A stretch of 64,000 nucleotides of DNA. Source: Telopea speciosissima. Its lineage: Eukaryota; Streptophyta; Magnoliopsida; Proteales; Proteaceae. The position numbers and the translations under genes are program-made. The DNA lies in NCBI RefSeq assembly GCF_018873765.1, contig NW_025317380.1, positions 107,501 to 171,500 on the forward strand. Direction: 5' to 3'. A model generated the notes under the pieces. The model saw nothing but the letters and a program-made list of their open reading frames with translations, did no database searches and was not told the origin of the DNA. Each line of letters starts with the position of its first letter. Position 1 is the stretch's first letter. This document shows positions 1 to 64,000 of the stretch, one piece after another.

Positions 1-340
1 GTGCACAACGATGCCCAACACAGCTAAACCACAGCGCATAGGGCTGCACAACATGGCTACACCACAGCACACAACGATGCCCAACATAATACCACCACAA
101 GCACATAAGGCTGCACCACGTGGCTGCACCATAGCACACATGGCCGCCATGGGTGGCTACTCTACCGCACAAGAGGTGCACAAGATGGGACCAACGTGCC
201 TTCGGACGGTTTTCTCGTGTGTAATGGTCTTATTATGCACGCACATTGCCCACACGCATGCACCGTGTGCAGCGCTTGGGTGCCCATCTGTGCCACCCAA
301 CCAAGGTAGCCACCCCCTCCCTCAAGGTAGCTCTTAAGCT
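1..340. repeat. rDNA intergenic spacer, degenerate GC-rich subrepeats
   Basis: This is C- and A-rich DNA built from short degenerate subrepeats. The phrase cacaacgatgcccaaca occurs near position 4 and again near 68, and variants of ggctgcaccacgtggctgc recur with a period of roughly 64-67 bases. It lies beyond the 3' end of the minus-strand 25S gene, so I read it as part of the ribosomal intergenic spacer. Open frames on both strands here come from the repeat composition and I do not regard them as genes. Confidence 0.6.
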
Positions 341-1180
341 TTTTGCACTTTTCCTGAAGGAGACATGACCCCCCCCCCGAAAAGTCATACTGGGCTATTT
401 CTTGAGCTACAAACATCATATGGTTATGAAAATTGGTAGGAAATTAGAGAAAATTCAAAGGAACATTTTAAAAAAAATTTCATTAATTTCTCATTTATAT
501 ATATTTTTTTATTAATTTTTTAGTATTAAAAAATCAATAAATTCAAAATATCGTGAAAAATCCATCGTGTTGAATTTTTGTACAAAATCAATTTCAAAAG
601 GCTTAGCTAAATGCATAGAATGTCTTGGCAAGAGATTGGATCACTTCAACTTTGTTTACTATTTTTTATAATATTTTTTGTAGAAGATCATAAAAATTCA
701 TCGATAAGTCATATTGGTCTATTTGTTGAGCTATAAACATCACATGGTTATGAAAATTGGTAGGAAATTAGTGAAAATTGAAAGGAACATTTAAAAAAAA
801 TATATCATTAATTTATCATTTATATTTATTTGTTTATTAAATTTCATGTATAAAATATCTAAAAGAGCAGTGAAAAATCCATTTTGTTGAATTTTTTCAC
901 AAAACCAACTTCAGATGGCTTAGATAAATGCATAGAATGTCTTGCCAAGAGATTGGGTCACTTCAATTTCGTTTACTATTTTTTATAATTATTTATTGAA
1001 ACGAGCATAAAGAATTCATCGATATTAATAATGCAGCTTTCAAGTCCCTAAAATTTACAAATATACACACTGCCCATCAAGTAAATGATTAAAAGCAATT
1101 TCCAAACCAATGGGATGTTTTGCACGAAGGGAATATAGGACGATACGTGTGCGGGCATGGCCACGCCAAAGACGCACATG
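341..1180. repeat. AT-rich spacer with a 324-bp direct repeat
   Basis: An AT-rich block made of two direct repeats of about 324 bases, starting at about 384 and about 708. Both begin with a version of gtcatantggnctatttnttgagct and continue through the shared phrase ggttatgaaaattggtagga. They diverge by substitutions and short indels. No coding potential is seen. Large diverged direct repeats of this kind are usual in plant rDNA spacers. Confidence 0.65.
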
Positions 1181-1319
1181 TGTGCATCATGAGCCAGCCC
1201 AAAGGCTCAAATTGTGCATCATAACCTCATTTGCATACGAGGCATTGCAAATTGTGTGATCAGCAGGCCGACCATGCGGAGGCAAAGGCAGCCATGTTGG
1301 GCAACCTTGTGCGAGGCAA

Positions 1320-2225
1320 GCAGCCATGGTGGGCAGCCTTGGCGCAGGCGGTGGCAGGCATGGTGGGCACCGATGTGCGAGGCAGGGCGCCATGGTGGGC
1401 AGCCGGCGCAGAGCCGATGAGGGGGGGGGCGGGCAGCCACGTGGCGCGGCGAAGTTGTCCCATGGTGGGCACCGATGTGCGGGGGGCATGGTGGGCAGCG
1501 ATGGGGGCAGGGCATGGTGGCAGCGAGGGGGGCATGTGGGCGCGAGTGCGAGGCGCCATGGTGGGCAGCCTTGTGGGGAAGTGGGCATGGTGGGCAGCAA
1601 TGTGCGGGCAAGAGGGCCATGGTGGGCAGCGATGTGCGGGGCAGTGCGCCATGGTGGGCAGCGATGTGCGGGGCAGGGCGCCATGGTGGGCAGCGATGTG
1701 CGAGGCAGCGTGCCATGGTGCAGGCAGTGCATGGTGGCAGCGAGCGGGCAGCGTGCCATGGTGGGCAGCGATGTGCGGGACAGTGTGCCATGGTGGGCAG
1801 CGATGTGCGCGGCAGTTTGTCATGGTGGGCAGCGATGTGCGCGGCAGTGTGCCATGGTGGGCAGCGATGTGCGCGGAAGTGGGCCATGGTGGGCAGCGAT
1901 GTGCGGGGCAGTACGCCATGGTGGGCAGCGATGTGCGAGGCAGCGTGCCATGGTGGGCAGCGATGTGCGGGGCAGTGGGCCATGGTGGGCAGCGATGTGC
2001 GGGGCAGTGCGCCATGGTGTGCAGCCTTGTGCGAGGCAGCGTGCCATGGTGGGCAGCGATGTGCGGGGCAGTGTGCCATGGTGGGCAGCGATGTGCGCGG
2101 CAGTGTGCCATGGTGGGCAGCGATGTGCGCGGAAGTGGGCCATGGTGGGCAGCGATGTGCGGGGCAGTGTGGGCACAGATGTGCGGGGCAGTGTGCCATG
2201 GTGGGCAGCGATGTGCCATGTAGTA
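1320..2225. repeat. 30-bp GC-rich minisatellite of the rDNA spacer
   Basis: A long tandem array with a period near 30 bases and the core ccatggtgggcagcgatgtg followed by a variable tail such as cggggcagtg, cgaggcagcg, cgcggcagtg or cgcggaagtg. About 25-30 units are present, more degenerate on the left. Tail variants recur in order (around 1842-1910 and again around 2095-2170), which suggests block duplication of several units. Because the period is a multiple of three and the unit has no stops, frames of 300-390 codons stay open on both strands; these are by-products. The position downstream of 25S supports a spacer role, possibly as spacer-promoter or enhancer repeats, which I cannot show. 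Confidence 0.8.
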
Positions 2226-2350
2226 GTCAGTGCAGGCATGCTAGGCAACGATGTGCGAGGCATGCGGGGCAACGATGTGCGGGGCAAGTGCAGCCATGTT
2301 GGCAGCAACCTTGTGCTTGCCATGTTGGGTGGTTGCAGTTCATCGATGCT

Positions 2351-2430
2351 GTGCCTTGTGCCTTGTGCCTTGTGCCTTGTGCCTTGTGCCTTGTGCCTTG
2401 TGCCTTGTGCCTTGTGCCTTGTGCGTTGTG
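2351..2430. repeat. 7-bp tandem repeat (gtgcctt) in the rDNA spacer
   Basis: About eleven perfect head-to-tail copies of gtgcctt, ending in the variants gtgcgtt and gtgcttct. The perfect copies point to recent slippage. It lies about 340 bases beyond the 25S 3' end. Confidence 0.9.
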
Positions 2431-2773
2431 CTTCTTGTGCGCGGCGTGCGTGCGTGCGTACGTTGTGTTGTGCGTGGCTGGTGCACAGGGTAGTAGGGCT
2501 AGCCTAGCTAGGCAGCACATCCTGCTTGGTGCATTTAATTTTTGGCACGACACTTGGGGCCACACGCGCTTGGTCTACAACCCCCAGCTGGCACCCGTGT
2601 TGATGAGATCGAACCGGGCACGTAACGGCACACACTAAGGCACCACAACATAGGCATAGGGGACACAATAAGGGGGGCACGTAACGTAGGGTCATGTCTA
2701 TAGTGCAGTAGCACAGCCTCAGGCGGGTACGGGATAGGGTTGTAAAAAAGGTTGGGTTGGGGAAGGGGGAGGG
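2431..2773 (-). other. Proximal spacer / 3' external transcribed spacer
   Basis: Single-copy GC-rich sequence directly downstream of the 25S 3' end on the minus strand. It should hold the 3' external transcribed spacer and the Pol I termination region. No terminator motif could be identified with confidence. Confidence 0.5.
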
Positions 2774-3240
2774 ACGAATCGATGCGACACGGGCTGAATT
2801 CGGGATCGTGGCAAGAAGGCCACTCGCCACTTACAATACCCCTTCGCGTATTTAAGTCGCGCAAAGGATTCTACCCGCGCCCGACAGAATTACGCTCAAG
2901 GCGGCCCCACGCAACACGTCCGTCGCGGGGCTTGGCCAACGACACGTGCCTCGGGAGCCTGGAGGCCCCTACGCGGGTCGGCAAACGGGCGACGGCGCAT
3001 GCGCTTCTTTAGCCTCGGATTCTCGACTTAGAGGCGTCACCATAATCCACACGAGCTTCACACATCGGCTTTTCAACCAAGCGCGATGACCAATTGTGTG
3101 AATCAACGGTTCCTCTCGCACTAGGTTGAATTACTATCGCGACACGCCATCGTAGGGTAAAACTAACGTCTCACGACGGCCTAAACCCACCACGCTCCCT
3201 ATTGGTGGGTGAACAATCCAACACTTTGGCAATTCGCTCG

Positions 3241-3278
<38 letters not shown>

Positions 3279-3815
3279 AACGCCGCTTATGAACGCTGGC
3301 TGCCACAAGCCGCTTATCCCCGTGGTAACTTTTCCGACACCTCTAGCTTCAAATTCAAGGTCTAAAGGATCGATAGGCCACGCTTTCACGGTTCGATTCG
3401 CATCGGAAATCGAATCAAACGAGCTTTTACCCTTTTGTTCCACACGAGATTTTTCTCGTTGAGCTCATCTTAGGACACCTGCGTTATCTTTAACGATGTG
3501 CCCCCACCAAACTCCCCACCCGACAATGTCCTCCGTCGAATTGGCCTACCGAGGCAGGCCTTAGGTCCAAAAGGAGGGGCGTAGCCCCCGCCTCCGACTC
3601 ACGGAGTAAGTAAAATAACGTTAAAAGTAGTGGTATTTCACTTTTGCCCGAAGGCTCCCACTTATCCTACACCTCTCAAGTCATTTCACAAAGTCGGACT
3701 AGAGTCAAGCTCAACAGGTCTTCTTTCCTCCGATTCTCGCCAAGCCCGCTCCCTTGGCGTGGTTTTCACGATAGTAGACAGGACAAGTGGGAATCTCGTT
3801 AATCCATTCATGCGC

Positions 3816-3873
<58 letters not shown>

Positions 3874-5629
3874 CTTACCCGCGCTTGGTTGAATTTCTTC
3901 ACTTTGACATTCGAGCACGGCGTAAATCACATTGCGTGAGCATCCGCAGGACCATCGCAATGCTTTGTTTTAATTAAAAAATGGATTCCCCTTGTCCGCA
4001 CTCGCTCGAGTCGATCGCTCGACGCCCGGAAGGCCCCCGAGGGGGCCGCTCCTAACTGTCCTCGGCCGGCGACGCTGGCGACCCGCCCGCCGCGGAAGCA
4101 GCTCGAGCAGTCCGCCGACACCGACGAGTTCAGGATCGGGACCCCGTGCCCAGCCCTCGTGAGCCAATCCTTTTCCCGAGGTTACGGATCCATTTTGCCG
4201 ACTTCCCTTGCCTACATTGTTCCATCGACTGCAGGCTGTTCACCTTGAGACCTGATGCGGTTATGAGTACGACCGGCGTGGTCGGCACTGGTCCTCCGGA
4301 TTTTCAAGGGCGCCGGGGCGCACCGACACCACGCGACGCGCGGTGCTCTTCCAGCCGCTGACCCTACCTCCGCCGAGCCGCTTCTGTGGTGGGCAGGTGT
4401 TAAACGTAAAAGATAACTCTTCCCGAGGCCCCCGCCGACGCCTCCTGGACTTCCTAACGTTGCCGCCACCGCCACGCCCCGGTTCGGGAATTTTAACCCG
4501 ATTCCTTTCGAGCACGCGTGCGACACGCTCTCGACGGGCTTCCCCGTCCCTTAGGATCGACTAACCCATGTGCAAGTGCCGCTCACATGGAACCTTTCCC
4601 TCTTCGGCCTTCAAAGTTCTCATTTGAATATTTGCTACTACCACCAAGATCGCACCGACGGCCGCTCCGCCCGGCTCGCGCCGTGTTTAACCGACCGCCG
4701 CCCTCCTACTCATCGGGCTCGGCAGCTTGCCCCGACGGCCGGTATAGGTTGCGCGCTCAGCGCCATCCATTTTCGGGCTAGTTGATTCGGCAGTGAGTTG
4801 TTACACACTCCTTAGCGGATTTCGACTTCCATGACCACCGCCCCGCCTGCTTAATCGACCAACACCCTTTGTGGGTTCTAGGTTAGCGCGCAATCCGCAC
4901 ACCCGGCTTCCGGTTCATCCCGCACGCGCTCCGCTTACCAAAAATGGCCCACTTGGAGCTCTCGATTCCGTGGCACGGCTCAACGAAGCAGCCGCGCCGC
5001 CCTACCTATTTAAAGTTTGAGAATAGGTCGAGGGCGTTGCGCCCGATGCCTCTAATCATTGGCTTTACCCGATAGAACTCGCCCGCTGGCTCCAGCCTAT
5101 CCCGAGGGAAACTTCTGAGGGAACCAGCTACTAGACGGTTCGATTAGTCTTTCGCCCCTATACCCAAGTCGACGAACGATTTGCACGTCAAGATCGCCGC
5201 GGGCCTCCACCGTAGTTTCTCTCGGCTTCGCCCCGCCGCATAGTTCACCATCTTTCGGTCCCGACAGTATGCTCTCACCGAACCCTTCTCGTAAGATCAA
5301 GGTCGGTCGGCGGTGCAACCCACAGTGGGGATCCCACCAGCAGCTTCCTTGCGCTTACGGGTTTACTAGCCCGTGACTCGCCATGTCGACTCCTTGGTCC
5401 GTGTTTCAAGACGGGTCGAATGGGGAGCCCGACAGCCGATGCCCGAGCATGCAGCTGCCTAGTGGCACGCCATGAAGGCGCACGCTGCCTACCACGATCG
5501 TGGGCGACGACGCCTCCACGGCATAACGCGACAACCCGGCTTGGGACGCCGCCACAATCCGGATCGGTCCACACTCGAGTCGAGCGGCGAACCACCGTAC
5601 ACCGCTCCGCATCCGACCAAGCGCATCGC

Positions 5630-5702
<73 letters not shown>

Positions 5703-5717
5703 TCGCGGTACTTGTTC

Positions 5718-5793
<76 letters not shown>

Positions 5794-5850
5794 CACGACA
5801 CTCGTGGTGCGACAGTGGTCCAGGCACGACGGGGCTCTCACCTCTCGGCG

Positions 5851-5881
<31 letters not shown>

Positions 5882-5986
5882 CGAGGACGCTTCTACAGAC
5901 TACAATTCAGACGACGAGGCCGTCCGATTCTCAAGCCGGGCTCTTCCCGTCGTCGCCGCTACTAGGGAATCCTCGTAAGTTTCTTC

Positions 5987-6019
<33 letters not shown>

Positions 6020-6041
6020 TAGCCCCGCCCGACTGGGTCGC
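2774..6041 (-). rRNA. 25S ribosomal RNA (large subunit)
   Basis: The minus strand reads as plant cytoplasmic 25S rRNA. The 5' end is placed at the gcgaccc block (6041), followed by the conserved stretch containing gtttaagcatatcaataagc (about 6001-6018). The 3' end is placed at about 2774, next to the conserved sequence around the ggccactcgccacttacaat complement. The span of about 3.27 kb is roughly 100 bases shorter than the usual 3.37-3.39 kb. The missing bases are scattered single or double deletions, many at CAG, CTG or G-run sites (for example ctcgccac where plants have ctctgccac). I interpret them as sequencing artefacts and not as pseudogene decay, but pseudogenisation is not excluded. 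Ends are good to a few bases. Confidence 0.95.
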
Positions 6042-6279
6042 GGTCGAAGCGTGTCACGAGACAACGCTTTACAGGTTACAAGAACCCAACGTATGGACTA
6101 AACGCACACGACGTCCGGACTAAATGGCAAAGTGGCTTCAACCACCCCTCGACGTGACGCCCGCCACACCGGGGGCTCTTTCCTTTGGACCGACCGTACT
6201 CCAAAACGGGGCACGGGGGGCCAAACTCCGCACCGCACTCGGCCACCACAAGGGCAACAGAGGGCGGGCGACGCGATGC
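6042..6279 (-). other. Internal transcribed spacer 2 (ITS2)
   Basis: GC-rich DNA of about 238 bases between 25S and 5.8S on the minus strand, the expected position and size for plant ITS2. It is removed from the 45S precursor during processing. Confidence 0.9.
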
Positions 6280-6433
6280 GTGACGCCCAGCAGCGTGTCT
6301 CACCGATGGCCTAGGGCGCAACTTGCGCTCAAAGACTCGATGGTTCACGGATTCTCGCAATTCACACCAAGTATCGCATTTCGCCACGTTCTTCATCGAT
6401 GCAAGAGCCGAGATATCCGCTGCCGAGAGTCGC
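6280..6433 (-). rRNA. 5.8S ribosomal RNA
   Basis: The minus strand contains the conserved 5.8S core, including gatgaagaacgtggcgaaat and ccatcgagtctttgagcgca, between ITS1 and ITS2. The length of about 154 bases is close to the usual 160-164. At about 6342-6360 the conserved ttgcagaatccc reads ttgcgagaatcc, one of the CAG-site anomalies described in the findings. The start is placed at the cgactctcgg block near 6433. Confidence 0.93.
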
Positions 6434-6674
6434 TCGTGATATTCGGATTCAAGACAATACACATCACACCAAAGGTACGATGGCACGCCCATTCCGTTGT
6501 GAATTCCTTGGCGCCAACCGCGCCGATTGTTGTGTTTGGGTCAATGCCACGGATACCCGTGGACCGACCTTACAAGGGGGGTCAGGGAGGAAGGGGCTCA
6601 CAACCCTCCACACCCTTCCCCTTTGATCATATGATGCGACATGTTCACGGGTCTATCTCCGAGCAGTGTATCGA
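6434..6674 (-). other. Internal transcribed spacer 1 (ITS1)
   Basis: Spacer of about 241 bases between the 18S 3' end and the 5.8S 5' end on the minus strand, of normal size for angiosperms. Open frames across it are incidental. Confidence 0.9.
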
Positions 6675-6690
6675 CAATGATCCTTCCGCA

Positions 6691-6753
<63 letters not shown>

Positions 6754-6852
6754 TCGCGACGCCGCCGGGCGGCGAACCGCCCACGCCGCCGCGATCCGAA
6801 CACTTCACCGACCATTCAATCGGTAGGAGCGACGGCGGTGTGTACAAAGGGC

Positions 6853-6912
<60 letters not shown>

Positions 6913-6913
6913 A

Positions 6914-6949
<36 letters not shown>

Positions 6950-7200
6950 TCAAAGATTACCCGGCCCGTCGGCCAAGGCTATAGACTCGTTGAATACATC
7001 GCGTAGGCGCGGCGGCCCGTAACATCTAAGGGCATCACGCACTGTTATTGCCTCAAACTTCCGTGGCCTAAACGGCCATAGTCCCTCTAAGAAGCTGGCC
7101 GTGGAGGGTACCTCCACATAGCTAGTTAGCAGCCGAGGTCTCGCTCGTTAACGGAATTAACCTGCACAAATCGCTCCACCAACTAAGAACGGCCATGCAC
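6675..7200 (-). rRNA. 18S ribosomal RNA, 3' part only
   Basis: The minus strand carries the 3' terminal 526 bases of 18S rRNA, recognised by the 3' end ggaaggatcattg (at about 6675-6687), by the conserved gtaacaaggtttccgtaggt near it, and by the universal block complementary to ggcggtgtgtacaaagggc (about 6834). The gene runs into the N gap at 7201. The sequence right of the gap is unrelated, so about 1.3 kb of 18S and the external spacer are missing. Several one-base deletions sit at CAG, CTG or GGG sites. Confidence 0.95.
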
Positions 7201-7300
7201 NNNNNNNNNNNNNNNNNNNNNNNNNNNNNNNNNNNNNNNNNNNNNNNNNNNNNNNNNNNNNNNNNNNNNNNNNNNNNNNNNNNNNNNNNNNNNNNNNNNN
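7201..7300. other. Assembly gap (100 N)
   Basis: Exactly 100 ambiguous bases, the conventional length for a scaffold join of unknown size. On the left is 18S rDNA. On the right the sequence starts inside the duplicated A/D block, at the equivalent of position 50927. Linkage of the rDNA to the rest of the window therefore rests on scaffolding alone. Confidence 0.97.
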
Positions 7301-7613
7301 AACACACAAAATTAACTAAAACTTAAAGAGTAGAACTAGAAGCAAAACAAAAACTAGGCTAAACAAGATAGAGATAGACTAATGATAGCAAAACAGATTG
7401 AAATTGAGAGGAAAAGCATCCGTAGGTTTAACTAATTTATATAGTTGATGGAAAGAAGAATAAAACAGAGCTGTCAATGTTTAGAACATATTGGTATTAT
7501 ATAACCAAGAGCCATGCTATCCTATTTGTACTGGTGTCCTTTTGAGGAGCACATCCCTATTTGTACTGATTTCTTATTCTCCCTTTTTAGGAGCACACCC
7601 CTATTAGTTGCAT

Positions 7614-7686
7614 GACTCTTGGTGGATTTCAACCACCATCTCCTCGGTAAATCCAAGGTGCTCTTCCATTTTTGAGCTAAAGAGTC
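7614..7686 (-). tRNA. tRNA-like cloverleaf type 1, copy A (damaged)
   Basis: Same element as the type-1 cloverleaf at 51241-51313 (see there for the stems). The acceptor pairs gactctt with aagagtc and the D stem gctc with gagc, but the T-loop reads ttgaaat where copy D has ttcaaat, losing the near-invariant C56. Copy A is therefore more likely inactive. The flanking DNA is nearly identical to that of copy D. Confidence 0.4.
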
Positions 7687-8523
7687 ACCTACCTACACAA
7701 GCTATATTGTTTCATGCCATTTTTACCCCAAATGGGACATACATAACATTCTTTCAGACAATGCACCCATATGACAAATCCCAAATGGAACATACATACA
7801 AGAGAGAGAATCACAAGCACATAGGCACAAACCATGATACAATCAATCTTGTTTTAAGACAATCCGGTGCATTGCAATCTCTACAAAACTTATGCCCAGA
7901 ACAAAGCAATCTTGTTTTAAGACACTCCATAAGGTATCTCCAGGGAATATTGGCATGACAATCAACAGAACACTACTACTCATTTGGCACACATGATTCC
8001 AGGGCTGACTTGCAATTTGAGAGTTAAAAACACTGCCTACTAGGATTGAATTCTGCACTGGGTTTTCCACAATCTGCAGCCAGGGACTGTATGTAGCCTA
8101 TGGTGATCTAATGAGAATGATTCAAGCAAACTAGGACCAGTGGGTAACCCACATCCATTCATTATTTTGTTCTACAGCTTCAACATGGCTAAAAATGGTG
8201 GACTCCAAACCAAACTGCATAAAGCTCTTTGCTGCTGCAGTTGTTAGTTCCAAAGGGAAACAATTACATTTAGAAGCTTAGTTCTCATCGTACCTCGACA
8301 TAGAGCCAATTAACATAAAAACATTTTCGGATTTCAGACTAAATAACGAAGGAAGGTTCACATTACAAATGCATTAGACGTTATGGCTGTCTCAAGCGAG
8401 AATGAGAACAAATAACATCTGCAGATCTCTATTGATCCATTGCAGGAGCCACATAGGCACCTTCCTTTAAGATCAACTAAATCAAGACAACTGATGGAAG
8501 TGAACGCTTATAAGCCTGGTTTG

Positions 8524-8841
8524 ATGGAGGCCCATAGCAGGATCATGTACAGCCAAGCTTTGTGGACTGGTGGTGGGTGAATCGGCCTTACAAAAAATTA
8601 ATATTAAAATTTTAAACTTAAAAATTACCTGTTGATGTCGCCTTCCCGCAACAGAGAAACTGGTGTGCTCTGGAAATTTCTCATGGAGGCCCAATAGCAG
8701 GGTCATGTATAGCCAAGCTTTGTGGACCGGTGGTGGGTGAACGGCCTTACAAAAATTAATATTAAAATTGTAAACTAAAAACTACCCGTTGATGTCGCCT
8801 TCCCGCAACAGAGAAACCGGGTGCTCAAATTTCCGGAAGAG
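8524..8841. repeat. 159-bp tandem duplication
   Basis: Two direct units starting at 8524 and 8683, each beginning atggaggccc and running through ggtggtgggtgaa and tgatgtcgccttcc to the phrase gcaacagagaaac. The same duplication is present in copy D (units at 52149 and 52307), so it predates the A/D split. A related single unit appears inverted at about 49560-49670. Confidence 0.85.
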
Positions 8842-9044
8842 AAGAAGAAGGAGTAGCGGAACGAAGGTGTGGCTTTAGATCTCCATGGCCGAAGAGGTCG
8901 TTGAATGTTTGCAACGCTTCTCCGAAACTTCGTGAAGAAAAGCAAAAGAGAGTTATGGAACCGAGCAAAGCAGTATGAGTTTTTGGGAGGAAGAAGCTAG
9001 AAGAAGAGGAGAAAAAGATGTGGTTCTCTGTTTCGTATAGTTTA
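8842..9044. repeat. Copy-A member of an inverted-repeat family (promoter/5'UTR-like)
   Basis: This stretch matches the reverse complement of 49340-49560 and the direct copy at about 52460-52674. Read on the minus strand it is CT-rich with many ttc/tct triplets, resembling a plant promoter or 5' UTR. It ends with tta at 9042-9044, directly before a Harbinger-type terminus. No protein function is recognised; short frames in it do not resemble any family I know. Confidence 0.6.
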
Positions 9045-9343
9045 GGACGCGCTTGATTGAAGGTGTCATAGAGTCGGATTCTTAAATTGGATCGGGTTCT
9101 TAAGAATCGTTCATGTGGATTTGGATTCTCGATAAAAAACCCGCTTGGTTACCCAAAATTTGTCAGCGGAATCCAGCTTGAAAACCTGCTTGGTTGCTCT
9201 GCTCCGTGTGTGGAACTGCTGAATCCATATGTAAGACTATTTGGTTACCCCGAGTCCGTCAATTGGATTCTACTTGAATTTTGTCTGGAAAAATATTTTA
9301 ATTGGTGTTATGTTACTTCAACAAAGCAAAACTCATAGTACGG
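9045..9343. mobile_element. Terminal fragment of a PIF/Harbinger-like transposon (copy A)
   Basis: Starts with ggacgcgcttgattgaaggt directly after tta and continues closely parallel to the left end of the intact element at 41690, including the repeated subterminal phrase ttggttaccc and rows of ggattc motifs. No matching opposite terminus was found nearby, so this looks like a one-ended remnant or a short deletion derivative. The same remnant is in copy D at 52675. Confidence 0.65.
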
Positions 9344-9510
9344 GCATTTTCAAACAAAAACAGAGATCTCTACATATGGTAAAAATCCATATCCATTTAA
9401 TTTATGAACATACATATAAATTTTTGTGAAATTTCAAAGATGTCATTAAATTTGGGTTCTTGTGTGGATTAGTGTCATAAATGACTATGCTATGAACAGT
9501 TGAATAAAAA

Positions 9511-9588
9511 AGGCCTTGGTGGATTCAAACCACCATCCTTGGAACATACGCATGTTCCAAGTGCTCTACCAATTTGAGATAAAGACCC
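9511..9588 (-). tRNA. tRNA-like element type 2, copy A (damaged)
   Basis: Counterpart of the type-2 element at 53146-53223. A D-stem base is changed (tctc instead of gctc, facing gagc), so the D-arm no longer pairs fully. The T-arm ggtgg/ccacc is intact with loop tttgaat. The anticodon region is an almost perfect palindrome, ttggaacatgcgtatgttcc, giving a long hairpin instead of a seven-base loop. A run of six T follows the 3' end on the minus strand, as in a Pol III terminator. Confidence 0.3.
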
Positions 9589-10380
9589 ACCAAGTGGAGC
9601 TTGGAATTTACAAATAACTAAAATAAAAGAAAAAACTAACAAAAACAAATCCTATGCTTCCACCATACTCATTCAAAGCCTTTCCAAGTTAATTCTCCAA
9701 TTCTAAATTGAAGCCCACAGATCACAAGAACCATTGGTCCAAAGAAGTCCGAGAAATGAAGAAAGAGCAGCCATTCACATTAAAAGGAAAAACCATTGAG
9801 CAAGATATCACAAATCATAGTCCCAAATCCACGTATGAGATTACAAAAATGATAATAAATAAACAAATATGCATTTTTGGTCTGTTTTCTCTTAATACAG
9901 ACTTACACGAAACACAAAATCAATTATAAATGCAAACTTAATTGGACTTAAGACATAATATAGTTTCATATTCCAATCACAGTTTTGTTGTCTAGGCCAT
10001 GCCATTCCAAGCATTAATTCCTTACAATGATAAGGTATCATTTAGTTCCGACTCATCAACACAAGTCATAATGGAGAACCGATTCAATCAATCACACTCA
10101 TTTATTATATACTTAAATGACAGACCCACCTTCACCACAAAGAAAATACAATACTCAAATGAAGTAACAAAACACTTCTTATTACCCTAATCTTGAATTG
10201 ATTGTCACCACATCGGGTAGTTTTTAAAATTAAGTACTAATTTATAATAAGTCACTTGATGACTTGACTAGTTCTATAATAATACCTATTCCGGATTAGA
10301 TATGGGAAAAAGTACTCACCACAATGACCAGGAGGATGAGTTATAAGACTCTTAATCGACTAAATCTCATGTCATGGGGG
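9589..10380. other. Intergenic DNA of copy A, no gene seen
   Basis: AT-rich sequence with short frames only. None resembles a known family, and the equivalent frames in copy D (53224-54010) differ in length and are interrupted, which argues against coding. Confidence 0.6.
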
Positions 10381-11552
10381 TATGTTAATCGTGGTGCATA
10401 CTATAGGCTGACCTAAGTGGATGTAAGGGGTGAGGCCGCCTCCGATGAGAATTTTATGGGCAAATTCTCTAAACATTCATAAGTCCAAAATGGGGACAAG
10501 GCCAAAATGTCCATAATATAAAAAAGGGTGATTACAAATTCGGGTGGTAGGATATGGATGGTAAGTCACTGGCTACACCAATGACGAAGAAAGGTTCAAG
10601 AAGTCCGACTTCACCCGTACTCTGTAGCGTGGCTTATCGGACCTAGTGTAGATTCAAGTCGAAAGACATCGCAACGATGTGTCCTACCATTCTAATGTGC
10701 TCGGACTAATTTTTTGTTTTATATTTTACTGGTATTTTGAATCTTGTGGGAGAATTGTTGGTTTTAAATGATTTTTTAAAACAATTAAGATTCAAAATAG
10801 GTTTAAATATTTGTTTAAATACAAATAAGTTTCTTTAACATTTTACCTCTTCTTTAATTTGTTTATTCAATTTTTTTGGAGACATTTTATGTCCCTTTAT
10901 GGAGCTCCTAAAGCTTTTAATCTTTTCAGTTTTTGGCTCCTATTTTCTCCTCTAAATGTTATTTCTTAAATGCCTTTGTTCTTCTATAAATTGAGGGAAC
11001 TCTAGTCCTTTACGGATTAAAAGGGGCTTTCTTGAGATTAATCAAGACTCTCTTGAGATTAATCAAGTCTCCCTTGAAATGAATCAAGTTTCTTTTTGAA
11101 ATCAATCAAGTCTCTCTTGAAATGAATTCCTCTTTGTGTCATGTGTATGCATATATTGCATATTATTATTTATTCCCATTGTTTTGTTGAGTTTTGGAAG
11201 TAATATTATTATAAGTATTTTCCTTTTAGTTTGAGCACAGCCTGTAGTACTTGAAGGGGTCTAGTAGTTGAGTGCACGACATCGGGGGAGCCAATGGGCT
11301 GTTTTATCTTGGAGGTCGATTCGCATATTCCCGGTTGCACCATAGGGGGCGTCTACGGTCTTAAGGACAATGTCAAGTGACATAACTCAGCCCGCAAATT
11401 TTCTAACATAATTGGGGAGCCAATGGGTTGTTTTATCTTGGAGGCCGATTCGCATATTCCTGGTTGCACCATAGGGGGCGTCTACGGTCTTAAGGACAGT
11501 GTCAAGTGACACAACTCAACCCGCAAATTTTCTAACATAATTTTTGGTTACA
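10381..11552 (+). mobile_element. 3' end of an LTR retrotransposon (internal remnant plus LTR), copy A
   Basis: An LTR is placed at 10756-11552, starting tgttggttttaaatg and ending ttggttaca (TG...CA). A purine-rich stretch, gtgggagaa, lies directly upstream and fits a polypurine tract, so this is a 3' LTR with a few hundred bases of internal remnant before it. No 5' LTR, primer-binding site or pol domain was found. The LTR holds a 129-bp tandem duplication (11285-11413 and 11414-11542). The same element is in copy D (LTR 54387-55182) and predates that duplication. The superfamily cannot be set without pol. Confidence 0.7.
11285..11542. repeat. 129-bp tandem duplication inside the LTR
   Basis: Two direct units, each starting ggggagccaatggg and ending tctaacataatt, with only a few differences. 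In copy D the repeat has the same 129-base period. The unit includes the gcgtctacggtcttaaggac motif. Confidence 0.9.
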
Positions 11553-11875
11553 GGTTCTTGAAAGAGGCAATGTAAATAATTGTTTGAAAGCTCTTACAAG
11601 AAAAATAACTTTCAACTCATTTATGTTTGATCTCTCAATATTTTGACATATAATGTCCTACATGGTCACAAATGGCACCGTCCGCACTCATTTCAGCTTT
11701 TCCTAGGTTATTTTGTTTCGATGGGTACTCCAACAAAGCGAGAGTGAGGGATTAGGTTCGTAGTGAGAGAGAGGGAGGAGTGGAGAGAGGAGTGAGAAAG
11801 TGCGGGAAAGAGGATAGAGAATAGAGGATGTTAGGGTTGAGGTCAAAATGTTTGCTTTCAAAACAGGCCATGTGT

Positions 11876-12464
11876 TTCTTTAGTAGATGGAAGATCAAGG
11901 TGCAGTTCGTTCATGGCAGGTCAACAGCTGTGACTTGGATGAAACCTCCTACGGGGCGGGTTGCGATTAACTGTGACGGGTCCCTACGGAACGGTCTCGG
12001 GGGTTATGGTGCGATTGGGCATGTTTTGTTTGCAACTGCCGGCGCGCAGGGTGACGATAGTATTCTTCGAATGGAACTAATGGCAATCAAAGGGGGCCTT
12101 ATTCGCGCAAGGAACAAAGGGCTGGATCATGTGCAAGTCCGATATGACTCACTAATCAGCGTGCATACTATCCTCGGTCACTTTCGCACCCCATGGTACT
12201 TTCATAGCTTGGTTGGCGACATTCTGTACCCTCCGGAATTGCTTCGGGAGTTGCGTCTTTGTACACCATTTCCACGAGGGCAACTCATGTGCGGATTTCC
12301 TGTCCGGGTTCTTAAACTCGCCCAAGAGACCGATCTCTGAGACAGACAGTCTTCCCACGGCACTCTCTCAGCTTATAAGAGAGGATGCCTTGGCAAGAAA
12401 TACTATAGATTGTAATTATTCCCTATTTTCTAATACAAAGCTCCCTTACTCCAAAAAAAAAAAA
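11876..12464 (+). mobile_element. 5'-truncated LINE with RNase H domain remnant, copy A
   Basis: The plus strand encodes the C-terminal RNase H region of a plant LINE. Visible parts include VAINCDGS, GGYGAIGHV, ELMAIKGGLIRARNKG and, after a frame change, VHHFHEGNSCADFLSG. The element ends in an A-run (12453-12465) and is flanked by an 11-base target duplication, aggccatgtgt, at 11865-11875 and 12465-12475. This is the signature of target-primed reverse transcription. The reading frame breaks near 12210, so no intact protein is made. The same insertion is in copy D (55504-56099). Confidence 0.8.
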
Positions 12465-12582
12465 AGGCCATGTGTGTACACGTGTTGTCAATCTAAGTTG
12501 GGGGGCAATTGGAGAAATGGAATAGATAAAAATTCATCCAAAGGCCTCAGTCAAGAGAGATGGAAGGAAAATTGTTCCCTTA

Positions 12583-13724
12583 AGGTGTGTTTGGTTGGCA
12601 AATAACGGATAGAAAAGAAAAGAAACGAAAAAAAAATAAAAATTTTCCTTGTTTGATTGTAAACTTGTAATAGAAAAGAAAAGGAAAAAAAACTACATAA
12701 AAAAGCAAAGTGAGGAAAGGGGGGGTGTGAGCAAGGTGGCTTATGTGGTGTTGTTCTCGATCCCAAGCATGGTTGGTTGGAAATGGGGCCTGAGCACCTG
12801 AACTACTTTCACATTGGTTACTAGACTTGGGAAGCTTATGGATATCGTAGTAGCAAAGGAGCTATTTTGAAAGCTTTTCAGGTCTTTGGGCGTTCTGGGA
12901 CCTCTCTCCTTCTCTTCTTCTTCACCTTCTATATCAAACCTCTAATGATTGATGATGGAACAAAACCCAATTTCACTCCTTTCAAGCCAAGCATCTCTCG
13001 TGATTGTTGGAGTCTTAAGGACCCTTTTCTCTACCACGTTTCTTCTTCTTCGTATGCGAAGCACTCGCAAGACAAACAATGGAGTTGGAGGTTACACAGG
13101 TAATCACTACCCAAGAGTGATGTTGTGGTTAGGAAGAACTCAAGGATCTATTAGGCGGTCACGCTCATTGAGTCGCTATTGGTTTTCCAGTTTGATCAAT
13201 TGTGTCGTGGAGGGGAAAAATGAAATTTGCAGATGCATTCTCCACCGGAGCTAGAAAAGCAAAGAAGAAGAGAAAAGTGAAAGAGAAAACACCGCAAAAC
13301 GCATGTTATGCTTTTGTCCAAAGACAAGGCTCCCACAATTTCGCAGAATCGCATAGATCCACCAGCTTTCCTGGCGGCTATCCTTCCACTACCGGTAAAC
13401 CTGGTTGTGACTTCCGCCCTCTAAATCCATCACTATTTCAGCCATTTGCGTGCACACGGCCATGATCCCTTATCTTTTTCTCTCTTTTAGGATTTTCCTT
13501 GTGAAAATCCATTTTTTTCTTACAATTTTTGGGGAGACTTCTTTTTTTACAAAATTAGAAATTTGTGCTATTTTTGAGGTAAATTTAAATTTAAAGAAAA
13601 ATCGAATCTTCATCCGTCAATGGACAACCAAACGCATAGAAAATTTGGAGCAAAAAATTAGTACCGAATCTTCTGTTTTTTTTTTTCCCTATTCTATTGA
13701 TGTCGTGACAAACAAACACAACCT
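12583..13724. mobile_element. Non-autonomous DNA transposon with TTA/TAA target site, copy A
   Basis: The left end aggtgtgtttggttggcaaa, preceded by tta, faces a right end whose reverse complement begins aggttgtgtttgtttgtc, followed by taa. Tta/taa target duplications and ends containing gtgtttggtt fit the PIF/Harbinger group. The element is 1142 bases and has no recognisable transposase; frames inside are short. In copy C only its right part survives (from about 25702). Terminal similarity is imperfect, so the exact ends are uncertain. Confidence 0.55.
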
Positions 13725-14000
13725 TAATAAATTAAAAGTTGAAGGAATTCAAACTAAGGAAATTAAATCATGAGACTTGATTCCAATACAAGGAAATAGC
13801 ATATTGTGATTGGGGAAAATATATTCTATGCTAACTTTGTGGGAATTCTTTCACATGCCTTCTCATATAACCAATGTTTACCGTACAAATAAGATGTCAT
13901 GAGTTCAACTCTCTTTGGGGTTTAACCAAAAAAAGAAAAACTCTGATTTCCTCACATATTTGTCTCTCTTTCCTGATCTTGTGAGCTCCTATTAACAAAA

Positions 14001-14422
14001 GGAAAAATTACACGATTAGCTACTTTTGGGTTTTCATTTACAAAACTGTCCACCCTATGTTTGAGTTAACAAAAATAGATAAAAACAAGTTTAGTTTTAC
14101 AAAACTAGACAAAATAGTGACTCTCCTTCCTTCCTCGGTAGTTCCCCTCTGAAAAAAATCTCTTTTTTTTTCCTCTGTTAGTTGGGGTAGCAGAGGATGG
14201 CGGTGGCTGGGACAAGGGTAGGGTTGCAGGGAACGAAGGATGCCTGGGCGAGAAGGCAATGACAGGGGGAAAATGTCTAAAAAAGTAAGTGTGGGAGGGA
14301 GAGACTATTTTGTCCAATTTTGTAAATCTTAAACTTGTTTTTGTCTATTTTTGTTAACTCAAACATAGGGTGGACAGTTTTGTAAATGAAAACCCAAAAG
14401 TAGCTAATCATGTAATTTTCAC
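14001..14422. mobile_element. Mutator-like MITE, 422 bp, copy A
   Basis: Two inverted arms of about 110 bases (14001-14112 and about 14310-14422) begin ggaaaaattacacgattagc and gtgaaaattacatgattagc. The element is flanked by a 9-base direct repeat, ttaacaaaa, at 13992-14000 and 14423-14431. Copy C has the uninterrupted site with a single ttaacaaaa (about 26287-26295), giving an empty-site control. Long inverted repeats with a 9-base duplication are typical of Mutator-like elements. It has no coding capacity. Confidence 0.9.
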
Positions 14423-14431
14423 TTAACAAAA

Positions 14432-16263
14432 CCCATTCTCACGTGCTGATTGGTGTGACTTCGGAGATTCTCTTCCCCTCCCCCCATATGGGTAGTGTGG
14501 GGGAAACCTTTATATGAAACTTTTAATTCAGATTTTAACCATTTTTTATGTTTACTTTAGGGGAAAAGGCTGGGCACGCCTAGACGCACAACATGTGTCA
14601 TCCTCCCTCCTTCCCTTTTGTAAAAGATCCATTTGCCCTCCTACGTTCAACCATGTGAATGATGTATGCCGCTAATTTATCGATAGCTGACGGCATGCCT
14701 AACCCTCTCTCTTATTTTAGATGAAAGTTGCTTAAGGAGAAAGATGTGTTATATATTAATGCATGAACCCACCCGTGTTTATTCATGTTTCCACATGCTT
14801 GCCTTGATGATATGAACATTTTTTATAGGGTGACTTGTTGATTGTATATATGAAGTGGTGAATTTATTTTGCCCTTTTCAACTTATAATGAGATTTATTT
14901 CTAAAAATTTACTTTTCAACTACTTCCAATACTCATTTCAGGCTTAAAATTGACTTATGAGATAAATGTGAAATCATGTATTACATAAACCCACCCAATC
15001 TTTCCATATCCTATGTGAATAGAGATTATGATCTCATGATCATATTATTATTTCAAAGAAACATGAAAACTGGAAAAAAAATATATATATATGGTCCACC
15101 TATTAGAGCTCACAAAATAAGCCCAAGCAACTCTTCAAGGTTCTTACTTGCTTAAAGTTTAATTGCTATTGACTAGAAGTACCAAGTCATGCTGCATGAA
15201 GAATAAAGAACTATCACCATATATATGGTTAAGAAGGGAAATTTCAGGTGAAAACTTTGGAGAAATATTTCCTTTGAGAGAGTGTACTGTCCACGCCCAG
15301 ACATTGAAGGAGGCAAAATGACCGATCCCACCCCATGAAAGGCGAAAATAACCATCCGCCTGATGCTTCTACACACATTCCCATTGGCCTGCACCCATGC
15401 AAGCGTGCATGCAGGGGCCACACTTCCCCACAAGAAATGCTGCCCCAAAAACTTTTTACAGAGGTGATGCTTTTTTCTGAGGGAGCTATTGGTTACTAGA
15501 AAGAGAAGGTGGTAAGTTCTTACCCTGGAAAATTATAAACTTCCCATTTTTTTAAAGTGTTTTGTAACGAGTGTGTGATACTTTGGGCAGGTATAAATGT
15601 GGGGAATTGTGGGATGCTATGTGGATATGGAGATGGTGACTGGGTGGGTTTTGTGGCTGTAAGATTTTCTGGTGGGGTTTTTTCCTGGTGGTGAAATATT
15701 TCTTGGGGATGGACTGTAAAATTTTCTCTATTTCAATGAAATTTCTCCAGTGTTTCATAAAAAATCTCTGTTTTAAGTTAAACCTTGTTTCAAGGTTGTC
15801 TCAAAAGATCCATATGTAGAAGTAAATACAAGTAGAGCTGAACTAACAGATTTGGAAGCAAGTACTACATGTGGGATCCTCAAATGGTCATTTGTTTTCA
15901 GAAGGAGAAAAAAAATGAAATAGAAAGCATGGACCAAAAATGGCTGCAATTGTGTAAAATTCTGGGAAATTCGCTTAAATTGATAAAAGTACATGGGCAA
16001 ATGCTTCCTTCACTGTTGATCCCTCCCTTTAAATTAATGCTTACTAATTAAAAGACATGAATGCACTGTATGTATCGCTTAGAAGATTAATAAACGAGAG
16101 AAACCAATAGTATTAGATTTAAAACTTGGTAGACATTCATTCAATGCAAATACAAGGTCTAGCAATCAATACAAGTATTTAAGGGGGAAAAAATACTTTT
16201 AAAATTCCAAAATATTGGTACAATTTACATACAATTCCAAGGAAAAGGGAGTAATTTCCTTGG
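14432..16263. other. 3' flank of PhzF-like gene A, no gene seen
   Basis: AT-rich DNA shared by copies A, C and D. A short AT run lies at about 15083-15096. The 91-codon minus-strand frame at 15173-15448 is conserved between A and D, but copy C lacks about 200 bases within it, and no family resemblance is seen. I treat the region as noncoding. Confidence 0.55.
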
Positions 16264-19200
16264 TTATGCTAATAAGGAACCTTCCATGACAGTAACAGCT
16301 TTGCCTCGAATCAGTACTCTCTGGTTTGTCTCATCTAAATGCAATTCCAGTACTCCACCCCTTGGAGATGCCTAATCCATATAATTTGTGTTATTGAGAA
16401 ATCTCATGCATGTGTTTGTGTCTGTGATAGAAAGAGAGGAGAGTTAAAGAGGATACCATGTATGCAACAAGATCACATTTTCCCAGCTTTTTACTCCAAT
16501 AGGGCACTAAAGCACAATGTACGCTTCCACAAACAGGATCCTGCAAGATAAATGGAAGCCATTTCCAATGAGCCAGACCAATTAAGGATACTAACAGTCT
16601 AAAATTCTGTTCAAAAAATTATTCTTCTCACTTTATAATCTTTTGAACAATCATCATGGTCCAATAATGGAGTTTATTTGCACATAATAGAATCAAACCA
16701 CGTAAAAACTATTTCACTGCAGAAACCACATTGTTTTTGTACAGCAACTATTACAAACAAGAGTTAATTTCTTTACTCCAAGTCAGTCTCTACTACCTAA
16801 CTTCTAGAAAAACAATCAATAGACAATCAGAAAACAAGAGAGCTTTAGAACTATTAAAAAAAAACCAAAAGAGGAAAAGAAAAGATGGAAGATGCTTGCA
16901 ATGTTCCACAACGATATAACTAAAAATCTTCATTAGTTTGGTACAACATTCACGCCAACAACTAGATGTATAGATAATATCCATTAAGAGATCATGTCCA
17001 AATTTAAGTTGCCCAAGTACCAATTACTATATGGAAACAGGATACAGATTTACTAAAGTCCAAGATATTATGCCACTTAACATAGCGACAGTTTATATAA
17101 ATGATAAACACCAAGAATTGAAAATTTTCTTCCAAAACAAAAAGATAAGTCAAACGAAGTATAACTAGCATCTAGCACAAGAATCCTCAGTAATTAGTCA
17201 CTGTGACAAAGCACAAGTATATGTAGCAAGCACAAGAAAAACAAAATCATTACATGATTGACACCCATAGGTGCAAGTTTTTGTGATTTCATTACGATTG
17301 AAAGTTAAAAAGGAAAAGAAAAGTGAAAGGAATAAATTTATTCCATTAACTAATTAAATGATAAAGCGTGGCTCAATCTTTCACATTTACTTCTACAACA
17401 TAAGTTTCTAAGTATTAATAATAATGAGAGTGACTAGTTGTCTGTAAATATTAGTTACATTTCAAAAAGGAAATTACTGTCAACAAGGCCATTACAATAC
17501 GTATTCATAAATGAAAGATAAATAAATAAACCAAGTCCATTTTATGTTCATAAGTAACAAAGAAGTTACCTCATTAATTCCCATCTTTGGACTAAAAAAG
17601 CGACTGAAGAAATCAAATCCAGATCCGTCGGGAGCAGGCCCTGTAACAATGAGCCCTCTAGCAGGACATTTTCGTATCTCATCCAATTGTGGTTTTAAAT
17701 CTGCAACAGTCTTTCCGGATGAGAGCTCGACCTAAGAAAATGCAACCAAGTAACCTCTTTCAGTACAAATGCCAAAAATTTCTATATTGGAGCTACAAAA
17801 AAGGCATCCGCCTAGCTTCCAACAAACATGTGGTGCCTGGAGTGGGTAAACAACACATATTCTTATCCAATGGTACAACCTGGGATAGTCAGTGTCAAAT
17901 TACATGCAATGCTACAAGCATTAAGCAAGAAACAGGAGACGAACTAGGATTAAGAAAAGCAGAGGCTTCCAACTCTATCAATTATTGAAATGAAAGTCGT
18001 TAAGTTGTCCCCAAGTTAAAGCACACTAAAAACGTGTTACTACACTTGTTACCTGAATGCTGCTTCTAGCATACTGATTCAAACCTACACAAATGAAGCA
18101 CCCTAATATATCTATAATCAAGTGTCATTATAAATGAATGGGATAAAACAAGTACATAGAGGTCACCACCACCGGCTTCACTGTTTTACTTATATTGACC
18201 ACGAGCGCCATTCGGGGTTTCTGGAAGTGATGGAATATCTGCAGATTCACACTCAAGCACAGGAATTGTAGGGAAGTCTAATTCTATAGAGAAGTGCTCT
18301 TCGGGTAGCCATCTCGAGAACTTTGACGCGTCCACATTGCTTCCTCGTAGGAATCCTTTTAGCAATCGAACTCCGGATAGTGTGACAAACTCAATAACAT
18401 CTGTTCTTGCTATCCCGTATGCAAAGAGAAAATGTGCAGATGCCAAGGTTCCATGACCGCAAAGCTTGACCTATAGATAAAAATGAAAACGAATTATGTG
18501 GAAATTTATTTACCAACAAAGTGAAAGCAATTGACCTATCGACAACTAGCCAATGTATGAAATTTAGCGAGAACCCATTGGTACTATACGATGGTAACTA
18601 GTGATCATGAGCACGGTAGGAAGGGGAATCATCATTCAATTAGTTCCAATTTGTATATGGTACACCAAAGGTCCAAAACGCTTCTCTCGGTTGATCGTTC
18701 CTCGGTGCTACCTTCAAGATCATGAACTATGGGAAGGCAAATTTGCAGGGGATGTTCCACTAGAAATATTGATGTAGTTCAAGAGAACAATAACGGAAGC
18801 AACAAACCAGGCCATCAAACTGGACCAAGAATAGGCTATTACGTGTAATTTTGAGTGTCCAATGGGTTGTATGGGCCATGGGCTTTATATTTTTGGGTTT
18901 ATTTTTGTAATGGGACAATTCTATAAGCCCAAATATTAGGGATTTAAGTCCCATGCGGGGTTAAGTAGTTATTTTCTGTTTCTTAGTCATTAAGTGGTGG
19001 ACAATGGCTGACACTAAGAGGGGAGTGTATCAGTGTATTTAAAATTTTCCCTTTTTATCTGACTGGCTCAACTCAAACTTGCAGCCCACTTCTGGCATTG
19101 ATAATAATCAGACATACAGTCCTGTGTACACCCATCCTCTGAGACAAAAGCACTTCCAATATACACACATGCACAGCCACAAGAAGCACACCCTTCCTGC

Positions 19201-21981
19201 AGACAAAAGCACTTTCAATATACACACATGCACAACCACAAGAAGCACAACCACAACACAAGATTTTTAGGTTACAGCCTCTCTGCGAAAGCAGGGGTAA
19301 GGCTGCGAACATTATGACCCTCCCCAGACCCCACAATGGCGGGAGCCTCGTGCACTGGGTATGCCTTTTTTTTTATAGATTTTGAGTTTCTATTTCCTTG
19401 TAAGTTTTATTTAGTTGCTATTTTGCTATACTCTCCATTAGCCAAGGGGAATTTCTATTTTGTAACAAGGCAATTTATAAACATAGGAGGAAGTAATTCC
19501 TAGCCTTCAACGACTTTGACAGCCATTGAATGTGTGGTTTGTGCATGTGTGTGAGTATGAGAAACACCCATGCTGTGAGAGACAGCAAACCTTGGTGACA
19601 TTTCGAGGTGGAGATTGGTGAGAGGCCATCTCCTAGTTGGTGGGAGATCAACATATCCCTTTCTTTCTTTCTTGTTCCACTGGTAAGCTGTTCTACTGTT
19701 ATTTACTATTAGTTTCCTTATTTCTAATCTCACTTCTCACCTTGTTTCTTCCGAGCGACATCAGCTGTTTGAATCGCATACTTCCATTCCATTGACTTGC
19801 GCATGGCGCTACAAGGTTAGAGGCCTTACTTGCTGTTTTTCAGCCACCGTTTCCGATTTTGTAAGTTCTATTTCTCTGCTTTCTAATCTGGAGCAGGACT
19901 CCTTTTGTGATTTCTGTAACTGTTATTGATTGAGACCAATAATCTCCGTTTATACGCTGTTTCCTAACTTTCTAATTCTGGTTTTAGAAACTTGCTAATT
20001 CTGTATCACCCCCATAACTTCATATCTAACCATCAGATTTTGATCAAATTTTGAAGATATGCTCTCCACCCAATTAAGTACATTCGACTAGAGTTATATC
20101 TTCATCAGACTGATCTGTTGTGGTCTCCCTGCGGTCCTGGTAATTGGTTTCTTGGTCATTAATGGTTTGGTGATTAGGAACCCAAGAATACTCTTGTTAT
20201 TGCTTTGACTCAATCCCCAAAAAGTGGATCTCACACTAATAAAACAACAACAAGGCCTTATCCCAACTAAATGGGGTTACGCTACATGGATCCTTGCCCT
20301 CTACTCGGCTCTATTTGAAATTATATGTGGTATAAGGCCTAGGCTATGCATGTCTTCGTCACCACCTCTCCTAGGGTTATTTTAGGCCTATCCCTGGCTC
20401 TTTTAGCTTTATCAATCTAAATCAAGTCACTCCTCCAGACTGGAACATCCAAAGGTCTCCGTTGAACATGGACGTGCCACCTCAAACAACATTCTCATAG
20501 TTTATCATGTATCAGAGCTACACCCAACTCAGCTCTAATGGATCCCACTCTAATAGCTCCGCATAAATCAACTACATACCAGGTGGGCTTTAAGGTTAAT
20601 TGGAACAGTTCCTTTCTAGTATAGTAGGAAGGCCTATGGCAGTTAGTCGGTTAGTCCTATCACATGAATGTGCCCAATGCATAACATGGTATTGTTTTTC
20701 TACCATGAGAGATTTCATGAATTTACCAAACAAACCAGAATCGTACCAACTAATAGAGAAGCTACCTTCAATATTAAAAATGCAACAAAAAAAAAACAAT
20801 GTAGTTCTTCATAACTCAATTAAGAGAAGTAATAAAAAAAATTTCTTAAATTACACGGCCAATAAACCATGAGATTTTATTCTGCACTACTCAACTCTCT
20901 GCTGGAAGGTAATAATGGTGGCCAACTACTAGATACTACAGCTTCCTAGATCTAATTTACAACAGTAATCACTTACATGAGAATCAACCAAAAGGCTATA
21001 AAGAAGTGATAAATCGAAAAGAATAAAATTACTAGTACAATCCTCCAACACTCTCCCCCCACCCCCACCCACACCCACACCCACACCCAAAAAAAGTGTG
21101 GAGCCTTCTATAGTCCTGGAGTAGGAACAACAGCCACACATAGCAACACTTTAAATAAATAAAAAAAAACACAAACCCCTTGAGTCATGAATCATGACTC
21201 AACCATAAGAACCCACTACCTTCCCATACATTACTATATTATATATATGTAAATTATATGTAGAAGAAAAAATTTAAACTTCCACTTAAACAAAAAACAA
21301 AAGAAAGTGGGCCAGCTTAAAACCAACTGAGAAATTAAAATTTAGAAATAAATCAAATAAAATAAACAAGTTTTAAATAAACTTTAATTAAACAGAAAAA
21401 AAAATAGAATTCAAGAACACCGAAATTTCAGATTCTCAGGGTTTCAGTGAGTACATTTCCAGGAAAAGGTAAATTGTGTTTCTCTTCGAAATCGTAAAAA
21501 CAGATAATATGGAGAATCTAAAGTTTGGAATCACTACACTAAAAATTGAATGCAAATTTTTTTTTTATTCTCCCGGGGCAGAGTGAGTGGGGATATAGAG
21601 ATGAACAGAGGTGATAGATGGTAGAAGAACATCAAAACGAACCTCAACTAAAGGAGTAAACCAGCGGAGGTGGAATCGCGTGACAGAATGGTCATTAGCA
21701 TCCGATTGGGTAGAGGAAATCGGAGTCAAGAAACAAGTTTCGGAAATGTTGAATTCCGCGGCAACAGCTTGCATCCATTTCTCATCTTGCTCTTCTTCTT
21801 TCTCCAACAAACACACTGCCGCTGGGTTTCCCTTAAACGCCGTGTCAGTGAACGCGTCCACCTGCTCGAGTCATCCCAGCTTCATCTTAAAACCACAAAA
21901 TCTCAAAGCGCACAGACCATAAGAATCCAAAGGAAAAGACAGAGAAATTACCACAGAGTACTTCACGGGACGCTTCACCAT
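16264..21981 (-). CDS. PhzF-like isomerase/epimerase family protein, copy A
   Basis: Seven exons are read on the minus strand: 21981-21952, 21861-21643, 18470-18190, 18084-18053, 17731-17570, 16540-16457 and 16371-16264, with GT-AG introns. The protein starts MVKRPVKY and shows the family motifs in order: FKGNPAAVC, FNISETCFL (catalytic Glu of the PhzF fold), RFHLRWFTP, KLCGHGTL (active-site His), GSGFDFFSRFF and DPVCGSVHCALVPYW (active-site Asp and Ser), ending GKAVTVMEGSLLA. Restored length is about 306 residues, normal for plant members. PhzF enzymes are cofactor-free isomerases; the plant substrate is not known to me. No targeting peptide is seen. Exon 3 as written is out of frame, but every break is at a CAG or CTG site and copy C reads through, so I take these as sequencing artefacts. 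The 32-base exon 4 is inferred from splice sites and protein length. Intron 2 is 3.2 kb and rich in transposon remnants. Confidence 0.85.
19141..19259. repeat. 59-bp tandem duplication in intron 2 of gene A
   Basis: Two direct units starting gagacaaaagcacttccaat and cagacaaaagcactttcaat, each followed by atacacacatgcaca and cacaagaagcaca. The same pair is present in copies C (about 33876-33990) and D (about 62767-62880). No coding role is inferred. Confidence 0.8.
20240..20460 (-). mobile_element. LINE 3'-end fragment, copy A
   Basis: The minus strand matches the C-terminal tail of plant LINE reverse transcriptases, best read in copy C (34935-35120): PVWRSDLIQIDKGKRVRNRP, then ISNRVEWRARIHVADP. 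It is followed by a ttg-rich tail, seen as aacaacaacaa on the plus strand. In copy A the frame is interrupted. It lies in intron 2 of the PhzF-like gene. Confidence 0.65.
21052..21092 (-). repeat. G-rich minisatellite in intron 2 of gene A
   Basis: The plus strand is a run of ccccccacccccaccc followed by repeats of acaccc. On the minus strand, which is the coding strand of gene A, this becomes a series of GGGTGT and GGGGGT blocks with at least five G-runs of three or more. It could form a G-quadruplex in DNA or intron RNA. Copy C has lost the whole block (about 260 bases, junction near 35597). Confidence 0.8.
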
Positions 21982-22115
21982 TTTTTCGGAGAGAGAGAGA
22001 GAGAGAGAAAACCGATGAGGAGACCAGAAAGATTCTTCCTGCGCGAGTTTTTTTTTTCCGTGTATTTTATTTGTGAGCCTGTGAGGAGTGTTGGAGTGAT
22101 GTAACCTTCTTCCCA

Positions 22116-22637
22116 AGTCCTCACCTGAAACATGGAATGCTCGTGAATCGTGAATCTTGAATCGTGACTCGTGACTAGTGACACGACAAACGACACGCAT
22201 TGCTGAGCTGTAATGTCGTCCTAGCATAGTATAATAAAGAAAACTATGAGCCTATCACATTCGTATATGGTACATGCATGGATGATAATGATGTCAACTT
22301 GGATCATTGATTTAGTAAAATCCGATACCGATTCGGATCGGTGCTATGGCCGATAGGATAGTGACACGAGGTATTAAGATTATAAAATAATTTTCAAAAA
22401 ATTAATAAAAATTGGTAGCAGATCAATAGTGTAGTCGCATGCACCAACCAATGAGAGCACGCACGATAGCACAATGGAGGTGGAATGGGTAATCTGACTG
22501 TTTTGAATTAGTTCTGATCCCGAGGGGCCAATCCTAAAACTGTCTCATTTATTAAACGGTTCTAAAATTAGGATACAATCCTTTTTAATAATGAGAAATG
22601 TTCAATTCTAGCTCTTAAGCGATTCTTAAGAGCTATG
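22116..22637. other. Upstream flank of gene A, no gene seen
   Basis: Contains short direct repeats of the type cgtgaatc/cgtgac at about 22140-22200, just upstream of the predicted gene A start, and then AT-rich sequence. No promoter element was assigned with confidence. Confidence 0.5.
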
Positions 22638-22960
22638 TGTTGCAGAGATGAGGATGTTAAGATGGATGTACGGCAAAACTAAGAATGATAAAATGCAGAA
22701 CAGATGTATTAGAGATTTAGAGCTGATGTGGGAGTTGCCCTGATCAGTGACAAACTTCAAGAATGTCGTCTAAGATGTTTTGGCCATGTACAAAGGAGGC
22801 CTGAGGAGTGGGGACGCCCCAATAAGGAGGCGTGATCTGATTTCAATTGAAGGAGCTAAAAGAGTTAGATACGGGCCAAAATGACCATAAGTGAGGTTGT
22901 GAAGAATGACATGTACAGTTAGGGTCTTGTGCCAAGTAAGACCTCAGATAGAGCTTATTG
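22638..22960 (+). mobile_element. LINE reverse transcriptase C-terminal fragment
   Basis: The plus strand encodes, with stops and frame changes, a peptide typical of the region after the reverse transcriptase core of plant LINEs: RMLRWMYGKTKNDKMQNRCI, then VLAMYKGGLRSGDAPIRRRD and a remnant rich in Arg and Pro. No poly-A tail or target duplication was identified. It lies between gene A and fragment B. Confidence 0.7.
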
Positions 22961-23427
22961 GAGAGTAAGAATCCCCATTGTAGACACCCATGTAGCCATT
23001 AATCGATTCCAAAATCAGATCCCAAAACCATCTGAATTCGGAATTTTAATTGACACCCTTGAGTAAAATGTAACGTTTCCCACCTAATGTTTGTTTGGTT
23101 GGGTTGGTAATGGAGATGATGGCAATGGAAATGAGAACATGAATATGAACACGATTGTCCGCAAGCAACTGTGAGATGTTCGAAGTATTCATACCAATTG
23201 CAAGAACAATACAATCAGGAAAGGATCTCCAGAACAATAGTAAAGAAGAAGATCTCCGGAAACTCCCTCTGAAAATCTATTGAACTAGCAAACTAGTCTT
23301 CAAATGCACAGCTACTTAAGGGAACAAAAGAAACTGAAAACATAGTTTTAAAATTACAAAATACAGGTACAATTTACAAAACATACTTTTAAAAAGAACT
23401 CCAAGGAAGAGGGAGATATTTCCTAAG

Positions 23428-23720
23428 CTAGGAAAATAGGAAACCTTCCATTACAACAACAGCTTTGCCTCGAATCAGTACTCTTTGGTTTGCCTCATCT
23501 AAATGCAAGTCCAGTACTCCACCCCTTGGAGATGCCTAATCCAAAGAAAATGTATTATTGTTCCAGAAATCTCAAGTATGTGTTTGTGTGAAAAAACAAA
23601 AAAAAGAGAGAGAGTGAAGTAGTGAAAGAGGAATACCATGTATGCAACAAGATCGCATTTTCCCAGTTTTTTGCTCCAATAAGGCACCAAGGCACAGTGT
23701 GCACTTCCACAAACAGGATC
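23428..23720 (-). pseudogene. PhzF-like gene fragment B (last two exons)
   Basis: Two exons equal to exons 6 and 7 of copy A: 23720-23637 encodes DPVCGSAHCALVPYWSKKLG and 8 more residues, and 23535-23428 encodes ASPRGGVLDLHLDEANQRVL through VMEGFLFS and stop. Both are in frame with normal splice sites and correct lengths (84 and 108 bases). About 100 bases of intron 5 upstream also match. No other exon lies within range, and LTR-like sequence follows, so this is a truncated copy. It is more diverged from A, C and D than those are from each other, indicating an older duplication. Confidence 0.85.
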
Positions 23721-23721
23721 C

Positions 23722-24800
23722 TGGAAGATAAATGGAAGTCATTTCAGATGAGCCAGACCCATTAAAGATACTAAGAGTCTAAAATTATGTTCAAAAAATC
23801 ATTCTTCTTTACTCTAGAATCTTTTGAACAATCATTATGGTCCAGCAATGGAGTTTATTTGCAAATTAGGTGCAAGTTACAAAAAATATCTAATGGTTTT
23901 CTATTTGGGTTGAAAGTATATTTGCTCATAAAAGAGAAAAAAAAAAAAAAAAAAAAACAGAGATGCAAACTTTGCAACATAGGGAGCAACCTGAAATAGC
24001 GAATCCATTTGTATTTCAATCAATGTGGAGAAAATTTGCAGAACTTGTAACATAAATCCTAATTACTAGAGACATGAAGATGTTGCCTAAACTCTCCTTT
24101 ACTCATGTGAGGAAAAAAAATGTAGTTCGCCATACAGCAAAATGGAAGTCACATTTTGGCAGTTTCGTCGGAATAGTCAAAATTTTGACAATTGAAATTT
24201 GGAAAACAAGTCAATTACACTGCTGCCTATACATTGGGTAGGCTTCAAAATTTGAAATGCAGCCAATCAAGAGGGTTCTCGATAAACTGAATAGCCTAGA
24301 AAAGCCACATCATCCTTCAACTTGGCAAAAATCACAGTTGTCCACCAGGCTGCTCACCAAAGACCGTTCCAAATACCTTTACCCATACACATACAAATAT
24401 GCCCCCAGTAGATTTTAGGTTGTATATTAGACATGTCATATATGTAGTCTTTACCTAAAACTTCTCTGAACTAGAAATGGGACTGGACATCCCGTTTATA
24501 TGGTTTCCATATCGTATGTCACGAGAAATGGTGATTTCGGTGCATGGATGTGGGTACACGTCGAGAACGTGTATAGATGAGAATCTAGTGCGTATATCTT
24601 ATGCATTGCTACTAGTTGTGTGTGTGATATACTTACCTGTCACTCGATGACCCTTTGACCTAAGAGATTCCATTTGTTGCAGTGTGGCATTACGGATTTT
24701 GGTAAACCAATGGTTGATGTCCAATAGGACTATAAACCGATACACTCGTGAACCCGCATTGTAAACAAAAAGTATTCTCAACATGGAATCCACTTGTCGC
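23722..24800. other. Region between fragment B and an LTR, no gene seen
   Basis: The first 100 or so bases match intron 5 of the PhzF-like gene. The rest is AT-rich with a run of about 20 A at 23938-23956. The frame at 24599-24793 (minus) has no recognised relative. Confidence 0.5.
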
Positions 24801-25700
24801 AGCGGGAATATCCAAGAGAGAGAAAGTGATTGGTCGGAACTAAATCGGATCCAGTGTTTATTCGAAATGTTTTATTAATTTATTTTCAATATAAAATTAC
24901 TATATAAATTATATTGAAAATTGATTTCAAAGTTTTTCAGCCGTCCGATCTCAATCACATATTCACTCGATCAACGTACATGATGATTGGGGGATTAGTA
25001 GCATTAAAGTACATACCCTATAATTCATTATGGGATATTAGGAAAGTGGAAGGGTTTATGTACAATAAAAGAGTTTATTGGACACATGGCATTGTAGGGG
25101 AGAACAAAATATTTATGGTTAAATATCTGTTTATATTATGGCAAGAGATATATGAGAATATCTCATGAACCATAATTTAGAACGATTATATCCCTTTTGA
25201 GATTCTATGTCTTCACTTTAGTAGCAAATTAGAGTTGAAAAAATTAGAAGATTCACAAAACACCAAAATGGAAGATTGAGTCAAGGCAAAGATGGAAGGA
25301 GGTTACTTGAGACCCAAGGATCTCCAACTATAAAAGAGGGAGAGGGAGGAGCCTCCCACGATTTTGGCAGTGCTCTCTCCCCCTCCCACGATTTCTCTCT
25401 CTCCCCCCTCTCTTGTAGTGGTGTGTGTGAGACTTGAGTTAGAGAACTAAAGAGGCTTTGGTGATTTTTGTGTTCTTCTAAAAGGTTGCAATGATTGATC
25501 AAGCTTCAAAGTGTTGAATGATTTTTCAATCTCCAAGTTTGCACAAGTTAGAAGACCCATTATCTATAGGAGGAGCTTTACTTGCGACTCTGAGGTAACC
25601 ATGAATGTTATTTTGAAATTGTTTCTTCCCTACTCTTGATCATGAACTACGAACATTGACCCGATCCAAATTCCGTTGTGCATCGGGTTTATTCCCAACA
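24800..25700 (+). mobile_element. LTR-type retrotransposon end (solo LTR or fragment)
   Basis: The right end reads gtgcatcgggtttattccca followed by aca, closely like the 3' ends of plant LTRs. A TATA-like actataaaagagg lies at 25328-25340, followed by a CT-rich leader with ctctctctccccc, as in an LTR promoter. The left edge and target duplication could not be fixed, so the start is approximate. It directly abuts the first base of copy C similarity, so its insertion or a recombination at this LTR defines that breakpoint. Confidence 0.6.
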
Positions 25701-27640
25701 GCTGTGACTTCCGCCCTCTAAATCCATTACTATTTCAGCCATTTGCGTGCACACGGCCATGATCCCTTCTCTTTTTCTCTCTTTTAGGATTTTTCTTGTG
25801 AAAATCCATTTTTTCTTACAATTTTTTGGGGAGACTTCTTTTTTTACAAAATTAGAAATTTGTGCTATTTTCGAGGTAAATTTAAATTTAAAGAAAAAAC
25901 TGAATCTTCTGTCTGTCAATGGACAACCAAACGCATAGAAAATTTGGAGCAAAAAATCAATACCGAATCTTCTGTTTTTTTTTTCCTATTCTATTGATGT
26001 CGTGACAAACAAACACAACCTTAATAAATTAAAGTTGAAGGAATTCAAACTAAGGAAATTAAATCATGAAACTTGATTCCAATACAAGGAAATAGCATAT
26101 TGTGATTGGGAAAAATATATTCTATGCTAACTTTGTGGGAATTCTTTCACATGCCTTCTCATAGAACCAATGTTTACCTTACAAATAAGATGTCCTGAGC
26201 TCAACTCTCTTTGGGGTCTAACCAAACAAGAAAAACTCGGATTTCCTCACATATTTTTCTCTCTTTCCTGATCTTTTGAGCTCCTATTAACAAAACCCAT
26301 TCTCACGTGCTGATTGGTGTGACTAGGGAGATTCTCTTCCTCTCCCCCATATGGGTAGTGTGGGGGAAACCTTTATATGAAACTTTTAATTCAGATTTTA
26401 ACCATTTTTTATGTTTACTTTAGGGGAAAAGGCTGGGCACGCCCAGGATGCACAACATGTGTCATCCTCCCTCCTTCCCTTTTGTAAAAGATCCATTTGC
26501 CCTCCAGTGTTCAACCATGTGAATGATGTATGCCGCTAGTTTATCGATAGCTGATGGCATGCCTAACCCTCTCCCTTACTTTAGATGAAAGTTGCTTAAG
26601 GAGAAAGATGTGTTATCTATTAATGCATGAACCCACCCGTGTTTATTCATGTTTCCACATGCTTGCCTTGATGATATGAACATTTTTTATAGGGTGACTT
26701 GTTGATTGTATGTATGAAGTGGTGAATTTATTTTGCCCTTTTCAACTTATAATGAGATTTTTTTTCTAAAAATTTACTTTTTAACCACTTCCAATACTCA
26801 TTTCAGGCTTAAAATTGACTTGTGAGATAAATGTGAAATCATGTATTACATAAACCCACCCAATCTTTCCATATCCTATGTGAATAGAGATTATGATCTC
26901 ATGATCGTATTATTATTTTAAAGAAACATGAAAACTGGAAAAAAATATGTATATATGGTCCACCTATTAGATCACACAAAGTAAGCCCAAGCAACTCTTC
27001 AAGGCTCTTACTTGCTTAAAGCTTAAATTTACTTTGAAGCCCGCCTGATGCTTCTACACACATTCCCATTGGCCTGCACCCATGCACGCATGCATGCAGG
27101 GGCCACACTTCCCCACAAGAAATGCTTCCCCCAAAACTTTTTACAGAGGTGATGCTTTTTTCTGAGGGAGCTATTGGTTAGTAGAAAGAGAAGGTAGTAA
27201 ATTCTTACCCTGGAAAATTATAAACTTCCCATTTTTTTGGAGTGTTTTGTAACGAGTGTGTGATACTTTGGGCAGGGAGTAAAATTGACATTTTAATTTT
27301 CATGGAGGTATAAATGTGGGGAATTGTGGGATGCTATGTGGATATGGAGATGGTGACTGGGTGGGTTTTGTGGCTGTAAGATTTTCTGGTGGTGAAATAT
27401 TTCTTGGGGATGGACTGTATAATTTTCTCTATTTCAATGAAATTTCTCTCTTTAAATTAATGCTTACTAATTAAAAGACATGAATGCACTGTATGTATCA
27501 CTTAGAAGCCAATAATATTAGATTTTAAACTTGGTAGACATTCATTCAATGCAAATACAAGGTTTTGCAATCAGCACAAGTATTTAAGGGTACAATTAAC
27601 ATATCATATCATTCCAAGGAAAAGGGAGTTATTTCCTTGG

Positions 27641-30600
27641 CTATGCTAATAAGGAACCTTCCATGACAATAACAGCTTTGCCTCGAATCAGTACTCTCTG
27701 GTTTGTCTCATCTAAATGCAATTCCAGTACTCCACCCCTTGGAGATGCCTAATCCATATAATTTGTGTTATTGAGAAATCTTATGATAGAAAGAGAGGAG
27801 AGTTAAAGAAGATACCATGTATGCAACAAAATCACATTTTCCCAGCTTTTTGCTCCAATAGGGCACTAAAGCACAGTGTATGCTTCCACAAACAGGATCC
27901 TGCAAGATAAATGGAAGTTTTTGTGATTTCATTACGATTGAAAGTTATAAAGGAAAAGAAAAGTGAAAGGAATAAATTTATTCCATTAACTAATTAAATG
28001 ATAAAGCGTGGCTCAATCGTTCACATTTACTTCTACAACATAAGTTTCTAAGTATTAATAATAATAATGAGAGTGACTAGTTGTCTGTAAATATTAGTTA
28101 CATTTCAAAAAGAAAATTACTGTCAACAAGAATACATATTCATAAATGAAAGATAAATAAATAAACCGAGTCCATTTTATGTTCATAAGTAACAAAGAAG
28201 TTACCTCATTAAGTCCCGTCTTTGGACTAAAAAGCGATCAAGAAATCAAATCCAGATCCGTCGGGAGCAGGCCCTGTAACAATGAGCCCTCTAGCAGGAC
28301 ATTTCCGTATCTCATCCAATTGTGGTTTTAAATCGCAATGTGCCTTTCCGGATGAGAGCTCGACCTAAGAAAATGCAACCAAGTTCCCTCTTTCAAGTAC
28401 AAATGCCAAAAATTTCTATAATTGGAGCTAAAAAAAAGGCATCCGCCTAGCTTCCAACAAACATGTGGTGCCTGAAGTGGGTAAACAACACTTATTCTTA
28501 TCCAATGGTACAACCTGGGATAGCCAGTGTCAAATTACATGCAATGCTACAAGCATTAAGCAAGAAACAGGAGATGAACTAGGATTAAGAATAGCAGAGG
28601 CTTCCAACTCTATCAATTATTGAAATGAAAGTCGTTAAGTTGTCACCAAGTTAAAGCCCACTAAAAACATGTTACTACAGTTGTTACCTGCATGCTCCTT
28701 CTAGCATACTGATTCAAACCTACACAAATGAAGTACCCTAAAATATCCATAATCAAGTGTCATTATAAATGAATGGGATAAAATAAGTACATAGATGTCA
28801 CCACCACCGGCTTCAATGTTTTACTTATATTGACCACGGAGCGCCATTCGGGGTTTCAGGAAGTGATGGAATATCTCTGATTCACACTCGAGCACAGGAA
28901 ACGCAGGGAAGTCTAATTCTATAGAGAAGTGCTCCTCTGGGTCGCCATCTGAGAACTTTGACGCGTCCACATTGTTGCTTCCTGTAGGAATCCTTTTAGC
29001 AATCAGAATTCCAGATAGTGTGACGAACTCGATAACATCTGTTCTTGCTATCCTGTATGCAAAGAGAAAATGTGCAGATGCCAAGGTTCCATGACCGCAA
29101 AGCTTGACCTGTAGATAAAAATGAAAACGAATTATGTGGGAATGTATTTACCAACAAGTGCGAAAACAATTGACATATTGACAACTAGCCAATGTATGAA
29201 ATTTAGCAGAACCCATTGGTACTATACAATGGTAACTAGTGAACATGAGCACATTTTGTATATGGTGAATGAAAGGTCCAAAACGCTTCTCTCTGGGTTG
29301 ACTGTTCCTCGGTGCTACCTTCAGCGTCATGAACTATGGGAAGGCAACTTTGCAGGGGATGTTCCACTAGAAATATTGATATAGTTCAAGAGAACAAGAA
29401 CGGAAGCAGCAAACCAGGCCATCGAACTGGACCAAAAATAGGCTATTATGTGTAATTTTGAGTGTCCAGTGGGTTGTATGGGCCATGGGCTTTATAGTTT
29501 TGGGTTTACTTTTGTAATGGGACAATTTTATAAGCCCAAATATTAGGGATTTAAAACCCATGCGGGGTTAAGTAGTTATTTTCTGTTTCTTAGTCATTAA
29601 GTGTTGGACAATGGCTGACACTGAGAAGGGGGGTAATGTAGTCCTAGATAGGTAGGAGACCTAATAGGAGCTAGTTCAACCAGGATCTAATCTGAACAGG
29701 TCATCCGAATGGGAGAAACTTGAGTTTTAGGTCAAAATTAGGGTTAAAGTTAGGTTTAGGTTAGAGTTGCCTTATATAGTAATGATGGGCAGGTGTAGGG
29801 AAGTCTAATGGTATAGGTTTTATGATGTTTGAGTGAATGCAAGTAGGTTAGGTGAGTTGGGCAGCAAGATAAGGTTATTTGAGACAATTCCTAATGGAGG
29901 TAGGAGAAGGGGATTCTAAGGTTTAGAGATATGATTTGGTTACTAATTTCAGAATTATCATGTCATGAAATCAACTACTTATTCTGAGCATGAAATCAGA
30001 ATCGAGTATGGTTGAAGGTCTGAAACTGTGTTTTAATGGAGGTAGGGGTAGAATGGGAAATATGAGAATATATTCAAATCAGGCCACAGGAATTAGGTCA
30101 AATTTGAATCACTTCCCAAATTAGGGTTAATAGAGGTATGGTGAAAATATGAGTTTAATCGGATGGCTGGTTTGGTAGATCTCAAAAATCACCTTGTATG
30201 TGACCTTCTAGAAGGAAGAAGAATAGTTGAATTTCTTACTTGTTGCAGGTCTTCAATGGTAGCAGCTTTGAAGATGAACAATGGGGTGTCCCGATCTTCA
30301 CGGTACAAGGAGATAAGTAGCAGCCCTCTCGATCTTCACGATGCAAGGAGTCGATTGGAGATCCACCAATCCCTTCAACCTTGATATTACTCACAAGGCA
30401 CACTCACAATGGAGCAAAGGCAGCAACAAAGGCAACAAGCATAAAGCTAATTTTTATTAATCAAATTCGTATTCAATGCTGGCCTCCCTTACAAACTTAT
30501 ATAGAAGACTCAAAAATAGACTTAGACACTAAAAAGGATTGGCCTAATCCAATCCTTAACCTATAAGCTAACTTAAACTGACTAGGAAACTAAAATAGAC

Positions 30601-33600
30601 TCAAAATAGAGTCCTAATAACTTAAAAACAACTTAAACTACTTAAAATAAAGAAGATTCCCTAGCAGCCAATAGGATATAAGAACCTCTTAGCCAATAGG
30701 ATCACTTCACTTAAATTAGACCAATTGAACCAATTGGATGCAACCAATTTAAACCAGGTTCAATTAAAAACACACAATAAAAACTTAGTATTGGGCTAAT
30801 CCCGTATGCAACCTATGTACCCCTAATTTAGGCCCAGAAAAGTGGCCTATTACATTAGAAACTCATGGGATCAAAGGCCCAACAGGTATGTAACCCAACC
30901 CTAGACTTATTTCTAATGAAACAAGCCCTATTTGGTGATGAATCTGCATCAACTCTCCCCAACTTGAAAAAATTCGTCCTCGAATTTTGTAGTGATGAGG
31001 GGGAATCAACATGTGATCAATAGCTTTGACCATCCCCAAACAGAATTTCGATGAAGCAGAACATTAGGAATATAGTCTTCAAGGCGTGGAGCTTTCTCTT
31101 CGAAGAACCATGGTGGCATAACAAACTCTATGTGCTCTACCTCGAATCAGCACCAATCGTGAATGCCCTATCCATAGAGTCTTTAGTGTTAGCAACCTTC
31201 TCATCTAATACTTGAGATACAAGCTCCACCTCTACAAGAACAACATCTTGAATATCATTGATCTCCTGTGGAATATTCTCAACCACCTCTTCATCTTCTC
31301 ATTGTTTCACTTTGTCTACTTTGACTTCTTCAAGGTAGACCTCTTAGAGAATCTTCCGCATGTTGACTTTCCATCTTTGAAGCTCCAGGCATTGTCTCTT
31401 TCTTTTCATCACAATTCACCGTGATCACTTCACTTTGTCTTCAACTTGTGCTCTCTCAATTTTCGTTGGCAATGTACATTTGTATTCAGCCGCTGATTTA
31501 ACACTGGTGATGTCAGATTTTCAACACTCTTCAACTTGCAAACGGAATCTCATTGATGGAGGCTTCAAGTTGTCTTGATTTGAAGGCTTTTTGGTGGTGA
31601 TGTTGTCGATGGGAATTTAAGTTACCTTGTTGTAGAGCTCGAACGTCCGTGGGAAATATTTCTTACTCAGATCTTCTTTCATCTCTGCCCATGTAATAGG
31701 TTCTCTATCACGGTAGTCGGGATAATCCATCCGGGTTCTCCACCAATTATGTGTTGGTCCCACTAGCTTGGTATGTGCTAGTCTCATTTTCCTATGCTCA
31801 AGCAAATCATACCAATTAAAATAATCATCTAAAGCACTAACATCACAAAATACCTGTGGATTTGGTTTGCCATCATAGTCTCTCAACTCATACCCCTCGG
31901 AGGTCTATGGCGTCTCCTGTAATCTTGTATCCTCTGTTCCTATCTTCACTATGATCTCTCTGTCATGCCTACGTCGATCCCTCGTAATCTCTGTCTTCTC
32001 TGTATTGATCTGTCCTTGGGGCTCTTTGTGCTCTGAATTGACTTGATATTTGTCCTTTTCTAGGGGAATGTTGTTGCTCCTCTGGAGTAGTTTGGTGTTG
32101 CTCAATTCACTCGCAATGTTTCACTTATAGCCCTTTGACTAGCATGAATAAGCTTCTCCGAATTTTGTTCAAAGAGTCGATGGAGACAGAGGTAATGGGC
32201 TGGCCATGCTCATCCATGGCTTTGATACCACTTAATGTAGTCCTAGATAGGTAGGAGACCTACTAGGAGCTAGTTCAACCAGGATCTAATCTGAACAGGT
32301 CATCCGAATGGGTGAAACTTGAGTTTTAGGTCAAAATTAGGGTTAAAGTTAGGTTTAGGTTAGAGTTGTCTTATATAGTAATGATGGGCAGGTGTAGGGA
32401 AGTCTAATGGTATAGGTTTTATGATGTTTGAGTGAATGGAAGTAGGTTAGGTGAGTTGGGCAGCAAGATAAGGTTATTTAAGACAATTCCTAATGGAGGT
32501 AGGAGAAGGGGATTCTAGGGTTTAGAGATATGATTTGGTTACTAATTTCAGAATTATCATGTCATGAAATCAACTACTTATTCTAAGCATGAAATCAGAA
32601 TCGAGTATGGTTGAAGGTCTGAAACTGTGTTTTATTGGAGGTAGGGGCAGAATGGGAAATATGAGAATATATTCAAATCAGGCCACAGGAATTAGGTCAA
32701 ATTTGAATCGCTTCCCAAATTAGGGTTAATAGACGTATGGTGAAAATCTGAGTTCAATCGGATGGCTGGTTTGGTAGATCTCAAAAATCACCTTGTATGT
32801 GACCTTCTAGAAGGAAGAAGAATAGTTGCAGAATTTCTTACTTGTTGTTGGTCTTCAATAGTAGCAGCTTTGAAGATGAACAATGGGGTCTCCCGATCTT
32901 CACGATGCAAGGAGTCGATTGGAGATCCACCAATCCCTTCAACCTTGATATTACTCACAAGGCACACTCACGATGGAGCAAAGACAAGAACAGAGCAAGA
33001 AGCATAAAACTAATTTTTATTAATCAAATTCGTATTCAATTGGCCTCCCTTACAAACTTATATAGAAGACTCAAAAATAGACTTAGACACTAAAAAGGAA
33101 TGGCCTAACCCAATCCTTAACCTATTAGCTAACTTAAACACTAGGAAACTGAAATAGACTCAAAATAGAGTCCTAATGACTTAAAAACAACTTAAACTAC
33201 TTAAAATAAAGAAGATTCCCTAGTAGCCAATAGGATATAAGAACCTCTTAGCCAATAGGATCACTTCACTTAAATTAGACCAATTGAACCAATTGGATGC
33301 AACCAATTTAAACCGGTTCAATTAAAAACACACAATAAAAACTAAGTATTGGGCTAATCCCGTATACAACCTATGTACCCCTAATTTAGGCCCAGAAAAG
33401 TGGCCTATTACATTAGAAACTCATGGGATTCAAAGGCCCAACATGTATGTAACTCCAACCCTAGACTTATTTCTAATGAAACAAGCCCTATTTGGTGATG
33501 AATCTGCATCAACTCTCCCCAACTTGAAAAAATTCGTCTTGAATTTTGTAGTGATGAGGGGAATCAACATGTGATCGCAGACTTTGAGTGTCCAGTGGGT

Positions 33601-36600
33601 TTTATGGGCCATGGGCTTTATATTTTTGGGTTTACTTTTGTAATGGGACAATTTTATAAGCCCAAATATTAGGGATTTAAAACCCATGCGGGGTTAAGTA
33701 GTTATTTTCTGTTTCTTAGTCATTAAGTGTTGGACAATGGCTGACACTGAGAAGGGGGGGGTGTATCAGTGTATTTAAAATTTTCTCTTTCTATTTGACT
33801 GGCTCAACTCAAATTTGCAACCCACTGCTGGCATTGATAATAATCAGACATACAGTCCTGTGTACACCCATCCTACAGACAAAAGCACTTCCAATATACA
33901 CACATGCACAGCCACAAGAAGCACACCCTTCTTGCAGACAAAAGCACTTTCAATATACACACATGCACAACCACAAGAAGCACACCCACAACACAAGATT
34001 TTTAGGTTACAGCATATTTGAGAAAGCGGGGTAAGGCTGCGAACATTATGACCCTCCCCGGACCCCACAATGGTGGAAGCCTCGTGCACGGGTATGCGTT
34101 TTTTTTTTATAGATTTTGAGTTTCTATTTGCTTGTAAGTTTTATTTAGTTGTTATTTTGCTATACTCTCCATTAGCCAAGGGGAATTTCTATTTTGTAAC
34201 AAGGCAATTTATAGACATAGGAGGTAGTAATTCCTAGCCTTCAACGATTTTGACAGCCATTGAATGTGTGGTTTGTGCATATGTGTGAGTATGAGAAACA
34301 CCCATGCTGTGAGAGACAGCAAACCTTGGTGACATTCCAAAGTGGAGATTGGTGAGAGGCCATCTCCTAGTTGGTGGGAGATCATATCCCTTTCTTTCTT
34401 TCTTCTTCCACTGGTAAGCTGTTCTACTTTTATTTACTATTAGTTTCCTTATTTCTAATCTCACTGCTCACCTTGTTTCTATCGAACGACATCATGAGCT
34501 GTTTGAATCCCATATTTCCATTCCATTGACTTGCGCATGGCGCTACAGGGTTAGAGGACCTTACTTGCTGTTTTTCAGCCACCGTTTCCGATTTTGTAAG
34601 TTCTATTTCTCTGCTTTCTAATCTGGTGCAGGACTCCTTTTGTGATTTCTGTAACTGTTATTGATTGAGACCAATAATCTCCGTTTATATGCTGTTTCCT
34701 AACTTTCTAATTCTGGTTTTAGATGTGTTCTCCATCCAATTAAGTACACTCGACTAGAGTTATATCTTCATCAGACTGATCTGTTGTAGTCTCCCCCGGT
34801 CCTAGTAATTGGTTTCTTGGTCATTATTAATGGTTTGGTGATTAGGAACCCAAGAATACTCTTGTTGTTGCTTTGACTCAATCCCCCAAAAGTGGATCTC
34901 ACACTAATACAACAACAACAATGCCTTATTCCAATTAAATGGGGTCAGCTACATGGATCCTTGCCCTCCACTCAACTCTATTCGAAATTATATGTGGTAT
35001 AAGGCCTAGGCTATGCATGTCTTTCGTCACCACCTCTTCTAGGGTTATTTTAGGTCTATTCCTTACTCTTTTACCTTTATCAATCTGAATCAAGTCACTC
35101 CTCCAGACTGGAGCATCCACAGGTCTACATTGAACATGGCCGTGTCACCTCAAACAACATTCTCATAGTTTATCATGTATCGGAGCTACACCCAACTCAA
35201 ATCTAATGGATCCCAGTACTCTAATAGCTCCGCATAAATCAACTACATACCAGGTGGGTTTTAAGGTTAATTGGAACAGTTCCTTTCTAGTATAGTAGGA
35301 ATGCCTATGGCAGTTAGTTGGTTAGTCCTATCACATGAATGTGCCCAATGCATAACATGGTATTGTTTGTCTACCTCTACCATGAGAGATTTCATGAATT
35401 TACCCAACAAACCAGAATCGTACCAACTAATAGAGAATCTGCCTTCATTATTAAAAATGCACCAAAAAAAAAAAAAAAAATGTAGTTCTTCATAACTCAA
35501 TTAAGAAAAGTAATAAAAAAAATTCTTAAATTACACGGCCAATAAACCATGAGATTTTATTCTGCACTACTCAACTCTCTGCTGGAAGGTAATAATAAAA
35601 ACACAAACCCCTTGAGTCATGCATCATGACTCAACCATAAGAACCCAATACCTTCCCATACATTATTATATTATATATATGTAAATTATATGTAGAAGAA
35701 AAAACTTAAACTTCCACTTAAAAGAAAAAACAAAAGAAAGTGGGCCAGCTTAAAACCAACTGAGAAATTAAAATTTAGAGGGAAATTTTCACGGACACCC
35801 CTTAAAAGTATTCAATATCTCAGAAACTTACCATACTTAATCAAAATGTCACAGACACCCCCTATTTTTATGAATTTATTTCAATTTAGTCCACTCCGTT
35901 AGTCTCTGCAGTTAAGTGTCTGTTAACTCTTTTTAAATGGCAAAATTACCCTTACCACGGTGAAATCCCTGTAATACCCTTACTGATGAATTAATGATGT
36001 TAGAAGTTAATTTTTAGAAAAAGACAATTTTGCCCTTGTTTTTATTCAATACTTTTTTGTTATTCCTTTTTTCTCTCCTTCTTCTTCTCCTTCTTCTCCT
36101 TCTGCTGTTTCTTCCACTGCCGCCACCACCACTGCCACCGCCAACCCCTCTAGCCCTCCTTCTCTTGCTCCCTTGCAACCCCTCCACCACCCTCTCCAGT
36201 CTCCTCCGCCCGAGCATGCTCTCAGCAATCCAACCCCATAAAAACCCTAACTCGCAAATTAAAACCCTAACCCACCAACGTATGGCGTAGTCCAAAAAAG
36301 TCTTATGCTATATGAAACAGAAAAGGAAACAAACACAGAATACTCGCCTATCTCGCCATTGCCATCCGCGGATGAAAACGAAAGCAAAGGTTGCAGATTG
36401 GCGATAGACGGAGAGGAACACAAACAGAATTTACCAATTTCATCACAACAAAAGGAAAACATAGAAAGAGTGGAGACTAGACTGTAGAATACATATAGAG
36501 CAAATACTTTTTTCGGCCATTTCCTAATTTTTCTTGCTCCACCCACTAGAAACTTTGTTCTGTTCTTCCCATTGGCAAGAATTCAAAATTTAAAAATAAA

Positions 36601-36776
36601 AAATGAATAAGTGGAGAGAGAGAGAATTTTTTTCATCATATTTTGATTTTTAATACTATATTTGAATGAAAAACACCGACTAAACAAGTAGTAATTTTGT
36701 AGAAAATTGCAACGAATCAAATTGATAAAAATAGGGGAAGTAATCCTCATCGGAAATGCTCTTGTGGGAAAATGTC

Positions 36777-36846
<70 letters not shown>

Positions 36847-38165
36847 CTAGCCCTCTCGAGGGCTCCAAGGCACCCGAAGCCGAATAGGAGGAGTTTTTGC
36901 AATTCCGCTCCAAGTTCCTAACGGCGGCAGTGGGCGTGGCGTTATAGTGTGAAGAAATTAAACGCAGCGGGACAACTAAGCAGGTGATCTGATGAAGCCG
37001 AATCCCGCAGAAACAAAGGATTGTGTCGCATGTCGCGTTGGGCTGTGGAATATAGATGTTCCGACTAAGAAGCGACATTTGCAGCGAATTCACACACTTC
37101 TCGCCCATCCGATGACGACGCCGGAGTTGGTGCGAACCGCAATGCAAACTTAGCATGTGTTGTAAACAGCCACGCCATTAGAACGAGACAAGAACGGCTC
37201 TCGTCAAGAGACTCCTCTCGCAAATGGGGCAGCTGCATGCGTTGATTCCATGGTCGCCGTAGCGGAGCAAGTGATGGTCGCGGAGCCACATCCATAGAGG
37301 GAAGAAGATGAAATGACAGTTTTGTCCTTTTATTTAAATAACTAAGGGGTAAAATGGATATTTCACCTTTGGGTACTAATTGTGCTTAACGTTTGGGGTG
37401 TCTGTGACATTTTGACCAAGTATGGTAAGTTTCTGAGATATTGGATACTTTTAGGGGGTGTCCGTGAAATTTTTCCGAATTTAAAAATAAATCAAATAAA
37501 ATAAACAAGTTTTAACTAAACTTTAATTACACAGGAAAAGAAAGAAAGCAAGAAAAAAAAAAACAAAGAATTCAGGAACACGGAAACTTCAGATTTGGTT
37601 TTCAGGGTTTCAGTGAGTACATTTCCATGAAAAGCAAAATTGTGTTTCTCTTAGAAATCGTAAAAACAGATAATATGGAGAATCTAAAGTTTGGAATCAC
37701 TACACTAAAAATTGAATGTAACTTTTTTTTTTTTTTTTTTTTCCTCCTCTTCTACAGGGGCAGAGTGAGTGGGGGTATAGAGATGAAGAGAGGTGATAGA
37801 TTGTAGAAGAACATCAAAACGAACCTCAATTAAAGGAGTAAACCAGCGGAGGTGGAATCGCGTGACAGAACGGTCATTAGCATCCGATTGGGTAGAGGAA
37901 ATCGGAGTCAAGAAACAAGTTTGCGAAATGTTGAATTCCCTGGCCACAGCTTGCATCCATTTCTCATCTTGCTCTTCTTCTTTTTCCAACAAACACACTG
38001 CCGCTGGGTTTCCCTTAAACGCCGTGTCAGTGAATGCATCCACCTGCTCGAGTCATCCCACCTTCATCTTAAAACCACAAAATCTCATAGCGCACATACC
38101 ATAAGAATCAAAAGGAAAAAAAAGAGAGAAATTACCACAAAGTACTTCACGGGACGCTTCACCAT
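27641..38165 (-). CDS. PhzF-like isomerase/epimerase family protein, copy C
   Basis: The same seven exons as copy A: 38165-38136, 38043-37825, 29108-28825, 28719-28688, 28364-28205, 27899-27816 and 27748-27641. Exon 3 is mostly in frame here and gives the best view of that region: KLCGHGTLASAHFLFAYRIA, then VIEFVTLSGILIAKRI and EEHFSIELDFPAFPVLECES. Exon 5 is two bases short (160 instead of 162), at CAG/CTG sites. The active-site Glu motif reads FNISQTCFL, with Gln in place of Glu, discussed as a likely artefact. The final motif is GKAVIVMEGSLLA. Intron 2 is about 8.7 kb because an LTR retrotransposon and a 1.7-kb Mutator-like element are inserted. Splice sites are intact, so expression is possible, but the gene may be decaying. 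Confidence 0.7.
29457..29633. repeat. Left copy of a 177-bp flank repeated around the retrotransposon
   Basis: Intron-2 sequence from tttgagtgtccagtgggttg to ctgagaagggggg, present once in copies A and D. In copy C it occurs again at 33583-33760, beyond the retrotransposon. A normal LTR element duplicates only 4-6 bases, so this needs a separate event. Confidence 0.85.
29637..33582 (-). mobile_element. LTR retrotransposon in intron 2 of gene C (non-autonomous)
   Basis: Two LTRs in direct orientation, 29637-30951 (3' LTR) and 32236-33511 (5' LTR), each starting TGATGCAG and ending GGACTACA on the minus strand. A primer-binding site tggtatcaaagcc at 32218-32230, complementary to initiator-Met tRNA apart from one base, follows the 5' LTR. 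A purine tract, ttggggagag, precedes the 3' LTR. The 1.28-kb interior holds only a Gag-like remnant, with no protease, reverse transcriptase or integrase. About 70 bases of element interior (33512-33582) continue past the 5' LTR, so the right edge is not a simple insertion junction. Confidence 0.85.
31617..32105 (-). pseudogene. Gag-like remnant of the retrotransposon
   Basis: The minus strand encodes an Arg- and Asp-rich N-terminal part (32105-31905) and, in another frame, a retrotransposon Gag segment (31886-31617) with ALDDYFNWYDLLEHRKMRLA, then LVGPTHNWWRTR and ITWAEMKEDLSKKYFP. The W-rich core and the WxxMKxxLxxKYFP motif are typical of plant LTR-retrotransposon Gag proteins. The two parts are separated by a stop and frame change near 31890, so the gene is broken. 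The rest of pol is absent. Confidence 0.7.
33583..33760. repeat. Right copy of the 177-bp retrotransposon flank
   Basis: A second copy of intron-2 sequence 29457-29633, directly following the truncated element interior and leading into the normal continuation ggtgtatcagtg of copies A and D. The two copies are nearly identical. Confidence 0.85.
34905..35125 (-). mobile_element. LINE 3'-end fragment, copy C
   Basis: Homolog of the fragment at 20240-20460. Here the frame stays open for 61 codons (35120-34935), with VWRSDLIQIDKGKRVRNRPK and NRVEWRARIHVADP, the usual C-terminus of plant LINE polyproteins. The tail aacaacaaca lies at 34910-34919. Confidence 0.7.
35780..37476. mobile_element. Mutator-like element, 1.7 kb, in intron 2 of gene C
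   Basis: Terminal inverted repeats of about 80 bases: the left begins gggaaattttcacggacacc, and the right, reverse-complemented, begins ggaaaaatttcacggacacc. Both continue through aatatctcagaaacttacca. The 9-base flanks are aaatttaga (35771-35779) and gaatttaaa (37477-37485), a diverged target duplication. Copy A has the uninterrupted site near 21346. The interior is GC-richer than the surroundings at 36840-37300, with frames such as MDVAPRPSLAPLRRPWNQRM on the minus strand, and could be captured host sequence (Pack-MULE). No transposase is seen. Confidence 0.8.
36779..36842. repeat. Compound microsatellite (tg)n(ag)n
   Basis: About 16 tg repeats followed by about 15 ag repeats, inside the Mutator-like element. 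Likely length-variable. Confidence 0.95.
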
Positions 38166-38277
38166 TTTTTCGGGGAGAGAGAGAGAGAGAACCAAAGAGG
38201 AAATGGGATCAAAAATTTTTCCGCCTCACCGGTGTTGGAGTGATGTAACCTTCTTCCAAGTCCTCACATGAAACAGT

Positions 38278-39440
38278 TAGTAAGTTTGAAAACGGTAATA
38301 ATACGGGAACGGATACATACGACAGTCAAATAGATTTTATGGCAATAATACTTTTCAAAAAATCCGATACAATAAAACGCTTTGACAATATTACAATACG
38401 ATTTTTAATACGGTGGCTCTAAAAAAATGCAGGAGCAAAAATACGGACATATATTCACTATATAATAGAAGTTTATCGGTCACACTCACTATAATTATTA
38501 TTTGTTGCTAGTTAGATTCTTTTGTTTTTGCATATCTCTCCTGCAGCACCTCCATTATCATCAATTTAATTGTAAATGGAGCTAAGGATAATAGAGAAAG
38601 ATGGGTGCAAGATTCACAAGCAACAGGGGAAAGTAAATCAGGAAAAGAAAAAAACAAAAACACAAACAAAATAAAATGTTCTACTTTAAATCTTGTAGGA
38701 ACAGATATGGGGCCTTAGCTTGCAAATGATCAAGATTCCTTTTCACCCATGGTTGGGTATCATGCAATTAATGCAATAATCCAATGGCTATATTTAAAGT
38801 TATATATGAAAGATCTTAGTTGGATTAGGACTGTTCTAGAACCAAGAATTGATAGCAGAATATGGATTGATCTCAGAAATCAGAACAACATACAAAAGTA
38901 AATAGATTAAAAACAGCAGTAAGGAAACTTAGATTTAATATCATATTAAACAAGAAGCAGAAGCAAGAGTTGGATCATCCCACACTTTGTGTGACACACA
39001 CACTCACACACTTAAGCCAATAACCTCCAAACTCAATCACAAACCGTAAAGTTCCTCATGGATCACAAAGAAAATAAAAAAAAAAAAAAATGCTGTAAAT
39101 GACATTACAAACAGCCAAGGTCCTCATGGATCACAATTCAGGAAAATCACAAATCTTCACAACATCAGAAACCCACCTTAAAAAAGAAAAAAGATTTCAA
39201 AAAAATACCTTACACGAATCTACCGTTGCAATCGCCGGCGGCCGGCCTGAAGAACAGAAGAACCACGGTCACGGGTCGTCAGAAGTAGAAGGGACGGAGA
39301 AGAATGGAGAAGGAACCAGCCGCGGGACCTCGTTTTATCTCTGGTTTCCGCGAAGAATAATCCGGAAGAAAGTACGAGGATTTGATAATAGTGTAATAAA
39401 TTAGATTAGAAAGCTTACCAAAAAAAATAATAAAAAATTA
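38278..39440. other. Region after copy C, no gene assigned
   Basis: AT-rich sequence with a run of A at about 39073-39091. A 101-codon plus-strand frame (39099-39404) is rich in Lys, Glu and Gly and matches no family I recognise. It follows an A-run and is followed by the ORF1-like remnant, so it may belong to the same decayed retroelement. Confidence 0.45.
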
Positions 39441-39443
39441 GAT

Positions 39444-40224
39444 TTGAAAGAGGAAATAGAGTTGCCACTGTGGGTCAGGGATGTACGGACTAAACCTAAA
39501 AAATATTATTATTGGGGTGATCGATGTTTGGGTAGGATTGCAAGTGTTCTTGGTCGTCCGAGTTGGACCGATAGGAAGACGGTTCCATGGGTAAGTGGCT
39601 GTCTTTTGCATGCATTTGCATCTCCATCAAAGCCGCTGACAGGCTTCCTGCTTCTATTTTTATCGCTCAGGAAGATGGCACACTGGTTGAACAACCAGTA
39701 CAGTAGTACACTATGACGTACTGGTCCCCTCCACTCGACTGTGCAGTGTGTGTGTGTAAGTTGATAAATATTGTCCTATTGCTGCCATCAATAAGTCTCA
39801 GGAATAACGTGATTTGGTTCATGATGCCATGCAGGTCGAGGAGAATTGGCAGCGTCGTCCAAGGGGACGCAGGGCAAAAGGAAAACGCTCCTTACCGCCG
39901 GAGGTTTCTTCTGGCGTTTCAGACAAGGTGGCGCCGGCGACTCCAACTGATCAATCAGTTCCAGCAGTTAGAGAGAAGACAGGTGGCGTAGTTGAGATTA
40001 ATTATTCAAATAATTCTAGAAGTGTGGTTCCACGTGGAGCAGTTGAGTTTAAAAATTCAAATGGAACTGGAAGTGTGATTTCAAGTGGTGCAGTTGAGAT
40101 TAAAAACTCAAATAATTCTGGAAGTGTTGGGAAATCTAGTGCAGTTTCGGTTAAGGCAGCCATAGAGGTTGAGGCCACACGTGACAAACCAGTAAATGAT
40201 ATATATATATATATATATTGGTGA
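39444..40224 (+). pseudogene. LINE ORF1-like remnant (DUF4283-type)
   Basis: The plus strand encodes LPLWVRDVRTKPKKYYYWGD, then LGRIASVLGRPSWTDRKT, matching the central part of plant DUF4283 proteins (WVRLxxLP...LGxIAxxxGxPLxxDxxT). In another frame it continues VQVEENWQRRPRGRRAKGKR and a Ser/Asn-rich tail with three degenerate repeats of the kind GAVEIKNSN(N)SGSV. Two frames are needed to join them and no zinc knuckle is left, so I call it a remnant. It could alternatively be a piece of a domesticated gene. An AT run follows at 40199-40219. Confidence 0.45.
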
Positions 40225-40669
40225 GATAGGAGTGATTAGCACATTTATGTGTGAAAATATTTCATTTAATTATGTATTTTATCTGTTTAGAATGGAACTA
40301 TCTTGAATGTTATCTATCTTTTTCAAGGTACAGGGTATTTTCGACATATAGGAAGAATTGGAGAAAAATACATTTTCAGAGACTAAATTAAGAAAATCAG
40401 ATCGGAGTAGTTCAATGCTACACAGTACCAGTCTACCCATGGATCGACTCACAAGTGATCAAGGGCGAGATGGGAAGAAGTTTTCTTGAAGATCCAAAAG
40501 CATAATCATCATTTTATAAAATTGGGAAATCTTGGAAGATATCCGATATTGGGCTCATACTATCCGGAATATTAATTGGAGCAACTTTAATTCTCAGGTT
40601 GAGTCCACCTAGGGCCAGTGAGGAGAGAGATTCTCAAAAACAGAATTTTAATCAAAATAGATAATTTAA

Positions 40670-41000
40670 GATTAAACTCTCTCTCTCTCTCCTCCCTAAT
40701 ATCTCCCTCTCATCTACTACGGGTTATTTCTCTATTCCAACTTTAATTCTTTCTCTCTCTCCCTGTCCTCTCTCTTAGTTTCCAAATCGCCATCTCCCTC
40801 TACCTCTCCTCCATTTCGCACGTTTTCCTTCTTTGTTTTTGTTTCCTTTTTTTATATTATTCTTTTTAAAAGCCAATTACAAAAACAGCCACGGATTATC
40901 CCACCTTTCCTAGTTTTATTCCACTTCTCTCTCTCTCTCTCTCTCTCTGCTACTCAAATCACTCACGGATTCTTTATTCCTACATCTCCTCTATCTCTCA
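40670..41000. other. Pyrimidine-rich tract
   Basis: Dominated by ct and tct runs, with a clean (ct)n of about 10 repeats at 40927-40949. It has no coding potential. Confidence 0.7.
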
Positions 41001-41220
41001 TGCTTTCTTATTATTAAACTTTTTTTTTAAACACCGAGAGATATATAAACCCACGGACAGATTAGAGAGGGGATCCGATTCTATTCCCATAGCCATTAGC
41101 CGTCTATCTCTCATGCTTTCTTAGTATTAAACTTCTTTTTTTAAACACCAAGAGATATATAAACCCACGAGACAGATAACAGAGGGGATCCCATTCTATT
41201 CCCATAGCCATTAGCCGTGC
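40993..41220. repeat. Tandem duplication of about 113 bp
   Basis: Two direct units, each reading from ctatctctcatgctttctta through gagatatataaacccacg to cccatagccattagccgt. They differ mainly at cag-like sites (cacggacag against cacgagacag). Confidence 0.85.
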
Positions 41221-43341
41221 CCTCTTCTTTTATTTTTCTTCTTATTTCATCTTTCATCTTTGGGAAAATATCATCCCCTCCTCTCTAAGTATCCTTAATA
41301 TCAATCCAGTATCTAAGTTTTAAAAAATATCATCGCCCTCCCTACTTTTTATAATTACTATCAACCGTACCCTAAGTGACTAATTCTGTTAAAAAAGACA
41401 TATAAAAAGATAAAATTACCCAAGTCATCTTTAGACAAAATTACCCAACCGTACTCTTCTACTTCCATTCATACTTCTATCTTACTTTCAAACTCTCACA
41501 GATCACCACGTGTCAAAGTAGTCATCCAACGTTTCAGAATGAAAGTATTCAAAAAATTTCAAATTTTTGTACAAACCTTTATGAGACCATTGAACCATGA
41601 CTTGAACCCCTAAACTGCCCAACCCAACCGGTTCAAAGGTTACACAAACCATGCCCAAACCCCAAACCCATATTCTCTCAAATCCCTAAGGACGTGTTTG
41701 GTTGGAGGTGTCGTAGGAGCCGGATTCTTAAATTGGATCGGATTCTTAAGAATCGGTTCATGTGGATTTGGATCCGATAAAAACCTGTTTGGTTACCCAA
41801 AATCGTCGGTGGAATCCAGTTGAAAAGCTGTTTGGTTGCTCGTTCTGTCAAGTGGAATCAATTGAATCCATATATAAGACTGTTTGGTTTCCCGAAGTCC
41901 GAGTTGGATTCTTCCTGAATCCATATTCAAAATTGTTTGGTTACCCATGAATCCATTAGTTGGATTCTACTTGAAATAACTTTTAATTTAAAAATTTTTT
42001 TATATACAACATATGCATAAATTTAATGATAATTTATTAAAAAAAGATAAAAAAATTGTAAGTGGTGACATGACACTTCAATATGTGATCTTTCCAATTT
42101 TTTTGTATCCATACTAATATAAAAATCTGTAGTAAGTGGTGATATGATATTTCAAGTCCACAAAAGCATGGATAATAAGTCACGCCAAATATGGAATACA
42201 TTGTATTGAATTGAAGTACATACATATGAGAGTTCATCTTCTCAAAATACATCACTGTTAAGATCTAATGTTTTTACGACATCAAGTATCTCTTCCAACG
42301 TCTTTGTATGCTCACATAATCTTGTTTGTTGTTTTGAATCTTTGATTTTACTAGTAAGGATTCTCTCCAGATTTTCTTTGGATTGACTTGAAGTCGGTAG
42401 GATGGTTGGTTCATGTTTGTCGGTATTCCTCGCTTGGTTGTCCGAGGAGGATGTTTGTCCATCATTAATAAATTTAAAGAATCCACAACCGAGTATATTT
42501 TCCCTGCTAGAAAATGAAAACAAAAAATTTTATGAAAATGAGTAAGAATGAATTATTACAATGACAATAATATTAAAGAGGAAAATTGTATGATAGCCAT
42601 ATCTGCAGGTGGAATTGGGGCAACACAAAAATCTCGCCCTATGTCCGATCCTCCCGTGCACCTACGGACCTTGCACCGACCTTTTCCACATCACACATTC
42701 TCAAGTGATCCACCCACATAAAAAAAAAACATGTGAACAGGGCATTTGAAGAATTTTCTTCTCGGATTATTCGTCGTAGTTGATGTAAATACGTTACATC
42801 TACTTTGACAAATTTCGCATCTACCAATAATGTCCATCTGGGTACATTGAAAATTGAAGAACATAAGTAAATAACAAACGATCCAATGGCTGATTATAGG
42901 GTGAGAACCAAAAAATCAGAATCGAGATCACATCTAAAATTTGAGGAGATTTTTCAAAGCCCTAGATAATAAAGGTCGAAGGACCTTCTTTGGAAGGGCA
43001 ATAATGCGTCAATATATTAGGAAAATAATAAAAATTATCACCTCCATGTCAAGCATAAAAAATGACAGAAAGAAATGAAATCAACACATTGAGCTGTTCA
43101 TAAAATGAAACAAACAGTACCATTTGATAAAATTGTTCCAAGATGCCATTCTAAAGATAACCACCACATAAATATAAACTCTAAGTCATAAGTTCATAAA
43201 CACAAAATCACAAAACATCCATGTCAACTGTTTAATATCTCGAAACAGAAAGTCATAAGTTCATAACCAAGTCTTCCACCCAAAGCATCAAATAAAATTG
43301 CCCTTCTATTCCATCATTTGAAGATAATAGTCAATCATTTC

Positions 43342-44191
43342 AGGCCTCTCTTAGAAGGAGCAGTCAAGAATAGAGTAGCCTTATCCTTCTTCTCCATCAA
43401 ATACTCTTTGATAACCATTTTCTTGTGAAAGTCAATCCCTGGAATGGCACCAATTGCTTCATGTAACTTAGTTGCAAAATCAGCCTCCTTGGTTGATATG
43501 GAGACATTGCCTTGGCTATCATTTTTAATGGGTGGCAACCTTATCAACACCTGCTTTCTTTTTCTTTGATTGGGCTTGATTATTTGCTAGATGTAGAAGC
43601 CCTTTTCTTTAAACGGTTTGTACTACGATTGAGAGTGGTACCTTCTCCTTCAAGATCCATGTCTTCACTCTCAAGGTTGATATTATCAAATGCCCCTATG
43701 GCTATTTCATTGCCTAGCCAAATAGCAACTTCAACATGAATTGGTAGAACGTTATGATCTTTCCAATATCGTTGCTCCTTCTTACGCCAAACATTCAAAT
43801 ACATTATTATTCTAGCTTACCATATACATAAATTTATAAACATTAAAATGATCACCAATATTACCTTGAATTCATTCCAAACATGTTGGCCTGCATCAAA
43901 CCTATTTTCTTGAGCATTTCAACCCATGCCACTATTTTTCGCATATCACTAAGCGCTTTGAATCTTGCCTTCCAAATCTTGAAATGGTTTCGACATTGTT
44001 CCCAATCGTATGTCATCCCATACTTCTCATTCAATCTTTTAGATATGTCAAGCCATACCTCCTTCCTTAACCCATTGTCTCCACTCTTTCCAGTTTTATG
44101 TTGTGTGACACATAATTCCAACATATGATGAGATACTTCAAGTGGCCAACTTGCTTGTGATCTAGACTGGGTTCTCTCTTATGTGGCCATT
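43342..44191 (-). pseudogene. MYB/SANT-like accessory protein of the Harbinger element
   Basis: Exon 1 (44191 to about 43862) encodes QASWPLEVSHHMLELCVTQH, WLDISKRLNEKYGMTYDWEQ and CRNHFKIWKARFKALSDM, the pattern of plant Myb/SANT-like DNA-binding domains found in Harbinger accessory proteins. Its fourth codon is TAA, so the natural start is broken. A GT-AG intron (about 43861-43819) leads to an acidic middle part, LESEDMDLEGEGTT, and the C-terminal segment SISTKEADFATKLHEAIGAI followed by FHKKMVIKEYLMEKKDKATL. A stop or frame change lies near 43575. In active elements this protein helps bring the transposase to the ends. Confidence 0.75.
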
Positions 44192-44708
44192 GTTTATGCC
44201 CAGTGTGACTAGTAATAAAAATAATATACAAAAATTATTGAACTATCTTCATACACAAAATCAATAATTGCATGACAATTTGTATTAATACAATCATTTA
44301 TCATTAAAATCTAATCATCCATTCAACATTGAGATCATGAAACATAATAAACCTAAAACTTAACACAACATGACATAAGTCCATAAACCAAATATAAAGG
44401 AAACATGTCAAAAGTTTAAACACCAATTCAACACAAAAATCAAGATTTAAGTTTATAATCCAATACATTAAACTATCAATTACATTAACCATCAGCAGAA
44501 GTAGAAGTTTCTTCATCATCCATATCGCATGTCATCCAATCGCCCACATGTTGTCGCTATTTCTTCTCTCGAGTTGATTAGCATTAAGGGCTTCACCACT
44601 CGTAATTATCCTCAACTTCATCATCATCATCATCAATTTGTTGGTTTGGTTGAACACTAGAACTAGGCCCTGCAGCTCTCTCACGCATCTAACCACTCAT
44701 CTTCTTCT

Positions 44709-45714
44709 TCAATCTTGTCTTTGTGTAAGGATATGGTTATGAAGTAGAACACATGCTTGAACAATTTTTACTTGAGTCCTAAATGGGTATTCCGCTTGAG
44801 CCTTCAATATCTTGAACCTTAACTTCAAATTAGAGAATGCCCGTTCAATAACGCTCGTAGCTTAGAATGTCGCTGATTAAACAATTCTGTTTATTTGTTG
44901 GTGACAAGTTTGAATTCTTCCACTCCTTTAAATGGTACCTAACATTACAATACGATCTCAAGAATCCATTCATTGGCAAATCCAAGATCAACTAGATAAA
45001 ATTTACTGTAGGTACCACTAACTTCTTGTCACCTTGTCTATGAATGACATCCTCTAATATTCTAGAATCCGATGCGAGATCCTTCCCGACTAGATAGTAT
45101 GTACGTAAACCTTCTACCATGATCGCATGCAGCTAAAATATTTTGAGATATAAGTCCTTTCCTATCACGAAACTTGCAATGATCAAACTGGAACCCAAGT
45201 GGTTCATGTGACCCATCTATGGCTCCAATGCAATCCTTGAAGTAGGGGTAGTAGCTTCTTGGGTTATTCAATGTTTTTCATGGGTTGTGGTACTTGGAGG
45301 GGTCAGAACACTGGGTACAGTTTAAGAATTGCATGTAATACTTTGTTTAAATACCGACTTCTTGTCTCACCGAGTGTCCAAAATGCACTTCATAACTCAA
45401 TTCTTAACATTGTGGGCAATTGTAAATAAAAACATGACCAATTGTTCTTCCACTCGAACTCGAGTTCGTGTGATACGAGGCCACCATCTTGTAGCCTTTG
45501 ACATAAGGTAAAAAAGACCTTCTACTCATTCTTATTATATCTCTACAAGTCCGATCGGAAGCACCAATTATTCTCTTTGTCTCAATCCATCCATGATTAC
45601 CCTCAAGTCGATAAGGTTGTTTTTTGAGGAACAGTTTGTGATACTTTTCTCTGCTATGACAACGGCAAGTACCCAAAACAATATCATCTCTTCATCATCG
45701 GGGTCAATATCCAT
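44709..45714 (-). pseudogene. Harbinger transposase (DDE_4, HARBI1-like), frameshifted
   Basis: Read from ATG at 45714 (MDIDPDDEEMILFWVLAVVI) across several frames. The N-terminal HARBI1 domain is seen as RVRVEEQLVMFLFTIAHNVK. The catalytic core follows: CIGAIDGSHEP (first Asp), RKGLISQNILAACDHGRRFT (second Asp region), YLVDLGFANEW, VIERAFSNLKLRFKILKA (Glu) and IVQACVLLHNHIL, then a stop at 44709-44711. All three catalytic acid positions are still recognisable, but at least three frame changes and stops prevent a full product, and part of the centre is shortened. Some breaks could be sequencing errors; the number suggests real decay. Confidence 0.8.
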
Positions 45715-45719
45715 CTAGT

Positions 45720-48640
45720 ACAAAAACAAAAATTACAAAATATGATGACATCAATTACGACATATGTTAACCATATGAAGTACTAAAGCAAAATTTTCAT
45801 ATACAATCTTTACACAACAACTTTATATACACAGTTCAAGCCATGATTCAAACATTCAATAAAACAACAGGCTTTTCACCCAAGCAATTCCCCTGAAGCT
45901 CTAGCTTTCTAATCCCTGTTTTGTCCCCTTAATTTTATAATCCCCTCTTTGTCAACTTCAGTCCTTCTCTCTCAGATATCTCTTTGATCTCCTGCAGTCA
46001 ATAATTTACCTATCTCCTTATACACCATTCACTAAATATAGATTGGCAAAGATATTTCTTTCACAATCTCATTGGATTCCTTCTTCACCTCCTTCGAGAT
46101 GTGTGCAAGGGCCGCTGCCTAAGTATACAAACTGGTGTTTTAACAACACCATAGTTGGACTTGCTCAACCAATGAATGACTCAACCAAGGTAACAGAATT
46201 GGTTACAATCTTCCTATCATTTGTGGAATTATTAATCACAAGAACCCAAAGTGCAACATTTCGGATGAGTGAATACCAAAATTGTGAAGAGTTCTAGAAA
46301 TGATATTGCTTCCTTTATAACTTAGTCCAAAATAGTTAAAGATCACGAAATGTGAGCAACACTGTTCAAGATTATAATCTCAAACTGAACTACATAGTTG
46401 CCATGGCTACTAGGTGAGGCCAAGGAGCCCTAGGGGAGCACCATATTCCAGGAAGATTTGCCTAATTACAGGGTATGCTTCCATATTCAACCTGCCTTGT
46501 TTCCATGGCATTGCCTACATGATGCCTTGACAAGTGACAACTTCAACCGAAAGAAACAAGTTACGTAGTTGGATCACTAGCTGAATACAAGAAGAAGCTT
46601 GAAGGAGGCCAAATTGCAACTTGTTTACTCATAATCAATAGCAAATGAAACATTCAAGCCATCATATTGTTCATATACTCATTTTAGTTAGAAAGAAAAG
46701 AGGATATTTGCTACACATGGAAATAAAGAGAAAAATAACTGGTCATTATTAAGGGTAGAAAACAGAGATGCACGTTATGGAAAAAAAATTAAGAAGAAAA
46801 CCCTTTTAAGGAACAGAGGATAAGGACAGTGCATTTAATTCATCCCTCTCCTTGAATATGACCCTACTGTCTACCCGTAACCAATTCCAAAGTTCCAAAA
46901 TTCTTTCCTTGTTTCACTAAAGCTAGAAGTAACAACCCCTTAATTAACTTACCATAACCCTAGAACCCCACAGAGGAGACTAGAGAGTGAAGATAAATGA
47001 TTTCAATGTTAAATGACCCCCCATGCAAAGCATAAGAAGATTCCAAATGCTTCAAAAAGATATTTAAGATTAGATCTTGAACAACAGAACCCACCTTCAA
47101 GGTCAAATCCAACAGATTTTAGATTTAGAATTTGTCCAATTTAAAATTCAGTTTAACTCAAGCATATTCTTAACTTTGGTTTTCTCGAGTGGGTTCTCAA
47201 ACAAGCGATTTCAAGGATCGAGTGGAACAACCTGCAACCATAGCTTAAGAAAATATGATGATATCTTGTGTTATGGTGGTGATTCATGGTAAGTTATTTA
47301 ATGGGAAGACATGTGAACCAGCTGAAACTTAGATTTTGTCTTTGGAATCGGAAGAATTAGAAGTGAAAATTGAGGTGGTCCCCATTTATTTTTCCCTCGT
47401 CGAGTAAGGTGGTCTTGGATGATGGATCAAAGAATGTAAAATAATCCATCCTTGTGTGTAAAGCTGGATTTTGCTAGTCTGAATCGCTATCAATGAGTAA
47501 AAATTTTGACCTTTGTTAACTCTTGAGATTTTGAAGCCAGCCAAGCTTATGTTATCATAAATCTGAGTGATAAATGATGACCATTGGTCCACATTGGGGG
47601 TGCAATATTTTATTGAACAAGGATACTTGTGTTATGGCCCTGTAAAGTGATGGGTGCACCTTATTCAGCATAGCTTAATATAGTGGGTCCTATTGTTTTA
47701 CGTGAAAGCAATACACTGTCTGGGATGGATTCAGAATCCTCATAACTCCTTCATGGCATGAAGCCTACCCTTCTCATTTGCATAATCATATTCAGAGAAT
47801 TTTGATATTTAGGGAATATAAGTGATACAAGTATTCAGCTTGAGTTATACTATGTTCTTGCGGTGTGTTTTTTATGGCATTGTGACCATTGATGCTAAAA
47901 TCCCAGAATTGTTTGACAATCAGCTCGGTGTGGTATAGGACTGGGAACAAAAGTGGTATCCCTCTTGAGTAGAGGGTGTCTAATGATATTTTCTGTTCTT
48001 GTTTACCGATTTATTAGTTATTACCTAAATACGACTCTCCTAGATCTACTAGGATTGTCCTATATGGCCTGAATTATTCTTTGATTTAAAGATCTTGTCT
48101 ATTGGCTCTTGTTTGAGTCTTTCAAATACAATACTACATTAGAAGGGGTAGAACAGGATAATGTAAAGAGAGCTGGTAAGGAAGAAGAGGAACAAAGAAA
48201 GATGAAGGGAAATCATACCAAGGGGAAAAAGGAAGAAAAAAAGAACGGAGGAGAGAGAGAAGTTTCTCACGCCACAGCCATAACACAAGAGCAACTCAAA
48301 AACTCTTTCACTTCATTTTAATCTTCCATTGCATTACATCAATATAAAGAAAAACACTTTTACATGATAATAGAAACTCAAATAAAATGGAAACTAAACA
48401 ATCTAGGCAATATATCAAATATGCTCTCAAGTCTCCCCCAAATCATCTACTCAACCTATGTATTTTTAAAAATCCATAACTATAATGCAATTGTCTCGAG
48501 AGAAGGGAGAGAGTGAAGAAATGTGGCATACCTGTGTTAATCCAAGATGTTCCTTCCACCACAGATTTTCAAAACAACCCTAATTACAATCAAACCTGAA
48601 ATGGAGAGGAAAATCGGTTAGCAATCAAATAATTCCAATT
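45720..48640. other. Noncoding interior of the Harbinger element
   Basis: AT-rich DNA without recognised genes. Frames up to 84 codons (46043-46297) show no family pattern. A Lys/Glu-rich 70-codon frame at 48109-48321 is probably compositional. Nested insertions are possible but no paired termini were found. Confidence 0.5.
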
Positions 48641-48843
48641 TTTTTTAAAAAAAAAAAAAAACCCTAACTACAATCGGAGAATGATAAAGGGAGAGATAGG
48701 GAGATATATACATAGACACAGAGAGAGAGACAGGGACAACGATAGAGATAGAGAGCGATAGACAGAGAAACAAAGAGAGAGAGAGAGAGAGATAAATGGA
48801 GTAGTAAAGAACCTTTGTAGACGAAAAGGAGAAGGAGAGAAAC

Positions 48844-49085
48844 CCTAGTATTGACTTCCTTCGTCTTCGGTTTGGAGAAAAATGAGATGGCAAGACCGAG
48901 TTGCGAGACAACTTCGGCTTTGGTTTGGAGAAGAAATGAGAAGGATGCGAGAAACCCTAGTCTTGATTTCCTTCGTCTTGATTTGGAGAAGAAACGAGAT
49001 GGCAAGACGAGAGTTGCGAGAGACGACTTCGTCTTCGTTTTGGAGAAGAAACGAGAAGGTGAGAGGAACCCTATCGACTTCCTTC
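48844..49085. repeat. Minisatellite, about 117-bp units
   Basis: About two degenerate units near the right end of the Harbinger element, each containing cttccttcgtcttcg, tttggagaagaaa, gagatggcaag and gttgcgag. Half-units of about 58 bases are visible. Frames stay open on both strands because of the repeat structure and are not genes. Confidence 0.75.
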
Positions 49086-49339
49086 GTTTCGATCTCGATA
49101 AAATTGGAGTCCACAAGATTCCACCGTATTTATTTAGGGCTTGGAATCCTGGATTCTATTTGGAATTCACCCCCTTGGACGAATTCTGGTGGATTCCAAA
49201 ATTTAGCCTAAAAAGTAGATTTTTATGGATTCTTGGAATCCAATACGGATCTGGTTCCGAGAAACCAAACACCCAAAAAGTGACAGAATCCGGATTCCGT
49301 CGAATCCGACTCCGAAGAAACCTCCAACCAAACGCGTCC

Positions 49340-49690
49340 TAAACTATACAAAACAGAGAACCCCATCTTCGTTCTCCTCTTCTTCTTCTTCTTCCTCCCA
49401 AAAACTCATCTGCTCCGCTCCTCAACTCTCTTTTGCTTTTCTTCCTGAGGTTTCAGAGAATCCTTGCAAACGTTCAACGACCTCTTCGGCCATCGAGATC
49501 TAAAGCCATCTGCTACGCTCCGCTACTCCCTTCTTCTTCTCTTCCAGAAATCTCAGAGCACACCAGGTTCTCTGTTGCAGGAAGACGACATCAACAGGTA
49601 ATTTTTTAGTTTAAAATTTTAATATTAATTTTTGTAAGGCCTCCCACCCACCACCGGTCCACCACCACACACGATAGTACGATACAGAAA
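49340..49690. repeat. Inverted copy of the A/D promoter-like segment
   Basis: The reverse complement matches the segments ending at 9044 (A) and 52674 (D). It begins right after the right end of the Harbinger element. On the plus strand it is CT-rich (cttcttcttcttcttcctcc) and contains a potential splice donor, atcaacaggtaatttttt, near 49595, so it could be the 5' leader of a host gene. The downstream gene was not found before the D block. Confidence 0.75.
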
Positions 49691-50816
49691 CCTTCAACCT
49701 TCAGGCTTCAACAGCATTTGTGACAAAAAAATTATTTAACAAATAAAATAGTCTCCGTTGATTGGGGAACTCTTTCAGCCAAACAGGGCTTTGTTCTTCT
49801 TTTGTGATGTTTTAACTTGACTTTGTGAATCCATTTGAGCTAGTTGTATCGTCTATGGATTTGGTTGCTCTGTTTTGTGTGAATGATGCAATGTTTTATC
49901 TCTGAAATTGTGTGTTTGATGCTACTATTTGTTGTTTTAATGTTCTTTTTATCTTTTCCACTTGCAATATAAGGTAACTGCAGAACAAGTGTGGTGTATC
50001 TATCTTAGTTTAGGGCTTTTGTGTTCATGCTAAGCAAAAAAATTTGTGTAAAAAATTCTGAAAATAAATCGTTTAGGATTTCATTTTTAGAGAAATTTTT
50101 GTAGAGAAATTCTGCAGTAGGTTGAAATTTTTTGTAGAGAAATTCTACTGTATAAATCGCTTGATGTGATTCTGATTTTAAAATCTCTGCCATGACTCCC
50201 TAATTCGTCTTCCACTCAAGATGCCATTGATATAGTGAGGTATGCTCTTTCCTTGGGTATGTTAAGGAAAGATTGATTTTGTAACAAGCCAGCAGATGAT
50301 TTGGCTGAACTGAAGAAAGAGAATACAGAATAGGCCAATAGGGTTGAACCATTAGAAGCCATTGGAAGAATAGATTATGCAAACACTTTTATACAGATTA
50401 TTCAAACTCTTTAATATAGATTATTTGCCCAAAAAAAATTATACCGATTATATATATTTTTTCAACTTCATCTTTGGAAGTTGAAACATAGTGGTCTACA
50501 TTCCATATTATTCGGTCCTTGTCAAGCCACTGTTTATGAGAGATCAGCAGAAAACCCTCAATAAAGGATCTAAACTACTGTTTACAAGCCTATGTTGTGG
50601 GATTTAGTGTGGTCACCTTCATCAGTTAGCCATTCCAACATGTTTCAATTGTTCTAAACATATAGAGGAACCACATTATTTAAACAAAATTGAATAATTT
50701 TTACTACAACTATCTCTCTCCTCCAGCAGAGGGTTATTGGGTTTAATTTTTTGGGTTTCATTTTAATTCTTTCATTCACTTCAAGCAGATAGAATCTGGC
50801 ATGTGGTTGTGTAGGT
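49691..50816. other. Region before copy D, no gene seen
   Basis: AT-rich, with three degenerate repeats of tttgtagagaaattct between about 50090 and 50150. No recognised coding sequence. Confidence 0.5.
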
Positions 50817-50888
50817 TAGTCTTTAGCTCAAAAAGGGAGAGCGCCTGGGTAAATACCAGGAGATGGAGGTTCGACTCCGCCAAGACTA
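50817..50888 (+). tRNA. tRNA-like cloverleaf type 3
   Basis: A 72-base cloverleaf on the plus strand. The acceptor pairs tagtctt with aagacta (7/7), the D-arm gctc with gagc, the anticodon arm cctgg with ccagg (5/5) around loop gtaaata, and the T-arm ggagg with ccgcc (4/5) around ttcgact. The loop keeps T33, giving a nominal AAA anticodon, but position 37 is T, which is unusual. B-box-like ggttcgactcc is present; the A-box-like tagctcaaaaagg is imperfect. No T-run follows, so Pol III transcription is doubtful. The amino-acid identity is not assigned. Confidence 0.45.
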
Positions 50889-51240
50889 TTGGTTAAGAAA
50901 ATCTTTGGAAATTGTTGATGGAAACTTAAACACAAAATTAACTAAAACTTAAAGAGTAGAACTAGAAGCAAAACAAAAACTAGGGCTAAACAAGATAGAG
51001 ATAGACTAATGATAGCAAAACAGATTGAAATTGAGAGGAAAAGCATCCGTACGTTTAACTAATTTATATAGTTGATGGAAAGAAGAATAAAACAGAGCTG
51101 TCAATGTTTAGAACATATTGGTATTATATAACCAAGAGCCATGCTATCCTATTTGTACTGGTGTCCTTTTGAGGAGCACACCCCTATTTGTACTGATTTC
51201 TTATTCTCCTTTTTTAGGAGCACACCCCTATTAGTTGCAT

Positions 51241-51313
51241 GACTCTTGGTGGATTTGAACCACCATCTCCTCGGTAAATCCAAGGTGCTCTTCCATTTTT
51301 GAGCTAAAGAGTC
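51241..51313 (-). tRNA. tRNA-like cloverleaf type 1, copy D
   Basis: A 73-base cloverleaf on the minus strand plus an A discriminator. The acceptor pairs gactctt with aagagtc (7/7), the D-arm gctc with gagc (4/4), the anticodon arm ccttg with cgagg (4 pairs and one G-T) and the T-arm ggtgg with ccacc (5/5) around a canonical ttcaaat loop. The anticodon loop gatttac lacks T33, so ordinary decoding is unlikely. No Pol III T-run follows directly. The structure is far better than chance, but the amino-acid identity cannot be assigned and it may be a decayed tRNA or a regulatory tRNA-like RNA. Confidence 0.5.
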
Positions 51314-52148
51314 ACCTACCTACACAAGCTATATTGTTTCATGCCATTTTTACCCCAAATGGGACATGCATAACATTCTTTCAGACAATGCACCCACATG
51401 AAAAATCCCAAATGGAACATACATACAAGAGAGAGAATCACAAGCACATAGGCACAAACCATAATACAATCAATCTTGTTTTAAGACAATCCAGTGCATT
51501 GCAATCTCTACAAAACTTATGCCCAGAACAAAGCAATCTTGTTTTAAGACACTCCATAAGGTATCTCCAGGGAATATTGGCATGACAATCAACAGAACAC
51601 TACTACTCATTTGGCACACATGATTCCAGGGCTGACTTGCAATTTGAGAGTTAAAAATACTGCCTACTAGGATTGAATTCTGCACTGGGTTTTCCACAAT
51701 CTGCAGCCAGGGACTGTATGTAGCCTATGGTGATCTAATGAGAATGATTCAAGCAAACTAGGACCAGTGGGTAACCCACATCCATTCATTATTTTGTTCT
51801 ACAGCTTCAACATGGCTAAAAATGGTGGACTCCAAACCAAACTGCATAAAGCTCTTTGCTGCTGCAGTTGTTAGTTCCAAAGGGAAACAATTACATTTAG
51901 AAGCTTAGTTCTCATCGTACCTCGACATAGAGCCAATTAACATAAAAACATTTTCGGATTTCAGACTAAATAACGAAGGAAGGTTCACACTACAAATGCA
52001 TTAGACGTTATGGCTATCTCGCGAGAATGAGAACAACTAACATCTGCAGATCTCTATTGATCCATTGCAGGAGCCACATAGGCACCTTCCTTTAAGATCA
52101 ACTAAATCAAGACAACTGATGGAAGTGAACGCTTATAAGCCTGGTTTG

Positions 52149-52674
52149 ATGGAGGCCCATAGCAGGATCATGTACAGCCAAGCTTTGTGGACTGGTGGTG
52201 GGTGAATCGGCCTTTCAAAAAATTAATATTAAAATTTTAAACTTAAAAATTACCTGTTGATGTCGCCTTCCTGCAACAGAGAAACTGGTGTGCTCTGAAA
52301 TTTCTCATGGAGGCCCAATAGCAGGGTCATGTACAGCCAAGCTTTGTGGACCGGTGGTGGGTGAACGGCCTTACAAAAATTAATATTAAAATTGTAAACT
52401 AAAAAATTACCTGTTGATGTCGCCTTCCTGCAACAGAGAAACTGGGGCGCTCTGAAATTTCTGGAAGAGAAGAAGAAGGGAGTAATGGAACGTAGCAGGT
52501 GGCTTTAGATCTCCATGGCCGAAGAGGTCGTTGAACGTTTGCAACGCTTCTCTGAAACTTCAGGAAGAAAAGCAAAAGAGAGTTGCGGAACTGAGCAAAG
52601 CAGATGAGTGTTTGGGAGGAAGAAGCTAGAAGAAGAGGAAAAAGAAGATGTGGTTCTCTGTTTCATATAGTTTA
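52149..52674. repeat. Tandem-duplicated promoter-like segment, copy D
   Basis: Equivalent of 8524-9044 in copy A, including the two 158-base units (starts at 52149 and 52307) and the CT-rich (minus strand) segment that ends in tta at 52672-52674. It is inverted relative to 49340-49690. Confidence 0.8.
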
Positions 52675-52975
52675 GGACGCGTTTGATTGAAGGTGTCATA
52701 GGAGTCGGATTCTTAAATTGGATTGGGTTCTTAAGAATCTGGTTCATGTGGATTTGGATTCTGATAAAAAACCTGTTTGGTTACCCAAAATTTGTCAGGC
52801 GGAATCCAGCTGAAAAACTGTTTGGTTGCTCTGGTTCTGTCAGGTGGAATCCGGTTGAATCCATATGTAAGACTATTTGGTTACCCTGAGTCTGTCAATT
52901 GGATTCTACTTGAATTTTGTCTGGAAAAATATTTTAATTGGTGTTATGTTACTTCAACAAAGCAAAACTCATAGT
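52675..52975. mobile_element. Terminal fragment of a PIF/Harbinger-like transposon (copy D)
   Basis: Begins ggacgcgtttgattgaaggt after tta. This copy keeps more CTG motifs than copy A, for example ctggttctgtcaggtggaat where A has a garbled equivalent at about 9205-9225. No opposite terminus was found. Confidence 0.65.
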
Positions 52976-53145
52976 ACGGGCATTTTCAAACAATAGAGAT
53001 CTCTACATAGGGTAAAAAATCCATATCCATTTAATTTAAGTACATACATATAAATTTTTTGTGAAATTTCAAAGATGTCATTAAATTTGGGTTCTTGTGT
53101 GGATTAGTGTCATAACTGACTATGCTATAAACAGTTGAATAAAAA

Positions 53146-53223
53146 GGGCCTTGGTGGATTCAAACCACCATCCCTGAAACATGCGCATGTTCCAAGTGCT
53201 CTACCAATTTGAGCTAAAGATCC
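53146..53223 (-). tRNA. tRNA-like element type 2, copy D
   Basis: Minus strand: the acceptor ggatctt faces aaggccc (six pairs counting G-T, one mismatch), and the D-arm is gctc/gagc with a near-canonical aaattggta loop. The T-arm is ggtgg/ccacc with loop tttgaat (C56 changed). The anticodon arm is replaced by a near-palindrome around ttggaacatgcgcatgtt. Five T follow the 3' end directly (minus strand of 53141-53145), as at Pol III genes. The A-box-like tagctcaaattgg and B-box-like ggtttgaatcc are close to consensus. It could be a tRNA carrying an insertion in the anticodon loop, or a tRNA-derived small RNA gene. Confidence 0.4.
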
Positions 53224-54009
53224 ACCAAGTGGAGCTTGGAATTTACAAATAACTAAAATAAAAGAAAAAACTAACAAAAAACAAATCCTATGCTTCCACA
53301 ATACTCATTCAAAGCCTTTCCAAGTTAATTCTCCAATTCTAAATTGAAGCCCACAGATCACAAGAACCATTGGTCCAGTAAGTCCAGAAATGAAGAAAGA
53401 GCAGCCATTCACATTAAAAGGGAAAAACCATTGAGCAGTATCACAAATCATAGTCCCAAATCCACGTATGAGATTACAAAAAATGATAATAAATGAACAA
53501 ATATGCATTTTTGGTCTGTTTTCTCTTAATACAGCTTACACGAAACACAAAATCAATTATAAATGCAAACTTAATTGGACTTAAGACATAATATAGTTTC
53601 CTATTCCAATCACAGTTTTGTTGTCTAGGCCATGCCATTCCAAGCATTAATTCCTTACAATGATAAGGTATCATTTAGTTCCTGACTCATCAACACAAGT
53701 CATAATGGAGAACTGATTCAATCAATCACACTCTTCAGTTTATTATATACTTAAATGACAGACCCACCTTCACCACAGCAAAATACAATACTCAAATGAA
53801 GTAACAAAACACTTCTTATTACCCTAATCTTGAATTGATTGCCACCACTGGGTAGTCTTTAAAATTAAGTACTAATTTATAATAAGTCACTCGATGATTT
53901 GACTAGTTCTATCATAATACCTATTCCGGATTAGATATGGGAGATAGTACTCACCACAATGACCAGGAGGATGAGTTATAAGACTCTTAATCAGCTAAAT
54001 CTCATGTCA

Positions 54010-55182
54010 TATGGGGGTATGTTAACTGTGGTACATACTATAGGCTGACCTAAGTGGATGTAAGGGGTGATGCCGCCTCCGATGAGAATTTTATGGGCAA
54101 ATTCTCTAAACATTCATAAGTCCAAGATGGGGACAAGGCCAAAATGTCCATAATATAAAAAAGGGTGATTACCGTCGAGTGGTAGGATATGGATGGTAAG
54201 TCATCGGCTACACCAATGACGAAAGGTTCAAGAAGTCGACTTCACCCGTACTCGTAGCGTGGCTTATCGGACCTAGTGTAGATTCAAATCGAAAGACATT
54301 TGCAACGATGTGTCCTACCATTCTAATGTGCTCGGACTAATTTTTTGTTTTATATTTTCTTGGTATTTTGAATCTTGTGGGGGAATTGTTGGTTTTACAT
54401 GATTTTTTAAAACAATTAAGATTCAAAATAGGTTTAAATATTTGTTTAAATACAAATAAGTTTCTTTAACATTTTACCTCTTCTTTAATTTGTTTATTCA
54501 ATTTTTTTGGAGACATTTTATGTCCCTTTATGGAGCTCCTAAAGCTTTTAATCTTTTCAGTTTTTGGCTCCTATTTTCTCCTCTTAATGTTATTTCTTAA
54601 ATGCCTTTGTTCCTCTATAAATTGAGGGAACTCTAGTCCTTTACGGATTAAAAGGGGTTTTCTGGAGATTAATCAAGACTCTCTTGAGATTAATCAAGTC
54701 TCCCTTGAAATGAATCAAGTCTCTTTTTGAAATCAATCAAGTCTCTCTTGAAATGAATTCCTCTTTGTGTCATGTGTATGCATATATTGCATGTTATTAT
54801 TTATTCCCATTGTTTTGTTGAGTTTTGGAAGTAATATTATTATAAGCATTTTCCTTTTAGTTTGAGCACAGCCCTATAGTACTCGAAGGGGTCTAGTAGT
54901 CGAGTGCACGACACTGGGAGCCAATGGGCTGTTTTATCTTGGAGGCCGATTCGCATATTCCCGGTTGCACCATAAGGGGCGTCTACGGTCTTAAGGACAG
55001 TGTCAAGTGACACAACTCAGCCCGCAAATTTTCTAACATAATTGGGGAGCCAATGGGTTGTTTTATCTTGGAGGCCGATTCGCATATTCCTGGTTGTACC
55101 ATTGGGGGCGTCTACGGTCTTAAGGACAGTTTCAAGTGACACAACTCAGCCCGCAAATTTTCTAACATAATTTTTTGTTACA
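54010..55182 (+). mobile_element. 3' end of an LTR retrotransposon, copy D
   Basis: Same element as 10381-11552. The LTR lies at 54387-55182 with tgttggttttacatg at the left and ttttgttaca at the right end. The polypurine-like gtgggggaa precedes it. The internal 129-base duplication is retained. Confidence 0.7.
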
Positions 55183-55503
55183 AGTTCCTAAAAGAGACAG
55201 TGCAAATAATTGTTTGAAAGCTCTTACAGAAAAATAACTTTCAACTCATTTATGTTTGATCTCTCAATATTTTGACATATAATGTCCTACATGGTCACTG
55301 GCACCGTCGGCACTCGCTTCAGTTTTCCTAGGTTATTTTGCTTCTATGGGTACTCCAACAAAGCGAGAGGAGTGAGGGATTAGGTTCGTAGTGAGAGAGA
55401 GGGAGGAGTGGAGAGAGGAATGAGAAAGTGCGGGAAAGAGGATAGAGAATAGAGGATGTTAGGGTTGAGGTCAAAATTTTTGCTTTCAAAACAGGCCATG
55501 TGT

Positions 55504-56099
55504 TTCTTTAGTAGATGGAAGATCAAGGTGCAGTTCGTTCATGGCAGTCAACAGTCGTGACTTGGATGAAACCTCCTACGGGTGGGTTGCGATTAATCGT
55601 GACGGGTCCCTACGGAACGGTCTCGGGATTATGGTGCGATTGGGCATGATTCCTCGGCCATGTTTTGTTCGGAACGCCGCACGAGGTGACGATAGTATTC
55701 TTGAATGGAACTAATGGTAGTCAAAGGGGGCCTTATTCGCGCAAGGAACAAAGGGTGGATCATGTGCAAGTCCGATCGACTCACTAATCTGCTGTGCATA
55801 CTGTCCTCGGTCACTTTTAGACCCCATGGTACTTTCATAGCTTGGTTGGCGACATCTGCACCTCCGGAATTGCTTCGGGAGTTGCGTCTTTGAACACCAT
55901 TTCCACGAGGGCAACTCGTGTGCGGATTTCCTGTCCGGGTTCTTAAACTCCGCCCAGGAGACCAATCTCTGTGTGAGACAGTCTTCCCATGGCACTCTCT
56001 CGGCTTATAAGAGAGGATGCCTTGGCAAGAAATACTATAGATTGTAATTATTCCCTATTTTCTAATACAAAGCTCCCTTACTCCAAAACAAAAAAAAAA
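55504..56099 (+). mobile_element. 5'-truncated LINE with RNase H remnant, copy D
   Basis: Equivalent to 11876-12464, with the same target duplication aggccatgtgt at 55493-55503 and 56100-56110 and an A-rich tail at 56085-56100. The RNase H reading frame is more interrupted than in copy A, mostly at CTG sites (attaatcgtgac where A has attaactgtgac). Confidence 0.8.
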
Positions 56100-56216
56100 A
56101 GGCCATGTGTGTACACGTGTCGTCAATCTAAGTTGGGGGGCAATTGAAGAAATGGAGCAGATAAAAATTCATCCAAAGGCCTCGTCAAGAGAGATGGAAG
56201 GAAAATTGTTCCCTTA

Positions 56217-57341
56217 AGGTGTGTTTGGTTGGCAAACAATGGATAGAAAAGAAAAGAAAAAAAAAAAAAAAAAAATTTCCTTGTTTGATTGTAAACTTGT
56301 AATAGAAAAGAAAAGGAAAAAAACTACATAAAAAAGCAAAGTGAGGAAAGGGGGTGTCACGAGGTGGCTTATGTGGTGTTGTTCTCGATCCCAAGCATGG
56401 TTGGTTGGAAATGGGGCTGAGCACTGAACTACTTTCACATTGGTTACTAGACTTGGGAAGCTTATGGATATCGTAGTAGCAAAGGAGCTATTTTGAAAGC
56501 TTTTCGGTCTTTGGGCGTTCGGGACCTCTCTCCTTCTCTTCTTCTTCACCTTCTATATCAAACTTCTAATGATTGATGATGGAACAAAACCCAATTTCAC
56601 TCCTTTCAAGCCAAGCATCTCTGTGATTGTTGGAGTCTTAAGGACCCTTTTCTCTACCACGTTTCTTCTTCTTCTGTATGCGAAGCACTGCAAGACAAAC
56701 AATGGAGTTGGAAGTTACACAGGTAATCACTACCCAAGAGTGATGTTGTGGGGAGGAAGAACTCAAGGATCTATTAGGCGGTCACGCTCATAGAGTCGCT
56801 ATTGGTTTTCCAGTTTGATCAATTGTGTCGTGGAGGGGAAAAATGAAATTTGCAGATGCATTCTCCACCGGAGCTAGAAAAGCAAAGAAGAAGAGAAAAG
56901 TGAAAGAGAAAACACGCAAAAAGCACTGTTATGCTTTTGTCCAAAGACAAGGCTCCCACAGGCCAGACATCGCATAGACCCACTAGCTTTCTGGCGGCTA
57001 TCCTTCCACTACCGGTAAACTGGCCGTGACTTCCGCCCTCTAAATCCATCACTATTTCAGCCATTTGAGTGCGCACGGCCATGATCCCTTCTCTTTTTCT
57101 CTCTTTTAGGATTTTCCTTGTGAAAATCCATTTTTTTCTTACAATTTTTGGGGAGACTTCTTTTTTACAAAATTAGAAATTTGTGCTATTTTCGAGGTAA
57201 ATTTAAATTTAAAGAAAAATCTGAATCTTTTGTCCGTCAATGGACAACCAAACGCATAGAAAATTTGGAGCAAAAATCGTGATCGAATCTTCTGCTTTTT
57301 TTTCCCTATTTTATTGATGTCGTGACAAACAAACACAGCCT
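56217..57341. mobile_element. Non-autonomous TTA/TAA-site transposon, copy D
   Basis: Equivalent to 12583-13724, with tta at 56214-56216 and taa at 57342-57344. The left end is aggtgtgtttggttggcaaa. No transposase. Confidence 0.5.
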
Positions 57342-57616
57342 TAATAAATTAAAAGTTGAAGTAATTCAAACTAAGGAAATTAAATCATGAGACTTGATTC
57401 CAATACAAGGAAATAGCATATTGTGATTGGGGAAAATATATTCTATGCTAACTTTGTGGGAATTCTTTCACATGCCTTCTCATATAACCAATGTTTACCT
57501 TACAAATAAGATGTCATGAGGTCAACTCTCTTTGGGGTCTAACCAAAAAAGAAAAACTCTGATTTCCTCACATATTTGTCTCTCTTTCCAGATCTTGTGA
57601 GCTCCTATTAACAAAA

Positions 57617-58035
57617 GGGAAAATTACACGATTAGCTACTTTTGGGTTTTCATTTACAAAACTGTCCACCCTATGTTTGAGTTAACAAAAATAGATAAAA
57701 ACAAGTTTAGTTTTACAAAACTAGACAAAACAGTGACTCTCCTTCCTTCCTCGGTAGTTCCCCTCGAAAAAATCTCTTTTTTTTCCTCTCGTTAGTTAGG
57801 GTAGCAGGAGGATGGCGGTACGGGACAAGGGTAGGGTTGGGGAACGGAGGATGCACAGGCGAGAAGGCAATGACAGGGGTAAAAATGTCTAAAAAAGTAA
57901 GTGTGGGAAGGAGAGACACTATTTTGTCCAATTTTGTAAATCTTAACTTGTTTTTGTCTATTTTTGTTAACTCAAACATAGGGTGGACAGTTTTGTAAAT
58001 GAAAACCCAAAAGTAGCTAATCATGTAATTTTCAC
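57617..58035. mobile_element. Mutator-like MITE, copy D
   Basis: Equivalent to 14001-14422, flanked by ttaacaaaa (57608-57616) and ttgacaaaa (58036-58044). Inserted before the A/D split and after the split from C. Confidence 0.88.
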
Positions 58036-58685
58036 TTGACAAAACCCATTCTCACGTGCTGATTGGTGTGACTTGGGAGATTCTCTTCCCCTCCCCCATA
58101 TGGGTAGTGTGGCGGAAACCTTTATATGAAACTTTTAATTCAGATTTTAACCATTTTTTATGTTTACTTTAGGGGAAAAGGCTGGGCACGCCCATACGCA
58201 CAACATGTGTCATCCTCCCTCCTTCCCTTTTGTAAAAGATCCATTTGCCCTCCTACGTTCAACCTTGTGAATGATGTATGCCGCTGATTTATCGATAGCT
58301 GACGGCATGCCTAACCCTCTCTCTTATTTTAGATGAAAGTTGCTTAAGGAGAAAGATGTGTTATATATTAATGCATGAACCCACCCGTGTTTATTCATGT
58401 TTCCACATGCTTGCCTTGATGATATGAACATTTTTTATAGGGTGACTTGTTGATTGTATGTATGAAGTGGTGAATTTATTTTGCCCTTTTCAACTTATAA
58501 TGAGATTTATTTCTAAAAATTTACTTTTTAACCACTTCCAATACTCATTTCAGGCTTAAAATTGACTTATGAGATAAATGTGAAATCATGTATTACATAA
58601 ACCCACCCAATCTTTCCATATCCTATGTGAATAGAGATTATGATCTCATGATCATATTATTATTTTAAAGAAACATGAAAATTGG

Positions 58686-58747
<62 letters not shown>
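58686..58747. repeat. Expanded A-run and AT microsatellite
   Basis: A run of A followed by about 22 AT repeats. The same place in copy A (about 15074-15093) has only about six, and copy C has about four interrupted units, so it expanded specifically in D. Confidence 0.95.
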
Positions 58748-58749
<2 letters not shown>

Positions 58750-59890
58750 TCCACCTATTAGAGCTCACAAAGTAAGCCCAAGCAACTCTTCAAGGTTCTT
58801 ACTTGCTTAAAGTTTAATTGCTATTGACTAAAAGTACCAAGTCATGCTGCATGAAGAATAAAGAACTATCACCATATATATGGTTAAGAAGGGAAATTTC
58901 AGGTGAAAACTTTGGAGAAATATTTCCTTTGAGAGAGTGTACTGTCCACGCCCAGACATAGAAGGAGGCAAAATGACCGATCCTACCCCATGAAAGGCGA
59001 AAATAACCATCCGCCTGATGCTTCTACACACATTCCCATTGGCCTGCACCCATGCAAGCGTGCATGCAGGGGCCACACTTCCCCACAAGAAATGCTGCCC
59101 CAAAAACTTTTTACAGAGGTGATGCTTTTTTCTGAGGGAGCTATTGGTTACTAGAAAGAGATTATAAACTTCCCATTTTTTTAAAGTGTTTTGTAACGAG
59201 TGTGTGATACTTTGGGCAGGTATAAATGTGGGGAATTGTGGGATGCTATGTGGATATGGAGATGGTGACTGGGTGGGTTTTGTGGCTGTAAGATTTTCTG
59301 GTGGGGTTTTTTCCTGGTGGTGAAATATTTCTTGGGGATGGACTGTAAAATTTTCTCTATTTCAATGAAATTTCTCCAGTGTTTTATAAAAAATCTCTGT
59401 TTTAAGTTAAACCTTGTTTCAAGGTTGTCTCAAAAGATCCATATATAGAAGTAAATACAAGTAGAGCTGAACTAACAGATTTGGAAGCAAGTACTACATG
59501 TGGGATCCTCAAATGGTCATTTGTTTTCAGAAGGAGAAAAAAAATGAAATAGAAAGCATGGACCAAAAATGGCTGCAATTGTGTAAAATTCTGGGAAATT
59601 CGCTTAAATTGATAAAAGTACATGGGCAAATGCTTCCTTCACTGTTGATCCCTCCCTTTATATTAATGCTTACTAATTAAAAGACATGAATGCACTGTAT
59701 GTATCGCTTAGAAGATTAATAAACGAGAGAAACCAATAGTTAGATTTAAAACTTGGAAGACATTCATTCAATGCAAATACAAGGTCTAGCAATCAATACA
59801 AGTATTTAAGGGGGAAAAAATACTTTTAAAATTCCAAAATATTGGTACAATTTACATACAATTCCAAGGAAAAGGGAGTTATTTCCTTGG

Positions 59891-62094
59891 TTATGCTAAT
59901 AAGGAACCTTCCATGACAGTAACAGCTTTGCCTCGAATCAGTACTCTCTGGTTTGTCTCATCTAAATGCAATTCCAGTACTCCACCCCTTGGAGATGCCT
60001 AATCCATATAATTTGTGTTATTGAGAAATCTCATGCATGTGTTTGTGTCTGTGATAGAAAGAGAGGAGAGTTAAAGAGGATACCATGTATGCAACAAGAT
60101 CACATTTTCCCAGCTTTTTACTCCAATAGGGCACTAAAGCACAATGTACGCTTCCACAAACAGGATCCTGCAAGATAAATGGAAGCCATTTCCAATGAGC
60201 CAGACCAATTAAGGATACTAACAGTCTAAAATTCTGTTCAAAAAATTATTCTTCTCACTTTATAATCTTTTGAACAATCATCATGGTCCAATAATGGAGT
60301 TTATTTGCACATAATAGAATCAAACCACGTAAAAACTATTTCACTTCAGAAACCACATTGTTTTTGTACAGCAACTATTGCAAACAAGAGTTAATTTCTT
60401 TACTCCAAGTCAGTCTCTACTAACCTAACTTCTAGAAAAACAATCAATAGACAATCAGAAAACAAGAGAGCTTTGGAACTATTAAAAAAAAACCAAAAGA
60501 GGAAAAGAAAAGATGGAAGATGCTTGCAATGTTCCACAACGATATAACTAAAAATCTTCATTAGTTTGGTACAACATTCACGCCAACAACTAGATGTATA
60601 GATAATATCCATTAAGAGATCATGTCCAAATTTAAGTTGCCCAAGTACCAATTACTATATGGAAACAGGATACAGATTTACTAAAGTCCAAGATATTATG
60701 CCACTTAACATAGCGACAGTTTATATAAATGATAAACACCAAGAATTGAAAATTTTCTTCCAAAACAAAAAGATACGTCAAACGAAGTATAACTAGCATC
60801 TAGCACAAGAATCCTCAGTAATTAGTCACGGTGACAAAGCACAAGTATATGTAGCAAGCACAAGAAAAACAAAATCATTACATGATTGACACCCATAGGT
60901 GCAAGTTTTTGTGATTTCATTACGATTGAAAGTTAAAAAGGAAAAGAAAAGTGAAAGGAATAAATTTATTCCATTAACTAATTAAATGATAAAGCGTGGC
61001 TCAATCTTTCACATTTACTTCTACAACATAAGTTTCTAAGTATTAATAATAATGAGAGTGACTAGTTGTCTGTAAATATTAGTTACATTTCAAAAAGGAA
61101 ATTACTGTCAACAAGGCCGTTACAATACGTATTCATAAATGAAAGATAAATAAATAAACCAAGTCCATTTTATGTTCATAAGTAACAAAGAAGTTACCTC
61201 ATTAATTCCCATCTTTGGACTAAAAAAGCGACTCAAGAAATCAAATCCAGATCCGTCAGGAGCAGGCCCTGTAACAATGAGCCCTCTAGCAGGACATTTT
61301 CGTATCTCATCCAATTGTGGTTTTAAATCTGCAACAGTCTTTCCGGATGAGAGCTCGACCTAAGAAAATGCAACCAAGTAACCTCTTTCAGTACAAATGC
61401 CAAAAATTTCTATATTGGAGCTACAAAAAAGGCATCCGCCTAGCTTCCAACAAACATGTGGTGCCTGGAGTGGGTAAACAACACATATTCTTATCCAATG
61501 GTACAACCTGGGATAGTCAGTGTCAAATTACATGCAATGCTACAAGCATTAAGCAAGAAACAGGAGACGAACTAGGATTAAGAAAAGCAGAGGCTTCCAA
61601 CTCTATCAATTATTGAAATGAAAGTCGTTAAGTTGTCCCAAGTTAAAGCACACTAAAAACGTGTTACTACACTTGTTACCTGCATGCTGCTTCTAGCATA
61701 CTGATTCAAACCTACACAAATGAAGCACCCTAATATATCCATAATCAAGTGTCATTATAAATGAATGGGATAAAACAAGTACATAGAGGTCACCACCACC
61801 GGCTTCACTGTTTTACTTATATTGACCACAGGAGCGCCATTCGGGGTTTCGGAAGTGATGGAATATCTGCAGATTCACACTGAGCACAGGAATTGTAGGG
61901 AAGTCTAATTCTATAGAGAAGTGCTCTTCGGGTCGCCATCGAGAACTTTGACGCGTCCACATTGCTTCTTGTAGGAATCCTTTTAGCAATCGAACTCCGG
62001 ATAGTGTGACAAACTCAATAACATCTGTTCTTGCTATCCCGTATGCAAAGAGAAAATGTGCAGATGCCAAGGTTCCATGACCGCAAAGCTTGAC
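59891..62094 (-). CDS. PhzF-like isomerase/epimerase family protein, copy D (partial)
   Basis: Exons 3-7 are present: 62094-61817, 61711-61680, 61359-61198, 60167-60084 and 59998-59891. Exons 1 and 2 should lie to the right of the window, by analogy with A (about 3.5 kb further on). Exons 5, 6 and 7 are in frame and the same length as in A, with SSGKTVADLKPQLDEIRKC, DPVCGSVHCALVPYWSKKLG and GKAVTVMEGSLLA. Exon 3 is 278 bases against an expected 286, with the losses at CTG/CAG sites (gttcgattgc for an expected gttctgattgc). The product would be nearly identical to that of copy A. Confidence 0.8.
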
Positions 62095-63867
62095 CTATAG
62101 ATAAAAATGAAAACGAATTATGTGGAAATTTATTTACCAACAAAGCGAAAGCAATTGACCTATCGACAACTAGCCAATGTATGAAATTTAGCGAGTAACC
62201 CATTGGTACTATACGATGGTAACTAGTGACCATGAGCACGGTAGGAAGGGGAATCATCATTCAATTAGTTCCAATTTGTATATGGTACACCAAAGGTCCA
62301 AAACGCTTCTCTCTGGGTTGATTGCTTCCTCGGTGCTACCTTCAAAGATCATGAACTATGGGAAGGCAACTTTGCAGGGGATGTTCCACTAGAAATATTG
62401 ATGTAGTTCAAGAGAACAATAACGGAAGCAGCAAACCAGGCCATCAAACTGGACCAAGAATAGGCTATTACGTGTAATTTTGAGTGTCCAATGGGTTGTA
62501 TGGGCCATGGGCTTTATAGTTTTGGGTTTATTTTTGTAATGGGACAATTCTATAAGCCCAAATATTAGGGATTTAAGTCCCATGCGGGGTTAAGTAGTTA
62601 TTTTCTGTTTCTTAGTCATTAAGTGGTGGACAATGGCTGACACTAAGAGGGGAGTGTATTAGTGTATTTAAAATTTTCCCTTTTATCCGACTGGCTCAAC
62701 TCAAACTTGCAGCCCACTTCGGCATTGATAATAATCAGACATACAGTCCTGTGTACACCCATCCTACAGACAAAAGCACTTCCAATATACACACATGCAC
62801 AGCCACAAGAAGCACACCCTTCCCTGAGACAAAAGCACTTTCAATATACACACATGCACAACCACAAGAAGCACAACCACAACACAAGATTTTTAGGTTA
62901 CAGCCTCTTTGCGAAAGCAGGGGTAAGGCTGCGAACATTATGACCCTCCCTGCACCCCACAATGGCGGGAGCCTCGTGCACTGGGTATGCCTTTTTTTTT
63001 TATAGATTTTGAGTTTCTATTTCCTTGTAAGTTTTATTTAGTTGCTATTTTGCTATACTCTCCATTAGCCAAGGGGAATTTCTATTTTGTAACAAGGCAA
63101 TTTATAAACATAGGAGGAGGTAATTCCTAGCCTTCAACGACTTTGACAGCCATTGAACGTGTGGTTTGTGCATGTGCGTGAGTATGAGAAACACCCATGC
63201 TGTGAGAGACAGCAAACCTTGGTGACATTCCGAGGTGGAGATTGGTGAGAGGCCATCTCCTAGTTGGTGGGAGATCAACATATCCCTTTCTTTCTTTCTT
63301 CTTCCACTGGTAAGCTGTTCTACTGTTATTTACTATTAGTTTCCTTATTTCTAATCTCACTTCTCACCTTGTTTCTACCGAGCGACATCACCTGTTTGAA
63401 TCCCATACTTCCATTCCATTGACTTGCGCATGGCGCTACAAGGTTAGAGGCCTTACTTGCTGTTTTTCAGCCACCGTTTCCGATTTTGTAAGTTCTATTT
63501 CTCTGCTTTCTAATCTGGTGCAGGACTCCTTTTGTGATTTCTGTAACTGTTATTGATTGAGACCAATAATCTCCGTTTATACGCTGTTTCCTAACTTTCT
63601 AATTCTGGTTTTAGAAACTTGCTAATTCTGTATCACCCCCATAACTTCATATCTAACCATCAGATTTTGATCAAATTTTGAAGATGTGCTCTCCACCCAA
63701 TTAAGTACATTCGACTAGAGTTATATCTTCATCAGACTGATCTGTTGTGGTCTCCCTGCGGTCCTGGTAATTGGTTTCTTGGTCATTAATGGTTTGGTGA
63801 TTAGGAACCCAAGAATACTCTTGTTATTGCTTTGACTCAATCCCCAAAAAAGTGGATCTCACACTAA

Positions 63868-64000
63868 TAAAACAACAACAAGGCCTTATCCCAACTAAAT
63901 GGGGTTACGCTACATGGATCCTTGCCCTCTACTCGGCTCTATTTGAAATTATATGTGGTATAAGGCCTAGGCTATGCATGTCTTCGTCACCACCTCTCCT
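63868..64000 (-). mobile_element. LINE 3'-end fragment, copy D (runs off the window)
   Basis: Same intron-2 fragment as at 20240-20460, starting with the aacaacaacaa tail. The window ends inside it. Confidence 0.6.

Follow-up and report, generated by a model that had tools for sequence, protein, structure and literature searches.

Copy differences at CAG and CTG in a stretch of plant nuclear DNA as probable base-calling errors at methylated sites

Do the differences between repeated copies in a stretch of Telopea speciosissima DNA reflect the biology of the plant, or the way in which its sequence was obtained? The window, by which we mean the whole stretch of 64,000 nucleotides analysed here (contig NW_025317380.1, positions 107,501 to 171,500), is plant nuclear DNA and comprises a ribosomal DNA (rDNA) unit on the minus strand, a gap of 100 Ns and tandemly duplicated blocks. 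An initial annotation had read the differences as a base-calling signature of CHG methylation, concentrated at CAG and CTG. Our results indicate that many of the differences at CAG and CTG are very probably artefacts; the focus on these two trinucleotides was borne out, its extension to CCGG was not, and a second class of changes at ACG had been missed.

The rDNA unit harbors the genes for 25S rRNA (2774..6042, minus strand; RF02543, 2144.9 bits) and 5.8S rRNA (6281..6431, minus strand; RF00002) together with the 3′ portion of the 18S rRNA gene (6675..7200, minus strand; RF01960), which is truncated by the N gap (7201..7300) separating the rDNA contig from the remainder. A tandem subrepeat array with units of GGGCAGCGATGTGCG type adjoins the rDNA at 1292-2306 and is probably intergenic spacer. 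Beyond the gap, duplicated blocks A (7304..20372, plus strand) and D (50930..64000, plus strand) share 96.2% identity (blastn), and additional partial copies are located between them. PhzF-like exons (PF02567) were found within the duplicated blocks, namely copies A (18189..18470; 31.9 bits), B (28824..29120; 37.1 bits) and D (61816..62094; 30.7 bits), all on the minus strand, and the first exons of PhzF-like genes lie in tandem at 37705-38052 and 21568-21870 (PF02567, 87.9 and 92.5 bits). ARAGORN detected a tRNA-Lys (TTT) at 7612-7687 in block A and at 51239-51314 in block D; only the D copy reaches the Rfam gathering threshold, and a single base sets the A copy apart, TTTCAACC replacing TTTGAACC.

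The rRNA genes provide a comparison with an external reference. From Rfam alignments to the minus strand of 2774-7200, in segments covering all but the most variable 25S parts, we took those trinucleotides in which all three consensus letters are conserved. CAG or CTG was altered in 24/29 cases compared with 189/1062 for the other trinucleotides (p = 1.5e-13), the segments 25S_4 and 25S_5 overlapping by a few bases so that one site is counted twice; after removal of this double count, 23 of 28 distinct sites are altered, most of them in the 25S gene. Other conserved trinucleotides containing CpA or TpG were altered in only 9/80 cases. Enrichment at CAG and CTG in 25S and 18S, as initially described, was thus confirmed, and that at CCGG was not: conserved CCG/CGG in the rRNA genes was altered at 4/23 sites compared with 209/1068 for the rest (p = 1.0). 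Even among the five distinct sites that were kept, two are changed just beyond the three letters (AACAGGT, ACCTGCG) and another (CGCTGAA) shows a change at the edge of its seven-letter context.

The form of these changes is as distinctive as their position. A CpG was gained at 16 of the 23 distinct altered sites and lost at none, and a deamination-type change (C>T or G>A) was seen at one. At 1813 conserved rRNA positions, a count that includes the overlap of 25S_4 and 25S_5, the commonest substitution was A>G (52), whereas U>C was counted 22 times, C>U 8 times and G>A 12 times; relative to Rfam, these positions thus lack the surplus of C>T or G>A changes that marks deamination. In the 5.8S gene the conserved GCAG appears as GCGAG: the altered string noted initially is present as TTGCGAGAATCC at plus-strand position 6349, with fewer bases in its CCC run than in the string quoted then, and the reference form TTGCAGAATCCC occurs nowhere in the window.

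A second reference for 18S came from an unexpected source. Among plasmids, the only near match of the whole rDNA was NZ_CP050525.1, a 1764-base “plasmid” of Acinetobacter baumannii which proved to be a eukaryotic 18S sequence across its whole length (1657 bits). It appears to be a plant 18S, and its end resembles an Illumina adapter; the record is a contaminant deposited as a complete plasmid. Relative to it, CAG/CTG in the window's 18S was altered at 9/10 sites and other trinucleotides at 92/460 (p 6e-6), some of these other differences looking like true species differences or oddities of that record. Scans of genome contigs and viral contigs for the reference rRNA pattern gave no match, nor did a near search of phages. 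E. coli genomes, in which a 23S-like stretch matched once, partially and at 77%, were set aside as a reference, as was a distant plasmid search with the 25S sequence, for which the ten records listed among 157 were all bacterial or archaeal.

Alignment of block A with block D revealed the same concentration between two copies of the plant's own DNA. In total, 109 of 300 CAG/CTG loci differ, and 13 control trinucleotide pairs differ at 11.1%-19.7% (largest p 1.6e-6). The pairs of strings quoted in the initial annotation were recovered, their coordinates deviating by no more than about one base: on the plus strand, A has ATTAACTGTGAC at 11966..11977 where D has ATTAATCGTGAC at 55592, TAATCGACTA at 10353..10362 where D has TAATCAGCTA at 53988, and GTTAATCGTGG at 10384..10394 where D has GTTAACTGTGG at 54021. 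As had been claimed, the direction varies from site to site, the motif being kept in A and changed in D at 47 loci and the reverse at 68, with six columns in both groups. For 50 of these 115 altered observations an indel lies within 7 nt, and another 28 show at least two substitutions within 7 nt, so that 78 lie beyond a single change. The single changes comprise 16 of deamination type, 13 exchanges between CTG and CCG or between CAG and CGG, and 8 other substitutions; those of the first two kinds, 29 of the 115, could have arisen by mutation. A CpG was gained by other than one substitution at 33/109 CAG/CTG loci and at 14/55 CCA/TGG loci, the latter overlapping CAG/CTG. Altered loci are also neighbors more often than expected (59 adjacent pairs compared with 39.3, a number that no permutation out of 10,000 reached).

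Not all of the differences between A and D are artefacts, and part of them is real divergence. The background divergence is about 1.1% (101/9084 columns). CCG/CGG was altered at 28-31%, inside the range of the other CpG-containing trinucleotides (15-39%), and is therefore indistinguishable from CpG decay. In favor of the artefact reading, CAG and CTG are depleted over 7301-64000, with observed-to-expected ratios of 0.75 and 0.71. Among 2-kb bins the strongest depletion lies outside both blocks at 43301-45300 (18 observed, 49.6 expected, ratio 0.36), perhaps another heavily affected domain.

The errors are restricted regionally. Per 1-kb bin of the A/D alignment, the altered share of CAG/CTG starts at 1/25, stands at 55-73% in bins two to seven, drops to 4-20% in bins eight to eleven, and is 38% and 21% in bins twelve and thirteen. 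The six high bins (alignment columns 1000-7000) define a high-error domain at 8303..14248 in block A and, as its counterpart, at 51930..57859 in block D (both plus strand). For the 16 NC[AT]GN 5-mers present both in this 6-kb domain and outside it (columns 0-1000 and 7000-11000), 84/138 loci are altered inside and 8/102 outside (odds ratio 18.3), a comparison that excludes 60 loci past alignment column 11,000, 17 of them altered. The controls CAA, CAT and CAC with their complements also rise, from 34/622 outside to 134/726 inside (odds ratio 3.9; CAA/TTG alone, 13/246 and 55/318), because ordinary divergence is greater there as well, at about 1.5-2.4% in the domain compared with 0.1-1.3% in the outside bins. 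The regional effect on CAG/CTG exceeds that on the controls (interaction p 7e-4). Since matched 5-mers behave differently in the two regions, a state not contained in the sequence is needed, and in a plant CHG methylation is the natural candidate. A simple division into genic low-error and transposon-derived high-error DNA was rejected, given that PhzF-like exon copy A (columns ~10,900-11,200) lies at the edge of a bin (columns 11,000-12,000) with 10/26 loci altered, and that the only hint of a transposon within the high-error domain is a weak hit resembling RNase H (E 0.0025), which falls below the Pfam cut-off.

Apparent frameshifts follow the same motif. An alignment of the PhzF-like exon from A, B and D contains nine indel sites, eight of which have CAG or CTG within three columns in at least one copy, a condition that 24% of single columns fulfil; the remaining indel spans three bases and preserves the frame. 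The frame of copy A is disturbed relative to B and D, and each of the three copies deviates from the others at CAG/CTG indel sites. The string AATCGAACTCC occurs at 18364 and 61988, and AATCAGAATTCC at 29001. For this one exon tested, the proposal that many frameshifts in the window are artefacts is supported, and A, B and D are therefore not to be classed as pseudogenes from this sequence.

We consider it highly probable that these observations result from systematic base-calling errors at CHG-methylated CAG/CTG in native plant DNA, most likely sequenced on a nanopore platform. Concentration at a motif, changes beyond single substitutions falling in either copy, and dependence on region are the marks of a methylation-motif artefact, and all three were found. 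Cytosines of CAG and CTG methylated in CHG context would produce a signal absent from the training of the base caller, which would then write familiar strings, typically with C beside G: CGAG, CGG, CG or CGA for CAG, and GCG, ACG, CG or TCG for CTG. Being systematic, such an error would persist through consensus building, and as CHG methylation comes in domains, the errors would span the rDNA and one 6-kb domain per block and be rare outside. The involvement of the nanopore platform and of CHG methylation is likely, methylation being supported indirectly by the regional restriction at matched 5-mers and by the CpG gain; the bias towards CpG would reflect training of the caller on CpG-methylated DNA. 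The expectation that every CHG context is affected, including CCG, failed in the rRNA genes. In plants CCG is often less methylated than CAG and CTG, and therefore this result only lowers the standing of CHG methylation as the cause. Also counting against the explanation are the five conserved rRNA CAG/CTG sites that are kept, the one-sided changes at ACG described below, the greater ordinary divergence of the high-error domain and, between A and D, the CpG gain by other than one substitution that CCA/TGG shows as well.

Other explanations have to account for the same data. Pore or caller might confuse CAG and CTG on sequence grounds, methylation being uninvolved, and the motif enrichment by itself would fit; the domain should then not matter, whereas identical 5-mers are altered far more often inside it, and its greater divergence explains only the part of this effect visible in the controls (odds ratios 3.9 and 18.3), which makes such confusion unlikely. 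Alternatively, the copies could be truly degenerate, the rDNA being a pseudogene unit and the blocks silenced duplicates, all eroded as their 5-methylcytosines deaminate. Methylated DNA would be expected to decay in this way, and the 16 deamination-type observations among the 115 and the background divergence of about 1.1% speak for some of it; nevertheless, we regard it as very unlikely as the general cause, considering that only 1/23 altered rRNA sites is C>T or G>A, that the commonest rRNA change, A>G (52 compared with 12 G>A and 8 C>U), runs in the opposite direction, and that 78/115 A/D cases require an indel or at least two substitutions within 7 nt. The window contains several near-identical blocks, and repeats are often poorly polished, so a mixture of real copy divergence, local misassembly or repeat collapse, and polishing that mixes copies may also be considered. 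This combination predicts neither the motif, nor the CpG gain, nor changes at conserved rRNA positions, and it is extremely unlikely.

Nanopore errors at methylation motifs are already known as a kind of artefact. According to passages of Wick et al. 2019 (PMC6591954), about 70% of the consensus errors of default ONT models fall in CCAGG/CCTGG methylation motifs. This Dcm methylation of Enterobacteriaceae shares with the window a 5-methylcytosine in a CAG/CTG core and errors that survive into the consensus, likewise blamed there on training data lacking the modification; it differs in being bacterial and confined to CCWGG, whereas the window is plant DNA with all CAG/CTG affected but only within domains. 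For native plant DNA, passages of PMC7501810 and PMC9749173 report lower nanopore accuracy and species-specific basecallers and also blame plant DNA modification missing from the training data; unlike the present analysis, these passages contain no motif-level error table or CpG gain, and the terms “CHG”, “CAG” and “CTG” do not occur in PMC9749173. In Listeria, untrained modifications similarly lead to consensus mismatches and whole-genome amplification removes them, demodified DNA being read correctly, according to passages of PMC10687267; there, the errors are bacterial and the modification types are described as novel. Passages of PMC8188678, PMC8514461 and PMC10027222 likewise hold no motif-level error table. 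Among titles and abstract openings, with few subscription papers included, no CAG/CTG-to-CpG consensus errors in plants were found, which is weak evidence of absence.

The second class of changes affects ACG in the rRNA genes. Conserved ACG was altered at 10/13 sites, eight reading GCG, one having lost its A and one reading GC with a deletion, compared with 0/13 for conserved CGT. With looser flanks, A>G before CG was counted at 12/29 rRNA sites and the mirror change T>C at 2/28 (p 0.005); in the A/D comparison no such one-sided change was seen (1 and 1). Symmetric CHG methylation does not explain a pattern with ACG altered and CGT intact; a consensus built mostly from the reads of one strand would explain the asymmetry. 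The altered sites include the universally conserved AGTACGAGAGG loop, which we take to be the sarcin-ricin loop and which here reads AGTGCGAGAGG.

In an assembly of this kind, frameshifts, differences between copies and seeming rRNA pseudogenes would be misread as biology, and claims of gene loss, silenced duplicates or rDNA variants based on it first need accurate reads. The use of the finding thus lies in quality control, and its biological interest is low. More tentatively, the CpG-bearing replacements of CAG/CTG might be a footprint of CHG methylation readable in the finished sequence, a reading that we hold to be possible but somewhat short of probable. If it were true, methylated domains of plants could be mapped from the assembly file alone, the one-sided change of ACG to GCG would reveal the strand whose reads made the consensus, and old nanopore-only plant assemblies would carry an unintended record of methylation.

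One particular outcome recurs at unrelated places. In the 18S gene TCTGG is read as TGCAG(G) at 7153-7166; the 25S gene has a CTGCAG string at 4222-4235 where Rfam has CUCUAG and where the plant sequence is presumably CTCTGG; and in block D CCAGA is read as CTGCA at 62946-62958, the mirror image of the change in 18S, with CCAGA retained in A at 19320.
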